From Kocuria rosea (GTDB lineage Bacteria > Actinomycetota > Actinomycetes > Actinomycetales > Micrococcaceae), in the NCBI RefSeq assembly GCF_006094695.1, contig NZ_CP035103.1, positions 3,720,001 to 3,784,000 of the forward strand: a DNA stretch of 64,000 nucleotides, read 5' to 3'. Made by a program: the position numbers and the translations under genes. The notes beneath the pieces are model-generated. The model was not told the origin of the DNA. It was given only the letters and a program-made list of their open reading frames with translations, and searched no databases. Below are positions 1 through 64,000 of this stretch, piece by piece. Within the stretch, counting starts at the first letter, position 1, and every line of letters begins with the position of its first letter.

Positions 1-285
1 CAGCAGGAACGCCGTCTCCTCCAGGGTGTCGGTCCCGTGGGTGACCACCACGCCGTCGTTGGCCGGATCGGCCAGCGCGTCCCGGGCCGCCTCGGCGATC
101 GCCCGCAGCTCCCCCAGGGTGAGCCGGTAGCTGCCCGTGGTGAGGACGTCCCGGGCGGAGACGGTGAGCTCGCCGTACCGGTTGCGGGACAGGTCGGCCG
201 CCGTGTCCGTGGCCACGGAGCCCGTGGACCCGCCGCCCCGGGACGCGATGGTGCCCCCCGTGCCGAGCAGCTGGATGTGTGTCAC
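1..285 (-). CDS. Asparaginase, N-terminal part (cut by window edge)
   Basis: This is the first 95 codons of an L-asparaginase-family enzyme, which hydrolyses asparagine to aspartate and ammonia. The start THIQLLGTGGTIAS carries the family's first catalytic threonine motif (GTGGTIAS), and the last residues in the window contain the second motif, VVTHGTDTLEETAFLL, with the TD pair that positions the nucleophile. The start is GTG at 285, preceded on the minus strand by GGGAGG at 291-296. No signal peptide is visible, so a cytoplasmic enzyme is likely. It is divergent from a LacI-family regulator that starts 185 bases away, which is its most likely regulator. The C-terminus lies outside the window. 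Confidence 0.9.
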   Translation of the reverse strand, partial: MTHIQLLGTGGTIASRGGGSTGSVATDTAADLSRNRYGELTVSARDVLTTGSYRLTLGELRAIAEAARDALADPANDGVVVTHGTDTLEETAFLL

Positions 286-352
286 GTGCCGCCTCCCTTC
301 CGTGGGGTCGTCCCGCTCCGCGGGAGCGTCAACGGTCTATGCAAACGAATGC

Positions 353-366
353 CGCAATCGATTGCG
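353..366. promoter_or_regulatory. Palindromic operator candidate between asparaginase and LacI genes
   Basis: CGCAATCGATTGCG is a perfect 14-base palindrome with a central CG. That is the shape expected for a LacI-family operator. It sits in the 185-base divergent spacer, so one bound dimer could control both the asparaginase and the regulator gene. The assignment to this regulator rests on position and symmetry only. Confidence 0.5.
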
Positions 367-470
367 TACGATGTTGGGATCGACCATAGAGCGCCTCTAG
401 AGTGATGCGCAACACATTCACGAGAATTTAACGTCCGTTACTGTGTGGAAACAGCCGCGAGGAGGTGGAC

Positions 471-1472
471 ATGGGCGCACGACCGGCGGTCACGCTGAAG
501 GCCCTGGCGGCCGAGCTGGGCCTCAATCCCTCCACGGTCTCCCGGGTGCTCAACGACCCCAAGGGCCTCGGCTCCAAGTGGGCCTCGCCGGACACCACGG
601 AGCGGATCTTCGCGCTCGCGGAGGAGCGCGGCTACCGCAAGAACCCCTACGCCGCGTCGCTGCGCACGGCCAAGTCGCACATGATCGGGGTCGTCGTGCC
701 CCGCCTGCAGGACTACGTCCTGGCCACGATGTACGAGGGCATCGACGAGGCCGCCTCCGAGCACGGCTACTTCACCGTGGTCTCCAACTCCCTGGACGAC
801 GCCGCCGCCCACCGCGCCAAGGCGGAGAAGCTGCTGGACCGCCGTGCCGACGGCCTGATCTTCGGCGACGCCCTGTTCGAGGACCCCTTCCTGGACGAGC
901 TCGCCGAGCGCGGCGTGGCCTTCACGCTGGTGAGCCGGCGGTCCCCGGGGCACCGGTCCGTGACCTGCGACGACTACGCCGGGGGACGGATGGTCGCGGA
1001 GCACCTCGTCGCGTCCGGCCGGAGGACCTTCGGGCTCATCGCGGGCAATCCGCGGGCCTCGACCTCGATCGACCGCTGCGCCGGCTTCCTGGACGCGCTC
1101 GCCGGGCACGGCCTCGGGGTGGACCCGGCACGGGTGGTCCCCGGCGGCTTCGACGCCCCGGCCGGCAGCGCGGCCGCCGCCCGGATCCTGGCCGTCGGGC
1201 CGCTGCCCGAGGCGGTGTTCGCGGTCAACGACTTCGCGGCGATCGGTGCGCTCGGCGTGTTCGCCCGGGAGGGGGTCACGGTCCCGGAGGACATGGCCCT
1301 CGTCGGGTTCAACGACACGCCGCTGGCTGGCAGCGTGGGGCTCACCACCGTGCGCTCCCCCATGCACAGCATCGGCCGGCAGGGCTTCGAGATGCTGATG
1401 GACGTTCTCGACGGCCGGGACGTGGAGAGCGTCCGGCTCCCCCCGGAGCTCGTCGTGCGCACGAGCGCTTGA
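471..1472 (+). CDS. LacI-family transcriptional regulator
   Basis: A 333-residue repressor of the LacI/GalR family. The DNA-binding helix-turn-helix is at residues 8-27 (LKALAAELGLNPSTVSRVL), followed by the hinge region and a periplasmic-binding-protein-like sensor domain (about residues 60-330; VPEDMALVGFNDTPLAG is the typical late motif). Length is normal for the family. ATG at 471 is chosen because a strong GAGGAGG lies six bases upstream; an in-frame GTG at 465 overlaps that ribosome site. It is divergent from the asparaginase gene, so its effector may be an amino acid, sugar or amide. The ligand cannot be read from the sequence. Confidence 0.93.
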   Translation: MGARPAVTLKALAAELGLNPSTVSRVLNDPKGLGSKWASPDTTERIFALAEERGYRKNPYAASLRTAKSHMIGVVVPRLQDYVLATMYEGIDEAASEHGYFTVVSNSLDDAAAHRAKAEKLLDRRADGLIFGDALFEDPFLDELAERGVAFTLVSRRSPGHRSVTCDDYAGGRMVAEHLVASGRRTFGLIAGNPRASTSIDRCAGFLDALAGHGLGVDPARVVPGGFDAPAGSAAAARILAVGPLPEAVFAVNDFAAIGALGVFAREGVTVPEDMALVGFNDTPLAGSVGLTTVRSPMHSIGRQGFEMLMDVLDGRDVESVRLPPELVVRTSA

Positions 1473-1850
1473 GCACCGGTCGCTCCCACCGCAGGACCGG
1501 AGGACCAGCAGGCCGTCAGGTGCGGGGTTGGGCTCCGGGGCAAGTCGGCGCAACTGTGGACAGAATGCGAATCGATCAGGTAGTAGGCCGGTGTTAGTGT
1601 TGATGCATCACGCAGGTGATCAGCCGGGGGGCTGAGCCGCCGCGTGAGGATCGCGTCGGGACGACCGGCCGCAAGGCCGCCGGCACGACGACGATCATGA
1701 TGCCGCCGTCCTGGTGGCAGCGGGCCTCGGACCATCTGGTCAGTCGTCGGGGGGCGACTCCCCTGCCACCGGGACGCGCAGGCCCCTTTCCGCCCGCAGC
1801 AGCCGCCCCGCGGTGCGAACCCGGAGCCCGCTGGTCAGGCAGCCCGCCGG
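1473..1850. other. Convergent spacer with hairpins and a leader-peptide-like small ORF
   Basis: This 378-base spacer lies between the 3' ends of the LacI gene and the membrane-protein gene. It contains a GC hairpin with a GCAA loop (CGGCCGCAAGGCCG, near 1664-1677) and overlapping inverted repeats near 1740-1762, which may act as a bidirectional terminator. On the minus strand a 34-codon ORF (1594-1698) begins MIVVVPAALRPVV, rich in branched-chain residues like an ilv/leu attenuation leader, but no ilv or leu gene follows it. I do not call a gene here. Confidence 0.4.
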
Positions 1851-3200
1851 TCAGGCGAAGGCGAAGACCAGCGGGAAGACCACCACCACGACCGCGGCCC
1901 ACACGCCGTAGACCGGCAGGTAGCGCGTCTGCCAGCGCTCGAGCTCCACGAACGGCCGGCGTCCCCGCAGGCACCCGGCGCTCAGCCACGCGGCCCGCAC
2001 CAGGTGCACCAGCAGCAGCAGGTTCAGCCCGAGCGCGGCGATCTTGTTGGGGCTCGAGCCGAACTCGGCGATCCGGGTCAGCATGGCGGTCAGCATCACC
2101 GCGTCCACCGCCAGCGCCGCGACGACGAGCACCAGCTGCAGGCCGTCGAAGAGGCCGGGAGGCTCGAGCGGGTCCCGGGCGGAGATCGAGTAGAGCAGCA
2201 GCGCCAGGACCAGCACGAGGATCGCGTCCATCAGGATCAGCAGCCCGCGGTCGACGTCGACGAGCCCGCCGGCCGCCGTGAGCACCACCAGGAGGGACAG
2301 CAGCATCAGGATCGTCAGGGGCGTGAACACCCGGGTGAGGACCGGGGCGATGTTCTCCACGACGTTCTGCTTGGCCTCGACCAGCCACGCGGCCACCACG
2401 AGGGCGCCGGGCACGGCGAACGGCAGGATCCAGTCCTCCAGCACCGGCTCCAGGTCGATCCCGAGGACCTGCAGGGCCCCGAACGTGAGCCCGACCAGTA
2501 CCGCCCCGCCCAGGGCCAGGAGCGTGTAGTAGATCACGAGCTCGCCGGTGAAGCGGACGAAGTCCATCCGCCGGCTGTCGGAGCGCCACCTCCCGCCCGT
2601 GTAGGCGATCCCGGCCAACAGCCACAGGACCACCGGGGCGTGCAGGGCGGCGAGCAGCTCGGTGGACCCGCCGGGGACGAACGGATAGACGTTGAGCACC
2701 ACCGCCAGCAGCGCGAACGGGACGAGCAGCGCCGCCACCACGCGCGCGGTGAGCCGGCGCTTCCACGCGAAGTAGCCGGCGAGGAAGGGGAGGACGAGCA
2801 GGCCGAGGTTGCGCGCCAGCACCGCCTCGTCGCCGAGCCAGGCGGTGCCGGCCTTGACCGCCAGCCCGGCCCCGACCGCGAGCGCCAGGACGATGCCCAG
2901 CTCCCGCCACGGCGGCGCGCCGGCGTCCTCGGCGTCCTCCGGGAGGAGCACGAGCTGCTTCCACAGCCGCTCGGAGTGCTCGCGGGCGAACTCGTGCGAG
3001 ACGGCGTCGAGATTGCCCATGCGCTTGATCGCGACGAGGAAGGCCTCGTCGTCGTCGAGCCCGGTGGCCCGCAGGTCGGCGACCTGTTCGCGCAGGTGGT
3101 CCTCGAGCTCGTCCACGTCGGCCGGGGAGATCGCCTGGCGGCGCTGGACCCAGCCGCGCCACCGCCCGATCTGGGCCTCCTGCTCCGCGTGCAGCTCCAT
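1851..3200 (-). CDS. Multi-pass membrane protein, PadR-linked
   Basis: A 449-residue integral membrane protein. The first 110 residues are soluble and resemble the N-terminal region of permease-prefix proteins paired with PadR regulators (DELEDHLREQVADL, then a DDDEAFLVAIKRMG segment). About ten hydrophobic helices follow, for example VLALAVGAGLAVKAG, LLVLPFLAGYFAW and a last one ending in the C-terminus VVVVFPLVFAFA. The start codon ATG at 3200 overlaps the PadR stop (TGATG), so the two genes are translationally coupled. The molecular function is unknown; in family context such proteins are often envelope or transport components repressed by the upstream PadR protein. Ten helices is an estimate by eye. 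Confidence 0.8.
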   Translation of the reverse strand: MELHAEQEAQIGRWRGWVQRRQAISPADVDELEDHLREQVADLRATGLDDDEAFLVAIKRMGNLDAVSHEFAREHSERLWKQLVLLPEDAEDAGAPPWRELGIVLALAVGAGLAVKAGTAWLGDEAVLARNLGLLVLPFLAGYFAWKRRLTARVVAALLVPFALLAVVLNVYPFVPGGSTELLAALHAPVVLWLLAGIAYTGGRWRSDSRRMDFVRFTGELVIYYTLLALGGAVLVGLTFGALQVLGIDLEPVLEDWILPFAVPGALVVAAWLVEAKQNVVENIAPVLTRVFTPLTILMLLSLLVVLTAAGGLVDVDRGLLILMDAILVLVLALLLYSISARDPLEPPGLFDGLQLVLVVAALAVDAVMLTAMLTRIAEFGSSPNKIAALGLNLLLLVHLVRAAWLSAGCLRGRRPFVELERWQTRYLPVYGVWAAVVVVVFPLVFAFA

Positions 3201-3562
3201 CACGCCCACCGCTCGGTCGTGGCGGGCGGCTGCTGAGCGGCCTGCCACACCTGCCGCAGCGCGTCGGCCACGACCGTCCACTGCTCCTGCCGGTCGGCGA
3301 GCGCGGCCCGGCCCGAGGTCGTGATCGCGTAGTGCTTGCGCCGGCGCCCGGCCTCGGACGTGCCCCACGAGGAGGACACGTGGCCGAGGCGCTCGAGCCG
3401 GTGCAGCAGCGGGTAGAGCATGCCGTCGGTCCACTGCATGGAGCCGCCGGAGAGCTCGCTGACGCGCTTGAGGATCGCGTAGCCGTACAGGTCGCCGTCC
3501 GCCAGGATCCCCAGCACGAGCGGGGTGGCCGAGGCGGCGACCAGGTCCTTGTCGATGCGCAC
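3200..3562 (-). CDS. PadR-family transcriptional regulator
   Basis: A 120-residue winged-helix regulator of the PadR family. The core VLGILADGDLYGYAILKRV and the wing segment WTDGMLYPLLHRLERLGHV are diagnostic, followed by RRKHYAITTSGRAAL. Length fits the short PadR subfamily, which lacks a long effector domain. It starts at ATG 3562 and overlaps the membrane-protein gene downstream. PadR proteins usually repress their own operon, and a matching inverted repeat lies immediately upstream at 3574-3617. The effector is unknown. Confidence 0.92.
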   Translation of the reverse strand: MRIDKDLVAASATPLVLGILADGDLYGYAILKRVSELSGGSMQWTDGMLYPLLHRLERLGHVSSSWGTSEAGRRRKHYAITTSGRAALADRQEQWTVVADALRQVWQAAQQPPATTERWA

Positions 3563-3573
3563 TGCGCCTCCTG

Positions 3574-3617
3574 ATACCTAGGTGTGCTACGCATTGCACC
3601 CTAGCAGCGCTAGGTAT
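3574..3617. promoter_or_regulatory. Inverted repeat upstream of padR (operator candidate)
   Basis: ATACCTAG at 3574-3581 is matched by CTAGGTAT at 3610-3617, separated by 28 bases, just upstream of the PadR start and in the spacer shared with the divergent GIY-YIG gene. PadR repressors commonly bind spaced inverted repeats at their own promoter, so this is the best candidate site for autoregulation. Confidence 0.55.
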
Positions 3618-3732
3618 GCAAGTGCGGCGCCGGAAACGACGGCGCGAGTCGGGCGGGGTGGGCACCACCGCCTCCTGCGCCTACAGTCGAAGCAGAGTTG
3701 CAGAAGAGAACGCCCCGAGGAGGTGGTGATCC

Positions 3733-4296
3733 GTGAGCACGCAGCCCGGCCTCGCCGCGCTCCCACTGAGCACGCCGCCGGAGGCGGAGGTCCGCCCCTC
3801 CCGCGGCGTCTACGCCTGGTGGCTGGACACCGACCGCTCCCCCACCCCGGAGGCGGCCGGGCTGCACCTGCCCGCGGTGCCGCGGCTCCGCCACTCGTCA
3901 GGGACGGCCGAGCTGCTCTACGTGGGCCGCGCCCGGCGCGACCTCCACCGGCGGATCAGCGGCCAGCACCTGCGGCGCACCCGCTCCTCCGCGCTGCGGC
4001 GCACGCTGCTCTCCGCCCTCCTCCCCGGGGACCCGTCCTGGCGAGACGGCGCCGCCGTGGATGGGCGGGGCCGCGTGGTCCTCGACGAGGCGCACGAGCA
4101 GCGGCTCACGGCGTGGATGCAGGAGCACCTGCTCCTCGGCTGGGCGGAGTGCGGGACGAAGGACGACGTCGACGCCCTCGAGCAGCACTGGGTCGCCGCG
4201 CACCAGCCGGCGCTCAACACCGAGGGCACCGGCCACGGCCCGGAGCTGACCGAGCTCAAGCGGGTCTTCCGCGAGGGCCTCCCCCAGCGGTCCTGA
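3733..4296 (+). CDS. GIY-YIG domain protein
   Basis: A 187-residue protein with a GIY-YIG nuclease-like fold. The two short strands that name the family appear as GVYAWWLD (about residue 25) and LLYVGRARRDLHRRI (about residue 59), followed by an HLRRTRSSALRRTL helix and a later EQHWVAAHQPALNTEG segment with the conserved asparagine region. Homologues are single-domain proteins of uncertain biological role, sometimes annotated as endonucleases; activity here is not proven. The GTG start at 3733 has GAGGAGG about nine bases upstream. It stands alone, divergent from padR and convergent with the IclR gene. Confidence 0.78.
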   Translation: MSTQPGLAALPLSTPPEAEVRPSRGVYAWWLDTDRSPTPEAAGLHLPAVPRLRHSSGTAELLYVGRARRDLHRRISGQHLRRTRSSALRRTLLSALLPGDPSWRDGAAVDGRGRVVLDEAHEQRLTAWMQEHLLLGWAECGTKDDVDALEQHWVAAHQPALNTEGTGHGPELTELKRVFREGLPQRS

Positions 4297-4318
4297 GCCC
4301 CCGAGCCCACCCGGACGC

Positions 4319-5113
4319 TCAGACGTCCCGGCGGGGGCGCCGGCGCCACTGCGCCCAGTCGGCGGAGATCGCGGCCGCGGTGCGCAGCAGGTGCGGCAGG
4401 TACTCGCCGGTGAGCGTCCCGAGCGGGGTCTCCGCGGCGTGGACGGTGATGTTGACGGTGGATTGGACGCGCCCGGCCTCGCCCAGCACCGGGGCCGCGA
4501 TGGAGCGGACCCCGGGGGCGAGCTCCTCGTCGGCCACGGCCCACCCCCTGTCCCGCACGAGCGCCAGCTCCTCGAGCAGCCGCTCGCGGTCCACCGGTGC
4601 GATCCGGACGGAGGACCGGGACGGCGTGTCGAGCGCGGCGTGCACCTCCGCGGGCTCGAGCCCGGCGAGCAGCACCTTTCCCTGGGAGGTCACCGCGGCG
4701 GGGAACCGCGTGCCGAGCTCCACGCGCAGGGCGATGATCTTGGGCACGGACACCCGGGCGGTGTAGACGATGTCGGCGCCGTCCAGCTGGGCCATGGACG
4801 AGGACTCCCCCGTGCGGCCGACGAGCGCCTCCAGGTGGGGCCGCGCGATGTCCCACAGCCCCAGGGAGTCCACGTAGGACATCCCGAGGTCGACGACGCG
4901 GACGGTGAGCTGGAACTCCCGGTCGACCTGCCGCACGAACCCGAGCTCCTTGAGAGTCAGCAGCAGCCGGTGCGCGGTGGGCCGCGCCAGCCCGGTCGCG
5001 GAGGCCACGTCGCTCAAGGACATCCGCGGGTGGTCGGAGCCGAAGGCCTGGATGACGTCCAGACCGCGGGCGAGCGCCTCGACGAAGCCCGTGGTCTCAC
5101 TGCGTCCCGACAT
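4319..5113 (-). CDS. IclR-family transcriptional regulator
   Basis: A 264-residue IclR regulator. An N-terminal winged helix (about residues 13-70; MSLSDVASATGLARPTAHRL) is followed by the effector-binding domain with typical segments TSQGKVLLAGL and GVRSIAAPVLGEAGRV. The protein resembles the PcaR/PobR branch that controls aromatic acid catabolism. ATG at 5113 is chosen over upstream in-frame codons because it gives the usual family N-terminus and has GAGG upstream. It is divergent from the ring-cleavage operon starting at 5309 and is the obvious regulator of that operon; whether it activates or represses cannot be told. Confidence 0.92.
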   Translation of the reverse strand: MSGRSETTGFVEALARGLDVIQAFGSDHPRMSLSDVASATGLARPTAHRLLLTLKELGFVRQVDREFQLTVRVVDLGMSYVDSLGLWDIARPHLEALVGRTGESSSMAQLDGADIVYTARVSVPKIIALRVELGTRFPAAVTSQGKVLLAGLEPAEVHAALDTPSRSSVRIAPVDRERLLEELALVRDRGWAVADEELAPGVRSIAAPVLGEAGRVQSTVNITVHAAETPLGTLTGEYLPHLLRTAAAISADWAQWRRRPRRDV

Positions 5114-5219
5114 GTGCGCCCTCTTCCGGTGGTGGTGGCCGTGCCCCCGGTGAGCGGCCCGGCCACCAGTCAGTGTAGGCACCCGCCACCCGACCGTCCG
5201 GTGACGCCTCCGCCGACTC

Positions 5220-5285
5220 TTGACATGTCACCGAATGTGAGTGAAAGTGATCCCCAACACAACGGACAGCTATCCGCATCGCGGA
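5220..5285. promoter_or_regulatory. Divergent promoter/operator region of the catabolic operon
   Basis: The spacer between the IclR gene and the CoA-transferase gene contains TTGACA (5220-5225), which fits a -35 element. It overlaps the perfect palindrome TGACATGTCA (5221-5230). Further down are overlapping inverted repeats CGGACAGCTATCCG (5263-5276) and TCCGCATCGCGGA (5273-5285). These are candidate IclR sites. No convincing -10 box could be fixed. Confidence 0.45.
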
Positions 5286-5308
5286 CAGCGGGAGTTTCGG
5301 AGGCGCTC

Positions 5309-6520
5309 GTGAACAGCACAGAGGACCGGCCAGGCGGTGGGACCCGCCCGCTGGAGGGGGTCGTGGTCGCCGACTTCTCCCGCGTGCTGGCCGGCCCGTA
5401 CGCCACGATGCTGCTGGCCGATCTGGGCGCCGAGGTGATCAAGGTGGAGAGCCCCGCGGGGGACGACACCCGCACCTGGGTTCCGCCGGTCCGCCCCGAC
5501 GGGGTCTCCACGTACTACTCCGCGATCAACCGCAACAAGAAGTCCGTGGTCCTGGACTTCACGGACGAGGAGGACCTGAGCACGGCCCAGGCGCTGGCCC
5601 GGCGTGCCGACGTGGTGATCGAGAACTTCAAGCCCGGCGGTCTGCGCCGCTTCGGCCTCGACTACGCCACGGTCCGGGAGACCAACCCTCAGGTCGTCTA
5701 CTGCTCGATCAGCGGCTTCGGCTCCGCGGCCGGCGCGTCCCTGCCCGGCTACGACCTCATCGTCCAGGCCATGTCCGGCCTGATGAGCCTCACGGGCGAC
5801 CCGGACGGATCGCCGTTCCGGGCGGGCATCAGCGTCTTCGACGTCATGGCCGGGCTGCACTCCACCATCGCCGTCCTCGCCGCCCTGCGCCACCGGGACG
5901 CCACCGGGCTCGGCCAGCAGCTCGAGGCCAGCCTCATGGCCTCCGCGATGAGCGGGCTCGTCAACCAGACCTCGGCCTACGTGGCCGGCGGAGTGGTGCC
6001 GCAGCGGATGGGCAACGCCCACCCCAGCCTCTTCCCCTACGAGCCGCTGCCCACCGCCGACGACGACCTCATCGTCACCGCCGGCAACAACACCCAGTTC
6101 CGCAAGCTGTGCACCGTGCTGGGCATCCCCGAGGTGGCCGAGGACCCGCGGTTCGCCGAGAACGGCGACCGCACCGCGCACCGCGAGCAGCTGCGGCCCC
6201 TGCTGGTGGAGCAGCTGCGGAAGCACCCCGCCCAGCACTGGTTCGCCGCGCTCAACGCGGTCGGCGTGCCGAACGGACCCATCAACACGATCGGGCAGGG
6301 CGTGGAGTACGCCAAGGAGCTGGGCCTGGAGCCGGTGGTCACCGCCGGGGAGGGCGAGCGGGCCGTGCCGGTCGTCCGCCACCCGGTGACGTTCTCCGTC
6401 ACCCCACCGCGCTACGACCTCGCCCCGCCGGAGCTGGGCGAGCACACCGAGCAGGTCCGCGCCTGGCTCAGCAGCCCGAGAGCCACCACGCCCCTCGGAC
6501 CCCAGGAGGAGAACCGATGA
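5309..6520 (+). CDS. CaiB/BaiF family III CoA-transferase
   Basis: A 403-residue family III CoA-transferase, which moves CoA from a donor thioester to an organic acid. Family landmarks are DFSRVLAGPYATMLLADLGAEVIKVE near the N-terminus (shown here in two runs: DFSRVLAGPYATML and LADLGAEVIKVE), the INRNKKSV segment, and the catalytic aspartate Asp149 in GYDLIVQAMSG. The GTG start at 5309 has GGAGG six bases before it; longer in-frame starts lack one. It is the first gene of the operon, and its stop overlaps the start of the citryl-CoA-lyase-like gene (ATGA), so the two proteins probably act in sequence: thioester formation, then C-C cleavage. The acid substrate is not known. Confidence 0.9.
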   Translation: MNSTEDRPGGGTRPLEGVVVADFSRVLAGPYATMLLADLGAEVIKVESPAGDDTRTWVPPVRPDGVSTYYSAINRNKKSVVLDFTDEEDLSTAQALARRADVVIENFKPGGLRRFGLDYATVRETNPQVVYCSISGFGSAAGASLPGYDLIVQAMSGLMSLTGDPDGSPFRAGISVFDVMAGLHSTIAVLAALRHRDATGLGQQLEASLMASAMSGLVNQTSAYVAGGVVPQRMGNAHPSLFPYEPLPTADDDLIVTAGNNTQFRKLCTVLGIPEVAEDPRFAENGDRTAHREQLRPLLVEQLRKHPAQHWFAALNAVGVPNGPINTIGQGVEYAKELGLEPVVTAGEGERAVPVVRHPVTFSVTPPRYDLAPPELGEHTEQVRAWLSSPRATTPLGPQEENR

Positions 6521-7335
6521 CCCCCGACCCCGAGCCGACGCTGCGCTTCCCCACCTCGCTGGGCACCTCGAGCGCCACGGAGATCCGGCTCCTGGGCCAG
6601 GACCTCGCCCAGGACCTCATGGGCAAGGTCGGCTTCGGCGAGCTGGCGTTCTGGCTGGTGGCGATGCGCCGGCCGACCCCGGGCGAGGTGCGGGTCTTCG
6701 AGTCCGTGCTCGTGGCCCTGGCCGACCACGGCTTCACCCCCACCGCCATCACCGCCCGGGTCACCTACCTCAGCGCTCCGGACTCCGTCCAGGGCGCGAT
6801 GGCGGCCGGCCTGCTGGGCGGCGGGTCCCGTTTCCTGGGCGTGACCGAGGACTGCGGGCAGTTCCTCGCCGCCACCCTCGCCGCCCACGAGGGCGAGCTG
6901 CCGGACACGGAGGCCGGTTGGGACGACATGGCCGCCGAGGCCATCCGCGCCCAGAAGGCGGCCGGGAAGTTCGTGCCCGGGCTGGGCCACCCCAACCACA
7001 AGGACGGCGACCCGCGGACCCCGGTGCTCATCGGCATCGCCCAGGAGGAGGGCCTGCGCGGCCCGCACCTGCGGCTGTTCGAGGCGATCGGGCGGATGAG
7101 CGGGCCGATCCTGGGGCGGAACCTCCCGCTCAACGGCGCCGGGGTCTGCGGAGCGGCGCTGGCCGATCTCGGCCTGCCCACCGACCTGTTGCGCGGCTTC
7201 GCCCTCCTGGCCCGCTCCGCCGGACTGCTGGGCCAGATCGCCGAGGAGAAGCGCCGTCCGATCGCCCAGGACATCTACATGACCGTGGACCGCCACGCCG
7301 TCTACGTCGCCCCCGGCGAAGCCCCGAACGCCTGA
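6517..7335 (+). CDS. Citrate synthase-like citryl-CoA lyase
   Basis: A 272-residue protein of the citrate synthase superfamily, much shorter than citrate synthase and matching stand-alone citryl-CoA lyase type proteins. The catalytic core GLGHPNHKDGDPR places the conserved histidine at residue 158, and NGAGVCGAALADLGLP and RPIAQDIYMT follow as in the family C-terminal half. Such enzymes cleave a 3-hydroxy acyl-CoA into an acetyl- or acyl-CoA and a keto acid. The start ATG overlaps the CoA-transferase stop and follows AGGAGGA. The pairing with a CoA-transferase suggests it cleaves a CoA thioester formed from a ring-cleavage product; this is inference. Confidence 0.82.
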   Translation: MTPDPEPTLRFPTSLGTSSATEIRLLGQDLAQDLMGKVGFGELAFWLVAMRRPTPGEVRVFESVLVALADHGFTPTAITARVTYLSAPDSVQGAMAAGLLGGGSRFLGVTEDCGQFLAATLAAHEGELPDTEAGWDDMAAEAIRAQKAAGKFVPGLGHPNHKDGDPRTPVLIGIAQEEGLRGPHLRLFEAIGRMSGPILGRNLPLNGAGVCGAALADLGLPTDLLRGFALLARSAGLLGQIAEEKRRPIAQDIYMTVDRHAVYVAPGEAPNA

Positions 7336-7369
7336 GACCCCGAATCGCCCGAGCAGGAGAAGACGACCA

Positions 7370-8374
7370 ATGGCTGATCTGACGGCCGTGCTGGCCAGCA
7401 CCCACCACCCGTTCTACCTCAGGGCCACCACCGACCACTCGGAGCACCGGATGCCGCAGGCCGACGAGTGGCAGCGCAAGGTCGAGGCCTACCGCGAGAC
7501 CCTCACCGCCGCCGAGCCCGACGTGCTCGTGATGGTCGGGGCCGACCACTTCCACCAGTTCTTCCTGGACAACTACCCGACCTTCCTGATCGGCAAGCAG
7601 GAGAAGTACGACGCGACCTTCTACAACGAGGTGCGCGAGTTCGGGCTCCCCGAGTACCTGCTCGACGGCGACGTTCAGCTGTCCAACCACCTGCACCAGG
7701 GGCTGCTGGACGCCGGCTTCGACTTCTCCTTCAGTCACGAGCTCAAGATCGACCACTCCATCGTCTGCCCCATCATCACCGTCCGCCCGCAGGCGGACCT
7801 GCCGGTGGTGCCGATCTACACCAACATCTTCGCCCCGCCCCTGCCCTCGCCGAAGCGGTTCTGGGACCTGGGACGGGCGATCCGCAAGATCATCGACGCC
7901 TGGCCCTCCGACAAGAAGGTCGCGGCCATCGGCACCGGCCACCTGTCCCTGGAACTGGGCGGGCCGCGGATGTTCGGCGAGCACGGCCCGGACCCGGACT
8001 TCGACGCCCGAGCCATCGAGTGGCTGTCCACCGGCAACATCGAGGCGATCCTGGCCGACGTCACCCACGAGTCCATGGCCGCGGCCGGCAACGCCACCCA
8101 CGGGTTCATGGACCTGATCCTCATGATGGGCATCGCAGGCCCCGAGGAGGCCGACTACGTGGACCAGCTGGACCTCTTCCACACCCGGGAGATGTTCATG
8201 ACCTGGTACCCGGCGAGGACCGAAAAGCTGTCCGCCGCCGCTGCGCGGGCCGCCGAGTCCTCCGGGGCCGTCCTCGGCCCCGTCCTCGCCCCCGCGGACA
8301 GCGCGACCGGCACCGCGGACGACACGGCGCAGGTCACCGTGCAGGACACCTCGAAGGAAGGCGCTTCGGCATGA
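7370..8374 (+). CDS. ligB: Class III extradiol ring-cleavage dioxygenase, LigB-type catalytic subunit
   Basis: A 334-residue LigB-family subunit that uses Fe(II) and oxygen to open catechol-type rings. Likely metal and catalytic ligands are the early pair in STHHPFY (about residues 13-14), the GADHFHQFF histidines (about 62-64), DHSIVCP (about 128) and the late THESMAAAGNATHGF segment with its glutamate. The last 40 residues are a low-complexity Ala/Thr tail. It precedes the alpha-subunit gene, the reverse of the usual ligAB order, and overlaps it by four bases. Substrate could be protocatechuate, gallate or an amino- or methoxy-derivative; the sequence does not settle it. Confidence 0.87.
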   Translation: MADLTAVLASTHHPFYLRATTDHSEHRMPQADEWQRKVEAYRETLTAAEPDVLVMVGADHFHQFFLDNYPTFLIGKQEKYDATFYNEVREFGLPEYLLDGDVQLSNHLHQGLLDAGFDFSFSHELKIDHSIVCPIITVRPQADLPVVPIYTNIFAPPLPSPKRFWDLGRAIRKIIDAWPSDKKVAAIGTGHLSLELGGPRMFGEHGPDPDFDARAIEWLSTGNIEAILADVTHESMAAAGNATHGFMDLILMMGIAGPEEADYVDQLDLFHTREMFMTWYPARTEKLSAAAARAAESSGAVLGPVLAPADSATGTADDTAQVTVQDTSKEGASA

Positions 8375-8736
8375 GCAAGTACTACGTCAACAAGTTCCTC
8401 TACACCGTGGACCGCGACCCCGCGTGGGTGGCCCGGTACAAGGCCGACCCGGTGGCGACCATCACGGCGTGGGAGGCGGAGGTCGGGACCCGGCTCAATG
8501 CCGCGGAGCGGACCACCTGGCTCTCCTTCACCGAGGACGAGCGCCGCGCCCTGGAGACCTACGACTACGAGTGGCTGTTCGGCTACGGCGCCCACTTCTT
8601 CCTCTACCTCACCCTGTTCATCGGCCTCTTCGACGAGGACTGGGCGCAGGACCAGGGTCCGCTGTCCTACCAGCGGGACTGGGCGAAGAAGCTCGAGGCC
8701 TGGACCGGGCAGACCTACCCGTCCGTCGCCCTGTAG
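8371..8736 (+). CDS. ligA: LigA-type small subunit of the extradiol dioxygenase
   Basis: A 121-residue helical protein of the LigA family, the small subunit that covers the active site of LigB. Visible family features are MSKYYVNKFLYTVDRDP at the N-terminus and LNAAERTTWLSFTEDERRAL, with an aromatic-rich stretch (YEWLFGYGAHFFLYLTLF) in the second half. The ATG overlaps the ligB stop (ATGA), so the subunits are translationally coupled. It probably forms a heterodimer or heterotetramer with the preceding protein. Confidence 0.85.
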   Translation: MSKYYVNKFLYTVDRDPAWVARYKADPVATITAWEAEVGTRLNAAERTTWLSFTEDERRALETYDYEWLFGYGAHFFLYLTLFIGLFDEDWAQDQGPLSYQRDWAKKLEAWTGQTYPSVAL

Positions 8737-8761
8737 CCGGCCCGGACGGAACGAGGTCGCC

Positions 8762-9292
8762 GTGGACGAGGGAATCCTGCTCCTCCGGGTCCTGCTGGGC
8801 CTGGTCCTCCTGGCCCACGCCGCACAGAAGTCGCTGGGCTGGTTCCAGGGCCTGGGACTGACGGTCATGGCCGGGGCCTTCGAGTCCCTGGGGCTGCGCC
8901 CGGGGCGTGTCATGGTGCTCGTGGCCTCCATCACCGAGGCCCTGGCCGGGATCTCCCTCCTGCTCGGTGCGCTCACCCCGCTCGGGGCGGCGGCCGCGGC
9001 CGGGACGATGGCCGTGGCCGGGGCCACCTCGCAGCTCAGCGCCGGCTCGTTCTGGAACGCCCGGAAGGGCGGCGAGTACCCGTACGTGCTCGCCGTGGCC
9101 GCCCTCGTCCTGGCCTTCACCGGCGCGGGCGCCTGGTCCGTGGACGCGTGGCTCGGCGGCGTCTCGCCGGGACTGGCCCCGTTCCTCGGCGGCACCGGGA
9201 CCGGCGTGGCCGCGTTCCTGCTGGCCGCAGGCGCGGCTCTGCTCTTCCTGTGGGTCGTCCTCCGCCGCAGCCCCGCTCCTCGTCCGGGGTGA
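8762..9292 (+). CDS. DoxX-family membrane protein
   Basis: A 176-residue membrane protein of the DoxX family, with four or five helices. The first, LLLRVLLGLVLLAHAAQK, carries the family's helix signature, and FWNARKGGEYPYVLAVAAL is the typical loop-helix motif. GTG at 8762 is used, with AACGAGG upstream. DoxX proteins often sit beside oxygenases and have been linked to redox or thiol stress; here it lies 25 bases after the dioxygenase genes in the same operon. A direct catalytic role is not indicated. Confidence 0.85.
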   Translation: MDEGILLLRVLLGLVLLAHAAQKSLGWFQGLGLTVMAGAFESLGLRPGRVMVLVASITEALAGISLLLGALTPLGAAAAAGTMAVAGATSQLSAGSFWNARKGGEYPYVLAVAALVLAFTGAGAWSVDAWLGGVSPGLAPFLGGTGTGVAAFLLAAGAALLFLWVVLRRSPAPRPG

Positions 9293-9378
9293 GCCCGCCG
9301 CAGCCCGGGGGCGACCCCACCCGCACCCTCCTCGACCTTCCCGCCCGTTCCGCAGCACCCACCACCTAGGAGTCGACC

Positions 9379-10836
9379 GTGACCGCTGAAACCCGTACTC
9401 CCGCCCCCGGCCAGCCCGTCGTGTTCCGCCACGGCACCGTCCTGACGATGGACGCGTCCAAGCGGGTGCTCGCCGACGCCGACGTCCTTGTCGTCGGCGA
9501 GAACATCGAGGCCGTCGGCCACGCGCTGCAGGTGCCCGAGGGCACCTTCGAGATCGACGCCGCCGGGGGCGTGATCATGCCGGGCATGATCGACACGCAC
9601 CGGCACATGTGGCAGACCGCGATGCGCGGGTACGGCGCCGACTGGACGCTCACCCAGTACTTCGTCTGGTACTACCTGGAGCACGGGACCGCTTTCCGCC
9701 CCGAGGACATCGCCGCGGGCAACCTGCTCTCGGCCTACGACGCCCTGGACGCGGGCGTGACCACCAGCGTGGACTGGTCCCACGGGCTGAGCACCCTGGA
9801 CCATGCCGAGGCCGCGCTGGAGGCGCTCGAGGGGACCGGCGGGCGCTTCGTCTTCGCCCCCGGCAACATCTTCGCCGGACCCGCCGAGTGGACCGCCTCC
9901 CCGGACTTCAAGAACTTCGTGGAGCGGCGCAACCCGCGCTCCGACATGCTGAAGTTCCAGCTGGCCTTCGACGTCACCGGCGACCCGTCCTTCCCCGAGA
10001 AGGGCGCCTTCGAGGTGGCCCGGGAACTGGACCTCCCCGTGACCACGCACGCCGGGGTCTGGGGCGCCACCAACGACGACGGCGTGCGGCTCATGCACGA
10101 GCACGGCTTCATGACCCCCGGCACGGTCTACGTCCACGCCGCGACCCTCAGCCACGACTCCTACCAGCGCATCGGCGCCACGGGCGGGTCCGTGTCCCTC
10201 TCCACGGAGAGCGAGCAGAGCTGCGGCCAGGGTTACCCGCCGTCCTGGGTGCTGCGCCAGCACGACATCCCGATGTCGCTGTCCATCGACACGAGCGTGT
10301 GGTTCAGCAGCGACCTGTTCGTCGCGATGCGCGCCACGCTCGGCGCCGACCGCTCCTACGAGCACCTGCGCGCCCACGAGGCCGGCGAGACCGTGACGCA
10401 CTCAGCCCTGCGCGCCGAGCACGTCGTCGAATGGGCCACCCGCGGCGGGGCCACCGCGCTGTCCCTGGACCACGCGGTGGGCAGCCTCGAGCCCGGGAAG
10501 AAGGCCGACGTGGTGCTCATCAAGAACGACACCTCACCCGCGTCCTTCCCGATGCTCAACCCGTACGGTCACGTGGCGCTGCAGGCCGGCCGCGGCGACG
10601 TGCACACCGTCCTGGTCAACGGCCGGACGGTCAAGCACGAGCACCGCCTGCTCGACGTCGACCTGCGGTCCCTGCGCTCGAAGGTCGAGGCGACCGTGGA
10701 GCACCTGCGCTCGACCCTCGGGGAGGAGGCCTGGGCGAAGGGCATGAACCCCGACATCCCCGAGACCAAGATCCTGGACAACCCGTACATGTACACCGAC
10801 TACCGGGACGCCTCCACGCACGCGAAGGCGACCTGA
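9379..10836 (+). CDS. Amidohydrolase-superfamily deaminase/hydrolase
   Basis: A 485-residue metal-dependent hydrolase close to the cytosine deaminase/chlorohydrolase (TRZ/ATZ) branch. An N-terminal beta-sandwich region is followed by the metal motif GMIDTHRHMWQT (about residue 70), VTTHAGVWG (about 218), VHAATLS (about 253) and the late aspartate in LSIDTSVWFSS (about 302). The C-terminal LEPGKKADVVLIKND is the usual composite-domain strand. GTG at 9379 is the likely start. It ends the ring-cleavage operon after an 86-base gap. It could remove an amino group or open a lactone or amide before or after ring cleavage; the substrate is unknown. Confidence 0.88.
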   Translation: MTAETRTPAPGQPVVFRHGTVLTMDASKRVLADADVLVVGENIEAVGHALQVPEGTFEIDAAGGVIMPGMIDTHRHMWQTAMRGYGADWTLTQYFVWYYLEHGTAFRPEDIAAGNLLSAYDALDAGVTTSVDWSHGLSTLDHAEAALEALEGTGGRFVFAPGNIFAGPAEWTASPDFKNFVERRNPRSDMLKFQLAFDVTGDPSFPEKGAFEVARELDLPVTTHAGVWGATNDDGVRLMHEHGFMTPGTVYVHAATLSHDSYQRIGATGGSVSLSTESEQSCGQGYPPSWVLRQHDIPMSLSIDTSVWFSSDLFVAMRATLGADRSYEHLRAHEAGETVTHSALRAEHVVEWATRGGATALSLDHAVGSLEPGKKADVVLIKNDTSPASFPMLNPYGHVALQAGRGDVHTVLVNGRTVKHEHRLLDVDLRSLRSKVEATVEHLRSTLGEEAWAKGMNPDIPETKILDNPYMYTDYRDASTHAKAT

Positions 10837-10864
10837 GGGACCCCGTGCGGCAGCCGACGCGGCG

Positions 10865-10870
10865 GTAGAA
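10865..10870 (+). promoter_or_regulatory. Likely -10 box (TAGAAT) before the 10909 gene
   Basis: TAGAAT fits the actinobacterial TANNNT -10 pattern and lies 39 bases before the chosen ATG at 10909. Its presence argues against the earlier in-frame ATG at 10870, which would overlap the box. No clear -35 hexamer is visible. Confidence 0.4.
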
Positions 10871-10908
10871 TGGGCGCCCAACTCGCACGTGGTCGTTCGG
10901 GGGCCGTC

Positions 10909-11730
10909 ATGAACAACACCGGGAGCAGCAGCGGAGCCGCCGTCTGGGTGGTGGCCCTGATCGCCGTTGTGGTCGCCGTCGGCCTGTTCCGGTTCGTGCT
11001 CCTCGGCGGGGTGGCCCTCCTCGGCCTGGTCCTGCTCGGCCTGCTGATCTGGCTCAGCGCCGGTGTCATCACGAGCCGGACCCGCGCCGCCGGGCAGGAC
11101 GCGCCCGAGGACGACGACGCCGGGCCGCCGCTCGCCGGCCCGCAGACCGGGCGGACGTCGGTGGAGGAGGCTCGGGCGGCCGGGGCGTCCAACATGCGCA
11201 CGGCCTGGATCTCGTGGCACCTCCGCTCCCTGCCCCCGCCGGAGGACTCCCGGGATCCCCGGCTCCTCACGGGCACCCTGTCCGTGGTGCCGCAGGCGGA
11301 CTGGGACGTGGACCGGCTCCGCACGCACGGCCGCGCGCTGTGGTCCCTGCGCCGCGGCGCCCGGCGGCACGACCTGCTCGACCAGCTGGACGCCCGCCTG
11401 GACCGGGTGGTCGCCATGATCTCCGACCTGACGGACGCCGAGTTCGACACCGCCCTCGGCCAGGTCAACGACCAGTACCTGTACCACCCGGACCGGCAGG
11501 TCCGCACCGCCTACCTGGAGGGCGGCGCCCTGGGTGTGGACCTCATCATGGACGCCGTGACCGCCGCCCGGGCCCAGGCTCGCGAGGACGCCGCCACGAG
11601 GGCCGCCGCGGAGGCCCTGGCCCAGCAGCGCACCGCCGCGCTCCGCGCCCTGCGGGAGACCCACCACCCCACCGCGGGCCGGGACGCCCGCGCCGCCTGG
11701 GATGAACAGGCCCGGAAGCTCGAGGAGTGA
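10909..11730 (+). CDS. Hypothetical membrane-anchored protein
   Basis: A 273-residue protein I do not recognise. Residues 9-55 hold two adjacent hydrophobic helices (VWVVALIAVVVAVGLF and LLGGVALLGLVLLGLLIW), then an acidic linker (APEDDDAG) and a soluble, mostly helical C-terminal region rich in Ala, Arg and Asp. An alternative start at 10870 would add 13 residues but overlaps a likely -10 box. It is convergent with the AraC-family gene and seems to be a single-gene unit. The soluble part probably faces the cytoplasm. Confidence 0.65.
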   Translation: MNNTGSSSGAAVWVVALIAVVVAVGLFRFVLLGGVALLGLVLLGLLIWLSAGVITSRTRAAGQDAPEDDDAGPPLAGPQTGRTSVEEARAAGASNMRTAWISWHLRSLPPPEDSRDPRLLTGTLSVVPQADWDVDRLRTHGRALWSLRRGARRHDLLDQLDARLDRVVAMISDLTDAEFDTALGQVNDQYLYHPDRQVRTAYLEGGALGVDLIMDAVTAARAQAREDAATRAAAEALAQQRTAALRALRETHHPTAGRDARAAWDEQARKLEE

Positions 11731-11746
11731 CCCGCGCCGGCCGGCA

Positions 11747-12694
11747 CTACCGGTCGAGGACCTCCCGGGGGTTGACCCCGTAGACGCGGCGGTAGGCCGC
11801 CGCGAAGCGGCCCTGGTGGGCGAAGCCCCACCGCAGCGCGATCTCCCGCACCGTGTCCCCCGCGGACGGATCGCCCGCGACCAGGTCCGCGTGGGCCGCC
11901 GCCAGGCGCGCCCGGCGCAGGTACTGCAGCGGGTGCAGGCCCAGCGGGTGGTTGGCACGGAACGCCCGGACGAGCGCGGGCGTGGTGGTTCCCGCCGCAC
12001 GGGCGGCGTCCTCCACGCTGATGGGCAGGGACGCGTGGTCGTCGAGGAACCGGGCCGCGATCCGGTACCGGCGGGCCTGGGCCTCCATGGAGAGGGTCCG
12101 CTCCCGCGGGTCCCCGGCCAGCGGGAAGCACTCCAGGGCGGCCACGGCCAGGTGACGGGTGAGGTCGGCGCGGACGAGGTCCGCGTCGAAGGCGCCGGAG
12201 TTCACGGCCTCGCGGGCGACCCGTGACAGCCGGGTCCAGTACTCGCCCAGCCGAGGACTGACCGGCTCCACGGAGGCGAAGCGCACCGGCAGTCCGTCCG
12301 TGCCGTAGACGGTCTCGGCGACCTCCTGCAGCAGCCGGGGCGCGAGGTTGATGTTGGTGACCCGCACCGCGGCGCCCACGACGAGGACCGGGTCGCCGGG
12401 GCGGAACAGCGCCGGCCCCCGCGTCCCGCTGCCGGTCTCGTCGCGGGTCCGCCAGTCGTAGCGGGCCGCGCGCACGTCCGCGGCACAGAACACCTCGGTC
12501 TCGCCCCACGCGGAGTAGGCGCCGTCGAGGTCGAGCTGGACCACGGTGAGGCTGTCGTCGCCGTCGTGGCGCTGCTGGTAGCTGAAGGCCTCGCCGATGG
12601 GCTCGAAGGAGAAGGGCACGCCGACGTCCTGGAACAGTGCCCGCACCGCCTCCGAACTGGTGACCGTCGCCTCGTGGCGCACGACGCCGCTCAT
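11747..12694 (-). CDS. AraC-family transcriptional regulator
   Basis: A 315-residue regulator with an unknown N-terminal sensor region (about 1-205) and a C-terminal AraC double helix-turn-helix. The second HTH ends in the family signature IALRWGFAHQGRFAAAYRRV YGVNPRE (written here in two parts). ATG at 12694 is used because upstream extension runs into promoter-like DNA; its ribosome site is weak. It lies downstream of the flavoprotein gene but is separated from it by strong hairpins, so it is probably transcribed on its own. Target genes are not evident. Confidence 0.88.
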   Translation of the reverse strand: MSGVVRHEATVTSSEAVRALFQDVGVPFSFEPIGEAFSYQQRHDGDDSLTVVQLDLDGAYSAWGETEVFCAADVRAARYDWRTRDETGSGTRGPALFRPGDPVLVVGAAVRVTNINLAPRLLQEVAETVYGTDGLPVRFASVEPVSPRLGEYWTRLSRVAREAVNSGAFDADLVRADLTRHLAVAALECFPLAGDPRERTLSMEAQARRYRIAARFLDDHASLPISVEDAARAAGTTTPALVRAFRANHPLGLHPLQYLRRARLAAAHADLVAGDPSAGDTVREIALRWGFAHQGRFAAAYRRVYGVNPREVLDR

Positions 12695-12856
12695 CGCGGG
12701 CCGCCGACCGAGGACGTCACCGGCGGAGCGGCCGGAGGGAGAGCGGGCAGAGGAGCAGAAGCCCGATGGTGGGCAGGCATGAGATGTCCTTCCTGGGCCA
12801 CAGCGCGCGGGCCGACCGCGGCGGGCCATCTCCATCATCACCTCGACCGGGGCACC

Positions 12857-12938
12857 GGACAATCCCCTCCCACCGGGGAGTTGTCCCGGCCGCCCGCGGA
12901 CGGGGCGCCGGAACGGTCGATCCGTCCCGGCGCCCCGT
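12857..12938 (-). terminator. Two strong hairpins after the flavoprotein monooxygenase gene
   Basis: The nearer hairpin pairs ACGGGGCGCCGG (12900-12911) with CCGGCGCCCCGT (12927-12938), a perfect 12-bp stem. The second pairs GGACAATCCCC (12857-12867) with GGGGAGTTGTCC (12875-12886), with one bulge. Both lie just 3' of the minus-strand monooxygenase gene. Neither has a clear T tract, as is common for GC-rich terminators. Confidence 0.6.
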
Positions 12939-12957
12939 CAACGCGCCCGGGCCGGCA

Positions 12958-14766
12958 TCACCGGGGGTGGTGGGACTCCGCGAGCTCGAACACCGGGGTG
13001 GGAAGGCCCTCCATCCGGGCCTTGAGCTGCAGGGCGAGGTACTTGGAGTAGTGCCTGCTCTGGTGCAGGTTCCCGCCGTGGATCCAGAGATTCTCCACGT
13101 TGGTGGGCTTCCACATGTTCCGCAGCTCGCCCTCCCAGGGCCCGGGGTCCCGGGTGGTGTCGGAGCCGTAGCCCCAGCACTTGCCCACCCGGTCGGCGAC
13201 CTCCGGGGAGATCAGGTCCGCGAGCCACTCGTTCATGGACCCGTAGCCGGTGGCGTGGACGACCAGGTCCGCCGGCAGCTCGGTCCCGTCGTCGAGCACC
13301 ACCGCGTCCTCCGTGAGCCGGTCGACCTGGCCGGTGGCCAGCTGGACCCGCCCGTCGATGATCAGCTGCGAGGCGCCCACGTCGATGTAGTACCCGGAGC
13401 CCCGGCGCAGGTACTTCAGGAACAGCCCGGAGCCGTCCTCCCCGAAGTCGAGGTCGAAGCCGGCCGCCTCGAGCGCGTCGTAGAACTCGCGGTCCCGCTC
13501 GGCCATCGCCTCGAACGCGGGCCGCTGGACGTCCGGCAGGACCCGGTACGGCCAGGACGCGAACAGCATGTCCGCCTTCTCCGTGGTGATGCCGGCCTCC
13601 AGCGCGTCCTCGGAGTAGAGCGGCTTCAGGACGAGGTCCATGAGCGACTCGCTGCGGGAGATGTGGGTCGAGGAGCGCTGGACCATGGTGACCTCGGCCC
13701 CGTGCTCCCAGAGGTCCGCGCAGATGTCGTGGGCGGAGTTGTTGGACCCGATGACCACGGCCCGCTTGCCCGCCCAGTCGTCGCCGCCGGCGTGGGCGGA
13801 GGAGTGGTGCTGCGCGCCCCGGAAGACGTCGGCGCCCGGGAAGTCGGGGATCCTCGGGTACCCGGAGACGCCCAGCGCGAAGACCAGCTGGGTGGGGTGC
13901 AGCACGACCTCCTCGCCGTCGCGGTCGACGACGACGGTCCAGGTCCCGGTCTGCTCGTCCCACTCGGCCGACCGGCACTCGGTCCTCGCCCAGTAGTTCA
14001 GCTCCATGATGTCGGCGTAGTGCATCAGCCAGTCGGCGACTTTGTCCTTGGCAGGGAACACCGGCCAGTCGTCCGGGAACGGCAGGTAGGGCATGTGGTC
14101 GTACCAGACCGGGTCGTGCAGGTGCAGGGACTTGTAGCGGTTGCGCCAGGCGTCCCCGGCCTTCTCGTGCTTGTCCACCACGATCGTGGGGATGCCGAGG
14201 CGCTGCAGCCGCGCGGCCAGGCCGATCCCGCCCTGGCCGCCGCCGACGACGAGGCAGTACGGCTGCTCCGTCCGGCCGAGGGCCTCCTCCCGCGCCCGGC
14301 GCCGCTCCAGCCAGGTGGTGCGCTCGCGGGTGATCTCGTGGACCACCCCGCGGTCCCGGCGCGGCCCCTTCTGCTCCTCGAAGCCGCGCAGGTCCTGCAG
14401 GGTGGTCAGCAGGGTCCACGCCTTCCCGTCGCGCAGCCGCAGGTAGCCCCACCCGGAGCCGGCGGAGGTCTCGAAGCGCACCCAGCACTCCGTCACCCCG
14501 TCCGCCTCGGTGGGCTCGCCCTCGACCTCCCACCCGGAGGGCCGGACGTGCGGCAGGGTCTGCGCGAGCATCCGGCAGATCTGCTCGCGGCCCTCCAGTG
14601 TCTTCAGGTTCCAGGTGAACGCCAGGAAGTCGCGCCAGTAGCTCTCCTCCGCGAACAGCTCAGCCGCGGCGTCCGCGTTGCCGGCCGCGAGGGCGTCCTC
14701 CAGGGCGGCCAGCCAGGAGCGGGCGGTGTCCGTGCCGGCTCCCACGCCGGTGTCGATCGTGGTCAT
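12958..14766 (-). CDS. NTF2-like/flavin-containing monooxygenase fusion
   Basis: A 602-residue FAD- and NADPH-dependent oxidoreductase with an N-terminal NTF2/SnoaL-like domain (about 1-140). The FAD-binding motif CLVVGGGQGGIGLAARL is near residue 170, the FMO-type FRGAQHHSSAH near 320, and a second nucleotide site VVIGSNNSAHDICADL near 338, where the usual GxGxxG is GSNNSA. The late motif LVVHATGYGSMNEW is typical of Baeyer-Villiger/FMO enzymes. Family members oxygenate ketones, amines or sulfur compounds; the substrate is not known. It is divergent from a GAF-domain activator, the likely regulator. The start at 14766 follows GAGGAACC. Confidence 0.85.
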   Translation of the reverse strand: MTTIDTGVGAGTDTARSWLAALEDALAAGNADAAAELFAEESYWRDFLAFTWNLKTLEGREQICRMLAQTLPHVRPSGWEVEGEPTEADGVTECWVRFETSAGSGWGYLRLRDGKAWTLLTTLQDLRGFEEQKGPRRDRGVVHEITRERTTWLERRRAREEALGRTEQPYCLVVGGGQGGIGLAARLQRLGIPTIVVDKHEKAGDAWRNRYKSLHLHDPVWYDHMPYLPFPDDWPVFPAKDKVADWLMHYADIMELNYWARTECRSAEWDEQTGTWTVVVDRDGEEVVLHPTQLVFALGVSGYPRIPDFPGADVFRGAQHHSSAHAGGDDWAGKRAVVIGSNNSAHDICADLWEHGAEVTMVQRSSTHISRSESLMDLVLKPLYSEDALEAGITTEKADMLFASWPYRVLPDVQRPAFEAMAERDREFYDALEAAGFDLDFGEDGSGLFLKYLRRGSGYYIDVGASQLIIDGRVQLATGQVDRLTEDAVVLDDGTELPADLVVHATGYGSMNEWLADLISPEVADRVGKCWGYGSDTTRDPGPWEGELRNMWKPTNVENLWIHGGNLHQSRHYSKYLALQLKARMEGLPTPVFELAESHHPR

Positions 14767-14927
14767 GGTTCCTCCTCGGTGTACGCCGGACGCCCAGTGG
14801 CATAGGGTCCGATGTGATGCGTGTCACCACTGTGGGGCCGAGGGGGTTTCCCCGGCGTTGCATCAGGACGGACGCCGTGACGGGCCCCGTGACATCGGGA
14901 CGGACGCAGAGGACGGAGGAGCGCGCT

Positions 14928-16031
14928 GTGGACAGCTGCGGATCGGCGAGGACACCGGAACGGGTGCGTTCGGCGTGGGAGCGGTGCGCCGCCCGGGGCA
15001 TGTCCCGCGACCTGGACGGCCCGCGGGAGGTGCTCCCGGACCACGAGGTCGAGCAGCTGCGCGCACTCTCCCCACTGGGGGCGCACGTCGACGTCGTCGC
15101 CGACCTCCTGGGCGTCGTCCGTGATGCCGCCGAGGCCCGGGTCGCCGTCCTCACGGGCCCCGACGGCACCGTGCTGTGGCGGCGCGGGGGACGCTCGCCG
15201 CTGGGACGCGCCGACGGGCTCGGCTTCGTCGAGGGCGCCGGCTGGGACGAGCACGGCGTGGGCACCAACGCGATCGCCCAGGCGCTGCGCAGCGGGGCCG
15301 CGGAGGAGCTGCGGGGCACGGAGCACTTCGCCCGGTCCCACAGCGCCTGGGACTGCACGTCCGCCCCGGTGCGCCACCCGGGCAGCGGGGAGGTGCTCGG
15401 CGTCATCGACCTGTCCGGGCCGCGGGGCACCGCCACCCCGGACACCAGGGCCCTGGTCCGCTCGGCCGCGCGCGTCGTCGAGACGCTGCTCGCCGCCCGG
15501 ACGGACCCACGGCACCCCGCTGGCACGACCGGCACGCCTCCCCTGGAGCTGCGCCTGCTCGCCGAGCCGGCCGCGGCCCGGGTGGGCGGCGGGGACTGGT
15601 TCCCCCTGCCGACGCGCTCTGCGGAGATCCTCGCGCTGCTCAGCCTGCGCGAGCGCGGGTGGAGCGCCGAGGAGATGGCCTACGAGCTCTACGGCGAGCA
15701 CGGCACCCCCGGCACGGTCCGCACGGAGATCCACCGGGTCCGCCGCCGGCTCGGGGCGGTGATCACCACCGGCCCCTACCGCTTCGCCGATCCGTCCGCC
15801 GTCACCAGCGACGTCCTGCAGCTGCGGACCGCCCTCGAGCAGGGCGAGGTGACCCGGGCCCTGAACATCTACCGGCAGCCGCTGCTGCGCTCCTCCGACC
15901 TGCTCACCATCGAGGAGTGGCGCTCCGAGCTGGACCGGGAGACCGCCGAGGCCGTGCGGCGCAGCGGCGACGCCCGGATCGAGACCCGCTGGTCCCACAC
16001 CGAGATGGGCCACGCCTACCGGCGCGGATGA
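14928..16031 (+). CDS. GAF-domain transcriptional regulator
   Basis: A 367-residue regulator with a GAF sensor domain (about residues 50-200; GTNAIAQALRSG and GVIDLSGPRG are typical of AcoR-like sensors) and a C-terminal winged-helix-like region (SLRERGWSAEEMAYELYG, then RTEIHRVRRRLG). It lacks the central AAA+ sigma-54 activator domain of AcoR, as in many actinobacterial members. The GTG at 14928 is preceded by GGAGGA; an ATG at 14814 is possible but would cover the divergent promoter. It faces the flavin monooxygenase gene, which it probably activates in response to that enzyme's substrate. Confidence 0.85.
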   Translation: MDSCGSARTPERVRSAWERCAARGMSRDLDGPREVLPDHEVEQLRALSPLGAHVDVVADLLGVVRDAAEARVAVLTGPDGTVLWRRGGRSPLGRADGLGFVEGAGWDEHGVGTNAIAQALRSGAAEELRGTEHFARSHSAWDCTSAPVRHPGSGEVLGVIDLSGPRGTATPDTRALVRSAARVVETLLAARTDPRHPAGTTGTPPLELRLLAEPAAARVGGGDWFPLPTRSAEILALLSLRERGWSAEEMAYELYGEHGTPGTVRTEIHRVRRRLGAVITTGPYRFADPSAVTSDVLQLRTALEQGEVTRALNIYRQPLLRSSDLLTIEEWRSELDRETAEAVRRSGDARIETRWSHTEMGHAYRRG

Positions 16032-16202
16032 GCCGGGACGGGGGCACGACGGCGCCGACCGGACCGGCCGGATGCCGGCGCTCCCCCGCACCGTTCACGA
16101 CCCCTGTGAACGTCGGTGAATCCGGTGAATCTCGCTCCGGGCGGGGCTCCGACCTGAGACCTCCGGCCACGGTGCGTCCGGGCTCGTCGTCCGGAGCGGG
16201 CC

Positions 16203-16613
16203 TCATTCCCGGGTCGTCACGATCGGGTCCGCCCACACGATGTTCCACCGGTGGCCGTCCGGGTCGGCGAACACCCGGTGGCTCGTGTAGCTGTCATCCT
16301 TGCGGTGCCCCGCGGTGGCGCCGGCGGCGACCGCCCGCTCGACCAGGGCGTCGACCTCCTCGGGGATGTCGACGAGCAGGGCGAAGCTGCCGCTCACCGT
16401 CCGGCGGGGATCCGCGAGCTCCTGGTCCTCGCCGACGGCCTGCTGCATGAACCGCCGCTCGACGAGCGTGACCCCGAAGTCCTCCCCGAGGTCCAGGATC
16501 AGGCTGTGCCCCTCGGCCATGCCGGGGGCCGTCCGCCAGCCCAGGGCCTGGTAGAAGGACCGCGAGCGCTCCAGGTCGGCGACGGGGATGTGGGGGAAGA
16601 ACTTGTACGCCAC
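16203..16613 (-). CDS. VOC (glyoxalase/bleomycin-resistance) family protein
   Basis: A 136-residue single-domain VOC protein. It begins VAYKFFPHIPVADLERSRSF, the usual first strand and helix of the fold, and ends with the second-repeat motif RVFADPDGHRWNIVW. GTG at 16613 gives the standard family start and has AGGAG five bases upstream; an ATG at 16650 would add 12 residues and also has a purine-rich leader. Such proteins bind metals and act as dioxygenases, isomerases or antibiotic-binding proteins. No function is assigned. Confidence 0.82.
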   Translation of the reverse strand: MAYKFFPHIPVADLERSRSFYQALGWRTAPGMAEGHSLILDLGEDFGVTLVERRFMQQAVGEDQELADPRRTVSGSFALLVDIPEEVDALVERAVAAGATAGHRKDDSYTSHRVFADPDGHRWNIVWADPIVTTRE

Positions 16614-16718
16614 GGGAACTCCTGGAGCTTCGGCGGGCCGGGTCTCCATGCTCCCCCCGCCCTCCGATCGGCACAACGGTGTGACCGCCCCGTTGCGGTG
16701 CACGGTGGGCGGCACCGT

Positions 16719-17735
16719 TCAGCGGGGCCGGTCCTCAGTGCCGGTGCTGGCGAAGCGGGCGCGGTACTGGCTGGGCGAGACGTCGAACCGGGCCACGAAC
16801 GTCCGGCGCAGGGTCTCGGTGCTGCCGAAGCCGGCGGCGCGGGCGGTCTCTGCGATGCTGTGCCCGGCGTCCAGGAGGCCCTTGGCGTGGTCCAGGCGGG
16901 TGCGTTCCACGAACTTGGCCGGGGTGCTCTGCAGCTCGGCGGCGAAGAGCCGGGAGAGGTGGCGGGAGCTGACACCGACGGCGGCGGCCAGCGCCTCGGC
17001 GCTGTGGTCCAGGGCGGGCTGGGCGCAGACCCGGTCGACGGCGGCGCGCAGCACCGGTGTCCGCGGGGGCGGGGCCTGCAGCGGGGCGGAGAACTGGGAC
17101 TGGCCGCCGGGGCGCTGCATGAACATCACCAGGCCGCGGGCGACGTCCCGGGCGAGCTCCGGCCCGTGGTCCCGCTCGACGAGGGCAAGGGCCAGGTCGA
17201 TGCCGGCGGAGACCCCGGCCGAGGTGAACACCCCGTTGTCCTCGACGAACAGCGCGTCCGGCTCCACCCGGACGTCGGGGTGCGCCCGCGCCAGGAGCTC
17301 GGCGTGGCGCCAGTGCGTGGTGGCCCGCCGGCCGGAGAGCACCCCTGCGGCGGCGAGCACGAAGGACCCGGTGCAGATGGAGACCAGCCGCCGGGGCCGG
17401 GTTCCGGATGCGCGGACGGCGTCGACGAGCTCCTCGGGCAGCGGCGCGGAGACGAGGCCGTCACCGCCGGCGACGATCAGCGTGTCGGCGTCGGACAGCT
17501 CGGCGACGGGCGCGTCCACCGGCAGCAGGGCCCCGACGGAGGTGCGCACCGGCTCCCCGGACGGCGAGGCGTAGCTCAGCGCGTAGTCGGCGCCCAGGGT
17601 GTTGGCCTCGGCGAAGACCTCGGCCGGGCCGGCGACGTCGAGCATCTTCACGCCGTCGAACACGAGGAACACCACCCGCCGGGAACCGGTCGTCGCGGCC
17701 CCGCTCTTCCCCACCGCCGGTGCGCTCGGGCTCAC
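16719..17735 (-). CDS. GlxA-family regulator (DJ-1/PfpI plus AraC HTH)
   Basis: A 338-residue regulator with an N-terminal class I glutamine amidotransferase-like (DJ-1/PfpI) domain (about 18-190; the nucleophile-elbow-like region is VSICTGSFVLAAAG) and a C-terminal AraC helix-turn-helix region (AAAVGVSSRHLSRLF and ETARAAGFGSTETLRRTF). The GTG start overlaps the stop of the HD-domain gene (GTGA), so the pair is co-translated. Most likely it controls that HD enzyme's operon, sensing a small molecule through the DJ-1-like domain. Confidence 0.9.
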   Translation of the reverse strand: MSPSAPAVGKSGAATTGSRRVVFLVFDGVKMLDVAGPAEVFAEANTLGADYALSYASPSGEPVRTSVGALLPVDAPVAELSDADTLIVAGGDGLVSAPLPEELVDAVRASGTRPRRLVSICTGSFVLAAAGVLSGRRATTHWRHAELLARAHPDVRVEPDALFVEDNGVFTSAGVSAGIDLALALVERDHGPELARDVARGLVMFMQRPGGQSQFSAPLQAPPPRTPVLRAAVDRVCAQPALDHSAEALAAAVGVSSRHLSRLFAAELQSTPAKFVERTRLDHAKGLLDAGHSIAETARAAGFGSTETLRRTFVARFDVSPSQYRARFASTGTEDRPR

Positions 17736-18370
17736 TCGGGCCAGGCGTTCTCCTGGATGATGCGCACGAAGTCCTCCCGGTGGAAGTCGGGGTCGAAGTG
17801 GGCGAGCACGTCGTCGTTCATGGTGCCGAAGGTGGTCTCGGGCCGGTCGGCCATGCCGTCGTAGAACGCGCGGAGGATCTTGTTCTTGAAGTCCGGCCGG
17901 GGGTGCGCGGCGACGACCTCGGCGCGGTGCTCCTCGGAGATCTGGTCCAGGTCCAGGCCCAGCACGTCGGTCTCGACGCCGAGGGTGACCACAGCGACCT
18001 CGGGCTCTAGGTGCAGCGGGATGGCCGGCGTGGTGTGCAGGGCGATCGCCAGCCACACGTTGCGCGCCTCCTCGGCAGAGCGGCCGTGGTCGCGCAGGAA
18101 CGCCTGCGCCGCCGCGGCACCGTCGATCTCGAAGCGCTGGTCCCGGGTGCGGTACTCGTCGGTGAGCCCGAGGTCGTGGAACATCGCGCCCACGTAGGCG
18201 AGCTCCGGGTCCACCTCGAGCCCGCGCGCGGCGGACTTGAGCATGCCGAAGAGGAAGACGCGGCGGGAGTGGTTGAACAGGCTCTCGTCGGCGGCTCGCC
18301 GGACCAGCTCGGTGGTCTCTAGGACGAGGGCGGAGTCGGGAACGGTGATGCCGGCGATGGTCTCGGCCAA
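17732..18370 (-). CDS. HD-domain hydrolase, cyanamide-hydratase-like
   Basis: A 212-residue HD-superfamily protein. The metal-binding residues are in FNHSRRVFLFG (first His), GAMFHDLGLTDEY (His-Asp pair) and a later ALHTTPAI histidine. The surrounding pattern (LVRRAADESLFNHS, EIDGAAAAQAFLRDH) matches the bacterial relatives of fungal cyanamide hydratase/Ddi2. TTG at 18370 is the likely start, preceded by GAGGAGA. It overlaps the GlxA regulator downstream. Cyanamide or nitrile hydration is a family-based suggestion only; other HD hydrolase activities are possible. Confidence 0.8.
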   Translation of the reverse strand: MAETIAGITVPDSALVLETTELVRRAADESLFNHSRRVFLFGMLKSAARGLEVDPELAYVGAMFHDLGLTDEYRTRDQRFEIDGAAAAQAFLRDHGRSAEEARNVWLAIALHTTPAIPLHLEPEVAVVTLGVETDVLGLDLDQISEEHRAEVVAAHPRPDFKNKILRAFYDGMADRPETTFGTMNDDVLAHFDPDFHREDFVRIIQENAWPE

Positions 18371-18546
18371 GGTGTCTCCTCTGCTCGGGTGTGTGGTGTC
18401 GTGCGGGACCGGCGCGCGGCCGACCCTCTCCTCACTCTCTCCCACCGGTGGCGGAATGCCCAGCGTCCGACCGGACGACCGTCCCACAGATCCGGACATT
18501 CCGGACGGCTCCACCCCGCGCCCCATGGGCACCGCCGGTGTCCCCC

Positions 18547-18574
18547 GCTCGGAGAAACGCGCTCGGAGAAACGC
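18547..18574. repeat. Two tandem copies of a 14-base unit
   Basis: GCTCGGAGAAACGC occurs at 18547-18560 and again at 18561-18574, with a partial third start (GCTC). It lies between the 3' end of the mycothiol-dependent enzyme gene and the HD gene promoter. It looks like a local duplication; no function is inferred. Confidence 0.7.
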
Positions 18575-18576
18575 GC

Positions 18577-19221
18577 TCAGGCGAGCGAGCAGCGGGACCG
18601 CAGGATCGAGATGCCCTCGCCGGTCAGGTCGTCGCAGTACGCCGCGCGGCCGGCCAGCGCCATGACGATCGCCAGCGTGGTCCCGCTGACCAGGGGCCCG
18701 GCGCCGGACTCGAACGGACCGTCGGTGGCCACCAGGTGGAGGCCCTGGGCGGCGCTGCGGCTGGGCACCGCGAAGTCCTTGCCCACGTAGAACCGCGCCA
18801 CCGCGGTCACGGTCCCGACCGGCGGCGTGCGCGGCAGCCCCAGCGGCCGGCGGACGTCCTGGCCGTGGACCACGACCTCCCCCAGCCACGCCGCGGTGTC
18901 CTTGGAGGGCGCCGCGGTGCTGCCGGCCACGGCCCGGAACCCCTGGAGCGTTTCGGCCGGAGTGGCGCCCCGGTGCTCCTCGAGGCGGCGCTGGTTGTGC
19001 AGGTCGAAGTCGAAGCGGGCGCCCAGCACGCTCCGGAGCCAGCGGAGCCGGCCGATGCTCGCGGCCGCGGTCAGGTGCGCGACGACGTCCTCCACGGTCC
19101 AACGCCCGCACAGGGACGGCGCCGCCCACTGCGCCTCGTCCAGTCCGGCCAGGTCCTCGGCCAGGCGCGCGCGCTCGGCGTGGATGGCAGCCCACAGGTC
19201 GTTCCGGTTGCTCGGCTCCAT
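18577..19221 (-). CDS. Maleylpyruvate isomerase-family mycothiol-dependent enzyme
   Basis: A 214-residue DinB-like helical-bundle protein of the mycothiol-dependent maleylpyruvate isomerase family. Features are GLDEAQWAAPSLCGRWTVED, VVAHLTAAA (metal-binding His) and the later EVVVHGQDVRRPLGLP with two more ligand candidates. Mycothiol-using enzymes are restricted to actinobacteria, which supports the taxonomic reading. ATG at 19221 is preferred; an ATG nine bases upstream would add three residues. It is divergent from the SbcD-like gene. The true reaction could be an isomerisation or thiol transfer. Confidence 0.85.
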   Translation of the reverse strand: MEPSNRNDLWAAIHAERARLAEDLAGLDEAQWAAPSLCGRWTVEDVVAHLTAAASIGRLRWLRSVLGARFDFDLHNQRRLEEHRGATPAETLQGFRAVAGSTAAPSKDTAAWLGEVVVHGQDVRRPLGLPRTPPVGTVTAVARFYVGKDFAVPSRSAAQGLHLVATDGPFESGAGPLVSGTTLAIVMALAGRAAYCDDLTGEGISILRSRCSLA

Positions 19222-19336
19222 GAGCCCCATCGAAGCACACGCCGGGGTGCCGGGGCCTTCGGTGTCCGCCGATCCCGATAGCGTGGCACTGGACCCACCC
19301 CTGGGAGAGCACCCCCCGACCGCACGAGGAGCCTCG

Positions 19337-20476
19337 ATGACGAGCATCCGATTCCTCCACACGAGCGACTGGCAGCTGGGCATGACCCGGCACTACCTCG
19401 AGGGCGAGGCCCAGTCCCGGTACACGGGCGACCGGGTCGAGACGATCCGCCGCATCGGGGAGCTGGCCCGCGCCCGGGGATGCGCGTTCGTGGTGGTGGC
19501 CGGCGACGTCTTCGAGCACGCCAACCTCAGCCGCCGGGACGTCGGGCGCGCCTTGGACGCCATGGGCTCGGTGGGGCTGCCGGTGTACCTGCTGCCCGGC
19601 AACCACGACCCGCTCGGGCCGGGGTCGATCTACGCCCAGGACTCGTTCGTCGGCGCGAGGCCGGACAACGTCGTGCTCCTGGACGAGGTGGGCCCCTGGC
19701 CGGTCGCCGACGGCGTGGAGCTGGTGGCCGCGCCTTGGCGCAGCAAGCGGCCCGACGCGGACTCGGTCGCCCCGGCCCTCGAGGGGTTGGAGCCGGACGG
19801 GACGCTGCGCGTCGTCGTCGGCCACGGGATGCTGGACGAGCTGGACCCGGACCGCACCTCCCAGGTCACCGTGCGGCGCTCGCCCCTGGACGAGGCCCTG
19901 GCCCGCGGTGCGATCCACTACGTGGCGCTGGGCGACCGGCACATCCGCTGGCCCGAGGACGACCGCGGCGCGATCCACTACTCCGGCACCCACGAGTCCA
20001 CGGGCTTCCGCGAGCACGGCCGCGGCCACGTGCTCGAGGTGGCGCTGGACGGGAGCACCGTGGAGGTCACCTCCCACGAGGTGGGCCAGTGGGAGCACCG
20101 CGTCCTCACCCGGCAGCTCGACGGCGCCGACGACGTCGGGACGCTGCGGGCCGAGCTCGCCGCCCTCACCCCGAAGGAGCGGATCATCCTCAAGACCGTC
20201 TTCACCGGCACCCTGAACCTCTCCGAGTCCGCGCAGCTGGACGATCTGCTCGAGGAGCAGGCGGAGATCTTCGCGAGCCTCAACGCGTGGGAGCGGCACA
20301 CCGACCTGGTGGTGATCCCGGACGAGCACGAGTTCGAGAACCTGGACGTCGGCGGATACGCCGCCGACGCCGTGACCGAGCTGCGCGAACTGGCGGCCTC
20401 GGAGTCCGCGGACGCACCCGCCGCCGGGGACGCGCTCCGGCTCCTGTACCGCCTCGTGGGAGGAGCGACCCGATGA
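19337..20476 (+). CDS. SbcD/YhaO-like DNA repair nuclease
   Basis: A 379-residue metallophosphoesterase of the Mre11/SbcD type. Motif I is FLHTSDWQLG at the N-terminus, motif II VVVAGDVFEHANLSR, motif III LLPGNHDPLG and motif IV VVVGHGMLDEL, followed by the GDRHIRW segment. It should process DNA ends together with the ATPase encoded by the next gene, whose ATG overlaps this stop. The start has GAGGAG upstream. Shape and partner size resemble the YhaO-YhaN pair as much as classical SbcD-SbcC. Confidence 0.88.
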   Translation: MTSIRFLHTSDWQLGMTRHYLEGEAQSRYTGDRVETIRRIGELARARGCAFVVVAGDVFEHANLSRRDVGRALDAMGSVGLPVYLLPGNHDPLGPGSIYAQDSFVGARPDNVVLLDEVGPWPVADGVELVAAPWRSKRPDADSVAPALEGLEPDGTLRVVVGHGMLDELDPDRTSQVTVRRSPLDEALARGAIHYVALGDRHIRWPEDDRGAIHYSGTHESTGFREHGRGHVLEVALDGSTVEVTSHEVGQWEHRVLTRQLDGADDVGTLRAELAALTPKERIILKTVFTGTLNLSESAQLDDLLEEQAEIFASLNAWERHTDLVVIPDEHEFENLDVGGYAADAVTELRELAASESADAPAAGDALRLLYRLVGGATR

Positions 20477-23109
20477 AGCTGCACCGTCTCAGGCTGGAGA
20501 ACTTCCGCGGCGTGACCGCCCGCGAGGTCGTCTTCCCGGACGCGGGGGTCGTGGTGCTGACCGGCCGCAACGAGATCGGCAAGACCTCGATGATCGACGC
20601 CCTGGACGCGCTGATCGAGCTTCCGGACAGCAGTCGGCACAAGAAGATCGCCGAGGCCAAGCCCGCCGGCCGGGACGTGCCCGTCCTCGTGGAGGCGGAG
20701 TTCTCGATCGGGACCACCCGCGTGGTCTACACCAAGCAGTGGCTGAAGCGGCCGTCCACGACCCTGGAGTACATCTCGGGCCCCCGGAGCGGCCACAAGC
20801 TCACGAGCCGCGAGGCCCACGACGCCGCCGAGCAGCTGTGGGGCGGGGCCGACACCGCGCTGTGGAAGGCCCTGCGCTTCATGCAGGCCGGCGGACTGAC
20901 CCAGAACGCCCTCACCGACAGCGCTGCGCTGCGCCGGGCCCTGGAGTGCCACGCCGGCCAGGCCCAGGGCGACGACCGCGAGGTCGCCTCCCTCCTGGAG
21001 CGCGTGAGCGCGGAGTGCGACAGGTACTGGACCTCGACGCGGAAGAAGAACGCCAAGTACCTCCAGGCCGAGACCGACTGCCGTGCGGCCGGGACCGCGG
21101 CCGCGGAGGCCGCCGAGGAGCTGCGGGGCATCGCGGTGGTCGAAGAGGAGCTCGCCGAGCTCACGGAGGAGATCGCCGCCACCGGCCGGAAGCTCGGGAC
21201 GGCCCGGGCGGAGAAGGCGGAACTGGACCGTGCCGCCGCGGAGATCGAGGCCGTCCAGCGGCAGCGGCAGGAGGCCCAGCGCCGGAAGGACGCCGCCCAG
21301 GGCGGGCTCGACCGCGCCCGGGAGCACTCGGCCCGCCGTGCGGAGCTCGTGGCCGCACTCACCGCCGATGAGGAGCGCAGCGCGGCGCTGGCCGAGGAGC
21401 TGCGGTCCTGCGAGCAGGAGCTCGCCCCGGTGCACGAGCACGCCGAAGAGGCCGAGGAGCGCCGGACCGCGGCCCAGACCGCCGTGCAGGAGGCCCGGGC
21501 GGCCCACCGCTCCGCCCGGGAGGACCGGAAGCACCTCGACGACGTCGAGCGCCACCGCCGCGTGCTCGAGATCCTGGACTCCCTCGAGGCGGTCCGGGCG
21601 CAGCTGGCCGAGCTGCGGGCCCGTCCCGGCACGGAGATCGACGAGGGCGTCCTGGACGAGCTGGAGCGGGCCGAGCGGGCGGCGGAGAAGGCCGAGGCGG
21701 AGCTGGCGGCCGGCAGCGCCCGGGTGGAGCTGACCGCCCTGGGCCGCGCCCGCCCGATCACCCGCGGCGACAGCACCGAGGAGGTCTCCCCGGACGAGCC
21801 GTGGACCGTGCCGGTGACGGACGAGGTCGAGGTCGAGATCCCCGGCGAGTGGCGGCTGCGGGTCTTCCCGGAGCAGGGCATCGCGGCCCGCCGGGACGCC
21901 GCCCGCACGGCCCGGGAGAAGTTCACCGCGCTGCTGGCGCGGCACGGGGCCGCGTCGGTCGCCGCGGCCCGCGCCGAGTGGCGTGCAGCGCAGGACCTGG
22001 CGCAGCAGGTGCGCGAGGCCGTGGCCCAGCGCGACCGCCTGCTCGACGGCGAGGACGAGAGCCGGCTGCGCGACGACCGCGACCGCCTCGCCGCCGCGAT
22101 CGAGCAGTACGGCGAGCGACGGGACGACGACGCTCCCCTGCCGGAGACCGCCGGCGCCGCCCAGGAGACGGTCGAGGCAACCGAGGCCGCCCTCAATGAC
22201 GCTGAGGACGCCGCTCTCCGCGCCGAGGCCGCCGCCCAGGCGGCCCGGTCCGCTCTGCAGTCCGCCCAGACGACGCTGCACTCCCTCCAGGGCGCCGCGC
22301 TCGAGCAGGAGCGCGCCCTGGCCGGCTCCCGGACCCGGCTCGAGGACGCCCGCCGCGAGGTCCTCGACGAAGACCTCGACCGCGCCGCCACCGCGGAGGC
22401 CGAGGCACTGGCCGCCGTCCAGGCGGAGATCGACGGGCACGAGGCGGCCCTTGCCGGCCTCGACGCGGAGAGGGTGCTCGCCGACCAGCAGCACGTCGCG
22501 GACGAGATCAAGGGGCTCGATTCCCTGCTGGGCGAGCGGCGGGGCCGCCACCAGTCCCTGGCGGGCCGGCTCGAGGGCATGGGCCGGGACCGGGTGCAGC
22601 TGGCCCACGACCAGGCCGAGACACGGCTCGAGGCCGCCCGGCGCCACCTCGCCGGGATCGAGCGGCGGGCCGAGGCCGCCCTGCTCCTGGAGCGGACGCT
22701 GCTGGAGCACCGCGAGCGCGCCCACGCCCAGTACGTCCAGCCGTTCCGCACCGAGGTGGAGCACCTCGGCCGGTCGGTCTACGGCCCGGACTTCGAGGTC
22801 CAGGTGAGCGGGTCCCTGGAGGTGGAGCAGCGCAAGCTCGACGGCGACTGGCTGCCCTTCCACTCCCTCTCCACCGGGGCCAAGGAGCAGCTGGTGATCC
22901 TCATCCGGCTCGCCACCGCCCTGCTCGTGGACCCGGAGGACGGGGTGCCGGTGCTGCTCGACGACGCCCTGGGCCACTCCGACCCGCAGCGGCTCCGCCG
23001 GCTGGCCTCGGCCATCACCACCGCCGGGGAGCGGACCCAGGTGATCGTGCTGACCTCGAACCCCGAGCGCTTCGTGAACCTGCGGGAGGCCCACCGGATC
23101 GAGATGTGA
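20473..23109 (+). CDS. SbcC/YhaN-like AAA ATPase
   Basis: An 878-residue SMC-like ATPase. The N-terminal Walker A is VVVLTGRNEIGKTSMIDAL (about residue 32), the middle 550 residues are Ala/Glu/Arg-rich coiled coil, and the C-terminus has the signature LSTGAKEQLVILIRLATALL followed by Walker B VPVLLDDALGHSD. It should form the motor of the nuclease complex with the preceding SbcD-like protein. It is shorter than typical SbcC, and I see no CxxC zinc hook in the coiled coil. The last residues VIVLTSNPERFVNL match the H-loop region. Confidence 0.88.
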   Translation: MKLHRLRLENFRGVTAREVVFPDAGVVVLTGRNEIGKTSMIDALDALIELPDSSRHKKIAEAKPAGRDVPVLVEAEFSIGTTRVVYTKQWLKRPSTTLEYISGPRSGHKLTSREAHDAAEQLWGGADTALWKALRFMQAGGLTQNALTDSAALRRALECHAGQAQGDDREVASLLERVSAECDRYWTSTRKKNAKYLQAETDCRAAGTAAAEAAEELRGIAVVEEELAELTEEIAATGRKLGTARAEKAELDRAAAEIEAVQRQRQEAQRRKDAAQGGLDRAREHSARRAELVAALTADEERSAALAEELRSCEQELAPVHEHAEEAEERRTAAQTAVQEARAAHRSAREDRKHLDDVERHRRVLEILDSLEAVRAQLAELRARPGTEIDEGVLDELERAERAAEKAEAELAAGSARVELTALGRARPITRGDSTEEVSPDEPWTVPVTDEVEVEIPGEWRLRVFPEQGIAARRDAARTAREKFTALLARHGAASVAAARAEWRAAQDLAQQVREAVAQRDRLLDGEDESRLRDDRDRLAAAIEQYGERRDDDAPLPETAGAAQETVEATEAALNDAEDAALRAEAAAQAARSALQSAQTTLHSLQGAALEQERALAGSRTRLEDARREVLDEDLDRAATAEAEALAAVQAEIDGHEAALAGLDAERVLADQQHVADEIKGLDSLLGERRGRHQSLAGRLEGMGRDRVQLAHDQAETRLEAARRHLAGIERRAEAALLLERTLLEHRERAHAQYVQPFRTEVEHLGRSVYGPDFEVQVSGSLEVEQRKLDGDWLPFHSLSTGAKEQLVILIRLATALLVDPEDGVPVLLDDALGHSDPQRLRRLASAITTAGERTQVIVLTSNPERFVNLREAHRIEM

Positions 23110-23120
23110 CCCCCTCGGGT

Positions 23121-23690
23121 TCAGGAGGCCGGCCCATCGCCCGAGGGCGCCATCGGGCCCACCACGCGGTAGGTCGCGCAGACGAAGGCGCGGTTGCGGG
23201 CCACGTCCTTCAGCTCCAGGTCGAACCGGCGGGGGAACAGGGGGCGGCCCGCCCCGAGCGTGACCGGCGCGATGGAGACCATCAACTGGTCCAGCAGTCC
23301 CGCCTCGGCGAACTGGGCGGCCAGGTCGCCGCCGCCGACGACCCAAATGTCCTTCCCACCGGCGGCCTCCGCGAGGGCGGCGTGGATCGGTGCCACCTCT
23401 CCCTGGGCGAAGCGGAGGTCGGCCCCGGCGATCCCCGGCAGCTCGGCGTGGGTGACCACCCAGGTGGGCATGTCGTAGGGCCAGTCCTCGCCGGAGGCCT
23501 GCAGGTGCGCGCGGACCCACTCGTAGGTGGTGCGGCCCATCACGACCGCCCCGACCCCGGCGATGAACTCGTCGTAGCGGAACGGGCCCTCGGGGTCGGA
23601 GTCCTGCCGGAACAGCCACTCCAGGGAGTCCTGCTCGTCGGCGAGGTAGCCGTCCAGGGTGGTGGCGGTGTAGAAGACGGTGCGGGTCAT
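23121..23690 (-). CDS. RibD C-terminal/dihydrofolate reductase-family protein
   Basis: A 189-residue protein of the RibD-C/DHFR-like fold. It begins RTVFYTATTLDGYLAD, with the typical VMGRTTYEWV near residue 50 and the nucleotide-binding IWVVGGGDLAAQF near 112, then GLLDQLMVSIAPVTLGAGRP. Such stand-alone proteins are NADPH-binding reductases of unknown substrate, not true folate enzymes. AGGAGG precedes the ATG at 23690. It converges with the ATPase gene, with an 11-base gap. Confidence 0.87.
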   Translation of the reverse strand: MTRTVFYTATTLDGYLADEQDSLEWLFRQDSDPEGPFRYDEFIAGVGAVVMGRTTYEWVRAHLQASGEDWPYDMPTWVVTHAELPGIAGADLRFAQGEVAPIHAALAEAAGGKDIWVVGGGDLAAQFAEAGLLDQLMVSIAPVTLGAGRPLFPRRFDLELKDVARNRAFVCATYRVVGPMAPSGDGPAS

Positions 23691-23801
23691 CGGAGGCCTC
23701 CTGTGCGTCGCTGCAACCCGTCGATCGGATCGCCGGAACCGGGGGTGACTCCAGCATCGCGCAGCAGCAGCCGGACCGGAAGGCACGGAATCCTCTGACC
23801 G

Positions 23802-23827
23802 CTCACGTGAGGTGGACCACATAGAAT
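23802..23827 (+). promoter_or_regulatory. Palindrome and -10 box before the 23854 gene
   Basis: CTCACGTGAG (23802-23811) is a perfect 10-base palindrome, followed ten bases later by TAGAAT (23822-23827), a good actinobacterial -10. The ATG is 27 bases further. The palindrome would overlap the -35 region, so it may be an operator. Confidence 0.4.
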
Positions 23828-23853
23828 CATGGTCACCGACGCGAGGAGGCGGC

Positions 23854-24402
23854 ATGAGCATCGAGGACGAACGGCGCACCCGCGCTGCCGCCCGGGCACC
23901 GCACGAGCCGCAGCCGCGCCGCCGCACCCCGCACGACCGCGGCGCACGCGAGGCCGGCCTGGAACGGGCCCTGGACGAGGTGCGGAAGGTCGGGGTCGAG
24001 GCGAGCGATTTGCTGCGCAGAGAGGGGCTGAAGCCGGCCAAGCTCGTGCACGTCCCCCGCGGCGCCAGGTCCTATCCCCTGATTGGCCACGCGTTCTCCC
24101 GGGTCGCGTGCGGCTACGGGTGGCACGTCATCCGCGGCCTGGTCGTCGGCACGGACGGCCGGCTGTGGACGCGCACGCCGCTGCACGACCCCACGCCGCA
24201 GAAGGACCTGGACGCGTGGCGGCTGGACGTGGAGCCTCCCGGTGGGCGGGGCGAGCTGCCCCACCCCGTGCAGTACGACGGGATCTCGCTGCACACCGTG
24301 CGCCGGCTCTCGGAGCACGAGTACCTGAAGGTGGATCTCATCGACCACCTCACGGACGGCTACGCGCGGCTGCTCGTCCTGCACCACCGCCGGAGGTCAT
24401 GA
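23854..24402 (+). CDS. Hypothetical protein
   Basis: A 182-residue soluble protein without a family I recognise. The N-terminal 40 residues are Arg/Pro/Glu-rich and probably disordered; the rest looks folded (residues such as YPLIGHAFSRVACGYGWHVI and RLSEHEYLKVDLIDHL). The ribosome site GAGGAGG is strong and a promoter is visible, so it is a real gene. Its 3' end overlaps the MFS gene on the other strand by six bases. Confidence 0.7.
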   Translation: MSIEDERRTRAAARAPHEPQPRRRTPHDRGAREAGLERALDEVRKVGVEASDLLRREGLKPAKLVHVPRGARSYPLIGHAFSRVACGYGWHVIRGLVVGTDGRLWTRTPLHDPTPQKDLDAWRLDVEPPGGRGELPHPVQYDGISLHTVRRLSEHEYLKVDLIDHLTDGYARLLVLHHRRRS

Positions 24403-25614
24403 GCAGCGCGGGCGGTTCCGCAGGAGGCCGAGGAGCACGACCACGGCCAGCAGCAGGACCATGCCCGCGTAGCCGATCGCTGTGGGCACCAGACCGACCT
24501 CGCCCGCGACGGCACCGGCCGCCACCGACGGGATGCTGTGAGAGAGATAGCTGACCACGTAGATCGCCGAGAGCAGCCCCGCCCGCTCGTGCGAGGCCGC
24601 CTGCGGCAGCAGCGTGCGCAGCACCCCGAGGAAGCCGGCGCCGAAGCCGACGCCGGCCACCACCGTGGCGGCGAAGTACAGCCCCACGGATCCGACGACG
24701 AGTGCGGCGATCGTGGCGGCCATGCCCACCACCAGGACGCTCATGCCCACGGCGAGCACCCGCTCCGGCGCGGTCCTGCCGAACAGCAGGATCGCGATCC
24801 CGCCGGTGCCCGTCAGCGCCGCGACCACGAGGCCCGTGAGGACCACGGAGTCCGCCCCGGTCAGCGAGCGGACCAGGTTGGGCCCCAGGGAGATGATCAG
24901 CCCGCCCAGGGACCAGCACGCGGCCGTGGCGGGCAGCACCCACACCGCCGAGCGGCGCACCTGCGGCGGGAAGGAGACGCGCGGGCGCAGCGAGGCCAGC
25001 GCCCCGGGGGCGCGCTCCACGGTCTCGGGCCCGAGTGCTGTGCCCACGAGCTGCAGCACGAGCAGTCCCAGCAGCACGAGGAAGATGAGGTCGATCATCT
25101 GCGGGGCGGCCGCGACGATGAGGCTCGAGGCCACCGCCCCGCCGGCCAGGCCGAGGACCGGCCCTGCCCCGGTGATCACGGTCCCCAGCCCCCGGCGCTC
25201 CTCCGGTTCGAGCTCGATCACGTAGGCGCCGAGCGCGCCGGTCGCCGTGCCGGTCGCCACGCCCTGGACCAGCCGGGCCACCACCAGGGTCGCCTCGCTG
25301 TCCGCCAGCACGAACACCGCCATCGCGGCGATCTCCAGGACCAGGGCGACCAGCAGCACCGGGCGGCGCCCCAGGTGGTCGGACAGCGCCCCCACCGTGA
25401 GCAGCGCGGCGAGCAGCGACACCACGTACGCGGCGAAGATGACGGTCAGCACGACCGGCGGGAAGCCCCACAGGTCCTGGTACAGCGGATACAGCGGACT
25501 GGGCGCGCTGGAGGCGGCCATGACCACCACCAGCACGGACGCCTGCACCCAGAACGCCGCCTTCGCGGACAGCACGGGACGACGACGGGGCGCGGCGCCG
25601 GAGCGGAGGAACAT
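24397..25614 (-). CDS. MFS transporter
   Basis: A 405-residue major facilitator with about 12 hydrophobic helices. The loop 2-3 motif appears as GALSDHLGRRPVLLVAL, a strong MFS signature, and helix 4-5 contains LVVARLVQGVATGTATGAL. Features fit drug/solute exporters of the DHA type; the substrate is unknown. The ATG at 25614 has GAAAGG upstream. It stands alone after the glutamate dehydrogenase gene, with a 147-base gap. Confidence 0.87.
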   Translation of the reverse strand: MFLRSGAAPRRRPVLSAKAAFWVQASVLVVVMAASSAPSPLYPLYQDLWGFPPVVLTVIFAAYVVSLLAALLTVGALSDHLGRRPVLLVALVLEIAAMAVFVLADSEATLVVARLVQGVATGTATGALGAYVIELEPEERRGLGTVITGAGPVLGLAGGAVASSLIVAAAPQMIDLIFLVLLGLLVLQLVGTALGPETVERAPGALASLRPRVSFPPQVRRSAVWVLPATAACWSLGGLIISLGPNLVRSLTGADSVVLTGLVVAALTGTGGIAILLFGRTAPERVLAVGMSVLVVGMAATIAALVVGSVGLYFAATVVAGVGFGAGFLGVLRTLLPQAASHERAGLLSAIYVVSYLSHSIPSVAAGAVAGEVGLVPTAIGYAGMVLLLAVVVLLGLLRNRPRCS

Positions 25615-25761
25615 GCAGGGCCTTTCGGGACGGACCAGGGAACGCGATGTCGTCGCGTCAACCTCACGGTAGCCCCGCCGGTGGACCCCTGGGGACCCAC
25701 TCCGCCCCGGCGGGATGCCCTCGCCCCGCCCCGACTCCTCAGGAGGCCCGTCCCCGGCCGA

Positions 25762-27051
25762 TCAGGGGTAGAGGCCCCGCGTGCGGTGGGCGTCGGCCAC
25801 GCGCTCCACCGCGGTGACGGTCGCGGCCTCGCGCAGGGTGAGGCCCCGGGCCGCGGCGACGTCGAGCAGGTGGTGCCAGGCGGAGAGCATGCGGTGCTCG
25901 AGACGGTGGTCGACCTCCTGGCGGGACCACCAGTAGGCCTGGTTGGACTGCACCCACTCGAAGTAGGAGACGACCACACCCCCGGCGTTGGCCAGGATGT
26001 CCGGCACCACCAGCACCCCGGCCTCGGCGAGGACCCGGTCGGCCTCGGCCGTGGTGGGACCGTTGGCGCCCTCGACGACGACCCGGGCTCGGACCTCGTG
26101 GGCGTTGGCCCCCGTGAGCACCCCTTCCACCGCCGCGGGCACCAGGAGGTCCACCTCGAGGGTCAGCAGCTGCTCGCCGGGGATCGTCTCGGCCCCGGGG
26201 AAGCCGACGACGGAGCCGATGACGGCCACGTGCTCCTGCAGGGCGCGGATGTCCAGGCCGTCGGCCCGGTGGACCGCTCCGTACTGGTCGGAGACGGACA
26301 CCACCTTCACCCCGGCCTCGGTGAGGAACAGGGCGGCGTCGGCGCCCACCTTCCCGAAGCCCTGCACCGCCGCGGTGGCCCGCGCCGCGGTGATGCCGAC
26401 GTGCTCGAGGGCGGCCAGCGCGATGTGCACCACCCCGGCCGAGGTCGCCGAGGCTCGCCCCAGGGACCCGCCGAGGCTCACCGGCTTGCCGGTGACCACC
26501 CCGGGCACGGTGTAGCCGGAGGAGACCGAGAAGGTGTCCATCATCCAGGCCATGGTCTGCTCGTCCGTGCCGATGTCCGGGGCGGGGATGTCCTTGTCCG
26601 GGCCGATGATCGGCAGGATCTCGGAGGTGTAGCGGCGGGTCAGCCGTTCGATCTCGGGACGGGAGTAGCGGCGGGGGTCCACGGTGATGCCGCCCTTGGC
26701 CCCGCCGTAGGGGACGTCGATCAGGGCGCACTTCCAGGTCATCCACATCGCCAGGGCACGGACCTCGTCGAGGTCGACCTGCGGGCTGTAGCGCACCCCG
26801 CCCTTGGCCGGGCCCCGGGAGACGTTGTGCTGGACCCGGTGGCCGGTCAGCACCTCCACCGACCCGTCGTCACGGCGCAGCGGGATGCTCACGGTCATCT
26901 CCCGCCGCGGGCTCGCCAGCAGGGCGTGCAGACCGGGCTCGTAGTCCAGGGTGGCCACGGCGGAGGCCAGCTGCGCCTGGGCATCGACCAGTGGGCCCAC
27001 GGTGTGGGAGGTGGTACCGATCCCGGGCAGGGACGACACGTCGGTGGTCAT
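25762..27051 (-). CDS. gdhA: Glutamate dehydrogenase
   Basis: A 429-residue hexameric-type glutamate dehydrogenase converting glutamate to 2-oxoglutarate and ammonia. The catalytic lysine motif is DVPYGGAKGGI, preceded by NVSRGPAKGGVRYSP, and the Rossmann motif is AAVQGFGKVGADAALFL. Length and sequence suit the NAD-linked RocG/GudB branch more than the 450-residue NADP enzymes, though cofactor use is inferred. AGGAG lies upstream of ATG 27051. The 237-base leader on its 5' side contains TTGACG (minus strand, 27153-27158), a possible -35. Confidence 0.93.
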   Translation of the reverse strand: MTTDVSSLPGIGTTSHTVGPLVDAQAQLASAVATLDYEPGLHALLASPRREMTVSIPLRRDDGSVEVLTGHRVQHNVSRGPAKGGVRYSPQVDLDEVRALAMWMTWKCALIDVPYGGAKGGITVDPRRYSRPEIERLTRRYTSEILPIIGPDKDIPAPDIGTDEQTMAWMMDTFSVSSGYTVPGVVTGKPVSLGGSLGRASATSAGVVHIALAALEHVGITAARATAAVQGFGKVGADAALFLTEAGVKVVSVSDQYGAVHRADGLDIRALQEHVAVIGSVVGFPGAETIPGEQLLTLEVDLLVPAAVEGVLTGANAHEVRARVVVEGANGPTTAEADRVLAEAGVLVVPDILANAGGVVVSYFEWVQSNQAYWWSRQEVDHRLEHRMLSAWHHLLDVAAARGLTLREAATVTAVERVADAHRTRGLYP

Positions 27052-27288
27052 GGCGGCAGGTTCTCCTGAAGGCAGTGAAGGGGAGGTCGCGGCACGAAGG
27101 ACTCCGCGCTGCGGAGTGTGACGTGCACAACACCAGTGTGAGCCTTCGGAAGCGTCAACAACAGCGATGAATTCTGCGCATGAATCATCAGGAACGCTTA
27201 TCAAATCCCTCCCGCCACCCGGCGACTCCCGGTCGCCCCGGCCCGCCCCGCACTCCAGGGAGCCACGGCACGAGCACCGGCGCCCCTC

Positions 27289-27960
27289 CTACCGATCGTC
27301 CCGTCGGCGCACCATCTCGGCGATCCACACGGGGGCGTACGGAGACGTGCAGTTCGGCGGGGTCGGATAGTCCTTGAGCACCCCCAGGCGCTCACCGATC
27401 CCGAGAGCCCGGGTTCGGTGCTCGGGGTGCTCGATCCCGATCTGCGCCAGGCAGGTGTTCATCGCCCACTGCAGGCGCTCCGGGGCGGCCCTCATCTGCG
27501 CCTCGATGACGTCGAGCAGACCGGCGAGGTCGAGCCCCTCGGGCTTCTTCACCACGCGGTCGGCGGTCAGCGCCCACCCGGCGCTCGCGACGACTGGGTC
27601 CGGATCGGCCAGCCACGCCAATCGCAGGTCTTCGGCGTGCGGGCTCTTCTTCACCACGTAGTTCACGAACCAGTCGTGCACCTTGGGGACGCGCGTCTCG
27701 CGCACCATGGCGTCCAGCTCGTCCCGCTCGAAGGCTTTCGGTCGGCAGATCAGGAGCGCCAGCAGTCTCGCCGCGGTGTCCCCCGTTCCCCAGAGCTCGA
27801 GGGCGAGGTCCTGCTGCGCCTTCAGCCGCTTCGCGACCGCCCGCAGCTGGGTGAGGTTCACCCCGTGGTCGTCGCCGTGCCGCTCGTTCACGGCGCGCGC
27901 CCTCGGATCTTCGAGCGCGGCCAGCTCGGCCATCACCTCGGCCACCGTTGTCTCGGCCAT
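27289..27960 (-). CDS. AlkD-like DNA alkylation repair protein
   Basis: A 223-residue HEAT-repeat protein of the DNA alkylation repair (AlkD-like) family. The landmark NLTQLRAVAKRLKAQQDLALE (given here as NLTQLRAVAKRL, then KAQQDLALELW) is near residue 35, followed by helices ending in VHDWFVNYVV and a DPVVASAGWAL repeat. AlkD glycosylases remove bulky alkylated bases from DNA. A strong AGGAGG precedes the ATG at 27960. This is the last clearly core-type gene before the variable region. Confidence 0.8.
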   Translation of the reverse strand: MAETTVAEVMAELAALEDPRARAVNERHGDDHGVNLTQLRAVAKRLKAQQDLALELWGTGDTAARLLALLICRPKAFERDELDAMVRETRVPKVHDWFVNYVVKKSPHAEDLRLAWLADPDPVVASAGWALTADRVVKKPEGLDLAGLLDVIEAQMRAAPERLQWAMNTCLAQIGIEHPEHRTRALGIGERLGVLKDYPTPPNCTSPYAPVWIAEMVRRRDDR

Positions 27961-28811
27961 TCCGGCCTCCTGCTCCTCGCGTGTGAGAGCCAGCCTAGGA
28001 GGTGGGTCGGGCCGGCCGTCGCATGCGTCGCCGTCGACCTTCCCGGCGTACACGACGTGCAGAGAAGGCGGACCCCGTGGCCCGCCCATCGGACGGACGG
28101 AGGCGCCCCGCCCGAAGGATGCGTGCGGTCGGGGCCGTCCTCTACTTCGATGGGGCGGCACCACCCGCGCCGAGCAGCCCGAGGGCCCATCACCGAGTCC
28201 AATCCGAATACGACATTCCCGCCAGCGTCGCGGAGCATCTGGCGGAGCCCGGGAAACAGCTCCACAGTTTGGGAGGGCGACGCTCAGTACCCGGAGTCGA
28301 TCGCGGGGAGCAGCGAGCGTCCGCCGTCCTCGAGCGAGGAACCCGGCTCCCGTTGACGTGCGCTGAAGCTGCGACAGGAGCGCGCCTGCCCCGCGCCTGA
28401 CATCCCCGTCGTGGCTCCACCCTGGGTGCGGGGGCCAATGAATTCGGGGGCGCCAGGCGGCACCCGATGCTGGTGACGCCGAGCGCAGAGGCGAACTCAC
28501 CGCGCGCGAGCCCCGGCTCATCGAGGGACTGCCCGGGTAGCGACAGTCCTTCAGCCAGCGTCGGCCCCACGATCCGACAGTCGACCATCGCACCTTGCAT
28601 GTCCATCCTCGGCGCCGGCGTCCCGGGGGCGGAGGACACCACCACAGCATCGGCCGTGTGCGTCGAACAGCGGCACCACGACTCTGGGGTCTCACGAGCC
28701 GACGAAGGACGGCGCGATGGGAGGGCATCGCCGCAGATGGGGGCATGGGGAGGACGAGTGTGCCGGTTTGTGACAAAGCATGGAACTGGTCTTCGCCCAC
28801 TAGATGCATGT
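27961..28811. other. Spacer without a supported gene
   Basis: About 850 bases separate the AlkD-like gene from the next promoter. Overlapping short ORFs exist on both strands, but none has a credible ribosome site plus coherent codon use or a recognisable family. A minus-strand stretch near 28480-28630 reads VDCRIVGPTLAEGLSLPGQS, which looks protein-like but is cut by stops, so a decayed gene is possible. It may mark the left edge of the acquired region. Confidence 0.4.
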
Positions 28812-28840
28812 GATTGCAAATGCAATCTACTATTCAGTAG
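28812..28840. promoter_or_regulatory. Two inverted repeats before the OmpA-lipoprotein operon
   Basis: GATTGCA-AA-TGCAATC (28812-28827) is a perfect 7-bp inverted repeat, immediately followed by CTACT-ATTC-AGTAG (28827-28840). They lie 18-46 bases before the ATG at 28858 in a distinctly AT-rich patch. This is where the promoter of the operon should be, so operator function is likely. The binding protein is unknown. Confidence 0.5.
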
Positions 28841-28857
28841 TGCGAGAGCGAGGGGCA

Positions 28858-30054
28858 ATGAACATGGGGAACAGGCGGCTGGTGGCTGCTTCGGCTCTGC
28901 TGATGACGGCAGCGCTGGTCACAGGATGCGGAGAGGCCGAGGCGGTGCCTTCGGCGGGACAGATGGTGCTGATTGCCGGAGACCGGCAGGGAATGGCATC
29001 CATCGTGGACGAGTCGGGCCGCGATCCAGAGATCGTCATCGCCTCACTGCGCGAGCAGTTGATGGATCGTTTCGACCGTGACATGACGGTGTCCGTCATC
29101 CCGGCCGACGGGGATCCGCAGACAGCGCAGACCGAGATCTACGAGCTCGACACCGACAATCCGACCCAGCGAGCGGAGTCCCCGGAAAAGCGGCTGGAGG
29201 ACCTCAGCGAGAACCTGGCGGACCTGCAGGCCTCTTCCGGCGAGTCCGACGTCCTGAGCGCTCTCGACCTCGGCGGCCGGCCCACTGCGGATTCCGAGCG
29301 CAAGGTCCTCTACGTCTACGACAGTGGAGTATCCACCGCCGGACCCCTGGCCATGCAGAACGGCCTGCTCGGACCGCAGACCGACGTCGCCGAGATCGTG
29401 GCGCAGCTCCAGGACGCCGGCAACATTCCGCACCTGGACGGCGTGGAATTGCACTGGTGGGGCATGGGTCAAGTCCTCGACCCGCAGGCCACCGTGCCGG
29501 TGTGGGCCCGGACCAAGCTGCAGGAGCTCTGGACGGCAGTCGTCGAGGCCGGTGGAGGGTCGGTCGTCTTCCACGACGACACCGTGCAGGCCACCGCCCC
29601 GTCCGGCGACCTGCCTGAGGTCACCCCGGTGACGTTCAGCGACGTGGTGGCGAAGCCGGTGTCCGTGACTCTCCCGGAGTCCCAGGTCTCCTTCCAACCC
29701 GACACTGCGGACTTCGTCGACCCCGCGGCCGCGGAGCAGACGCTGACCGAGCTGGTCTCCTCCCTGGAGTCGTCCTCGGCCAAGTCCCTGTGGGTGACGG
29801 GATGCACGGCGAACCCCGAGGGTGTCTCCACCGAGCAGATGCAGTGGCTGTCCGAACAGCGGGCGCGCACGATCGCTGAGTCGCTGAAGAGCGCCGGACT
29901 GAGCACGGAGCTGCACGTGCAGGGTATGGGCCCCGACTGTCCCGGGCGCACCCCTGAGGTCGCCGGAAGTGCGGGGCTGGAGGCAGCTCAGGCCAAGAAC
30001 CGCCGGGTGCTGATCACCTCCACCGAACTCTCCCCGGCAGCCCTCCAGGACTGA
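28858..30054 (+). CDS. OmpA-type C-terminal domain lipoprotein
   Basis: A 398-residue exported lipoprotein. The signal peptide has a basic start, a hydrophobic run and the lipobox LVTGC at about residues 21-25. Residues 40-230 form an unknown domain with a von Willebrand A-like strand (KVLYVYDSGVS). Residues 280-395 are an OmpA/MotB-like peptidoglycan-binding domain (VSFQPDTADFVDPAA, then KNRRVLITS at the end). It would be tethered to the outer face of the membrane and bind cell wall. ATG 28858 follows GCGAGGGG; ATG 28864 is an alternative. It leads the four-gene run to 32729. Confidence 0.78.
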   Translation: MNMGNRRLVAASALLMTAALVTGCGEAEAVPSAGQMVLIAGDRQGMASIVDESGRDPEIVIASLREQLMDRFDRDMTVSVIPADGDPQTAQTEIYELDTDNPTQRAESPEKRLEDLSENLADLQASSGESDVLSALDLGGRPTADSERKVLYVYDSGVSTAGPLAMQNGLLGPQTDVAEIVAQLQDAGNIPHLDGVELHWWGMGQVLDPQATVPVWARTKLQELWTAVVEAGGGSVVFHDDTVQATAPSGDLPEVTPVTFSDVVAKPVSVTLPESQVSFQPDTADFVDPAAAEQTLTELVSSLESSSAKSLWVTGCTANPEGVSTEQMQWLSEQRARTIAESLKSAGLSTELHVQGMGPDCPGRTPEVAGSAGLEAAQAKNRRVLITSTELSPAALQD

Positions 30055-30205
30055 CGGAACACCCCCTTCCACCACACCGGACAGGGAGCACCCTGCGACG
30101 GAGCTGTGAGCGGCCTCCGGCGCGATCAGGCTGCGCCCATGAGCCACACCCACGACAGCCCTCGGCAACAACTCGGCGACCCCTGATCGGGAAAGGAACC
30201 CCACG

Positions 30206-31666
30206 ATGAGCATTGCTCCCCCTGACGAGTTGCGCACCGACTCAGCCGGGTCCCGCACCGTCCCGGGGCCGGACATCCCGGAACGCCCCAACCACGCCCA
30301 GTTCACCGACGCCTGTTTCCAGGACGGTCTCACGGACGCCGCCCGCGGCATCTTCGACAAGCACTCCTTCACGTCGCAGGCTCCCACCACCTTCGAGCAC
30401 CGCTGCTCCAGCTGGCTGGGCTTCGCCCTGGGCAAGGCGATCGACCAGCGGCACGAGGACCTGTACACGGCTCGGGACATCACCGCCCGGACCGAGGCCG
30501 ATCTCGTGCGGGCACAGGGCCGGCTCCATCACGCCGAGGAGGAGCTCGCCGAGGTCGAGGGCAGGATGGACGAGACCCGGGCGATCCTCGACGACCCCGG
30601 TCACCCCCTCTATGAGCCGCTCGCCGAGATGCTGTCCTCCACCGAGCCGGTGGACCAGAAGGCCGCCAAGAAGTCGCGGAAGAGCCTGCGGCCGGCGTTC
30701 CACACGGTGCGTCGCGTCGCACTGTGGTTCTGGAGCCGCCCGTACCTGTACACGCTCCTGTGGCTCGCCCTGGTGGGTGGCGAGGTCGGACTCATCTACG
30801 GGATCACCCAGCGTCTCGGCGACGACCAGCTGACCGGACAACTGCTGGCGCTGTCCGTCGCCGGGCTCTCGGTGGCGATCGCCTCGTTCGCCATTCCCCC
30901 GCTGCTGGACCGCAACGCCTCACCTTCCCGCAAAACCGTCGGCTGGATCGCGGTGACCCTCTACGTGGTCACGATCGTGGCCCTGGGATGGTTGCGTTAT
31001 CTCACCTCCCTACCCGACGTGCTGGAACTGGCGGAGGACGCTACCGACCGTTCCGTCGTGGACGTCGTCCTGCCCTGGTTCGGCGATGCGCTGCTGTACT
31101 CGATGTGGACCGCCCTGCCCCTGGCCCTGACCCTCGCCATCGCCCTTCTCGAGACACGCTGGCCCACGAAAGCGTCCTCCAGGAAGCACCTGAGCGAAGC
31201 CGACCTGAACCGACTTCAGGCCGAGAGCACGGAGCGGGCCGAGGCCGAGAAGAAGGCCTCGGAGGCCGAGCACCAGTTGCAGCACCAGCGTGGCCAGCTC
31301 ATCAGCCACCTCAGGGGGCTGCGGCTGCGCCGTCAGGTCCTCCAGGAGACGGTCGTCGTGCTCCGAGCCGAGGAGGCGCAGGCCAGGGCCACCCGGGAGA
31401 ACGTCATGCTCAACGAGCTGGCCATCGATCAGCGCACCCGGGCCCACCTGCAGTCGCTGCCGGAGATGATCCGGGAGGGGTTCCTGCGCTATCTCCAGGG
31501 CCTGGAGCAGGCCATGGCCGATCCCACGGTGACCGCCCATCTCCACGAGGCAACGGAAACCTACATGGTTCGCTATGAGAAGGTCGCAGCGGCCAAGGTG
31601 GCCGAGTACCTGACCTACCTGGACGAGAACCCGCTGGCTCCTCCCGCCATGGCCAGGAACGGCTGA
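30206..31666 (+). CDS. Coiled-coil membrane protein, unknown family
   Basis: A 486-residue protein. Residues 1-150 are soluble and end in a charged helix (RLHHAEEELAEVEGRMDETR). About four transmembrane helices follow at roughly 180-330 (for example LYTLLWLALVGGEVGLIYG and YSMWTALPLALTLAIALL). Residues 345-440 form a long coiled coil rich in Glu/Ala/Gln. AAAGGAA precedes the ATG. It is the second gene of the envelope operon. The layout recalls large membrane scaffolds, but I recognise no family. Confidence 0.72.
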   Translation: MSIAPPDELRTDSAGSRTVPGPDIPERPNHAQFTDACFQDGLTDAARGIFDKHSFTSQAPTTFEHRCSSWLGFALGKAIDQRHEDLYTARDITARTEADLVRAQGRLHHAEEELAEVEGRMDETRAILDDPGHPLYEPLAEMLSSTEPVDQKAAKKSRKSLRPAFHTVRRVALWFWSRPYLYTLLWLALVGGEVGLIYGITQRLGDDQLTGQLLALSVAGLSVAIASFAIPPLLDRNASPSRKTVGWIAVTLYVVTIVALGWLRYLTSLPDVLELAEDATDRSVVDVVLPWFGDALLYSMWTALPLALTLAIALLETRWPTKASSRKHLSEADLNRLQAESTERAEAEKKASEAEHQLQHQRGQLISHLRGLRLRRQVLQETVVVLRAEEAQARATRENVMLNELAIDQRTRAHLQSLPEMIREGFLRYLQGLEQAMADPTVTAHLHEATETYMVRYEKVAAAKVAEYLTYLDENPLAPPAMARNG

Positions 31667-31674
31667 GCGCCGCC

Positions 31675-31962
31675 ATGAACGACATCCTCTCAGCCGGCGT
31701 GGGTACCGCGATCCTGGTGCTCACAGCGCTCCTCCTCCTGGCGGCAATCGTCCTGCTCGTGCGCTGGCTGGCCGCCCGCAGCGGAGATGAGCCCGACACC
31801 GAGACCTCTCCCTGCCCCGCCTGCTCTGGCAACCTCGTCGGCTGCTCGCACTGCGGGGGCCAGTGGCGGGAACAGCTGTGCGTCGAGTGCCGGCTGGGTC
31901 AAACCTGTACCCACTGCAACCTGTCGTGGGCCTACTACCTCAAGAACGAAAGGACAGCGTGA
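31675..31962 (+). CDS. Small membrane protein with zinc-ribbon cysteines
   Basis: A 95-residue protein with one N-terminal transmembrane helix (TAILVLTALLLLAAIVLLVRW) and a C-terminal cytoplasmic or exported knuckle carrying eight cysteines, in CPACSG, CSHCGGQW, CVEC and CTHCNLSW pairs. The four CxxC pairs suggest two bound zinc ions. It starts nine bases after the preceding gene and overlaps the next (TGATG), so it is part of the operon. Function unknown. Confidence 0.75.
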   Translation: MNDILSAGVGTAILVLTALLLLAAIVLLVRWLAARSGDEPDTETSPCPACSGNLVGCSHCGGQWREQLCVECRLGQTCTHCNLSWAYYLKNERTA

Positions 31963-32729
31963 TGGGTCGCTTCCTGGTGCCGTCCGGTCATCTGCTGGCG
32001 GGTGCTCCGCCCATGGCCTCCCGTGTGGGTTTCTGGCAACGCCGATCCGCTGTGCGCGCAGGCAAGCGCAGCGCTGCGACGACCGTGCCCGACACCGAGG
32101 GACACCACCCGGCCACCCGCGCGATGGCAGCGGAGATCGCCGAGATCGAGGCGTGGATCCACACCTCCCTCATCAAGGCGGTGGAAGGTCTCGACCGACG
32201 GATTGCCCCCGCCGAAGCGCAGATCCGCCTGCTCACGGACGACCTCCCGCCCGAACCTCCCGCCGAGCCCCCCGTGGCCCGAGCTCCGATGAGCGCCGCC
32301 GAGCAGGAGAACGTGCGCGAGCAGGAGAAGATGCTCCACCGGCAGAAGGAACGCCGCGCCGCTGCCCTCGAGGAACTGCACCAGCTTCAACGGGAGGTCG
32401 CCGAGCTCAGCCAGCAGCGCGAGCATCTGCATTCCACCGCGGCCGGCGTCCTTTTTTCCTGGATCGCCCGCTTCGACCGGTTGGCCGCGTACCACCGTGC
32501 AGGGTTCGTCCGCGCGCTGACCCGCCGCTTCTTCGCCCCGCCGCTGACGGTCAAGGATCCCGGGAACCTGCCCATGCCCTCATACGAGCCCAAGCATGCG
32601 TGGTTCGCGGGTGGGCAGCTCCCGGTGACCGTCACCGAGGTCCATCCCCAGCAGCAGCCCACGCTGCGCTGGGCCCACCTGCCCTGGAATTTGGACCGCC
32701 TGACCCCTTCGGTTTCCGGGAGCCGCTGA
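31962..32729 (+). CDS. Coiled-coil protein, last gene of the envelope operon
   Basis: A 255-residue protein with no hydrophobic segment. The central part is coiled coil (EQENVREQEKMLHRQKERRA, then LEELHQLQREVAELSQQ), followed by a basic, aromatic C-terminal region (FDRLAAYHRAGFVRALTRRF). The ATG at 31962 overlaps the preceding stop (TGATG), so a longer in-frame start at 31863 is not needed. It probably works with the coiled-coil membrane protein encoded two genes earlier. No family recognised. Confidence 0.68.
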   Translation: MGRFLVPSGHLLAGAPPMASRVGFWQRRSAVRAGKRSAATTVPDTEGHHPATRAMAAEIAEIEAWIHTSLIKAVEGLDRRIAPAEAQIRLLTDDLPPEPPAEPPVARAPMSAAEQENVREQEKMLHRQKERRAAALEELHQLQREVAELSQQREHLHSTAAGVLFSWIARFDRLAAYHRAGFVRALTRRFFAPPLTVKDPGNLPMPSYEPKHAWFAGGQLPVTVTEVHPQQQPTLRWAHLPWNLDRLTPSVSGSR

Positions 32730-32891
32730 CCGGGACTGTTTCGTCGGGGAAGCAGCTGATCGGCTGCCGCAGCAGTCCGATCCGCCCAATCCTGTACTGA
32801 ACGATGGACCGCGACTTCGTGACCGCGTGGTGGACAACCCCCCTCGCCATGACCGAACGCAGTGGTGACGCCCGCCCCCATCACGGGCCAA

Positions 32892-33377
32892 TCAGTAAGC
32901 CGCTGCCGCCGGCTCCAGGGCTCGAACGCCTCGGACCTCCCCCGCCATCTCCCGGATGCTCTGCCACAAGTTATTTCGGAGAGACATGAGGTCGTGCAGG
33001 GACCTGTCCGGCTGGTGAGCTGTGGCTTGGCGGTACCGGTTGCAGGCCCTCGTCATGTCGGAGAGGGGTTTCTGGGCACCAGACTCCGGACGAGCCTGCT
33101 CGCGCGCCAGGCGGATGCGATCGTGGATGTCCAGGACGCTGGCGTTCACGTTGTGACAGTCGTCCAACCTCTGCGCGCCGGGAACGTCTCTGACGTTGGC
33201 GATCACAGCGAACGCCCTCCGGTGGTGGATCTCGTCTACCAGCAGCCGTAGCGCGTGCTTCTCATTGCTCCGTCGTTGCAGCCGATAGGTGATCAGCGCG
33301 ATCACCACGGTCAGGACAGATCCCACCACGGCCGCAATGATTGCCACCCAGAAGTCCGGCCAGAACGTGTTCCACAT
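32892..33377 (-). CDS. Small membrane-anchored protein
   Basis: A 161-residue protein with one N-terminal helix (FWVAIIAAVVGSVLTVVIAL) and a basic juxtamembrane stretch (YRLQRRSNEKH), followed by a helical domain (HHRRAFAVIANVRDV, IHDRIRLAREQ). The pattern resembles membrane-anchored helical proteins of unknown function. It faces the previous operon and is divergent from the small membrane genes that follow. Confidence 0.6.
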   Translation of the reverse strand: MWNTFWPDFWVAIIAAVVGSVLTVVIALITYRLQRRSNEKHALRLLVDEIHHRRAFAVIANVRDVPGAQRLDDCHNVNASVLDIHDRIRLAREQARPESGAQKPLSDMTRACNRYRQATAHQPDRSLHDLMSLRNNLWQSIREMAGEVRGVRALEPAAAAY

Positions 33378-33624
33378 CCGGTCATCATGTCATCGTCTGG
33401 GCGCACGACTGCATGCGAACAGGCCTGAAGCGAACCTTGATGCTCGGCGTTTCCGAAGCGTCGACAGCTACCGCTTATGCGCCCTATTCGCAGTATGTGG
33501 CTTCCGGCCCTGGACACAAGCCCATACCCCCACTCGGATTTGAAGGACGCGTAATGCACCGGCTTCCAGCAAGAAACAGTTTGCGATAGTTACGATGAGG
33601 GAATTACTCCATTGAAAGGCCTCC

Positions 33625-33918
33625 ATGTCGCCTCGCGCCCAACGCACGCTAGGTCAAAAACTCATCCGGGAGTTTGTTCTCCTCACCGGCGCGGTGATCG
33701 TCGCCGCGATCACCATGACGCTTGTCTACCAGGTGATCATGAATATGGTCGCCCCTGAGCTCACCGATGGTCTGGCCAGCGCACCCCCAAGGTGGGAACA
33801 GGAACAGGACCTCGACACGACCAACCCGATGTACGCCGGTACTGAGATCCGCCTGCACGACGACGAAACCCGCATCACCGTGGCGATGCGAGACCGCGAG
33901 TACCGGGGCTGGCCATGA
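33625..33918 (+). CDS. Small single-pass membrane protein
   Basis: A 97-residue protein with one transmembrane helix (FVLLTGAVIVAAITMTLVY) after a basic N-terminus, and an acidic soluble tail. AAAGG lies before the ATG. It overlaps the next gene by four bases (ATGA), so they form an operon. No family recognised. Confidence 0.6.
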   Translation: MSPRAQRTLGQKLIREFVLLTGAVIVAAITMTLVYQVIMNMVAPELTDGLASAPPRWEQEQDLDTTNPMYAGTEIRLHDDETRITVAMRDREYRGWP

Positions 33919-34289
33919 GCCAGGACCCACAACAGCAGGCCGTTGATGAATACCTAGCGGACAAGGGTCTGGACTACCGACCCGGGGACCGAATGCCGTG
34001 GAAGGCGTGGGAGCGGGCCGTCTACAAAGTTTCCTGGCGTGTATCCGCGGCCGGATTCCTGCTCATGGTCGTCGGCCTGCAGGGCGGGCTCTACACGCAA
34101 CCCTGGTTCATGCCCGTCGCCGGAGTACTCCTCAACGCCATGTGGCCGGCCATCATCGCTTTCATCCCCGCCTACTACCGCTTCTACCGGGTCCACGACA
34201 TCGTCAACCCGCGACAACCGCGCCGCAAACACGTCTGCGTCGACCAGTGCGACCAGCACCGCGATCACTACGGAGTGGACACACCGTGA
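33915..34289 (+). CDS. Small membrane protein with His/Cys tail
   Basis: A 124-residue protein with two central hydrophobic helices (SAAGFLLMVVGLQGG and VAGVLLNAMWPAIIAFIPAY) and a polar C-terminus containing CVDQCDQHRDHYG, a potential metal site. It begins at an ATGA overlap with the preceding gene and is followed after 55 bases by the EcsC gene. Function unknown. Confidence 0.6.
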   Translation: MSQDPQQQAVDEYLADKGLDYRPGDRMPWKAWERAVYKVSWRVSAAGFLLMVVGLQGGLYTQPWFMPVAGVLLNAMWPAIIAFIPAYYRFYRVHDIVNPRQPRRKHVCVDQCDQHRDHYGVDTP

Positions 34290-34344
34290 ACCACACGCTT
34301 TTTGCCTTGGCTGCACTCACGCAAAATCTCGGAGAGGAATTCTG

Positions 34345-35067
34345 ATGACCAATACGACCACCTTTGAACCCGAGGAGACGTCGACGTCTACCGCCGAGAA
34401 GGCGTCCGAGCAGCTTCTGAAGCTGGTCGGCAAAGTGATCGACACAGATATCGGTCCGCTAACGGGGTCGATCAAGTGGGCGGAAAACCGGCTGGCCCGT
34501 GCCCAGGGAAGCCGCTATGAGCCCAACGCCGAACCGACAAGGACAGTCAGGCCGGACGAGCGCGACGATATCGAGAAGGTGATCAAGAGGCTGATCCTCG
34601 AGTCGGTCGAAGCTGCCAGTGTCAACGGCTTCGTGACCGGACTTGGGGGGTTCATCACAATGCCAGTGACCATTCCCGCAAACATGGCCGGCGCACTCGT
34701 GATCAATGCACGTCTCGCCGCCGCAATCGCCTACCTACGCGGGTACGACCCCAAGGACCCCCACGTCAGCACGGTGGCCACGCTGATCGCGGTAGGCTCC
34801 AGCGCGCAGCAGGTCGCGAAGGCATTCGGCATCAAGGTCGGCGAGAAGGTGGCAATTCAGGCGATCAAGAAGCTCCCCATGGCGCTGATTTACCAGATCA
34901 ACAAGAAGGCCGGTTTCATGCTCCTGGCCAAGTACGGTACGAAGCGTTCGGTCGTTACCTTGGCGAAGGGTGTACCGCTCGTCGGTGGAGTGATCGGCGG
35001 CGCGGTGGACGCGACCATGACCAGCGTTGTCGGCCGCACCGCGAAAGCGATGTTCCCCGTCGACTGA
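34345..35067 (+). CDS. EcsC-family protein
   Basis: A 240-residue protein of the EcsC family. Diagnostic segments are GFVTGLGGFITMPVTIPANM (about residue 95) and INARLAAAIAYLRGYDPKDP, followed by TLIAVGSSAQQVAKAFG. ATG 34345 follows GGAGAGG. EcsC proteins are associated with membranes or transport modules, but their role is poorly known; some neighbour defence or secretion genes. It closes the group of small membrane genes. Confidence 0.82.
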   Translation: MTNTTTFEPEETSTSTAEKASEQLLKLVGKVIDTDIGPLTGSIKWAENRLARAQGSRYEPNAEPTRTVRPDERDDIEKVIKRLILESVEAASVNGFVTGLGGFITMPVTIPANMAGALVINARLAAAIAYLRGYDPKDPHVSTVATLIAVGSSAQQVAKAFGIKVGEKVAIQAIKKLPMALIYQINKKAGFMLLAKYGTKRSVVTLAKGVPLVGGVIGGAVDATMTSVVGRTAKAMFPVD

Positions 35068-35527
35068 TTGATTGATTCGCTTTCTACCAGCCCCTCGGTC
35101 TCAGTGCTGACCCGGCACAACGGTCGCCGCGCGCAGAACAAGATCACCCATTCCGCGGTAGACCCCAAAGTCGTGGAGCAACTCGCCTGCGACTACTCGA
35201 GTCGCTGGCGTTGAACAGGCCATCGGGGACCTGGACGACATCCTCTCGACGGCTGACCGGGGCCGGGTCTCCGTTACGCCGCCCCGATGTGGAATACGTC
35301 CGTGTGTTCGTCGACGATGGCGCTGTAGGCGACTGTCGGCTCTTCTGCACTCCCGATGCCACGGCGGGCCGGTCGGGCGTCTTCTCGTAGAGCGCCTTCT
35401 CATTCTCGGCGCTCGCACCGCATTCGCAGTACTTGATCCGATTCAGGGCGGAAGGAGAACGCCGTAACGTTCTTTCCGACCCGGTCGAGCCCACTAACAT
35501 AGGCGGGTTGCCTACCTAGGGGTCCTT
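35068..35527. other. Spacer with promoter-like elements, no supported gene
   Basis: This 460-base stretch has no ORF with a credible ribosome site. A minus-strand reading near 35400-35440 (IKYCECGASAENEKALYEK) looks protein-like but has no start signal or recognisable domain, so it may be a decayed gene. Near its right end are an inverted repeat GAACG-N6-CGTTC (35457-35472) and TAACAT (35495-35500), a plausible -10 for the lipoprotein that follows. Confidence 0.4.
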
Positions 35528-36616
35528 TTGCGCCGTTCGCTTCCCGCCGTTCTTGCCGCTATTGCCTTTGCGCTGAGCGGGTGTGCTTCCGAGGAAGCAA
35601 CCACCTCCATCTTGGAGGAGCCAACCGTCGATGTATCGGGTGCGGCTTCCAGCCTCGGAGCCACCACTCCGACGGCAAACGAAGTAAGTGGGGCAGCGGC
35701 GACGCTCGGTCAGGAATTCAGCACGCCTGACGGCTCGTTGAGCTTCCGGTACCCCACGGGCTGGAATGTCACCCCTAATGAAACCGGGGACACCGGAGGA
35801 TACGAAAACGCCGGGTGGGAGATCCACGACGACGACGGGCAACTGGCATTGTCACTTCGCGTGCAAGAGTGGCGTGCGCCAGCTGGTCCTCCTCCGCTGG
35901 AATCAGTGTTGCCGCAGGGGTCGGTTCCGGGGGTCCTGGACGGGCTCGGCAACCCGGTTCAAACGGTCGTGGCGGGCACTCCGGGTCATGACGGTTCAAG
36001 CACCGGCGTGGTCTATGGGTTGGCTGCAGGCACCGGTGCGGACACCTCACTCTTCGAACTGCGGTGGGGCAATACTCATCTACTGTCCTTGTCCGGTGGT
36101 CTGCAGCTGGGTCCCTATGATCAGGTCGATCTCGCGGCGGAGACCCAGGAGTTTGCCGAGGGCATGCGGTTCCAGCAGGAGATCTTGCCTATCCTCCAGT
36201 CGTTGACCGTTGGCCCGCCTCCCCCGGTCACGTCCGGATCCGAGGCCTCCGACGAAGCCTTCCCGGACAACTTCGACGCCGAGTCCATACCGGACGACCC
36301 CTCGGCCGGCATGACCTTTGGCGACATCGACCGGTGGGCCGAGGATCTCGAGGACGGCTATCTGGCCGAGGATGGCTACTCTGAGTTCGCTGACGCTCCG
36401 ACGAACATGGTCCAAAGCCTTATCACCACCTTCCATGCCACGACCTACGGGGAGTTGCAGGTTCTGGTGCCGGCATGGACCACGGATGATGAAGCCGATG
36501 CAATCGTTTCCCACGTGTCCTATATCGTGGCCGAACTTCCAGATGCCCCCCACATCGTCAGCGTGCGCCCCGGCGGAGACGAGCCTGCACTAGCCACCCA
36601 GCCCATCAATTGGTAA
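35528..36616 (+). CDS. Lipoprotein of unknown function
   Basis: A 362-residue exported lipoprotein. The N-terminus RRSLPAVLAAIAFALSGC is a clear signal peptide with lipobox LSGC, followed by a Thr/Ser/Ala-rich linker and a domain starting TPDGSLSFRYPTGWNV, similar to PsbP/lipoprotein LpqN-like folds. An acidic segment (about 225-275) leads into a second helical part. The start appears to be TTG at 35528, with a weak ribosome site. It converges with the helicase gene. Confidence 0.68.
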   Translation: MRRSLPAVLAAIAFALSGCASEEATTSILEEPTVDVSGAASSLGATTPTANEVSGAAATLGQEFSTPDGSLSFRYPTGWNVTPNETGDTGGYENAGWEIHDDDGQLALSLRVQEWRAPAGPPPLESVLPQGSVPGVLDGLGNPVQTVVAGTPGHDGSSTGVVYGLAAGTGADTSLFELRWGNTHLLSLSGGLQLGPYDQVDLAAETQEFAEGMRFQQEILPILQSLTVGPPPPVTSGSEASDEAFPDNFDAESIPDDPSAGMTFGDIDRWAEDLEDGYLAEDGYSEFADAPTNMVQSLITTFHATTYGELQVLVPAWTTDDEADAIVSHVSYIVAELPDAPHIVSVRPGGDEPALATQPINW

Positions 36617-36719
36617 CCATTCCGACTACGGGTGACTCATGGGCGTCGGGACAGAACTTCTCCTCGGCTTTATCGATTCTGAGCGCATCGTCAGGTCTCA
36701 CCATGCAGTTCGCAAACGG

Positions 36720-39700
36720 TCAGCAGGGCCCCAGGTCCAACCGCATCCAGCCCAGATCCCGTGACTCGGCGTCCTTGCCGATGACCTGCAGGAACTCCTC
36801 CTGGCGCGGCTGACCGAGAGCCATGCGGTAGAGACCCAGGGCGCGGAGCAGGTTCTTGTGCTTGATCCGTTCCGTGCTCAGTGGCGCCTGCGGGACGTAG
36901 CGCTCGATCTTCGCTCCGCCTTCGGTCTGGCAGACCCAGTACGGGTAGATCTCGCTCTCACCGTCCGGGCGTGCCCGCTCTCCCGCCGCGAAAAGAGCGT
37001 CCCACGGACTGGCCTCGGCCTTGTCGTCGAGCACTGCGGCAGCGAACTCCTTCGCCACGTTCTTGCGCACGGCATGCCCCTTGTACCGGTGCACGCGTCC
37101 CTCCCGCTGCTCCATGTCCACCGGGTTGTTGGGCAGGTTCCAGTGGACGACGGCGTGGCAGTACCGGTGGAAGTCCAGGCCCTCCTGGCCGATGCTCGTG
37201 GAGGCCAGCACGAACGGCCAGAAGGGCGAGTTGAAGCCGTCCCGGAGGCTGGTGTCCGCGCGGACGCCCTGGTCGCTCTCCACGCGGCCGAAGCGGGCAG
37301 CGGCATCGGCCCGCAGGCGTCGGCGCTCCACTCGATGGGAGTCCCCGTCGGGAACGATCTCGTCGAAGGAGATGGAGCCACCGCTCTGCGCGGCGTCTAC
37401 CAGGGCCTCGGTCAGTGCTTGGAGCCGGTCGATCGGGGCGACGCTGCCGATCCGGGAGGCTTCGTCGAGGACGTGGAAGTACTCGTCCAGCACTGCCTGG
37501 AGGTTTCCCTCGAGGCAGGCCGCCAGCACGTTGCGCCACTGCGGTGCCGACTCGCCGGCCCAGCCGCGCAGCATCGGTGCCACAGTACGGGCGTCCAGCA
37601 GGGTGCGCAGACCGAGGGCGATGCGCACCGAGCGCCAGACCGCATCCGCCCGGACGCACGCGGGCACTGCTGAACACAGAGCCCGCTCTGCCGCGGTAGC
37701 CGGCGCGGCGAGCGCGAGGTCGGTCAGCACATCGGCCAGGTCGTCCGGCCGCGGGCCGAGGTCGGCGAGGAAATGCTCGTCGATTTCACGAGCTCGCGCG
37801 ATGTGCAGGGCGAGTGCGGACGTCTTGCCACCGTCGCGCTCGTCGTCCGCATGATTGGCCCACTTGAGCGAATCCAGCGAGATCTTGAAGAGCTCCGGGG
37901 AGTGCGCCTTCTCCAGGAACAGCGGAGCTGCCCAGTACCACTGCTCGCTCCCCCGCCCTTCGGCATGCCCTGTAGGCAGGTCGGCCAGCAGAGTCTCGAC
38001 CTTGGCCCGCACTACCGCGCGCACGTTGTGCAGTGGCGCCTGCGCCGTGCCGAGCTCCCGGGCGGCGGCCACGGGATCGCCTGCGGCGCCGAGGACGGTC
38101 AGCGGCAGCACGAGCGGCAGCAGCGGCATGCTGGCGAGGCGGCCGTCCGGGGACTTCCGCCAACGCAACAGATAGCTGTGCCGGTCGGAGTAGGCGTGAG
38201 CATCCTCGGGCCGGTGGTGCTTCCGCTCCACGTGATAGCTGGTCATCGCGGCGATGGACTTCGGTGCGACGTTCCAGGCGGAGAAGATCAGCCGCTTGGT
38301 GAGGCCCGTCGTCGTCGCCCGGTGGAAAGGACTGGTCTCGGGCACGGCGTAGTACGGCAGGGAGGCGGGGATCCAGGGAACGTCGGCAAAGCCGTAGGCG
38401 TCCAGGTCAGACAGCAGCCACCGCAGCCGGCCGTTGGCGGGATCGACCGGGGCGTAGCGCTCGATCTCCTCGCCGCGCAACCGCTGCGCGCCGGCGAGCG
38501 ACCGCTCCGCGAAGCCGGTCGCGTCCGTCTCGACGTGCAGGAGCGCTTTCTGCTTGAGGTCGTAGCCGTCCATGAACTGCAGGACGTAGGGTGCTACGCG
38601 CCAGTACTCCAGGACATCGCGGTGGCTGCCGACCTCCTGGGCGACCTCATGCAGCCGGCGCAGGGCCCGCACGTCGTCGGCCGTGGGCCGGGCCGGCGGC
38701 AGCGGCTTCTCGACGAGCATGCCGTCCCGGTCTGGGGACGCCGCCAGGCGCTCGGTACGGCACATCACGGCGCGCAGCAGCTCGGTGACGTGTGCAGCGG
38801 CGGCGGTGCCGTCCTCCACGTCGTCAGCCAGGGCCGCGTCCCGCATCCTGCGGAGGCCGGTCTGCAGAGCGGTGACCGAGCCGACCGCGGTGAACCCGTC
38901 GTCGCCCCGTTCCCCCGCGAGCGCGTCGCGCGACGCCCCGGTGAGGAAGCGGTAGGTCTTGAGGAAGTCGCCGTAGTGGTCGTCGCCCACGCCCTCCTCC
39001 GGGACGGAGTACATGCTGTAGGGCGTGGCGGAGAGCAGCACCACACGGGCGCTCTCGTGGTTGAAGACCGCGTCGGCGAGCTCGGACATCTCCGTGTCCT
39101 CGTGCAGGAGGCTCTTGAAGCGCTGGAACTCGTCGAGGATCACGAGGTCCGGCTCCAGGGCGTCGACGGAGGCCTGGGCGACCAGACTCCGCAGCTTCCC
39201 GATCAGGCGGTAGCGACGGTGCGAGAGCGGCCAGTCCGGATTGCCGGTCACCGAAGAGAACTCGGCGGCGGTTTCCTCGAGCCGGTGGCCCAGTCCTGGG
39301 TCCCGGCGAACAGCGAGCCGGAAGCGCTCGAGAATCTCGGCGTCGATAGTGCCGGGGTTGAAGCCTGCCACCTCGGCCGCGTAGTTCTGCGTCCGCTTGG
39401 TCCCGCAGAAAAAGGCCAGCCACTCCGGCCGCTCCACCACGTGCTCGCCGAGGACCTGGGCGAGCATGTGCTGGACCAGCACGCGCTCCTCGCTGCGCCC
39501 GCCGGACTGGCTGATGTTGAAGGACGTGCCCGGGGTGAGGCTGAGCAGGTTGACCTTGTTCGCCGCGAGGTTGCGCACCTGCGTGGGCAACATCGTCAAC
39601 CGATCCACCTTGGAGATGCCGTAGTCGGCGACATCCAGCGTGCGGATGTTCTGAGCGGCGATCTGCTGGCTGGAGCAGATGTAGACGATGTCGATCCGGT

Positions 39701-39920
39701 CGACGTCCTGCGACTCCCAGAGGTGGTCGATGGTCTTGGCGATGAGACCCCGTGCGACGAGCGTCTTGCCGAGGCCGACCTCGTCGGCCACCAGGAAGCG
39801 GCGGCTGGAGTCCTCGTCCTCCCACAGCCGGCGGTGGGCGTACTCGACGGTGCGGCGCTGGAAGTCCTTGAGCCCGTTCAGTTCCCGTTCCACGTCGGGA
39901 CGGTGCGGTACTGCGCTCAC
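36720..39920 (-). CDS. Large SF2 helicase of the DUF6361/PLD operon
   Basis: A 1,066-residue superfamily 2 helicase. Walker A is ADEVGLGKTLVARGL (GLGKT at residues 49-53). Motif II is LVILDEFQRFKSLL near residue 263, DEFQ rather than DEAH. Motif III is LLSATPYSMYS, and the C-terminal helicase lobe has TSIGQEGLDFHRYCHAVVHW and MEQREGRVHRYKG near residue 940. The 400-residue insert between lobes is unassigned. The GTG start overlaps the PLD-protein stop (GTGA). It probably works on nucleic acid with the PLD-family protein. Layout suggests a defence system; it is not DrmD, which is encoded separately at 61241. Confidence 0.85.
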   Translation of the reverse strand: MSAVPHRPDVERELNGLKDFQRRTVEYAHRRLWEDEDSSRRFLVADEVGLGKTLVARGLIAKTIDHLWESQDVDRIDIVYICSSQQIAAQNIRTLDVADYGISKVDRLTMLPTQVRNLAANKVNLLSLTPGTSFNISQSGGRSEERVLVQHMLAQVLGEHVVERPEWLAFFCGTKRTQNYAAEVAGFNPGTIDAEILERFRLAVRRDPGLGHRLEETAAEFSSVTGNPDWPLSHRRYRLIGKLRSLVAQASVDALEPDLVILDEFQRFKSLLHEDTEMSELADAVFNHESARVVLLSATPYSMYSVPEEGVGDDHYGDFLKTYRFLTGASRDALAGERGDDGFTAVGSVTALQTGLRRMRDAALADDVEDGTAAAAHVTELLRAVMCRTERLAASPDRDGMLVEKPLPPARPTADDVRALRRLHEVAQEVGSHRDVLEYWRVAPYVLQFMDGYDLKQKALLHVETDATGFAERSLAGAQRLRGEEIERYAPVDPANGRLRWLLSDLDAYGFADVPWIPASLPYYAVPETSPFHRATTTGLTKRLIFSAWNVAPKSIAAMTSYHVERKHHRPEDAHAYSDRHSYLLRWRKSPDGRLASMPLLPLVLPLTVLGAAGDPVAAARELGTAQAPLHNVRAVVRAKVETLLADLPTGHAEGRGSEQWYWAAPLFLEKAHSPELFKISLDSLKWANHADDERDGGKTSALALHIARAREIDEHFLADLGPRPDDLADVLTDLALAAPATAAERALCSAVPACVRADAVWRSVRIALGLRTLLDARTVAPMLRGWAGESAPQWRNVLAACLEGNLQAVLDEYFHVLDEASRIGSVAPIDRLQALTEALVDAAQSGGSISFDEIVPDGDSHRVERRRLRADAAARFGRVESDQGVRADTSLRDGFNSPFWPFVLASTSIGQEGLDFHRYCHAVVHWNLPNNPVDMEQREGRVHRYKGHAVRKNVAKEFAAAVLDDKAEASPWDALFAAGERARPDGESEIYPYWVCQTEGGAKIERYVPQAPLSTERIKHKNLLRALGLYRMALGQPRQEEFLQVIGKDAESRDLGWMRLDLGPC

Positions 39921-41785
39921 GAAGTGGTCACCGCCTCGCGGACCACAGTGACAAGCTCCTCCAGCCCGTCCGGCAACAGATGCAGGGCCTCCACGGTCCT
40001 GAGCTCCCCGACGAGCCGGTCGATGCGCCCGAGGGCGTCGGCGTTACCCTGCACGGCGGCCCTCATGAGGGGCTCGAACAGGACCACTTCGGCGCTGTGC
40101 CCGGTGCCGCCGGCCCCGAAGAAGGCCGCCGCGCCCGTGGTGGCGCCGAAGCGCAGGGCCAGGGAGAGGGCGACGTCACCGAGCAGGAACGCCAGGTAGC
40201 GAAGCACGTCCTCCGGAGTCTTCAGCAGCTCGGCGAGCACGCGCGCGGACCGGTCCTCCGGCGCGCCGTGCAGGTCCGCGACCAGCACCGCAGAGCGCTC
40301 GACGACGACGTCCCCCACCGCGATGCGACTGCGCACGCACAGCAGGGGCGTGATCCGCGAGGCGTCGACGCGCGTCCACGTCAGCTCCTCACTCAGCGTC
40401 CGCTCCTGGGCGGGCAGCGAGAGCAGGCGAACGGTCGTCGTGACGCTCTCCGGTTCATCGACCGCGCCGCTGAGGGAGGCGTCGAGCGTGTACGTGTCGT
40501 CGGCGTCCTCGGCGGCGTCGAGGCGCAGCCCGGCACCGGCGAGGGCGGCGTGGAAGCGCTCGAGTTCCCGCTCGGCCCGTTGCCGGGCGATCGCGGTCTC
40601 GTCCGGCGGCTTCGGGTCGTAGGGCTGGCAGACCGCGGACAGGCCGAGATTGCCGTGGGCGCCGGTCCAGATGTCGTCGATGAGCCCCTTGCGTCCGATC
40701 AACCGGACGCCGAACTCGGCGTTGCGGCCGAAGCCGCCGCGGGTGGCGTTGGCCGAGCCGACGTACAGGGTGGTGCTGTGGCCTCGTTCCACGAAGTAGA
40801 TCTTGGCGTGCAGTCCGGCCAGCCGGCCGGCCGCCATCGGTCCCGCGCTGCGTTCGCTGGCCTCCTCCTCGGTGGCGTCCAGATCCGCCGAGGGGTCCAA
40901 GACGAAGGTCTCGACCCGGTCTCCCAGATCGCCGAGGGCGTCGAGGCTCTCGGCGCGAGAGAGCAGCCGGACCTTCCCGCACCGATCGACGAGGTCGGCG
41001 AGCGAGGTGTCGAGGAAGGGAGAGATCACCAGGGCACGGGTGGCGCGGTCCTGGGCGTGGACTCCGCCGGTCACGTCGTCCCACAGGGAGCGGGAGTGCA
41101 CGGAGCGCTCGCCCGTGCGGGCGACCCACGCGGCGCCCTTGAACCCGGCAGGCGCCGCGAAGGAGACCTCGCGCAGCGACGCGTGCAGGTCGGCGAACTC
41201 CTCCCGCCGCTCGGCGCTCAGTCCGGGGGCAACGGCCCAGGAGGCGGTGGTGGACAAGTAGTCCGCCAACTCTCCGCCGGGCAGCAGGTTCTCCCGTGGG
41301 TCGTCGGACTCGTCGAGGACCAGGATGGTGTCCCAGGAGTTGTCGAAGGTCAGGTTGCGGCTGAGCACGAGCACCCGGTGGACGCAGTTCTCCTCGGCGT
41401 CGCGGAAGCGCAGCACCCAGACCTTGGGGTGGAACACTCCCCCGGTCTCGGGAACGGCCACCTGAAGAAGGGAGTTCTCCAGGTAGGTCAGCATCGGCCG
41501 GTACTTGGCCGGCACCGCGATGCCGCCCGCCTGCACGAGCACGGTCAGCCGGTCCGCGTAGCGGCGCACCGACTCCAGCAGCGCCACGGGATCGACGCCC
41601 TGGTCCGGGTCCCCAGGCCCTTCCTCGCTCCCCCGCTGGTCGATCGCGGCGAAGGTCAGCGGTACGAGCAGCAAGGCCACGAGGTCCAGGGAGTAGGTCG
41701 TGGTGACGGCACGGTCCAGCTCCATGCCGGGCGGCGGCTCGAGCGCGTCGGTGAGGAGCTTGCGGTCCTCGGGTCCCAGGCTCAT
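39917..41785 (-). CDS. Phospholipase D-like (HKD) protein
   Basis: A 622-residue protein with two PLD half-sites. The first is GVFHPKVWVLRFRD near residue 118 with the following SRNLTFDN; the second is GLHAKIYFVERGHS near 325 with LYVGSANATRGG. Each has the HxK pair, but the aspartate six positions on is replaced or shifted, so nuclease activity is plausible yet unproven. The last 230 residues lack a known domain. It overlaps both neighbours (ATGA at each junction), so it is stoichiometrically coupled to the DUF6361 protein and the helicase. Confidence 0.82.
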   Translation of the reverse strand: MSLGPEDRKLLTDALEPPPGMELDRAVTTTYSLDLVALLLVPLTFAAIDQRGSEEGPGDPDQGVDPVALLESVRRYADRLTVLVQAGGIAVPAKYRPMLTYLENSLLQVAVPETGGVFHPKVWVLRFRDAEENCVHRVLVLSRNLTFDNSWDTILVLDESDDPRENLLPGGELADYLSTTASWAVAPGLSAERREEFADLHASLREVSFAAPAGFKGAAWVARTGERSVHSRSLWDDVTGGVHAQDRATRALVISPFLDTSLADLVDRCGKVRLLSRAESLDALGDLGDRVETFVLDPSADLDATEEEASERSAGPMAAGRLAGLHAKIYFVERGHSTTLYVGSANATRGGFGRNAEFGVRLIGRKGLIDDIWTGAHGNLGLSAVCQPYDPKPPDETAIARQRAERELERFHAALAGAGLRLDAAEDADDTYTLDASLSGAVDEPESVTTTVRLLSLPAQERTLSEELTWTRVDASRITPLLCVRSRIAVGDVVVERSAVLVADLHGAPEDRSARVLAELLKTPEDVLRYLAFLLGDVALSLALRFGATTGAAAFFGAGGTGHSAEVVLFEPLMRAAVQGNADALGRIDRLVGELRTVEALHLLPDGLEELVTVVREAVTTS

Positions 41786-42993
41786 GCGAAGACCTCCACG
41801 CGGGCGCCGGCCTGGATGTCGTTGAGGATCCGCCGGGCGGTCGGCCAGTTGTACTGCAGCTGCGCCAGCGCCGAAGCGCCGCTCCAGGCGTTGAGTGCAC
41901 TCGGGTTCACGAGTCGGGCGCGCGGGCCCTTGAGCGAGCGCTCGCGGTGGGCGATGAGCTCGCGGGCGCCGTCGTCGTCGACGATCCCCGTCCCAGAGAC
42001 GACGAGCTCGTGCCACCGGTCCACGAACGTGCGTGTGGGGCGGCTGATCCGGGCACCTCCTCCGGAGAGCAGTCGCCAGAAGGCATCGAGGTTCCAGTTC
42101 CGCAGACCGTCAGGGCTGTCGACGAGGGCGCGCCACTCGAGGAGGTCCGCGCGGTACCGCTCGGTGCGCTCCACGTCCTCGGAGGCCTCGGCGAGCTGGA
42201 GGTTGTAGAGCAGGACGGCCCCGCGGTTGAGCACGGAGAACGCTCGGCCGTGCTCGACCCACGCGGCCATCGCGGCCGGGAACTCGCCGGCCCGCGGGTG
42301 CTCCCAAACGAAGTCCCTGGCGGTCCCGACCTCGACCTCCTCGCGCAGGAACCAGGCGTAGAGGCTCTCCGGGTGCGAGGTCATGATCCGCCCGCGCAGG
42401 TAGTCCGCCTCGGCCGGGGCGAGGGCGAAGCTCGTCCCCTGCAGCCAGTCCTGCGGACGGAGGAGGAGCGCATGGGGATCGATGCCGGGACGGAGCAGCG
42501 CAGGCCCGTGCTCGTCGTCGGCCTCACGCGGCGCTCTCCGGGTCTCTGCAGTGAAGGCCACGCCGTCCCGGAGCAGGCCGGCGATCGAGGAGCGGCTGGT
42601 GGTGATGCCGTAGTTGCGCAGCGCCGCCCAGTACATGGCCGACGGCATGCGCCGCAGATCGGCCCGGGCCTGCCCGCCGATCAGCCCCTGCTGGTCGTCG
42701 CTGTCGGCCAGCACGTCGATGAGCCGGATCTCGCCCCGCCGCAGGTCGGCGACGGCCGCGTCGGCGTCCTTGGTCGCCATGGCGTCGGCGACGAGCCACG
42801 GGATGAACAGCAGGTACCGGGCCCGGGTGTGCAGGACCGAGGAACCGGGGAACAGCTGCTGGGTGATGGCGTCGCGGATGCTGCCGACCCCGAGCTCGTC
42901 CACGGTGGTTCTGTCCCGGAACGCGTCGAGGACAGCCATGGCTTGATCACGCTGGCGGGAATCGGTGTCGAGCCAGGACAGTAGAGAGGTCAA
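41782..42993 (-). CDS. DUF6361-family protein
   Basis: A 403-residue protein matching the DUF6361 family as I know it: TSLLSWLDTDSRQRDQAMAV at the start, then DELGVGSIRDAITQQLFPGS and TRARYLLFIPWLV. No enzymatic motif is visible. TTG at 42993 gives the family N-terminus and has AGAAGGA about eight bases upstream; ATG at 43002 is the alternative but has its ribosome site too close. It is the first gene of the three-gene operon. In other genomes such proteins sit with PLD and helicase genes in defence islands; this is recall, not a search. Confidence 0.75.
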   Translation of the reverse strand: MTSLLSWLDTDSRQRDQAMAVLDAFRDRTTVDELGVGSIRDAITQQLFPGSSVLHTRARYLLFIPWLVADAMATKDADAAVADLRRGEIRLIDVLADSDDQQGLIGGQARADLRRMPSAMYWAALRNYGITTSRSSIAGLLRDGVAFTAETRRAPREADDEHGPALLRPGIDPHALLLRPQDWLQGTSFALAPAEADYLRGRIMTSHPESLYAWFLREEVEVGTARDFVWEHPRAGEFPAAMAAWVEHGRAFSVLNRGAVLLYNLQLAEASEDVERTERYRADLLEWRALVDSPDGLRNWNLDAFWRLLSGGGARISRPTRTFVDRWHELVVSGTGIVDDDGARELIAHRERSLKGPRARLVNPSALNAWSGASALAQLQYNWPTARRILNDIQAGARVEVFA

Positions 42994-43284
42994 GGAGCAC
43001 ATCCTTCTGTCGCTACGTTCAACATGGCAAGCCAGGGTTCTGCGCAACCCAATACCTCGATGAATATTCCACACGCAAAGAGGCTTTGCCCACCGGCGCG
43101 CTGGAGCGGCAGGCGCGTGTATATTCAGCACGCCAAGGCCTCCCAAAAGGGTGGTCGCGGCGAAACATGCCACCAGTGCGACGCAGGGGACTGCCCCCGG
43201 TTCACCTGACTCCTTGACCTGCCCCACGGCTTGGTTACCCCTGTGGGTGTGAAGATCGGTGCATCTCCTCGAGAGGCTCCGACC

Positions 43285-43581
43285 ATGCCGCGACCCTTCC
43301 CTGCCGAGTTCCGTCTCCGTGCCGTCGCCCTCGTGCGTGCCGGCAAGACCATCACCGCCACCGCCGCTGAGCTGGGTATCAGCACCGGTGCCCTGCACAA
43401 CTGGGTCCGTCAGGACCAGATCGACCGCGGCGAACGGCCCGGGCTCACCACCCACGAGTCGGCGGAGCTGGCGAAGGCGAAGAAGCGGATTCGCCAGCTC
43501 GAGGCTGAGGTCGAGATACTCAAGCGGGCCGCGAAGCTGCTCGGGGAGGACCGTCCGGCCCCAAAAGGATTTATCCGGTGA
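43285..43581 (+). CDS. IS3-type transposase OrfA
   Basis: A 98-residue HTH protein beginning PRPFPAEFRLRAVALVRAG, with AAELGISTGALHNWVRQ and a leucine-zipper-like KAKKRIRQLEAEVEILKRA. It overlaps orfB by four bases (GTGA). The CCAAAAGG stretch near the end is a plausible -1 frameshift site for the OrfAB fusion. Confidence 0.88.
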   Translation: MPRPFPAEFRLRAVALVRAGKTITATAAELGISTGALHNWVRQDQIDRGERPGLTTHESAELAKAKKRIRQLEAEVEILKRAAKLLGEDRPAPKGFIR

Positions 43582-43980
43582 TCGGCCAGGTCGTCGACGC
43601 CGGGCACCCCGTCAAGGTCTGCTGCCCTTTGCTCGGGGTCAGCAGTCCCGGCTACTACCAGTACAAGAACCGGCCGCTGTCGCCCACGGCAATGCGCCGG
43701 CAGTGGCTCACGGGGCTGATCCGGGAAGTGCACACGGCGTCCCGCGGCACCTACGGCTCCCGCCGGGTCCACGCCGATCTCACTCGCGGCATGGACGTGG
43801 TGGTCAGCGAGAACATGGTGGCCGTGCTGATGAGTCTCGCTGGGATCGCCGGGTTACTGGGCCCGGCCAAGGTGAAGAAGCTCAAGGGTGTGGCCACCGC
43901 CGATGACCTGGTGCACCGCAAGTTCCACCGGCTGGCGCCCAACGAGCTGTGGGTCACCGACATCACCGAACATCCCACGC

Positions 43981-45646
43981 CTTGGATTCCAGCGGTCGTC
44001 GCAACACATGCCGTTCAGCCAGGTTCCAGTAGAGCACGGAGTCGTTCGGTCGGGGTGGCCCATCCGAGGGATTTCCGAGGGCGGCTGTTGAGCTCCCGGG
44101 CGACGTTGTGGAGATCTTCGACGGTGTGCGCCGACAGGTTGGTGCTTTTCGGGAAGTACTGCCTGAGCAGACCGTTCATGTTCTCGTTCGATCCGCGCTG
44201 CCAGGGACTGGCGGCGTCGCAGAAGAACACGTCGATGCCGGTGGCGCGGCGGAGGCTGGCGTGGTGGGACATCTCCGCCCCTTGGTCCCAGGTCAGGGAA
44301 CGGCGCAGCCCGGGTGGCCACTGGTTGACCGTGGCGATGAGCCCGTCCCGGACTGTCTCGGCGGTGTGGTCGTGGGCCAGGTGCACGAGAGTGACGTAGC
44401 GGGTGGCGCGCTCCACCAGGGTGCCGATCGCGGATCCGCTCAGTGTGCCGAGGATGAGATCGCCCTCCCAGTGCCCGGGCACGGTGCGGTCCTCGGCTTC
44501 GGCGGGGCGGTCGGTGATCGGGACCATCGGTTCCACGAACCGGCTTCTGCGTCGGGCCGGGTCGCGCCGTGGCCTGCGGGCGGCGCGCCGGCAACGTAGC
44601 ACCGGCGCCGCAGCACGCGTCAGCCCGGTGCGGTCGGGGGCGTAGATCGCTTGGTAGATCGTCTCCGTGCAGACTCGCATCCGGGGATCGGCCGGGAAGT
44701 CGATGACCATCCGGTGACTGATCTGCTCCGGCGACCACTTCTGGTCCAGTCCCGTGGCAACGTAGCCGCGCAGCACCGCCAGGACCTGCAGCTTTCCTTG
44801 TCGTGGCCGCGGCCGGCGGGCCACGGCCAGACGGTGCGCGGCGTAGGGCAGGTACCCGGCGGCGGTGGCGGTGTTGCGGGTCAACTCCCGCCCGATCGTC
44901 GACGGCGCCCGATTCAGAACCCGGGCGATGGCCCGGACCGAGTCCCCGCGCACGTGCAGGTCGTGGATCTGCTCCCGCTCTTCGAGGCTGAGATACCGGT
45001 CACTGATTGGGCGCTCGAGCCGTTGCAGGTCATCCGGGACTCCTCGCGTGTACGCGGTGCGCGGTGTCTTCACGTTTGCCAGTATTCCGGCCTGCCCGTA
45101 CCGCACCACCCGACCGTCGGGATAGACCCGGCCGCCGTAGAACTGCCGGATGCCCTTATCCCAGTCCTGGGCGCGGCGCTTGTCCACGCCGACGCGGGCC
45201 GCGGCCTGGGCGCGACTGAGGCCTTCGGCGCGCAGGCGCAGGAATTCCTCACGCTGGGCGGTGACGTCCTTGCCGGTGAAGATCCCGGCCTGGTGGGCCC
45301 ACTTGTAGCAGGTCACGCGCACGAAGCCGAGTTCCCGGGCCACCGCAGAGACGTTCGGATTCAGCGCCAGCCGGCGGAAGAACTCCGCCTTGTCCTGGGC
45401 CGTGTACGTCCGAGGAATCCCGCGGGCGGTGGAGGTCCCCGACTCGTGGCGCCACCGGTAACAAGTGTCCGGGCTCAGCCCCAGCTCGGCCGCGACCGCC
45501 CGGATCGTGCCACCTCGGTCCAGACGCCGGAAAAACTCTGCCCTCTCGGCCGCCTTGTACTGCCGACTTCGCTTCCGTGGTGACGAAGCACCCATCGTCG
45601 TCACTCCCTATCAGTCAGGGTGTTGCGACGACCGCTGGAATCCAAG
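43981..45646 (-). mobile_element. IS30-family insertion sequence
   Basis: A 1,666-bp element with terminal inverted repeats CTTGGATTCCAGCGGTCGTC (43981-44000) continuing GCAACAC, and the exact inverse at 45620-45646. It is flanked by the 3-bp direct repeat CGC (43978-43980 and 45647-45649). Removing the element and one repeat rejoins the IS3 orfB codons CAT CCC ACG CGA GAA, so the insertion point is exact. Confidence 0.93.
44015..45595 (-). CDS. IS30-family transposase with triple N-terminal HTH
   Basis: A 526-residue DDE transposase, longer than usual IS30 proteins (about 330-400). The extra N-terminus carries three similar HTH units: AVAAELGLSPDTCYRWRHE, AVARELGFVRVTCYKWAHQ and AAARVGVDKRRAQDWDKG. 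The normal IS30 HTH follows (YLSLEEREQIHDLHVRGDS), then HWEGDLILG, LTWDQGAEMSHH and GSNENMNGLLRQYFPK with the D, D and E. ATG 45595 has AGGGAG seven bases upstream. Confidence 0.9.
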   Translation of the reverse strand: MGASSPRKRSRQYKAAERAEFFRRLDRGGTIRAVAAELGLSPDTCYRWRHESGTSTARGIPRTYTAQDKAEFFRRLALNPNVSAVARELGFVRVTCYKWAHQAGIFTGKDVTAQREEFLRLRAEGLSRAQAAARVGVDKRRAQDWDKGIRQFYGGRVYPDGRVVRYGQAGILANVKTPRTAYTRGVPDDLQRLERPISDRYLSLEEREQIHDLHVRGDSVRAIARVLNRAPSTIGRELTRNTATAAGYLPYAAHRLAVARRPRPRQGKLQVLAVLRGYVATGLDQKWSPEQISHRMVIDFPADPRMRVCTETIYQAIYAPDRTGLTRAAAPVLRCRRAARRPRRDPARRRSRFVEPMVPITDRPAEAEDRTVPGHWEGDLILGTLSGSAIGTLVERATRYVTLVHLAHDHTAETVRDGLIATVNQWPPGLRRSLTWDQGAEMSHHASLRRATGIDVFFCDAASPWQRGSNENMNGLLRQYFPKSTNLSAHTVEDLHNVARELNSRPRKSLGWATPTERLRALLEPG

Positions 45647-46345
45647 CGCGAGAAGGCAAAATCTACTGCTGCGCGGTGCTGGATGCGTTCTCCCGCTTCG
45701 ATCGTCGGCTGGTCCATCGACAACCATCAGGACTCCCCCCTGGTGGTCAACGCCCACGACATGGCCATCAAGAACCGCCGGCCCACACCGGGCGGGATCG
45801 TGCACGCCGACCACGGTGTGCAGTTCACCTCCTGGGCCTTCACCCACCGCATCCGAGAGGCGGGCCTGATGCCCTCGATCGGGACGATCGGGGACGGCTA
45901 TGACAACGCGATGATGGAATCGTTTTGGTCCTCCATGCAGATCGAGCTGCTGAACCGGAAGAGGTGGCGCACCCGGATCGACCTGGCCAACGCGATCTTC
46001 GAGTACATCAAGATCTTCTACAACCGCCAACGGCGTCACTCCCAGCTGAACTACGAGTCCCCGGTCACCCACGAACTACGCTACGAAGCACCATCCATCC
46101 CCGCCCGATTTTCAGACCTCACGAGGTAAGCGAACCGTGGGGCAGGTCAAGGAGTCAAGGAAAGTCGGGGCAGTCCCCAGTGACACAGGGTGACCGATGC
46201 GCAAGTGTGCTTCCCCGAGGGGACCCCCAATGTTCCTACCTCTACCTGTCAACGGTCAGCGGGACTTCCCGGTAGGCGGTCAGGTGATCTCCCCGTCTGC
46301 GGACAGCTGATCTCCCTGTCCGCGGTCAGTTGACCTCCCTGCCGG

Positions 46346-47131
46346 TCAGTTCAGTGGGACCACCCCGCGTCCGGCGGTGGCCTCGGTGAGCCGCAGCGAG
46401 GTGCCCTCGGTGATGATCACGTGGGCGTGGTGCAGGAGCCGGTCCACGGCGGCGGTGGCCAGGGTCTTGGGCATGATCGTGTCGAACCCGGCCGGGTGGA
46501 TGTTCGAGGTCACCGCGAGGCTGCGGCGTTCATAAGTCGCATCGACGAGGCGGTAGAAGGCCTCGGCGGCGGCCTGGCCCGAGGGCAGCATCCCGATGTC
46601 GTCCACGACGATGAGCTCGGCCCGGGTGATCCGGGCGATGGTCTTGCCGATCGAGCCGTCCGCCCCGGCGCGGCCGATCGCGGCGGTCAGCGACTCGAGG
46701 GTGAACCAGGAGACCCGCATCCCGGCGTCGATGACCTGATGGGCCAGGGCCTCGACGAAATGGGTCTTGCCCGTGCCCGAAGGCCCCGAGATCGCGAGGT
46801 TCTCCGCCCGCCCCACCCACTCCAGGGTGGCCAGGGCCGACTGGGTCGGGACCGGGATCGAGGAATCGGCTTCGCGCCAGGAGGCGAAGGTCTTCCCGGC
46901 GGGCAGTCCGGCGGCTTTGCGGCGTGCGGCCCGAGTGGCCTCATCACGCCCGCGGGCCTCTTCGGCCAGCAGCACCCGCAGGACCTCGGTGGGGTCCCAC
47001 CGTTGGGAACGGGCGGTGGCCAACACCTCGGGGGCGGCCGCGCGCAGATAGGGCATCCGCATCCGCTTGAGCACCGCGGCGAGGTCTTCGGGCAGCGGCG
47101 GTGCTGCCGGGGCGGTGGTGGCCGTGTTCAT
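46346..47131 (-). CDS. istB: IS21-type helper ATPase IstB
   Basis: A 261-residue AAA+ ATPase. Walker A is ISGPSGTGKTHFVEAL and Walker B is ELIVVDDIGMLPSG, followed by SLAVTSNIHPAGFD. IstB assists the IstA transposase in target capture. Its ATG overlaps the istA stop by four bases. Confidence 0.95.
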   Translation of the reverse strand: MNTATTAPAAPPLPEDLAAVLKRMRMPYLRAAAPEVLATARSQRWDPTEVLRVLLAEEARGRDEATRAARRKAAGLPAGKTFASWREADSSIPVPTQSALATLEWVGRAENLAISGPSGTGKTHFVEALAHQVIDAGMRVSWFTLESLTAAIGRAGADGSIGKTIARITRAELIVVDDIGMLPSGQAAAEAFYRLVDATYERRSLAVTSNIHPAGFDTIMPKTLATAAVDRLLHHAHVIITEGTSLRLTEATAGRGVVPLN

Positions 47132-48726
47132 CGAGCGGTCTCCTCGGTTGTGGTGGTTGTGCTGGTTGTCGTGGTGGCGCCGAAGGTGGCCCAGGCGGCG
47201 GTGCCGGGCTGGGCGGAGTGGGTCTCGTCGGCGGCCACGAGTCCGGCGGCGGTGGCCCCGGTGGCCTGGTGATCGCAGATCGCGGTCAGATCCCCTTCGC
47301 TGAAGCGCCCGGCGGCCGCGGCGATCCCGAGGGCGGCGTCCACGGGCCCGGCCCCGATGAGGGCGGCGAGCTCAACCGCGGCGGCCATCTTCGCCCGGAT
47401 CCGGGTAGCCCCGGCCGCGGAGGCCTCGATCAGCCAGGTGTGCGCCCCGGCGCCCAGGGCCAGGAAGTCCTTCTCCGCCGCGCTGCGGGCTCGTGGCCGG
47501 GGCGGGCGTGGGGCACCAGTGGGGTCTTGGGGGTGGTCGGGGTAGTGGGCCAGGTCGATCCGCGGATTGCCCGGGGTCGAGAGGCGGTGGCGGGCGACCT
47601 CGGTGAGCCCGGCACGCCCGGCCGCCCACCCCGGGGCCACCGGAAGGGTGTCGAGGTCGGCGACGACCACCAGCTCCTCGGCTGCGACCCGCACCCACAC
47701 CTCGGCCCCGACCAGGCCCGGTGGGGTGGAGTAGCGCACCGAGCCGAACCGGATGGTCTGGTCGGTGCCCACCGTGCGGGTCACCCCCAGGGCGGTGGTG
47801 TGCGGGGCGGCCGGCAGCACGTGCAACCGTCGTTGTTCCTCGGCCAAAGCGTGCTCCGGGATCTTGGCCGTCTCCCGGTGGGTGCGCCCGTTGACCTTGG
47901 CGCAGAACGCCGCGCAGGCGGCCTCGAGTGCGGCGAAGGAGCCGTAAGCTGCGCGCAGGTTCGCCTCGGTGGGCACCAGATCGGCCTTGGCGATGCGCAC
48001 CGTGGACTCCGACCCGCCCTTGGACTCGGGGTCATACGGCACGCAGGTGTGCACCTGCGTGCCGTAGTGCCGGCCGGCTTCCACGATCTGCGGGTGGCGC
48101 ACCGCAACCCCGGCCACGTGATCGACGGTCACGGTTCTCGGGTTGTCGGTGAGCACATAGGTCGGCACCCCGCCGATGAGGGCCAGAGTCGCATCCAGGC
48201 ACCCGATCAGCGTCGGGAGGGTCTGGTCCCATACAGGGATCACCACCCGGAACCGTGACCACGCCAGCCAGGCGCAGAACAGCCACGTGCGCCGCGGCAC
48301 CCCGTCCGCGCCGGGCACCTTCGGGCCTTCGCCCCAGTCGAACTGCAGCCACAGACCCGGCTCGGTGATCCAGGGCCGGTAGGTGCGCCGGTGCCCGGCC
48401 CGCCATACCGCCTTCACCTGCGCCACGGCCCGGCGGGTGGTGCGCTCGGTCCCCGGGAACCCCACCGCGACCAGGCGGGCGTGGACGACGTCGGCGCGGA
48501 CTGTGCCCTGGCTGCGCTCGACCCACTCCTCGATCTTCGGCAGGTAGGCGTCGATCATCCGAGGACGACGGCCCGGGCCGGTCACCGGCCGGCCCGCGTC
48601 CCGGGCGGCGGCGTAACGGCGGACCGTCTTCGGATCCACCCCGGCCAGGGCCGCGGCCGAGTGCGCGGAGCCGGTGGCGTCATATGCTTCGAGAATTTCC
48701 ATGATCTCCCTGTCAGACTTCTTCAT
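47128..48726 (-). CDS. istA: IS21-type transposase IstA
   Basis: A 532-residue transposase with an N-terminal HTH (ATGSAHSAAALAGVDPKTVR) and DDE residues in WLQFDWGEGPKV, YVLTDNPRTVT and KGGSESTVRIAKADL. The C-terminal tail is Thr-rich. ATG 48726 has GGAGGG just upstream; an earlier in-frame start would add nine residues without a ribosome site. Confidence 0.95.
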   Translation of the reverse strand: MKKSDREIMEILEAYDATGSAHSAAALAGVDPKTVRRYAAARDAGRPVTGPGRRPRMIDAYLPKIEEWVERSQGTVRADVVHARLVAVGFPGTERTTRRAVAQVKAVWRAGHRRTYRPWITEPGLWLQFDWGEGPKVPGADGVPRRTWLFCAWLAWSRFRVVIPVWDQTLPTLIGCLDATLALIGGVPTYVLTDNPRTVTVDHVAGVAVRHPQIVEAGRHYGTQVHTCVPYDPESKGGSESTVRIAKADLVPTEANLRAAYGSFAALEAACAAFCAKVNGRTHRETAKIPEHALAEEQRRLHVLPAAPHTTALGVTRTVGTDQTIRFGSVRYSTPPGLVGAEVWVRVAAEELVVVADLDTLPVAPGWAAGRAGLTEVARHRLSTPGNPRIDLAHYPDHPQDPTGAPRPPRPRARSAAEKDFLALGAGAHTWLIEASAAGATRIRAKMAAAVELAALIGAGPVDAALGIAAAAGRFSEGDLTAICDHQATGATAAGLVAADETHSAQPGTAAWATFGATTTTSTTTTTEETAR

Positions 48727-49006
48727 GCGTCCCTCCGGCGGGTGATGGCTCAAGGTGGTCAGAGACCTCGAGCGAACCCCCGGAGGGACGTCTGCATGGG
48801 GACCGACACGAGCCTGGCCCCGGGGCTGAGAACAGGGAGATCAGCTGTCCGTCAGCAGGGAGGTACGTGTCCGCCTACAGGGAGATTGGCATGTCCGCTA
48901 GCACTACCTGACACAGAGCGCGAAGTGTGGTGCCTACGGCGCTCAGTTGGCCCCCTAAAGGTGGCATGGTGCCCATTCGGGGGGACAAGCACAGGAGGAT
49001 GTCTGC

Positions 49007-49502
49007 ATGACCAAGAAACGGCCCAGTACGACACGTGGCGAGGGGACGCCAAAGAGCACCGCTGGCAAGAAAGCGGGATGCGGATGCCTCTTGCTCATTG
49101 CTCTTGCGATACTGCTTTTCGGCGGGTGCAGCGCGCTCATGGTTAGTGGAAGTGACGACACTCAGCCGTCCTCCGCCCCGTCTGTGTCACTGGCTCAGGA
49201 ACCGACTGCAGACCCGTCAGGTGACCTCTTGTCTACGTTCGTTGCCACTCCGGGGGAGCACCGCACACGGGAACGATTACGAGCATCACGAAACGCGAGA
49301 ACCCCGTGGAAGGCAACCCGTCCACCTTTATCGTGCAAACTAACCTTCAAAAGCCCCAGGACGTTGAGACGGCCATGAGTATCTGTCAGGCGGTCCAAAG
49401 TTCTTTGGCTACACCAGAGGACCAGATCAACGTCAACGACGTGATGAATAATTTTCTGGTGACAACGATGGAGCCGGGGAAACCTGCACGCCGGAGCAGT
49501 AG
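49007..49502 (+). pseudogene. Small lipoprotein gene with two frame breaks
   Basis: A strong AGGAGG precedes ATG 49007. The first frame gives a basic start and a signal peptide with lipobox FGGC (LLLIALAILLFGGC), then a Ser/Pro/Thr linker to STFVATPG. Sensible coding then continues in another frame (GTITSITKRENPVEGNPS, then FIVQTNLQKPQDVETAMS), and a third frame is needed to reach a TAG at 49500-49502 just before the terminator. The breaks fall at GGGGG (49252-49256) and GGGG (49476-49479), so slippage or sequencing error is likely. The protein is a small cell-surface lipoprotein of unknown role. Confidence 0.65.
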
Positions 49503-49511
49503 AGACGTAAG

Positions 49512-49552
49512 TGAACAGGCCCCGCAGTCATACGATGACCGGGGCCTGTTCA
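49512..49552. terminator. Perfect 12-bp stem terminator, probably bidirectional
   Basis: TGAACAGGCCCC (49512-49523) pairs fully with GGGGCCTGTTCA (49541-49552) around a 17-base loop. It lies between the convergent lipoprotein pseudogene and drmC, so it probably terminates both, including the long DISARM transcript. Confidence 0.85.
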
Positions 49553-49586
49553 TTGACCCCGGTCATCACCCTTATGTGACCTCCTG

Positions 49587-50369
49587 TCACTGCAGGTTGG
49601 GGTTGAGGTCGGAACCGTGTACAAGCTCGTATAGAAAGCCCTCGACTTCTCGCATCTCAGATTCCACCATTTCCGCCAAGTTGGCATTGTCCAAATACAC
49701 CCCGAACTCGACGTTGTTCCATTCGGCACTTTTGGAAAGATTGGCGCTGGTCACCAATAGAAATCGGTGGTCAATGATCAGGAACTTGGCGTGGTTGCGT
49801 ACCAGCGTCCCGTCGAATGTTCTGGTGCGCAGCACGGTGGCCGGGCGAAGGTGATCCGCCACCTCCTGAGTCGTAGGCGACCACTCATGAGGTTCTGTGT
49901 CGGCTGCACCGGTATCGAGATAGACCCGCACGGTGAGCTCTGTGCGCTTGGTAGCGTCTCCCAAGGCCTTCCACAGTATCGATGACCGTTGGAAGTTGAA
50001 CGTGGAGCACGTGATAGACGTGCGAGCATGTTCCACTAGCCGAGACACGGACCCCGTCAACGCGCCGGACTGCGCCAGGTGCCCAGGCATGGTCCAACGG
50101 GGTTCAACGGCAGTTGCAGTGGAACGTGCACCGTGCAGCGCCCGCAGGACCAGCACGGTCCGTTCGCGATCCACGGCCCCGAGCCCTGAGCGCCTCAACA
50201 GGTCACTGGCAACTTCCCGCCGGCCGGGTGCAACAGCGTTCAAGGCCATGGTGATAGTGGCACCGGACGCGAGGCGGTCGGCCACTTCCTTCGCCTCGGT
50301 TCCGGTCAGGAAGCGCCCGAGGTCAAAGGCCGGCGCGTTCTCAGCCGTCGATATTTCCGAAGAAGCCAA
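49587..50369 (-). CDS. drmC: DISARM PLD-family protein DrmC
   Basis: A 260-residue protein with one PLD half-site, RNHAKFLIIDHRFLLVTSAN, giving a complete HxKxxxxD and the trailing SAN(L)S. Upstream are helical segments (LTGTEAKEVADRLASGATI). DrmC is the accessory nuclease-like component of DISARM and is dispensable in some studied systems. The start is probably TTG at 50369 with GGGAG six bases upstream; this places it 29 bases inside the drmB end. It is the last gene before the terminator. Confidence 0.85.
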   Translation of the reverse strand: MASSEISTAENAPAFDLGRFLTGTEAKEVADRLASGATITMALNAVAPGRREVASDLLRRSGLGAVDRERTVLVLRALHGARSTATAVEPRWTMPGHLAQSGALTGSVSRLVEHARTSITCSTFNFQRSSILWKALGDATKRTELTVRVYLDTGAADTEPHEWSPTTQEVADHLRPATVLRTRTFDGTLVRNHAKFLIIDHRFLLVTSANLSKSAEWNNVEFGVYLDNANLAEMVESEMREVEGFLYELVHGSDLNPNLQ

Positions 50370-52003
50370 GGGTGCTCCCAGGGAGATTGACGAGGAAGCG
50401 CCGGTCCAGGAACCTGTTGCCTCGCTCGCAAGATGTCTCGGATGCCATGGAGCAACAGTGACAGGAGGCACCGTGCAAGAAGTCCTCAGGATCCGTCGGA
50501 GTACGCATCGCGCAGACTGGGTCCGAGGAGCACCGAGTGGCACGGTACAGCGCTCCCTTCACCACTTGCTCGAGGCGAGCAGGTTCGCTGAGCTGCACCA
50601 GTCCACCAAGCGTGCCATCACTGTCCGAGGCGGTAGTGGCAATGAGAACTCCAGCGGCTGGGGGGCGGCCTTCGACACCTTCCCAGGCGTAGAGCCGCTC
50701 GGTGAGGCTCGCAGCCGAGTAGCCGCATGTCATTGCCATCTCACGCAGAAGGACGTGGGCGAGGGTGTGAATCAGCCAGTAGCGCGGCGGCTTGAGGCGC
50801 TCGTCCGGGTTGACGTCGGCGGCCGTTTCCGAGAAGCGCCGGTTGAAGTTCCGTCGATGGGCGTCACGATGAGCTTCCCACGTGTCGCTCGCATAGATCC
50901 GCTTCTCCCATGCCTCAACCTCGTTCTCGTCCAGCTGCAGGAACACGCCCTCACCGCGGTCTTCGGTGGCGACAGTCCATGCCGGCCTTGAGGTACGGGT
51001 CAGGGGCACGAGTCGTCGGGGCAGGTCTCCCACCCGGTCCATGTCGTCGATGCGGGTGAAGCCGAGGAGGGCGTTGACCTTGCGGAGCCGTTCGACCGCG
51101 AGGACTCGCGTGATCTCGTGACGCAGTTGGGGACCACGTTGACGGGTGGACAAGGTGAGTCCGCTGGCGCGGTCTTCGTGCCGATCGCCCAGTGGGTCCT
51201 TCAGGAGATAGTTCCATTCGGGGACGAGCAGATTGACGGGGTCCCACGTCTGGATCTTCTCGTCCTGTTCCTCCTCGGACGGCGGAGGAGCCATGGCCTT
51301 GGCAACTGCCTCCGCCAGATCATCGTCCGAAAGATCCGTGACATCCACAGATGTTTTCTTCAGAAGTTTCCTGACGAAGTTGAGATTGTCGGCAATGTCC
51401 TCCAGGTCCTCCCCAATCTCAAGGCGAATCTGATCGGCTAGCTCAGCCTCTTCCTCGGTGCTGGACTCCGGCATCACGATGATGGACTGCGTTGCAGCGA
51501 ACCACAGGTTGGAGGCCCCCACCAGCATAAGTTTGGTCTTGTTCTCGCAATTGGGAGCGAAAGCGTCCAAGTGTGGGTGGCGGCCGCGGCAATGGGGCAG
51601 TTTTGATGCACCGACCTCGCCCTGCGCTTCGTTCATGGGGCGCCGGGCCTGGCACGACTCGCATGCGATGATCGCCGACGCGCCTTTGCCGCTGGTCCGG
51701 TCCACCATCCGGAGCGCCGGAAATTCCGCTTTAGGGCACTTCTGCCCGTGGTGCACCCAGGCGTTGTAAGGAAATTCGTCCAGGTGCCCATCGATGCAAG
51801 CCAGTAAATATCGGGCCGGCACGGCCGTCTGTCGCCGGGCCTTGCGCGGGCCGGACCCTGGTCTACCGGTGCACTTCGCATGCTCGAAGCGGGCTTCATC
51901 AGTACGGAAAGGATGCGTGTTCTTGTAATCGAATTGAGGAAGGGAGGCGAGCATGTCGCACCCGGTGCATCTCAACCACTGAGGGAAGACCCGCGAGGGA
52001 ACA
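50341..52003 (-). pseudogene. drmB: drmB, 3' part, separated from its start by an IS481-type element
   Basis: The remaining 554 codons of drmB after the insertion. It begins (counting from the junction) VPSRVFPQWLRCTGCDMLAS and carries zinc-binding cysteines (CTGC, CESCQ, CRGRHPH...C) and a DUF1998-type C-terminal region with SCHCCSMASETSCERGNRF. Translation could restart at a TTG at 51975, which would remove the first 120 residues. With the 5' part (53127-53485) it makes a 673-codon gene in one frame. DrmB with DrmA forms the DISARM core. Confidence 0.88.
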
Positions 52004-52004
52004 C

Positions 52005-53015
52005 CTAGATGTAAGAGGGCATGACGTTATTGGCACGGGCCGGGGTGCGTGAGGCCGGGGGCTGATCGCCGCAGGCGGTATGGGGCCGATGGTAGTTGAA
52101 GTGGTTCACCCAGACCCCGATGGCGTACCGGCGGGCCTGCTCGCTGGCGTAGGGGCGGGCGTAGAGCACCTCGTCGGCCAGCAGGCGGTTGTACCGCTCC
52201 ACCTTCCCGTTGTGCCGCGGCGTGTAGGGGCGGATGCGCTGGTGGCGGCCGGCCAGGGCTTCCACGCAGCGGGTGAAGTCCTTGGCCCGGTAGTTGGCGC
52301 CGTTGTCGGTCACGACGCGGTTCAATCGGGTGATGCCGTGGGCGGCGAAGAAGGCTCTCGCCCGGCAGAAGAACCCGATGGTGGTCACCGCCTTCTCGTC
52401 CTCGAGGGCCTCGGTGTAGGCCAACCGCGAGAAGCCGTCCACGGCCGAGTGCAGGTAGGTGTAGCCGACCTTGGCCCCGGCCCCGCGCTTGGCCGCCTTC
52501 GCGGCGGTGGAGCCGCGGCCGTGGGCCCGCCAGCCGCCGCCGTCGGGGATCCTGCCCACCTTCTTCACATCCAGGTGGACCATGTGCCCGGGCCAGGCGG
52601 CGCGGATCCGTCCCGGGGTCCTGCGGGTGTTCTCGCCGGCGGGGGTGAGGTCGCGCAGGCGGGAGATCCCGAGCCGGTGCAGCCAGCGGCCGACGGTGCG
52701 CAGGCTGATCGCCACGGCGCGGTCGACCAGGTGGCGGTGGATGCGCCGCGCTGACCACTTGTGCTTGCGGCGCCAGCGCTCGATGAGGTCCACGACCGCC
52801 GCCGGGGTGCGGGTGCTGCTGTGCCGCGGGGTCGAGGGACGGTCGGTGAGCCCGGCTTCGCCGGACTCGAGGTAGCGGGCCACCCAGGTCGCCACGGTGG
52901 GCCGGCTGACGCGGAACTCCGCGGCCACGTGGGCCTTGGGGATGCCGTCGTCGAGGTGGCGCAACACCATGCGCAGCCGGCCGGTCGGGGTCAGGGGTGC
53001 GTTAACGTGGGTCAT
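52005..53015 (-). CDS. IS481-family transposase
   Basis: A 336-residue DDE transposase. Two N-terminal HTH units (AAEFRVSRPTVATWVARYLE; SARRIHRHLVDRAVAISLRT) precede the catalytic core with MVHLDVKKVGRI, NRVVTDNGANYRAKDF and RHNGKVERYNRLLADE. The ORF runs five bases past the element's end: its TAG stop is formed by the target-site sequence (TCTAGG on the coding strand). ATG 53015 is used; it has GAGAGAG upstream. Confidence 0.93.
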   Translation of the reverse strand: MTHVNAPLTPTGRLRMVLRHLDDGIPKAHVAAEFRVSRPTVATWVARYLESGEAGLTDRPSTPRHSSTRTPAAVVDLIERWRRKHKWSARRIHRHLVDRAVAISLRTVGRWLHRLGISRLRDLTPAGENTRRTPGRIRAAWPGHMVHLDVKKVGRIPDGGGWRAHGRGSTAAKAAKRGAGAKVGYTYLHSAVDGFSRLAYTEALEDEKAVTTIGFFCRARAFFAAHGITRLNRVVTDNGANYRAKDFTRCVEALAGRHQRIRPYTPRHNGKVERYNRLLADEVLYARPYASEQARRYAIGVWVNHFNYHRPHTACGDQPPASRTPARANNVMPSYI

Positions 53016-53126
53016 GAACGGGCTCTCTCGCGCGGACGGACGGTGTAGGAACTTCCATCCTGTGACGAGGAGCCCGTTCCTCATCTCATCGACGCACCCA
53101 CGCCAAGAACCTCATGACCCACAACA
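52010..53126 (-). mobile_element. IS481-family element inserted in drmB
   Basis: A 1,117-bp element with imperfect ~30-bp terminal repeats: TGTAAGAGGGCATGACGTTA on the left and TGTTGTGGGTCATGAGGTTC on the right (read inward). It is flanked by a 6-bp direct repeat CCTAGA at 52004-52009 and 53127-53132. This matches the NCTAGN target pattern known for IS481. Insertion splits drmB in the same orientation as the transposase. Confidence 0.95.
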
Positions 53127-53485
53127 CCTAGATCTTCGCCTTCGTGCGACATGGACATCTTCTTTGGCTGCCACGGGAACGGCCTGAGCTGCACGTCCGG
53201 GGACTTGAGCATCATGCGGACGACGTCCCGGAGACGGGGAGCGTGAATGACCGGCACTCCGTCGCGACGCGCCCAGATCCGGTCCCAGTCGTCCAGTCCG
53301 GCGGGCATGATCGTGAACTGGGGCAGGTCCATGATCGCACCAGGACCGTAGGTGTAGATCAGCGAGGAAGGGCGTCCAGAGCCCACTTTGGCGCGGTTGT
53401 GCTTGGTTCCCTTTTCGGCTTCCTGCTCGGCGTCACCGAGTGGATCGAGCTCCTGCTGAGAGTCGTAAACGAGCTTGGTGGTCAT
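53127..53485 (-). pseudogene. drmB: drmB, 5' part
   Basis: The first 119 codons of drmB, including the start ATG at 53485, which overlaps the drmA stop (ATGA). It contains the typical DrmB opening: GSGRPSSLIYTYGPGAIMDL, then WQPKKMSMSHEGEDLG just before the break. In the interrupted gene, translation would enter the element and stop at 53081 after 134 residues. The remainder is at 50341-52003. Confidence 0.9.
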
Positions 53486-56400
53486 GAGGCGTCCTCTTCT
53501 CCGCTCGGCATCTGCCAGCCGGGAGTCTTCTCTGTTTCGCGGACGAACAGCCGGTCCTTGATGGGGCTGACCAGCAGATTGATCTCCGGTTGCACCTCTC
53601 GCATGGAGTTGGCCACCACGAACGGCGAAACGTCCTTTGACTGGTCCCGTGCCCGCACATTTTCTGCGCTGATGATGAGCGGTCCGGCCTTGCCCTCATC
53701 AGTGACGCGTTCGTAGACCAGATTCTTCTGTTCCTGGGCCAGGTACTGCCGCCGCTTGATCCATTGGTCGAGTCGATTCTTCAACCGGTTGCGCGCCGTT
53801 TCTGCCGACGTCTCATCCGAGGCCCGCTTCACGCGGGCGGTCAACGCCTCGATGAGCGCGCCAACTGCGTCTTGTTCCGCATCGATCTGCCCAGCGCTTT
53901 TCTCGGGGGAGAGCCCACTTGCGCGAGCAGCCTGCAAGACACGAGTCGCGCTGACGAGCACACCGTCGAGTCCACGATCCATGGACGTCGCAGAGAACGG
54001 CGTGACCGAGAGGGCCTCCACCTTTGCGTAGAAGGTCTCGTGGTAGTGCCGGAACTGCTCGAAGTGGGCCAGGTCCCGGGGACGGGCCCAGTTGCCCAGA
54101 CTCACCACGAGCCCCGGACGGCCGGGGTCACGGCCCACGCGGGAGGAGGCCTGAATGTACTCCGCGGTGTTCTTCGGCTGGCCCACCATCAGCATGAGCC
54201 CGAGCCGGGTGACGTCCACACCAACCTGGAGCATCGACGTCGCCAGGACGACGTCGAACGGATTCACGTCGCGCTTGGCCGGCGTCTTGGCGGCCTTGAC
54301 CAGCTCGGCACGCTCCGTCCTCCCCTTCGTTGAGTCGAACGCAGGGTCGAAGGCGACTGCCATGTCGTCCAGCGTGGTGGTGATGTCGTCGCTCGACACC
54401 CGGGAGGTCAGCTCGGCGAGGTGGAGGTTGCCGTAGTCCGTCCCCCGCCGCCGGGGCAGTGAAGACCAGCGTCGTCCTCCGCTCAACAACGTCTGTACGT
54501 CGTCGAGCATGTACCGGGCCATGCCGGCAAGCTCACGGGTCGCGTTGAAGTACCCGACCAGCGTCAGATAGGGATCGGCGACTTCTCCCGCACGATCCAG
54601 GAGCAACTGGCCCGCAGCCATGAGGATCTCCGCCACGCGGATCTCCGCCGTGGTGAGGCGGACCCCCGTGGTGCTGACCCCGACATATCGACGTCCGGGA
54701 TACTCCTCCGAAACCTCTCGCTCGGTGGAGAAGAAGGTGTTTCCTACGTCCAGCACCTGAGGGGGGAACACCGTGACATCACGGCCATAGAGAGCCCGCA
54801 CCTGGTCGGCCGCGTTGCGCACGGTTGCCGTGGAAGCGACCACCAGCGGTTGCACGGGGGTGCCGTTCTGATCCCGCCAGGAACACATGAGGTCGACGCC
54901 CACCTCGAAGAGACCCACCGTCGTGCCCAAGGCCCCCGTGATGAGATGGAGCTCGTCCTGAATGATCAAATCCGGTGGGCGCAGCCGACCGACGGCGCGG
55001 ACGGCCGCAGGCGGTCCGCCGTCCTGAGACGCAGGATGCTTGTTGCCGTCCTGGATCTCGCAGTGTCGGTAATCCGTGTGGACGTAACCGTGGCGCTCGC
55101 AGTGCTTGCGGACGTACCCGAACAGGGACGCCGCTTCCCCTTCACGGGCCAATCGGGCGAATTTGTCGACGGTGGCGATGAGGAAGGCAGGTGTGAGGCG
55201 GTAGATCTCCTCGTCCACGGTGAGGACGGGAAGTCCTTCCTCTGCCGTACCTCCTTCGGAGAACGGGCAGTCAGCAAACTCGTCACCGCAGAAGACGTGG
55301 ACCCTCCGGGTGGCCTTCTCGGGACGAACATTGCTGACGGTGATCCGGGTGCCGCACCACGGGCACCGCTTGAACTGCAGGACGGTCACGCGTCCGCCCT
55401 TGTTGTCATTGGCCTTGGCGACCTGCTTCTCGGCCTCGTCGAACCGCTTGGGGCTGACATCGGTGCCCACCCACAGGCCGATCCGGAAAGACTCGGCGCC
55501 CCAGGCCTCAGGATCGGCCCGACGGACCATCTCTGCGGCGCAGACGAGGGCTGTGGCCCGCTGGAACTGCTGGGCGGTGAGCAGCCGCAGGGTGTACCGC
55601 ATCAGCACGGCGACCCCGGACAAACCGTTGAGCTCGCCATCCGCCGTCGTGACAATGCCCTGCCGACGGCGCATGGCGAAGGTATAGGCGGCCAACCCCA
55701 AGTAAGCCTCGGTCTTACCGCCACCGGTGGGGAAGAACAACAACTGGGCTTTCGCCAGATCCCCCGATCGAGCGGTGGACGCCGGATCGGTGAGCAGGGG
55801 CAGCTGCATGAGGATGAAGGCGAGCTGGAACGTGCGCCATGAGTGAGCCAGGGGGCCCCTAGCCAGCACCTTCTGCCGGGCGTCGAAAATGCCAGCGCTG
55901 GAGTCCGTGGCGCGGTCACTGGCGACCTGGGTCTGGATGCGCTGATCGGCCATGACGGCGTTCATGAACCTGAAGCACCGCAGCGCTTCCTCATTGCTGA
56001 GCAGGTGCTCAAGGCCCTCCGCGAGCTGCTCCTGCACCTGCCCGGCCTCTTCGATGAGCTCCCATGCATCATCCCGTAGATGACGGGGTAGATCGGACAC
56101 GCGATGCCCTTGCTGATCCAGCCACTGGGCGTAGCCCGTGACGATCGGTTCGAGGCCCTCCCTGAGTTCACGGACATTGGCCTTGGCGAGCACCGTCATG
56201 TCGAGGGTGGCTGCCTCGATCTCCTCGGCTGTGGTCTGCGGGGTCTCGGAGGTGGGCAACCAAGTGGTCCATACCTTGGTCGCGCGGCGCGATCCCTTGG
56301 CGACGTGCCAGTCGACGGAGCAGGTCCGCCCGACCGCGAATTCGAGGCGGTCCCTGTACTGGAGATTCAGCCGGCGCAGCTCGGTGTCCCGCTCGAACCG

Positions 56401-57195
56401 TTCGTCCTCCAAGACGTCACGCACTGGCAGGAAGAGATCCTCGCCCCCCACGTCCGCGTAGAGCTTGGTCTGGTACAGCCACGCATCCACGGGGATCTTC
56501 CGCGACGTCTCGCGGTCGTTGCAGAGCGCTACTTCCACCAAGCGCCGCTTGAGTTCGGGTTCTTCGTACTGGTCGACGCGCAACACCACGTCGTCCATGA
56601 GCGGGAACGTCGTCGTCTCCCTCGCCTTGAGCTGAGCGACCTCCACGACGACGGGAATGTCCACCGGCGTCCGTTTGTAGCGTGTCGTGCCGGGCTCTTC
56701 GCCAGGCATGCTCTTGTAGACGCCCCACGATGCTGTGACCGTGAAGGACGCGCAATCCAAGGGGATTTGGAAACGCAGGCCCATGGACGCCGGAACCATG
56801 AGGCCACGTTTTTGAGGGTCGTCATCCACGTCGTCCTCATCGGCGTCAGCGGTGCTGTCGTCGACTGCCGTCACGGGAACACCACGGCTCTCAGACGCCG
56901 CCACGGCGTCACCCACGTCCGTGGCAGCCTCTTCCGATCCTTCCTCCACAGGATCTACCGGTCCGCCGGTCAAGCGCACCGGAGCAATTCGTCCGACAAG
57001 GTAGGCGACGTCCGGAGGACCGTCGAGGATTTCTTCGTCCCCGCCTGCCGGGCCGAGGAGTTCACGCTCCAAGATATCTGTGAGGTTTTCGCGAGCCGTC
57101 CATGAGCGATTGTCGGGTTCAAAGTTGAGCTCGTAGGGAGCACGCTCTGCCCACCCCCTGGACTGGGCATTTTTGTGACTTACGGATATCGTCAT
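53482..57195 (-). CDS. drmA: DISARM helicase DrmA
   Basis: A 1,237-residue SF2-like helicase. Walker A is LFFPTGGGKTEAYLGLA near residue 490; the DExH-like box is LIIQDELHLITGAL near 745; the C-terminal lobe has MLQVGVDVTRLGLMLMVGQ and QASSRVGRDPGRPGLV near 1020. A cysteine cluster (RCPWCGTRI, VFCGDEFADC) lies between the lobes. DrmA with DrmB forms the DNA-loading core complex that recognises incoming phage DNA. It lies five bases after drmMI and overlaps drmB. The gene is intact. Confidence 0.93.
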   Translation of the reverse strand: MTISVSHKNAQSRGWAERAPYELNFEPDNRSWTARENLTDILERELLGPAGGDEEILDGPPDVAYLVGRIAPVRLTGGPVDPVEEGSEEAATDVGDAVAASESRGVPVTAVDDSTADADEDDVDDDPQKRGLMVPASMGLRFQIPLDCASFTVTASWGVYKSMPGEEPGTTRYKRTPVDIPVVVEVAQLKARETTTFPLMDDVVLRVDQYEEPELKRRLVEVALCNDRETSRKIPVDAWLYQTKLYADVGGEDLFLPVRDVLEDERFERDTELRRLNLQYRDRLEFAVGRTCSVDWHVAKGSRRATKVWTTWLPTSETPQTTAEEIEAATLDMTVLAKANVRELREGLEPIVTGYAQWLDQQGHRVSDLPRHLRDDAWELIEEAGQVQEQLAEGLEHLLSNEEALRCFRFMNAVMADQRIQTQVASDRATDSSAGIFDARQKVLARGPLAHSWRTFQLAFILMQLPLLTDPASTARSGDLAKAQLLFFPTGGGKTEAYLGLAAYTFAMRRRQGIVTTADGELNGLSGVAVLMRYTLRLLTAQQFQRATALVCAAEMVRRADPEAWGAESFRIGLWVGTDVSPKRFDEAEKQVAKANDNKGGRVTVLQFKRCPWCGTRITVSNVRPEKATRRVHVFCGDEFADCPFSEGGTAEEGLPVLTVDEEIYRLTPAFLIATVDKFARLAREGEAASLFGYVRKHCERHGYVHTDYRHCEIQDGNKHPASQDGGPPAAVRAVGRLRPPDLIIQDELHLITGALGTTVGLFEVGVDLMCSWRDQNGTPVQPLVVASTATVRNAADQVRALYGRDVTVFPPQVLDVGNTFFSTEREVSEEYPGRRYVGVSTTGVRLTTAEIRVAEILMAAGQLLLDRAGEVADPYLTLVGYFNATRELAGMARYMLDDVQTLLSGGRRWSSLPRRRGTDYGNLHLAELTSRVSSDDITTTLDDMAVAFDPAFDSTKGRTERAELVKAAKTPAKRDVNPFDVVLATSMLQVGVDVTRLGLMLMVGQPKNTAEYIQASSRVGRDPGRPGLVVSLGNWARPRDLAHFEQFRHYHETFYAKVEALSVTPFSATSMDRGLDGVLVSATRVLQAARASGLSPEKSAGQIDAEQDAVGALIEALTARVKRASDETSAETARNRLKNRLDQWIKRRQYLAQEQKNLVYERVTDEGKAGPLIISAENVRARDQSKDVSPFVVANSMREVQPEINLLVSPIKDRLFVRETEKTPGWQMPSGEEDAS

Positions 57196-57200
57196 GCGTT

Positions 57201-60200
57201 CTACTCCTCCAGAACTTCCCGGACGGGCGACGGCACATTGCTCCGCACGGCAGCACGGCGATGATTCTCTTCAAGAAGGCGATCGAGGATTTCCACGCGC
57301 GCGGCAGGGCTGACAGTCCAACGCTGCGTTTGACGATAGATGTGGAAACCATGGTCGAGGTGGACATCTCCCCAGCCATAAGCAGCCATTACGCTTTTAT
57401 CTATTTCAACATGCAATTCTCGGACCCGAGCCACATCAGCGTCAGAATGGCTAGTAATTGCAGGATTATTTACCATATTGTAAAGATTCGTCAATCCTAA
57501 ATGTCGGGTTAACATAATTTTTCGACGCTCAGCATCCAAATTTTTGCCCGCTTTCTCAACTCGATCACTAAGTACGGGCCGCGGAAAAGTTTCAAAAACA
57601 TCAGATGCAGCATATCGGACTCGCGTTTCAAGAGTGGAACCGTATGCAATAGCCCAAATTTGATGGGGACTTGACGAAATTACCGCTTGGTCTTGGTACG
57701 AGTCAGTAGCAAACACAGTCAGCGAATCGCTCAAAATTTGCGCTGCTGGCACTCTTATCGGCATTACCGACTTGCTAACGCGTGCGATTACTAAGACCTC
57801 CCCTAGTGCAGAAATTGCCTTACGCATCCCGGGCCGTTTTTCCGCATACTGCCACCAACGCTCACGAAGCGCCCTGCGATTTACTTCTTGCCGCTCCCCC
57901 TTGACTTTTTCAACAAGCCGCTGGTATGGCAAAGCATACTTTGCGGCTTCGAGTTCCGAGCGATCATAAAAATCAATCACCCAGCGTGACGCCGAAGCAT
58001 CGGGGCGCGCACTGATATCATCTCCGTTTAAGTAAGGGAATAGTACATCCGCATTCTGAGAGTCTTCCTCGATCCAAGCAAGCGCCTCTTTTTCGCCGAG
58101 GACAAACCCCTTGCCTAAAACAATGCAACCCTGGAAAGCAAACAAAGAATTCTCCGCCAGGCGATACGGTGCACCGCAAACTTTGCTCGCTGGCTCGAGC
58201 TTGGTAGATATATCGTTGACCGCCAAACCGTCAGCAACCCTATGGGCTTGTCTTGATAATTCACCAAAAATACCCCATACTGCTGCAAATTCAAGGTTGG
58301 CGCTACGCGCGGGCCAAGCTCGACTTTGAATTGATCGATTTATAGTGAATCCGTCAGCAACCATGCGATCCAATCCTACTTCTCGGGTGATACCCTGGGC
58401 GATTGAATTTGTTGCGATCAAGCCGAGAGTTCCGCCGCCCCGCAAGAGTGACATGGCACGCAAAAAGAAATATGCGACAAAGTCCGCGCTTCCCTTTTTG
58501 CCTTCAGCCAGCACATTAACGAGCCAGTCTCGTATATTAGTTCCCATAGAGCCAGTCAGTTTTTGACCACCCAGGAATGGTGGATTTCCAATGATAGCGT
58601 CAAATCCTCCACTGGCCATGACATCTGGGACTGACAAAATCCAGTGAAGAGGCTTCCACCGCTCATAGTCAGTCGTCACCGTAGGAGTGAGTCCGCTGGC
58701 AATGATGGTGTTGAGCATGGACGAATTGGCCAACTCTCCTATGGCGGGGTATGCCCTTTCAACAGCGATGCGCAAGTTCTCATACGTTTCATTAAGCGCA
58801 CGCCCGGGCTTCCCGCCCACCTTCAAACCAGCAGCCACCACGCCATCGGCGATACGAGTAAGCTTGGCTGTGAGGTTCTGATATTCTCGCCATTGGCGCC
58901 GCTTCGTCGCCGCCGAACGCTGAGGATCAGAGTCATCGATTTCCGTGGCTAGTCGGCGACGCAGGCTAGCGGCGTCGACGAGGATTCCAGAGACGTCGAG
59001 ATCGTAGAAGCTGACATTCTGGGACGCGGCCTTCGGGTCGATGTGCAGGCGTTCAAGCTGCTTGGCGTCGGTCAGACCGAGCAACGAATTGCCGTGGAGA
59101 ACCTTGTCGTCGACGAATGAGAACGGCAGTTTGGGATCCAGGGACACCAGCCACAGCGAGAGCTTGCACATCTCTACGGCCATCTCGTTGATGTCGGCAC
59201 CGTAGAGACAGCTCGCCACGATTTGTCGCACCGCGTGCGTCTCCAAACTTTGAGCGCTTCCTCGTGCGACGCCCTCACGATGCCATGCTTCGACGAGACG
59301 CTTGCCGAGGTAACGAGCAGCCGCCACGAGGAACGCCCCAGAACCGCAGGCGATGTCCGCCACCTTAAGGTCGAGGATCTTGTCCGAGGAAACAGGCTTC
59401 CACTGGTTCCGCTCAGCAGTCTGGTGCGGGCCCGGTGAGTAGACGAGCGGCTCCAGGGCGTGCTCCACGACTTCCTCGGCGAGGGAGCGGGGTGTGTAGT
59501 GGGCCCCGGACGTGGACCGAGACGGCGTCTCCACCACCGCCAGACCGCCGGGTGCGATGACCACCGGACGGCCGCGCAGATCACGACGGATGATGCCGAT
59601 CCAGCTCCGCAATCGGGTGCGGAGCTCCTCGTCGGCGCCCGTCACAGTCAGGAGGGCGCGCACGGCGTCCTCCTGATTGTCGCCCGAGGCTAACGCCTTG
59701 GCGAGCCTGGACTGGGTCGGTGCTTTGGCCGCCGGCTGGTTGTCTTTGACCCATTTGAGGATCGCCTTGGCGATCACCGTGTCGTCGAGCTCGCCGTCGG
59801 AGAGGTCCTCCAGGACATTCAGAGGAATCTCCGGCTCCACTCCGTCAGTCCCCAGAAGTCCGACGACCACTCGGTCGACCTCTCGGCTGGAGTAGCCCAG
59901 CAGACCCTCGTAGATGTAGCCGATCTGCTCGACGTCGATGTCTCGGAAGGAGATCCGGCGGGCCGGCTCGCCCTTGAGCTCGGTGACCTGCACGGAGCGA
60001 AGGATCTCGAGCATGACACGATCGCTCACCGTGACGGCAAGCGTTCCACGCTCTGTGCGGGCAGTGAGGAAGGGCATGCGCGCGGCGTCGAAAAGTGAGC
60101 CGCCGTAGGAAGGCAGGCGCATGTCCTCGAACGACGCGCCCCGGTACAGGGCCTGTGAGGTGGCGAGGAGCCGGTGCCAGGTGAGATGGGTGGCATCCAA

Positions 60201-61241
60201 CGATTCGGCGCCCTCGTCCCGGGCGCGCTGATCGAGGAGGTCCAACTGGTCACTGATGCCGTAGCCCATGGCGAACAGGCGCCCTTGCGGTAAGAGCCCT
60301 CGTTCCTCGGCAAAGAGGAGGAAGACCACGCGCATCATCACGGTGACCGCAGCCTCGTACACCTCACCGCGGTTCTCAGGGAGGGGGTCCGGATCGCCGC
60401 GGCGCTTGGCCTCAAGACCGGCTTCTGAAAACGCCTGAACGAGGAGCTCCACGGCCTTCCGGACCTGGACGCCAAGGGCGTCTGTGATCTCCTCGGCAGC
60501 CGCCACAGAGGCTCCAAACAACTCGGTGAGCCGCTCGGACGGCTTGCCTCCGAGCAGCCGCTTGCGCTGCAGCAGCTCGACGAACGCGTTGCGGGTTGCC
60601 GGCTCCTCGATCCACGTCTGGGAGTCGACGACGCCGGAGGCGACCATCGTGGATTCTCGGGCGCTGACGATGGCCCACCACCGTCCGTCGGTGACCACCC
60701 CGATGCGCACCCCGCTGTGGCGCAGCAGCTCTTCCATGCGGTCGATCGGACTCGCGGCCCATCCGTCGTCGAGGGCCGCACGGAGGGAGTCGACGGGATC
60801 GACCTCGAGAACCAGCGCCCCGACATTCTCACCGTGGACGAGGGCCCCCGAGGGGAGGACGGTGACGGCGTGGTTCGGCGAGCGCACTCCCGAGGCAGCA
60901 TCAGCGACTGCGGGTAGTGCGAGGTCGGTGACGTAGCTATTGCCCCAGCCCAGGACGTCCCTGAGCACCGTCTCGACCCATGTCTGCTGCGCTTGGCGGT
61001 AGGTATTCAGAACGCTGATGTCATCGCGATGGGCGTCCCATCGTTCCCAAGCTCGTTCGAAGAGGGGTTTGGCTTGCTTGAGGACGGCGAGTACGTCACT
61101 GTCCATCGAGGGCATGCCGTATCCCCACACGCTCTTGAGCGCGGGCACGGACAGGAACGGTCCGTCGGTGTCGACGAGCTGAAGCCAGTACCGGTGGCTC
61201 TCGGCCCCGTCTCGCGGGCGTCGGTCGATTCGGCGCAGCAT
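57201..61241 (-). CDS. drmMI: DISARM adenine methyltransferase DrmMI
   Basis: A 1,346-residue N6-adenine DNA methyltransferase of the large class 1 DISARM type. The SAM-binding motif is VADIACGSGAFLVAAA near residue 630 and the catalytic NPPF is FDAIIGNPPFLGGQ near 883. The N-terminal 550 residues resemble the helical part of type IIG/PglX enzymes, and the C-terminus holds the target-recognition region. It methylates host DNA so that self is spared. From about residue 800 on, the gene becomes markedly AT-richer than its first half. Its ATG overlaps the drmD stop (TGATG). Confidence 0.92.
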   Translation of the reverse strand: MLRRIDRRPRDGAESHRYWLQLVDTDGPFLSVPALKSVWGYGMPSMDSDVLAVLKQAKPLFERAWERWDAHRDDISVLNTYRQAQQTWVETVLRDVLGWGNSYVTDLALPAVADAASGVRSPNHAVTVLPSGALVHGENVGALVLEVDPVDSLRAALDDGWAASPIDRMEELLRHSGVRIGVVTDGRWWAIVSARESTMVASGVVDSQTWIEEPATRNAFVELLQRKRLLGGKPSERLTELFGASVAAAEEITDALGVQVRKAVELLVQAFSEAGLEAKRRGDPDPLPENRGEVYEAAVTVMMRVVFLLFAEERGLLPQGRLFAMGYGISDQLDLLDQRARDEGAESLDATHLTWHRLLATSQALYRGASFEDMRLPSYGGSLFDAARMPFLTARTERGTLAVTVSDRVMLEILRSVQVTELKGEPARRISFRDIDVEQIGYIYEGLLGYSSREVDRVVVGLLGTDGVEPEIPLNVLEDLSDGELDDTVIAKAILKWVKDNQPAAKAPTQSRLAKALASGDNQEDAVRALLTVTGADEELRTRLRSWIGIIRRDLRGRPVVIAPGGLAVVETPSRSTSGAHYTPRSLAEEVVEHALEPLVYSPGPHQTAERNQWKPVSSDKILDLKVADIACGSGAFLVAAARYLGKRLVEAWHREGVARGSAQSLETHAVRQIVASCLYGADINEMAVEMCKLSLWLVSLDPKLPFSFVDDKVLHGNSLLGLTDAKQLERLHIDPKAASQNVSFYDLDVSGILVDAASLRRRLATEIDDSDPQRSAATKRRQWREYQNLTAKLTRIADGVVAAGLKVGGKPGRALNETYENLRIAVERAYPAIGELANSSMLNTIIASGLTPTVTTDYERWKPLHWILSVPDVMASGGFDAIIGNPPFLGGQKLTGSMGTNIRDWLVNVLAEGKKGSADFVAYFFLRAMSLLRGGGTLGLIATNSIAQGITREVGLDRMVADGFTINRSIQSRAWPARSANLEFAAVWGIFGELSRQAHRVADGLAVNDISTKLEPASKVCGAPYRLAENSLFAFQGCIVLGKGFVLGEKEALAWIEEDSQNADVLFPYLNGDDISARPDASASRWVIDFYDRSELEAAKYALPYQRLVEKVKGERQEVNRRALRERWWQYAEKRPGMRKAISALGEVLVIARVSKSVMPIRVPAAQILSDSLTVFATDSYQDQAVISSSPHQIWAIAYGSTLETRVRYAASDVFETFPRPVLSDRVEKAGKNLDAERRKIMLTRHLGLTNLYNMVNNPAITSHSDADVARVRELHVEIDKSVMAAYGWGDVHLDHGFHIYRQTQRWTVSPAARVEILDRLLEENHRRAAVRSNVPSPVREVLEE

Positions 61242-64000
61242 CAGCGGGCCACCTTCCCCGCCACCGCGTCCGCCGGCGTCAGCGCGAACACCACGGCGGC
61301 CGCGGAGACGTGCGGTTTGATCTCGGCATAGCGTTCCCGGATGGCGTCCACTTCGCGTTGCTCTTCCTCGGCCAGGCTGGCCAGTCGTTGCTCCATCGCC
61401 TGCATGTCCCGTCGTCGTTGACGCTGTTGGTCGTCGGGCAGCAGCGTCTGTTCCTCTTCCTGAATTTCCCGGGCGAGACGCTGCCGGGACTCGGTGAGAT
61501 TGAGGCGGAAGGCCTGGAAGATCTCCCGGGCGCGTGCAACGTCGGCGTCCCGCCGTTCCTCGAGCGCGGCGGTGACGCGCTGCTGATGGCGTTCAGCGCG
61601 GCGCTCCATGGCCGAGCGCAGTCGTTCCCGGAGGTAGGAGTTGTCGGCGTTCCACTGCTCTGCGAGATACTCGCGCACCGGTCGATCGGCGAGCGCAAGC
61701 TTCTCTGCGTCCAGCGTGTCGTTGAGGAGGTCCTCGACCTTGGCCTCGGCGATGTCCTGCCCGCCGATCCGGATACCGGTGAGGAACACCTCCTCGTGGA
61801 GGCGGATGCCGCCACGTCCCACGAGGACGAGGCGGGACACCGCCGCCACACAGGACTGCGGCAGGTCGTCGACCACCACGGCGGTGACGCGGTTGACCTG
61901 CGAGTCGGTGCTGAACAGCGCCGAGCGCAGCAGGCGCGCCGACTTCTGCATCAGGGCGTGGCCGAGGTGGACGTAGACGAGATCGTCCCGATCGGCGGCG
62001 GCCTGGTCGTCGAAGGTGATCGGACGCCACCGTCCGGGCGTGAGTCGGGTGTCCAGTCCGCGAAGGGCCGTCTGCCAGGAGGGGCCGAGCGTCGGGACCG
62101 CGAAGACCTGCGCGTCAGTCCGCTCGTCCCCGATCTCCTCGAGCTGGGGCTGGGTGGTGAGTGCGAGGGCAGTGTCCAGCACTCGCCGGGCGTTGCCGGG
62201 GGTGAGGTGCATCTCCACCTTGCGCTCGGCGTAGGACTGGGAGAGTTCCGTGAGCTGTCGGCTGAGGTTCATGCCCCCGGCCAGCGTGCGCGTGATGATG
62301 GCGTTGCCGGTGTCCTGCGCCGACTTGGCCGCCTTACGAGTGCGGCTCGAGCCGGTGAAGTGTTTCTGGACCTCCGCGTCGATGACCTGGTTAGCTGAGC
62401 CGAGGTCCTGGGCGACGTTGCCGATCTTTTCGGCGATGCGGCGCATGAAGTCCATGTCGGCCGCGTACGTCGTGGACTTCGACGCCGGCGCGAAGTGGTA
62501 GATCTCGGGCGTGTGCTTCTGTCCGTAGCGGTCGACGCGGCCGATGCGCTGCTCGAGCCGGGACGGATTGAAGGGGATGTCGAAGTTCACCAGTCGGTGG
62601 CAGTAGGCCTGGAGGTCGATGCCCTCGCCGGCGGAATCCGTGGCGACCAGGACGCGCGGAAGCTGTTCGGTGCCTTCGGTGGTGGGGTCGGTGCTGAAGC
62701 GGGCTCGAATGTCCTCGCGCTCCTCGGCCGGGGTGGAGCCCTGGATGACGGCGAGCACGTCGTCGCTGTAACCCTTCTGCTGCAGCACGCGCACGATCCA
62801 GTCCAAGGTGTCGGCGTACTCGGTGAAGACCACGACCCGTTCGTTGGTCCATGTGCCGTCGGGGCGGCAGACGGCGTCAAGGAATTCGATAAGCGCCTGC
62901 AGACGAGAGTCCGGGCGGTGCTCGTAGCTGCTGCCCCAGGCGGTGAGCTCTCGGATCTCCGCAGAAGTTGCGGTGCTGAGCGGGTCCGACTTCTTGCTCT
63001 GCCTCAGCGTGGTGAACTCCGGCTGGTCGAACAGGCCTTCTTCCTCGTCGGAGGCACCACTGCCGAGGACCTCCTCGTAGTAGTCCTCGTCGTCGAGGTC
63101 CGACAAGCGCCCGACGCCGGATGCCGCCTCGTAGTGCTTGAGAGTGCGGGCAAAAGCCCACGGGCTGGACAGGAAGCGTTTCTTCAGAAGCATCGCGACG
63201 ATGTCACCGGAGGACTTCTTCCCGTTGGCCCGTGCGCTGTCCGCCAGGATCCGCGCCAGCTTCTCGAACCGTTCCTGCTCGTCCGCGTCGGGGGTGAAGG
63301 GAAGCGTCTTGACCTGGCGGGCCTTGAAGTCCTTGTCCTTGATCTCGGACTTGAGGCGCCGGACCGCCACCTCCTTGAGGGCTCGCTCGTCGATCGTGGC
63401 CCCGCGGCTGAAGCGCCGGCTGTCGATCATCTCCAGCAGAGCGGTGAAGGATTCGGGGTGTCCGTTGTGAGGTGTGGCGCTGAGGAAGAGACGGTGCTCA
63501 CACTTCTCGGCCAGCGCACGGACCGTGCGCGTGCGATCGCTGTCGACGGCGTAACCGCGGCTGCCGGGAGCGGCACTCGGGCTGGCCGGGGCGACGTGGT
63601 GCGCCTCGTCGACCACGAGGATGTCGAAGGCGAAGCGGCGAGCGCTGTTGGCGTCACGCACCTGGGCGTAGGCGTCACGGAGGAGCCGTTGTGCCCGGAG
63701 GCCGGAAAGCCAAGCCATGCTGACGATCACCCGGGGGAACAGGTTGAACGGGTTGGCGTTGAGGCCGTGCGTCCGGCGGACTTCGGCCATAAGGTCGCTG
63801 TTGACGATGACGAAGTCCAGACCGAACTTGTCCCGCATCTCGTCCTGCCACTTCAGCGACAGGCTGGGCGGGCAGACGATGACCACGGACCGGGCGCGAT
63901 GGCGCAGCAGGAGTTCCTGGACCACCAGGCCCGCTTCGATGGTCTTGCCGAGACCGACGTCATCGGCGAGCAGAAGGTTGGTGCGGGGCGCCTGGAGCGC
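61241..64000 (-). CDS. drmD: DISARM SNF2-like helicase DrmD (N-terminus outside window)
   Basis: The last 919 codons of a SWI2/SNF2-type helicase, open through the window edge. Walker A is LLADDVGLGKTIEAGLV right at the edge, motif II VVDEAHHVAPASP about 130 codons in, motif III FLSATPHNGHPES, and the C-terminal lobe has TDSAGEGIDLQAYCH and LEQRIGRVDRYGQKH. A coiled coil (REIQEEEQTLLPDDQQ region) ends the protein. DrmD is the marker of class 1 DISARM. The true start lies beyond 64000. Confidence 0.92.
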   Translation of the reverse strand, partial: ALQAPRTNLLLADDVGLGKTIEAGLVVQELLLRHRARSVVIVCPPSLSLKWQDEMRDKFGLDFVIVNSDLMAEVRRTHGLNANPFNLFPRVIVSMAWLSGLRAQRLLRDAYAQVRDANSARRFAFDILVVDEAHHVAPASPSAAPGSRGYAVDSDRTRTVRALAEKCEHRLFLSATPHNGHPESFTALLEMIDSRRFSRGATIDERALKEVAVRRLKSEIKDKDFKARQVKTLPFTPDADEQERFEKLARILADSARANGKKSSGDIVAMLLKKRFLSSPWAFARTLKHYEAASGVGRLSDLDDEDYYEEVLGSGASDEEEGLFDQPEFTTLRQSKKSDPLSTATSAEIRELTAWGSSYEHRPDSRLQALIEFLDAVCRPDGTWTNERVVVFTEYADTLDWIVRVLQQKGYSDDVLAVIQGSTPAEEREDIRARFSTDPTTEGTEQLPRVLVATDSAGEGIDLQAYCHRLVNFDIPFNPSRLEQRIGRVDRYGQKHTPEIYHFAPASKSTTYAADMDFMRRIAEKIGNVAQDLGSANQVIDAEVQKHFTGSSRTRKAAKSAQDTGNAIITRTLAGGMNLSRQLTELSQSYAERKVEMHLTPGNARRVLDTALALTTQPQLEEIGDERTDAQVFAVPTLGPSWQTALRGLDTRLTPGRWRPITFDDQAAADRDDLVYVHLGHALMQKSARLLRSALFSTDSQVNRVTAVVVDDLPQSCVAAVSRLVLVGRGGIRLHEEVFLTGIRIGGQDIAEAKVEDLLNDTLDAEKLALADRPVREYLAEQWNADNSYLRERLRSAMERRAERHQQRVTAALEERRDADVARAREIFQAFRLNLTESRQRLAREIQEEEQTLLPDDQQRQRRRDMQAMEQRLASLAEEEQREVDAIRERYAEIKPHVSAAAVVFALTPADAVAGKVAR

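Follow-up and report, generated by a model that had tools for sequence, protein, structure and literature searches.

In the stretch of Kocuria DNA analysed here (64,000 nucleotides, below called the window), the drmB gene of a class 1 DISARM locus is split by an insertion sequence of the IS481 family. Four identical copies of the element occur in the genome, each with its own NCTAGN duplication, which shows that the insertion is genuine and makes a recent origin probable. The explanation we prefer, at a probability of roughly 0.87, is that an IS481-family element already resident in the strain placed a copy of itself in the probably acquired DISARM locus, at one of the two CTAG sites of drmB and probably not long ago. 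DrmB would thereby have lost the N-terminal part that is gripped by DrmA, so that no functional DrmAB is expected and DISARM would be off. The insertion would thus be a loss-of-function mutation and not a programmed switch.

What did drmB look like before the element arrived? The 5' part of the gene (53127..53485, minus strand) comprises 119 codons and 2 bases; as present, it runs into the insertion sequence and stops after 14 foreign residues. The 3' part (50341..52003, minus strand) lies in a frame that is open from within the element, its first start being a TTG at 51975 that would give 544 aa. A sequence-only reading of this DNA had described a clean interruption, and this description holds: the flanks 50341-52003 and 53127-53485 add up to 2,022 bases, or 674 codons including the stop, and are open across one CCTAGA with no internal stop. 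The joined product of 673 residues contains EGEDLGVPSRVFPQWLRC, and the junction cuts it after residue 120. A comparison with close relatives, also suggested by that reading, found an uninterrupted drmB in Kocuria dechangensis, whose intact protein is 93% identical to the joined DrmB over 672 aligned residues.

The two halves of drmB had been described as free of further decay, and the substitution pattern agrees. The dN/dS ratio between the window and K. dechangensis is 0.13 for drmB, and the changes assigned to the window branch, given as amino acid to silent, are 5:28 in drmB (595 codons), 10:38 in drmA (1,230 codons) and 5:32 in drmMI (737 codons). These counts were polarised with five outgroup loci (L009-L012 and L068), using only sites at which at least four outgroups agree; they cover drmA, drmB apart from a divergent block, and drmMI up to residue 749. 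On this evidence, drmB shows neither relaxed selection nor any further decay.

The divergent block spans residues about 296-361 of DrmB (51280..51477, minus strand). It affects two 30-residue bins, in which identity to K. dechangensis drops to 40-48%; every other bin lies at 90-100%. The block looks like a variable region, because it is located almost wholly in a stretch (query residues 303-408) that phmmer leaves unaligned between two conserved parts of DrmB. A pairing of this block with the target recognition domain of the DrmMI methylase was considered and rejected, since the two show no co-variation in 27 loci once background identity is removed (partial r of -0.16 over 351 pairs, -0.24 over 172 and 0.03 over 112). 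A locus was retained, as 27 of the 40 were, if it had ORFs of 600 aa for DrmB, 1,200 aa for DrmMI and 1,100 aa for DrmA. In the pair formed by loci L014 and L015, the DrmB blocks are 92% identical and the expressed recognition domains 64%. Separately, the DrmB relative L070 (G234 contig 399) carries one internal TGA and is the sole stop-containing match among the 26 places listed.

The assignment of the locus to DISARM is borne out by profile searches. DrmA, DrmC and DrmD exceed the NCBI DISARM cut-offs (NF038325, NF038319 and NF038317) and have no internal stops; DrmMI matches the PADLOC model PDLC02643 with 1651.6 bits and has no DISARM model match above cut-off in the NCBIfam search. All genes lie on the minus strand. 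The drmA helicase gene (53482..57195; 1,237 aa) is open, as is the drmMI methylase gene (57201..61241; 1,346 aa), which keeps its DIACGSG and NPPF motifs. The drmD helicase gene (61241..64000) is likewise open, so that all three look intact, as had been noted; it extends past the window to 64600 and encodes 1,119 aa. A truncated drmD was considered and rejected: the listed ORF, which begins at 63925, is part of a gene that reaches 64600. The earlier gene list also gains drmC (49587..50543), an open frame for a PLD-like protein of 318 aa. Of the genes that class 1 DISARM requires, drmA, drmC, drmD and drmMI are thus present and open, and an intact drmB is lacking.

The locus was probably acquired horizontally, because drmB is found in just 2 of the 27 genus genomes searched (G000-G026), namely the window genome itself (G000) and K. 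dechangensis (G021); across the whole search, 5 of 59 genomes matched. Between positions 48001 and 64000, the G+C content of the eight 2-kb steps ranges over 58-67%; the first 13 steps of the window have 71.5-74.5%. The class 1 DISARM of K. dechangensis CGMCC 1.12187 (L008) has the same gene order (drmD, drmMI, drmA, drmB, drmC), and its proteins are close to those of the window (DrmA 94%, DrmB 93%, DrmD 97% over the 618 residues compared). A near-identical uninterrupted drmB was not found: in the genome collections K. dechangensis is nearest (92%), and a plasmid search gave nothing beyond diverged relatives of the insertion sequence. In a protein search with the drmB 3' part (7,998 candidates scored), only its own cluster P0001 exceeded 76% identity among the best 120 of 1,486; P0001, the 90% cluster with the truncated product of the window, consists of 2 member sequences on 4 contigs.

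Other genes lie beside the DISARM locus. Three ORFs on the minus strand at 36720-43455 match the PADLOC models ZacA, ZacB and ZacC, and McrBC-like genes follow past them, beyond the window. The stretch between the zac ORFs and DISARM (44015-48753) holds a transposase with HTH_38 and an integrase core, which is probably IS30-like, and an IS21-type pair (istA/istB-like).

What is lost with the first 120 residues of DrmB? In the Serratia DISARM, the DrmA-DrmB heterodimer is essential, and in the solved complex the DrmA C-terminus wraps around the DrmB N-terminus, according to the available text of PMC9142583. With K. dechangensis DrmB as the query, the junction falls near residue 91-92 of the Serratia chain 7s9v_B, which has 619 residues; the insertion therefore detaches the N-terminal part of DrmB. 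Because the Serratia system depends on the heterodimer, it is very likely that DISARM is off in the window strain, in support of the earlier suggestion that the locus is probably off. It is plausible that DrmMI continues to methylate, and a polar effect on drmC is possible.

The 3' fragment might nevertheless be made, and a partial function is conceivable for its 544-aa frame. Alone, the drmB 3' part scores 578.8 bits against a DrmB family cut-off of 240 and covers profile positions 96-603. Internal translation could then, in principle, yield a DrmB that is good enough for a working DISARM even without its first ~130 residues. The translation would, however, have to start at a TTG within the gene, with the insertion sequence standing between the 544-aa frame and the native start. 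Moreover, the absent part is the place where the C-terminal arm of DrmA binds (PMC9142583, available text), and we regard a system that still works as very unlikely.

The element itself (52010..53126, minus strand) is 1,117 bp long with TGT...ACA ends. Its termini read TGTAAGAGGGCATGACGTT and TGTTGTGGGTCATGAGGTT, the latter on the opposite strand, with terminal inverted repeats that start with TGT. The 6-bp target-site duplication CCTAGA is perfect, as noted before, with a left copy at 52004..52009, which conforms to NCTAGN, and a right copy at 53127..53132. The transposase, a 359-aa ORF in the sense of drmB (52005..53084, minus strand), has a D172-D260-E296 triad with DD35E spacing and matches the IS481 family model NF033577 with 300.5 bits (cut-off 224), in line with the family first proposed. 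The element lacks a stop codon for this ORF: the left copy of the duplication provides the TAG.

A search of the genome found 4 full copies of the element with 0 mismatches over 1,117 bp, as well as 3 short partial matches. The perfect 6-bp repeats differ from copy to copy (CCTAGA, CCTAGG, GCTAGT and GCTAGC) and conform to NCTAGN in all four; the final residue of the transposase varies among I, T, N and S. These identical copies suggest that the element has actually transposed, and together with the undecayed drmB they support the recent look that had been ascribed to the insertion; gene conversion among copies, or slow drift, would fit the same signs. At least seven other genomes of the genus contain full-length relatives, with 94% identity for the best copies, and three Micrococcus plasmids carry further full-length relatives (76-78% identical, annotated as IS481 family transposase).

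The element resembles known members of its family. ISRe46/TnRErm46 of Rhodococcus equi and ISLxc2/ISLxx4 of Leifsonia xyli share its TGT ends, NCTAGN target and 6-bp duplication (PMC6794481 and PMC2516522, available text), and a stop codon borrowed from the target is likewise described for ISLxc2/ISLxx4 (PMC2516522) and for ISRe46 (PMC6794481) in those same texts. The length of ISLxc2 is given there as 1,105 bp (PMC6794481, PMC2516522), compared with 1,117 bp here; the window element is different from both.

Could the element serve as a reversible switch? Clean loss of an element of this kind would be expected only through accidental slippage between its 6-bp repeats. The sequence-only reading had proposed that precise loss would turn drmB back on, and the perfect repeats and the intact frame of the empty site would indeed allow such loss in principle. 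A switch would require the element to leave precisely, and at a useful frequency, so that DISARM is restored; we consider this highly unlikely, as excision is nowhere indicated. A genome search with the drmB 3' part finds a single drmB in the assembly, occupied by the element, and among the literature matches listed there was nothing on point about excision of insertion sequences in defence systems, nor was any insertion in drmB evident by title. The transposase is not expected to excise its own copy cleanly, because the IS481 family is thought to move by copy-paste (PMC6794481, available text). Reactivation through excision is possible, but it would be accidental.

With its need for CTAG, where could the element land? 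The empty site of drmB contains two CTAG, and the 64-kb window has 23, compared with about 60 expected from trinucleotides, so the motif is depleted and its scarcity restricts the landing places of the element. The density is 0.62 per kb in the DISARM part (49587-64000), a figure that includes both the element and the CTAG duplicated on insertion, and 0.27 per kb in the first 26 kb of the window. The idea that acquired DNA is a preferred target through its CTAG density was considered and is weakened, because the neighbouring zac operon has 0 CTAG in 6,736 bp; a general preference for acquired DNA is thus unsupported.

The comparison with K. dechangensis brings out a second feature of the locus. 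Apart from the interrupted drmB, the two loci match in DNA blocks of about 90% identity. The exceptions are the drmMI 3' part, the short block in DrmB and the tail of DrmC, whose final ~48 residues are unlike those of K. dechangensis. The first 750 residues of DrmMI are mostly 83-100% identical, but in residues 991-1320 the identity per 30-residue bin is 36-66% for the protein and 42-63% for the DNA. Since silent sites are affected too, this is a replacement and not fast protein evolution. The replaced part (window 57204-58994) includes the MmeI-type target recognition domain (DrmMI residues 1043-1223; 57573..58115, minus strand). The seven closest locus pairs among the 27 loci, which overlap in their members, have 84-98% identity in the N-terminal part of DrmMI and 51-73% in the recognition domain. 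Judged from these alignments, the recognition domain of DrmMI is exchanged between close relatives, the window locus included. In another locus, L088, drmMI is seemingly split into two overlapping ORFs (14414-17526), possibly by a frameshift.

Might such an exchange have led to the loss of drmB? A swapped recognition domain could have left self DNA unprotected, so that the loss of drmB was selected as relief from autoimmunity, and the replaced recognition region in a locus otherwise mostly ~90% identical to that of K. dechangensis would fit. However, loci with an open drmB also show swapped recognition domains, which argues that swaps are tolerated, and such selection is most improbable. There is just as little to favour the drmB loss in the window as a tolerated outcome of a swap. 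Weakest of all is an assembly artefact: four identical 1,117-bp copies could mislead a short-read assembly, but the genome is a single contig of 3,946,651 bp rated 100% complete, and each of the four copies is flanked on either side by matching duplications, a pattern that a mis-join between copies would disrupt, so that an artefact is scarcely credible.

How are recognition domains exchanged? A search with the DrmMI C-terminus found only its own gene in the window genome, and no silent second recognition cassette. In six related DISARM loci, an inverted second recognition cassette lies beside drmMI together with a recombinase gene, and two of these are inversion isomers. In the tyrosine form, the cassette is accompanied by inverted repeats and a tyrosine recombinase gene (L014, 2892-5642; L015, 2894-5641; L101, 9363-12351; L102, 7651-10255). 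In L014 (Streptomyces sp. LBL) and L015 (S. tuirus PHM034), the inverted second domain separates drmMI from drmA, and the inverted repeats measure 402 nt (95%) and 408 nt (85%), respectively. The recombinase gene adjoins the cassette; its product matches PF00589 in L014, and the L015 homologue is 94% identical. L014 2892-4779 matches L015 in reverse, at 89.9% over 1,892 nt, whereas the flanks on both sides give direct matches of 90.4% and 90.8%; the two loci are therefore inversion isomers. The expressed domain of either locus is matched at 86-90% by the silent cassette of its partner and at 61-64% by its own silent cassette.

The tyrosine form extends beyond this pair. Among 392 genomes of the genus of G166, a search for the recombinase found two at E 1e-60 or better (L101 and L102). 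In both, the recombinase gene sits in a DISARM locus, flanked by drmMI and drmA; each locus also has an inverted cassette, and the inverted repeats are 266 nt (99.6%) and 359 nt (93.9%) long. At E 1e-60, a protein search brought up at least 73 proteins related to this recombinase.

In the serine form, the inverted cassette is associated with a large serine recombinase (L071, 11305-13259; L073, 9902-12554; L074, 9765-11525). The recombinases of L071 and L073 carry PF00239 and PF07508; L074 has the same recombinase, and its contig ends within the cassette. Within the class, 394 genomes were searched for this recombinase; three matched at E 1e-100 or better, through these same three loci. The cassette of L071 is partial, with an inverted repeat of 335 nt at 75%. 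In L073, a DNA inverted repeat was looked for and not found, and active inversion is disfavoured there for this reason. The case for the serine form is thus weaker than that for the tyrosine form. The drmMI end and drmA are both visible in 29 of the 40 loci, and an inverted cassette is present in four of these (L014, L015, L071 and L073), a count that leaves out L101 and L102, which came from the recombinase search. The other 25 have no inverted cassette, three of them with other DNA between the genes (L077, L082 and L086).

This arrangement is reminiscent of phase-variable type I restriction systems with an inverting hsdS, which also have inverted repeats, a silent second specificity cassette and a site-specific recombinase (PMC4948785 and PMC11709252, available text). 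Unlike those systems, the DISARM relatives have a single-chain methylase, and its C-terminal recognition domain makes up the cassette, which is absent from the window genome. We think it likely that the specificity of the DISARM lineage is swappable, and that inversion in some relatives would exchange the expressed and silent domains, giving a phase-variable DISARM. No description of a phase-variable DISARM was found among the open-licence literature matches listed, an absence that weighs little, and no statement on it was found in the available text of PMC12458937 and PMC12707154.

The insertion in drmB is the product of an ordinary mechanism and is of modest interest; the swappable or invertible specificity of DrmMI in the relatives is the stronger lead. 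For surveys of defence systems, the window locus carries a practical lesson. Automated annotation would probably call drmB present, as its 3' fragment is sufficient by itself to exceed the family cut-off for DrmB, and would probably score as complete a DISARM that is very probably dead; such surveys need checks of gene integrity. If the reading of the inverted cassettes is true, a recombinase coupled to an inverted cassette would let DISARM change the sequences that it marks as self within a clonal population. The question would then be how a restricting DrmAB spares a chromosome whose marks have freshly changed.
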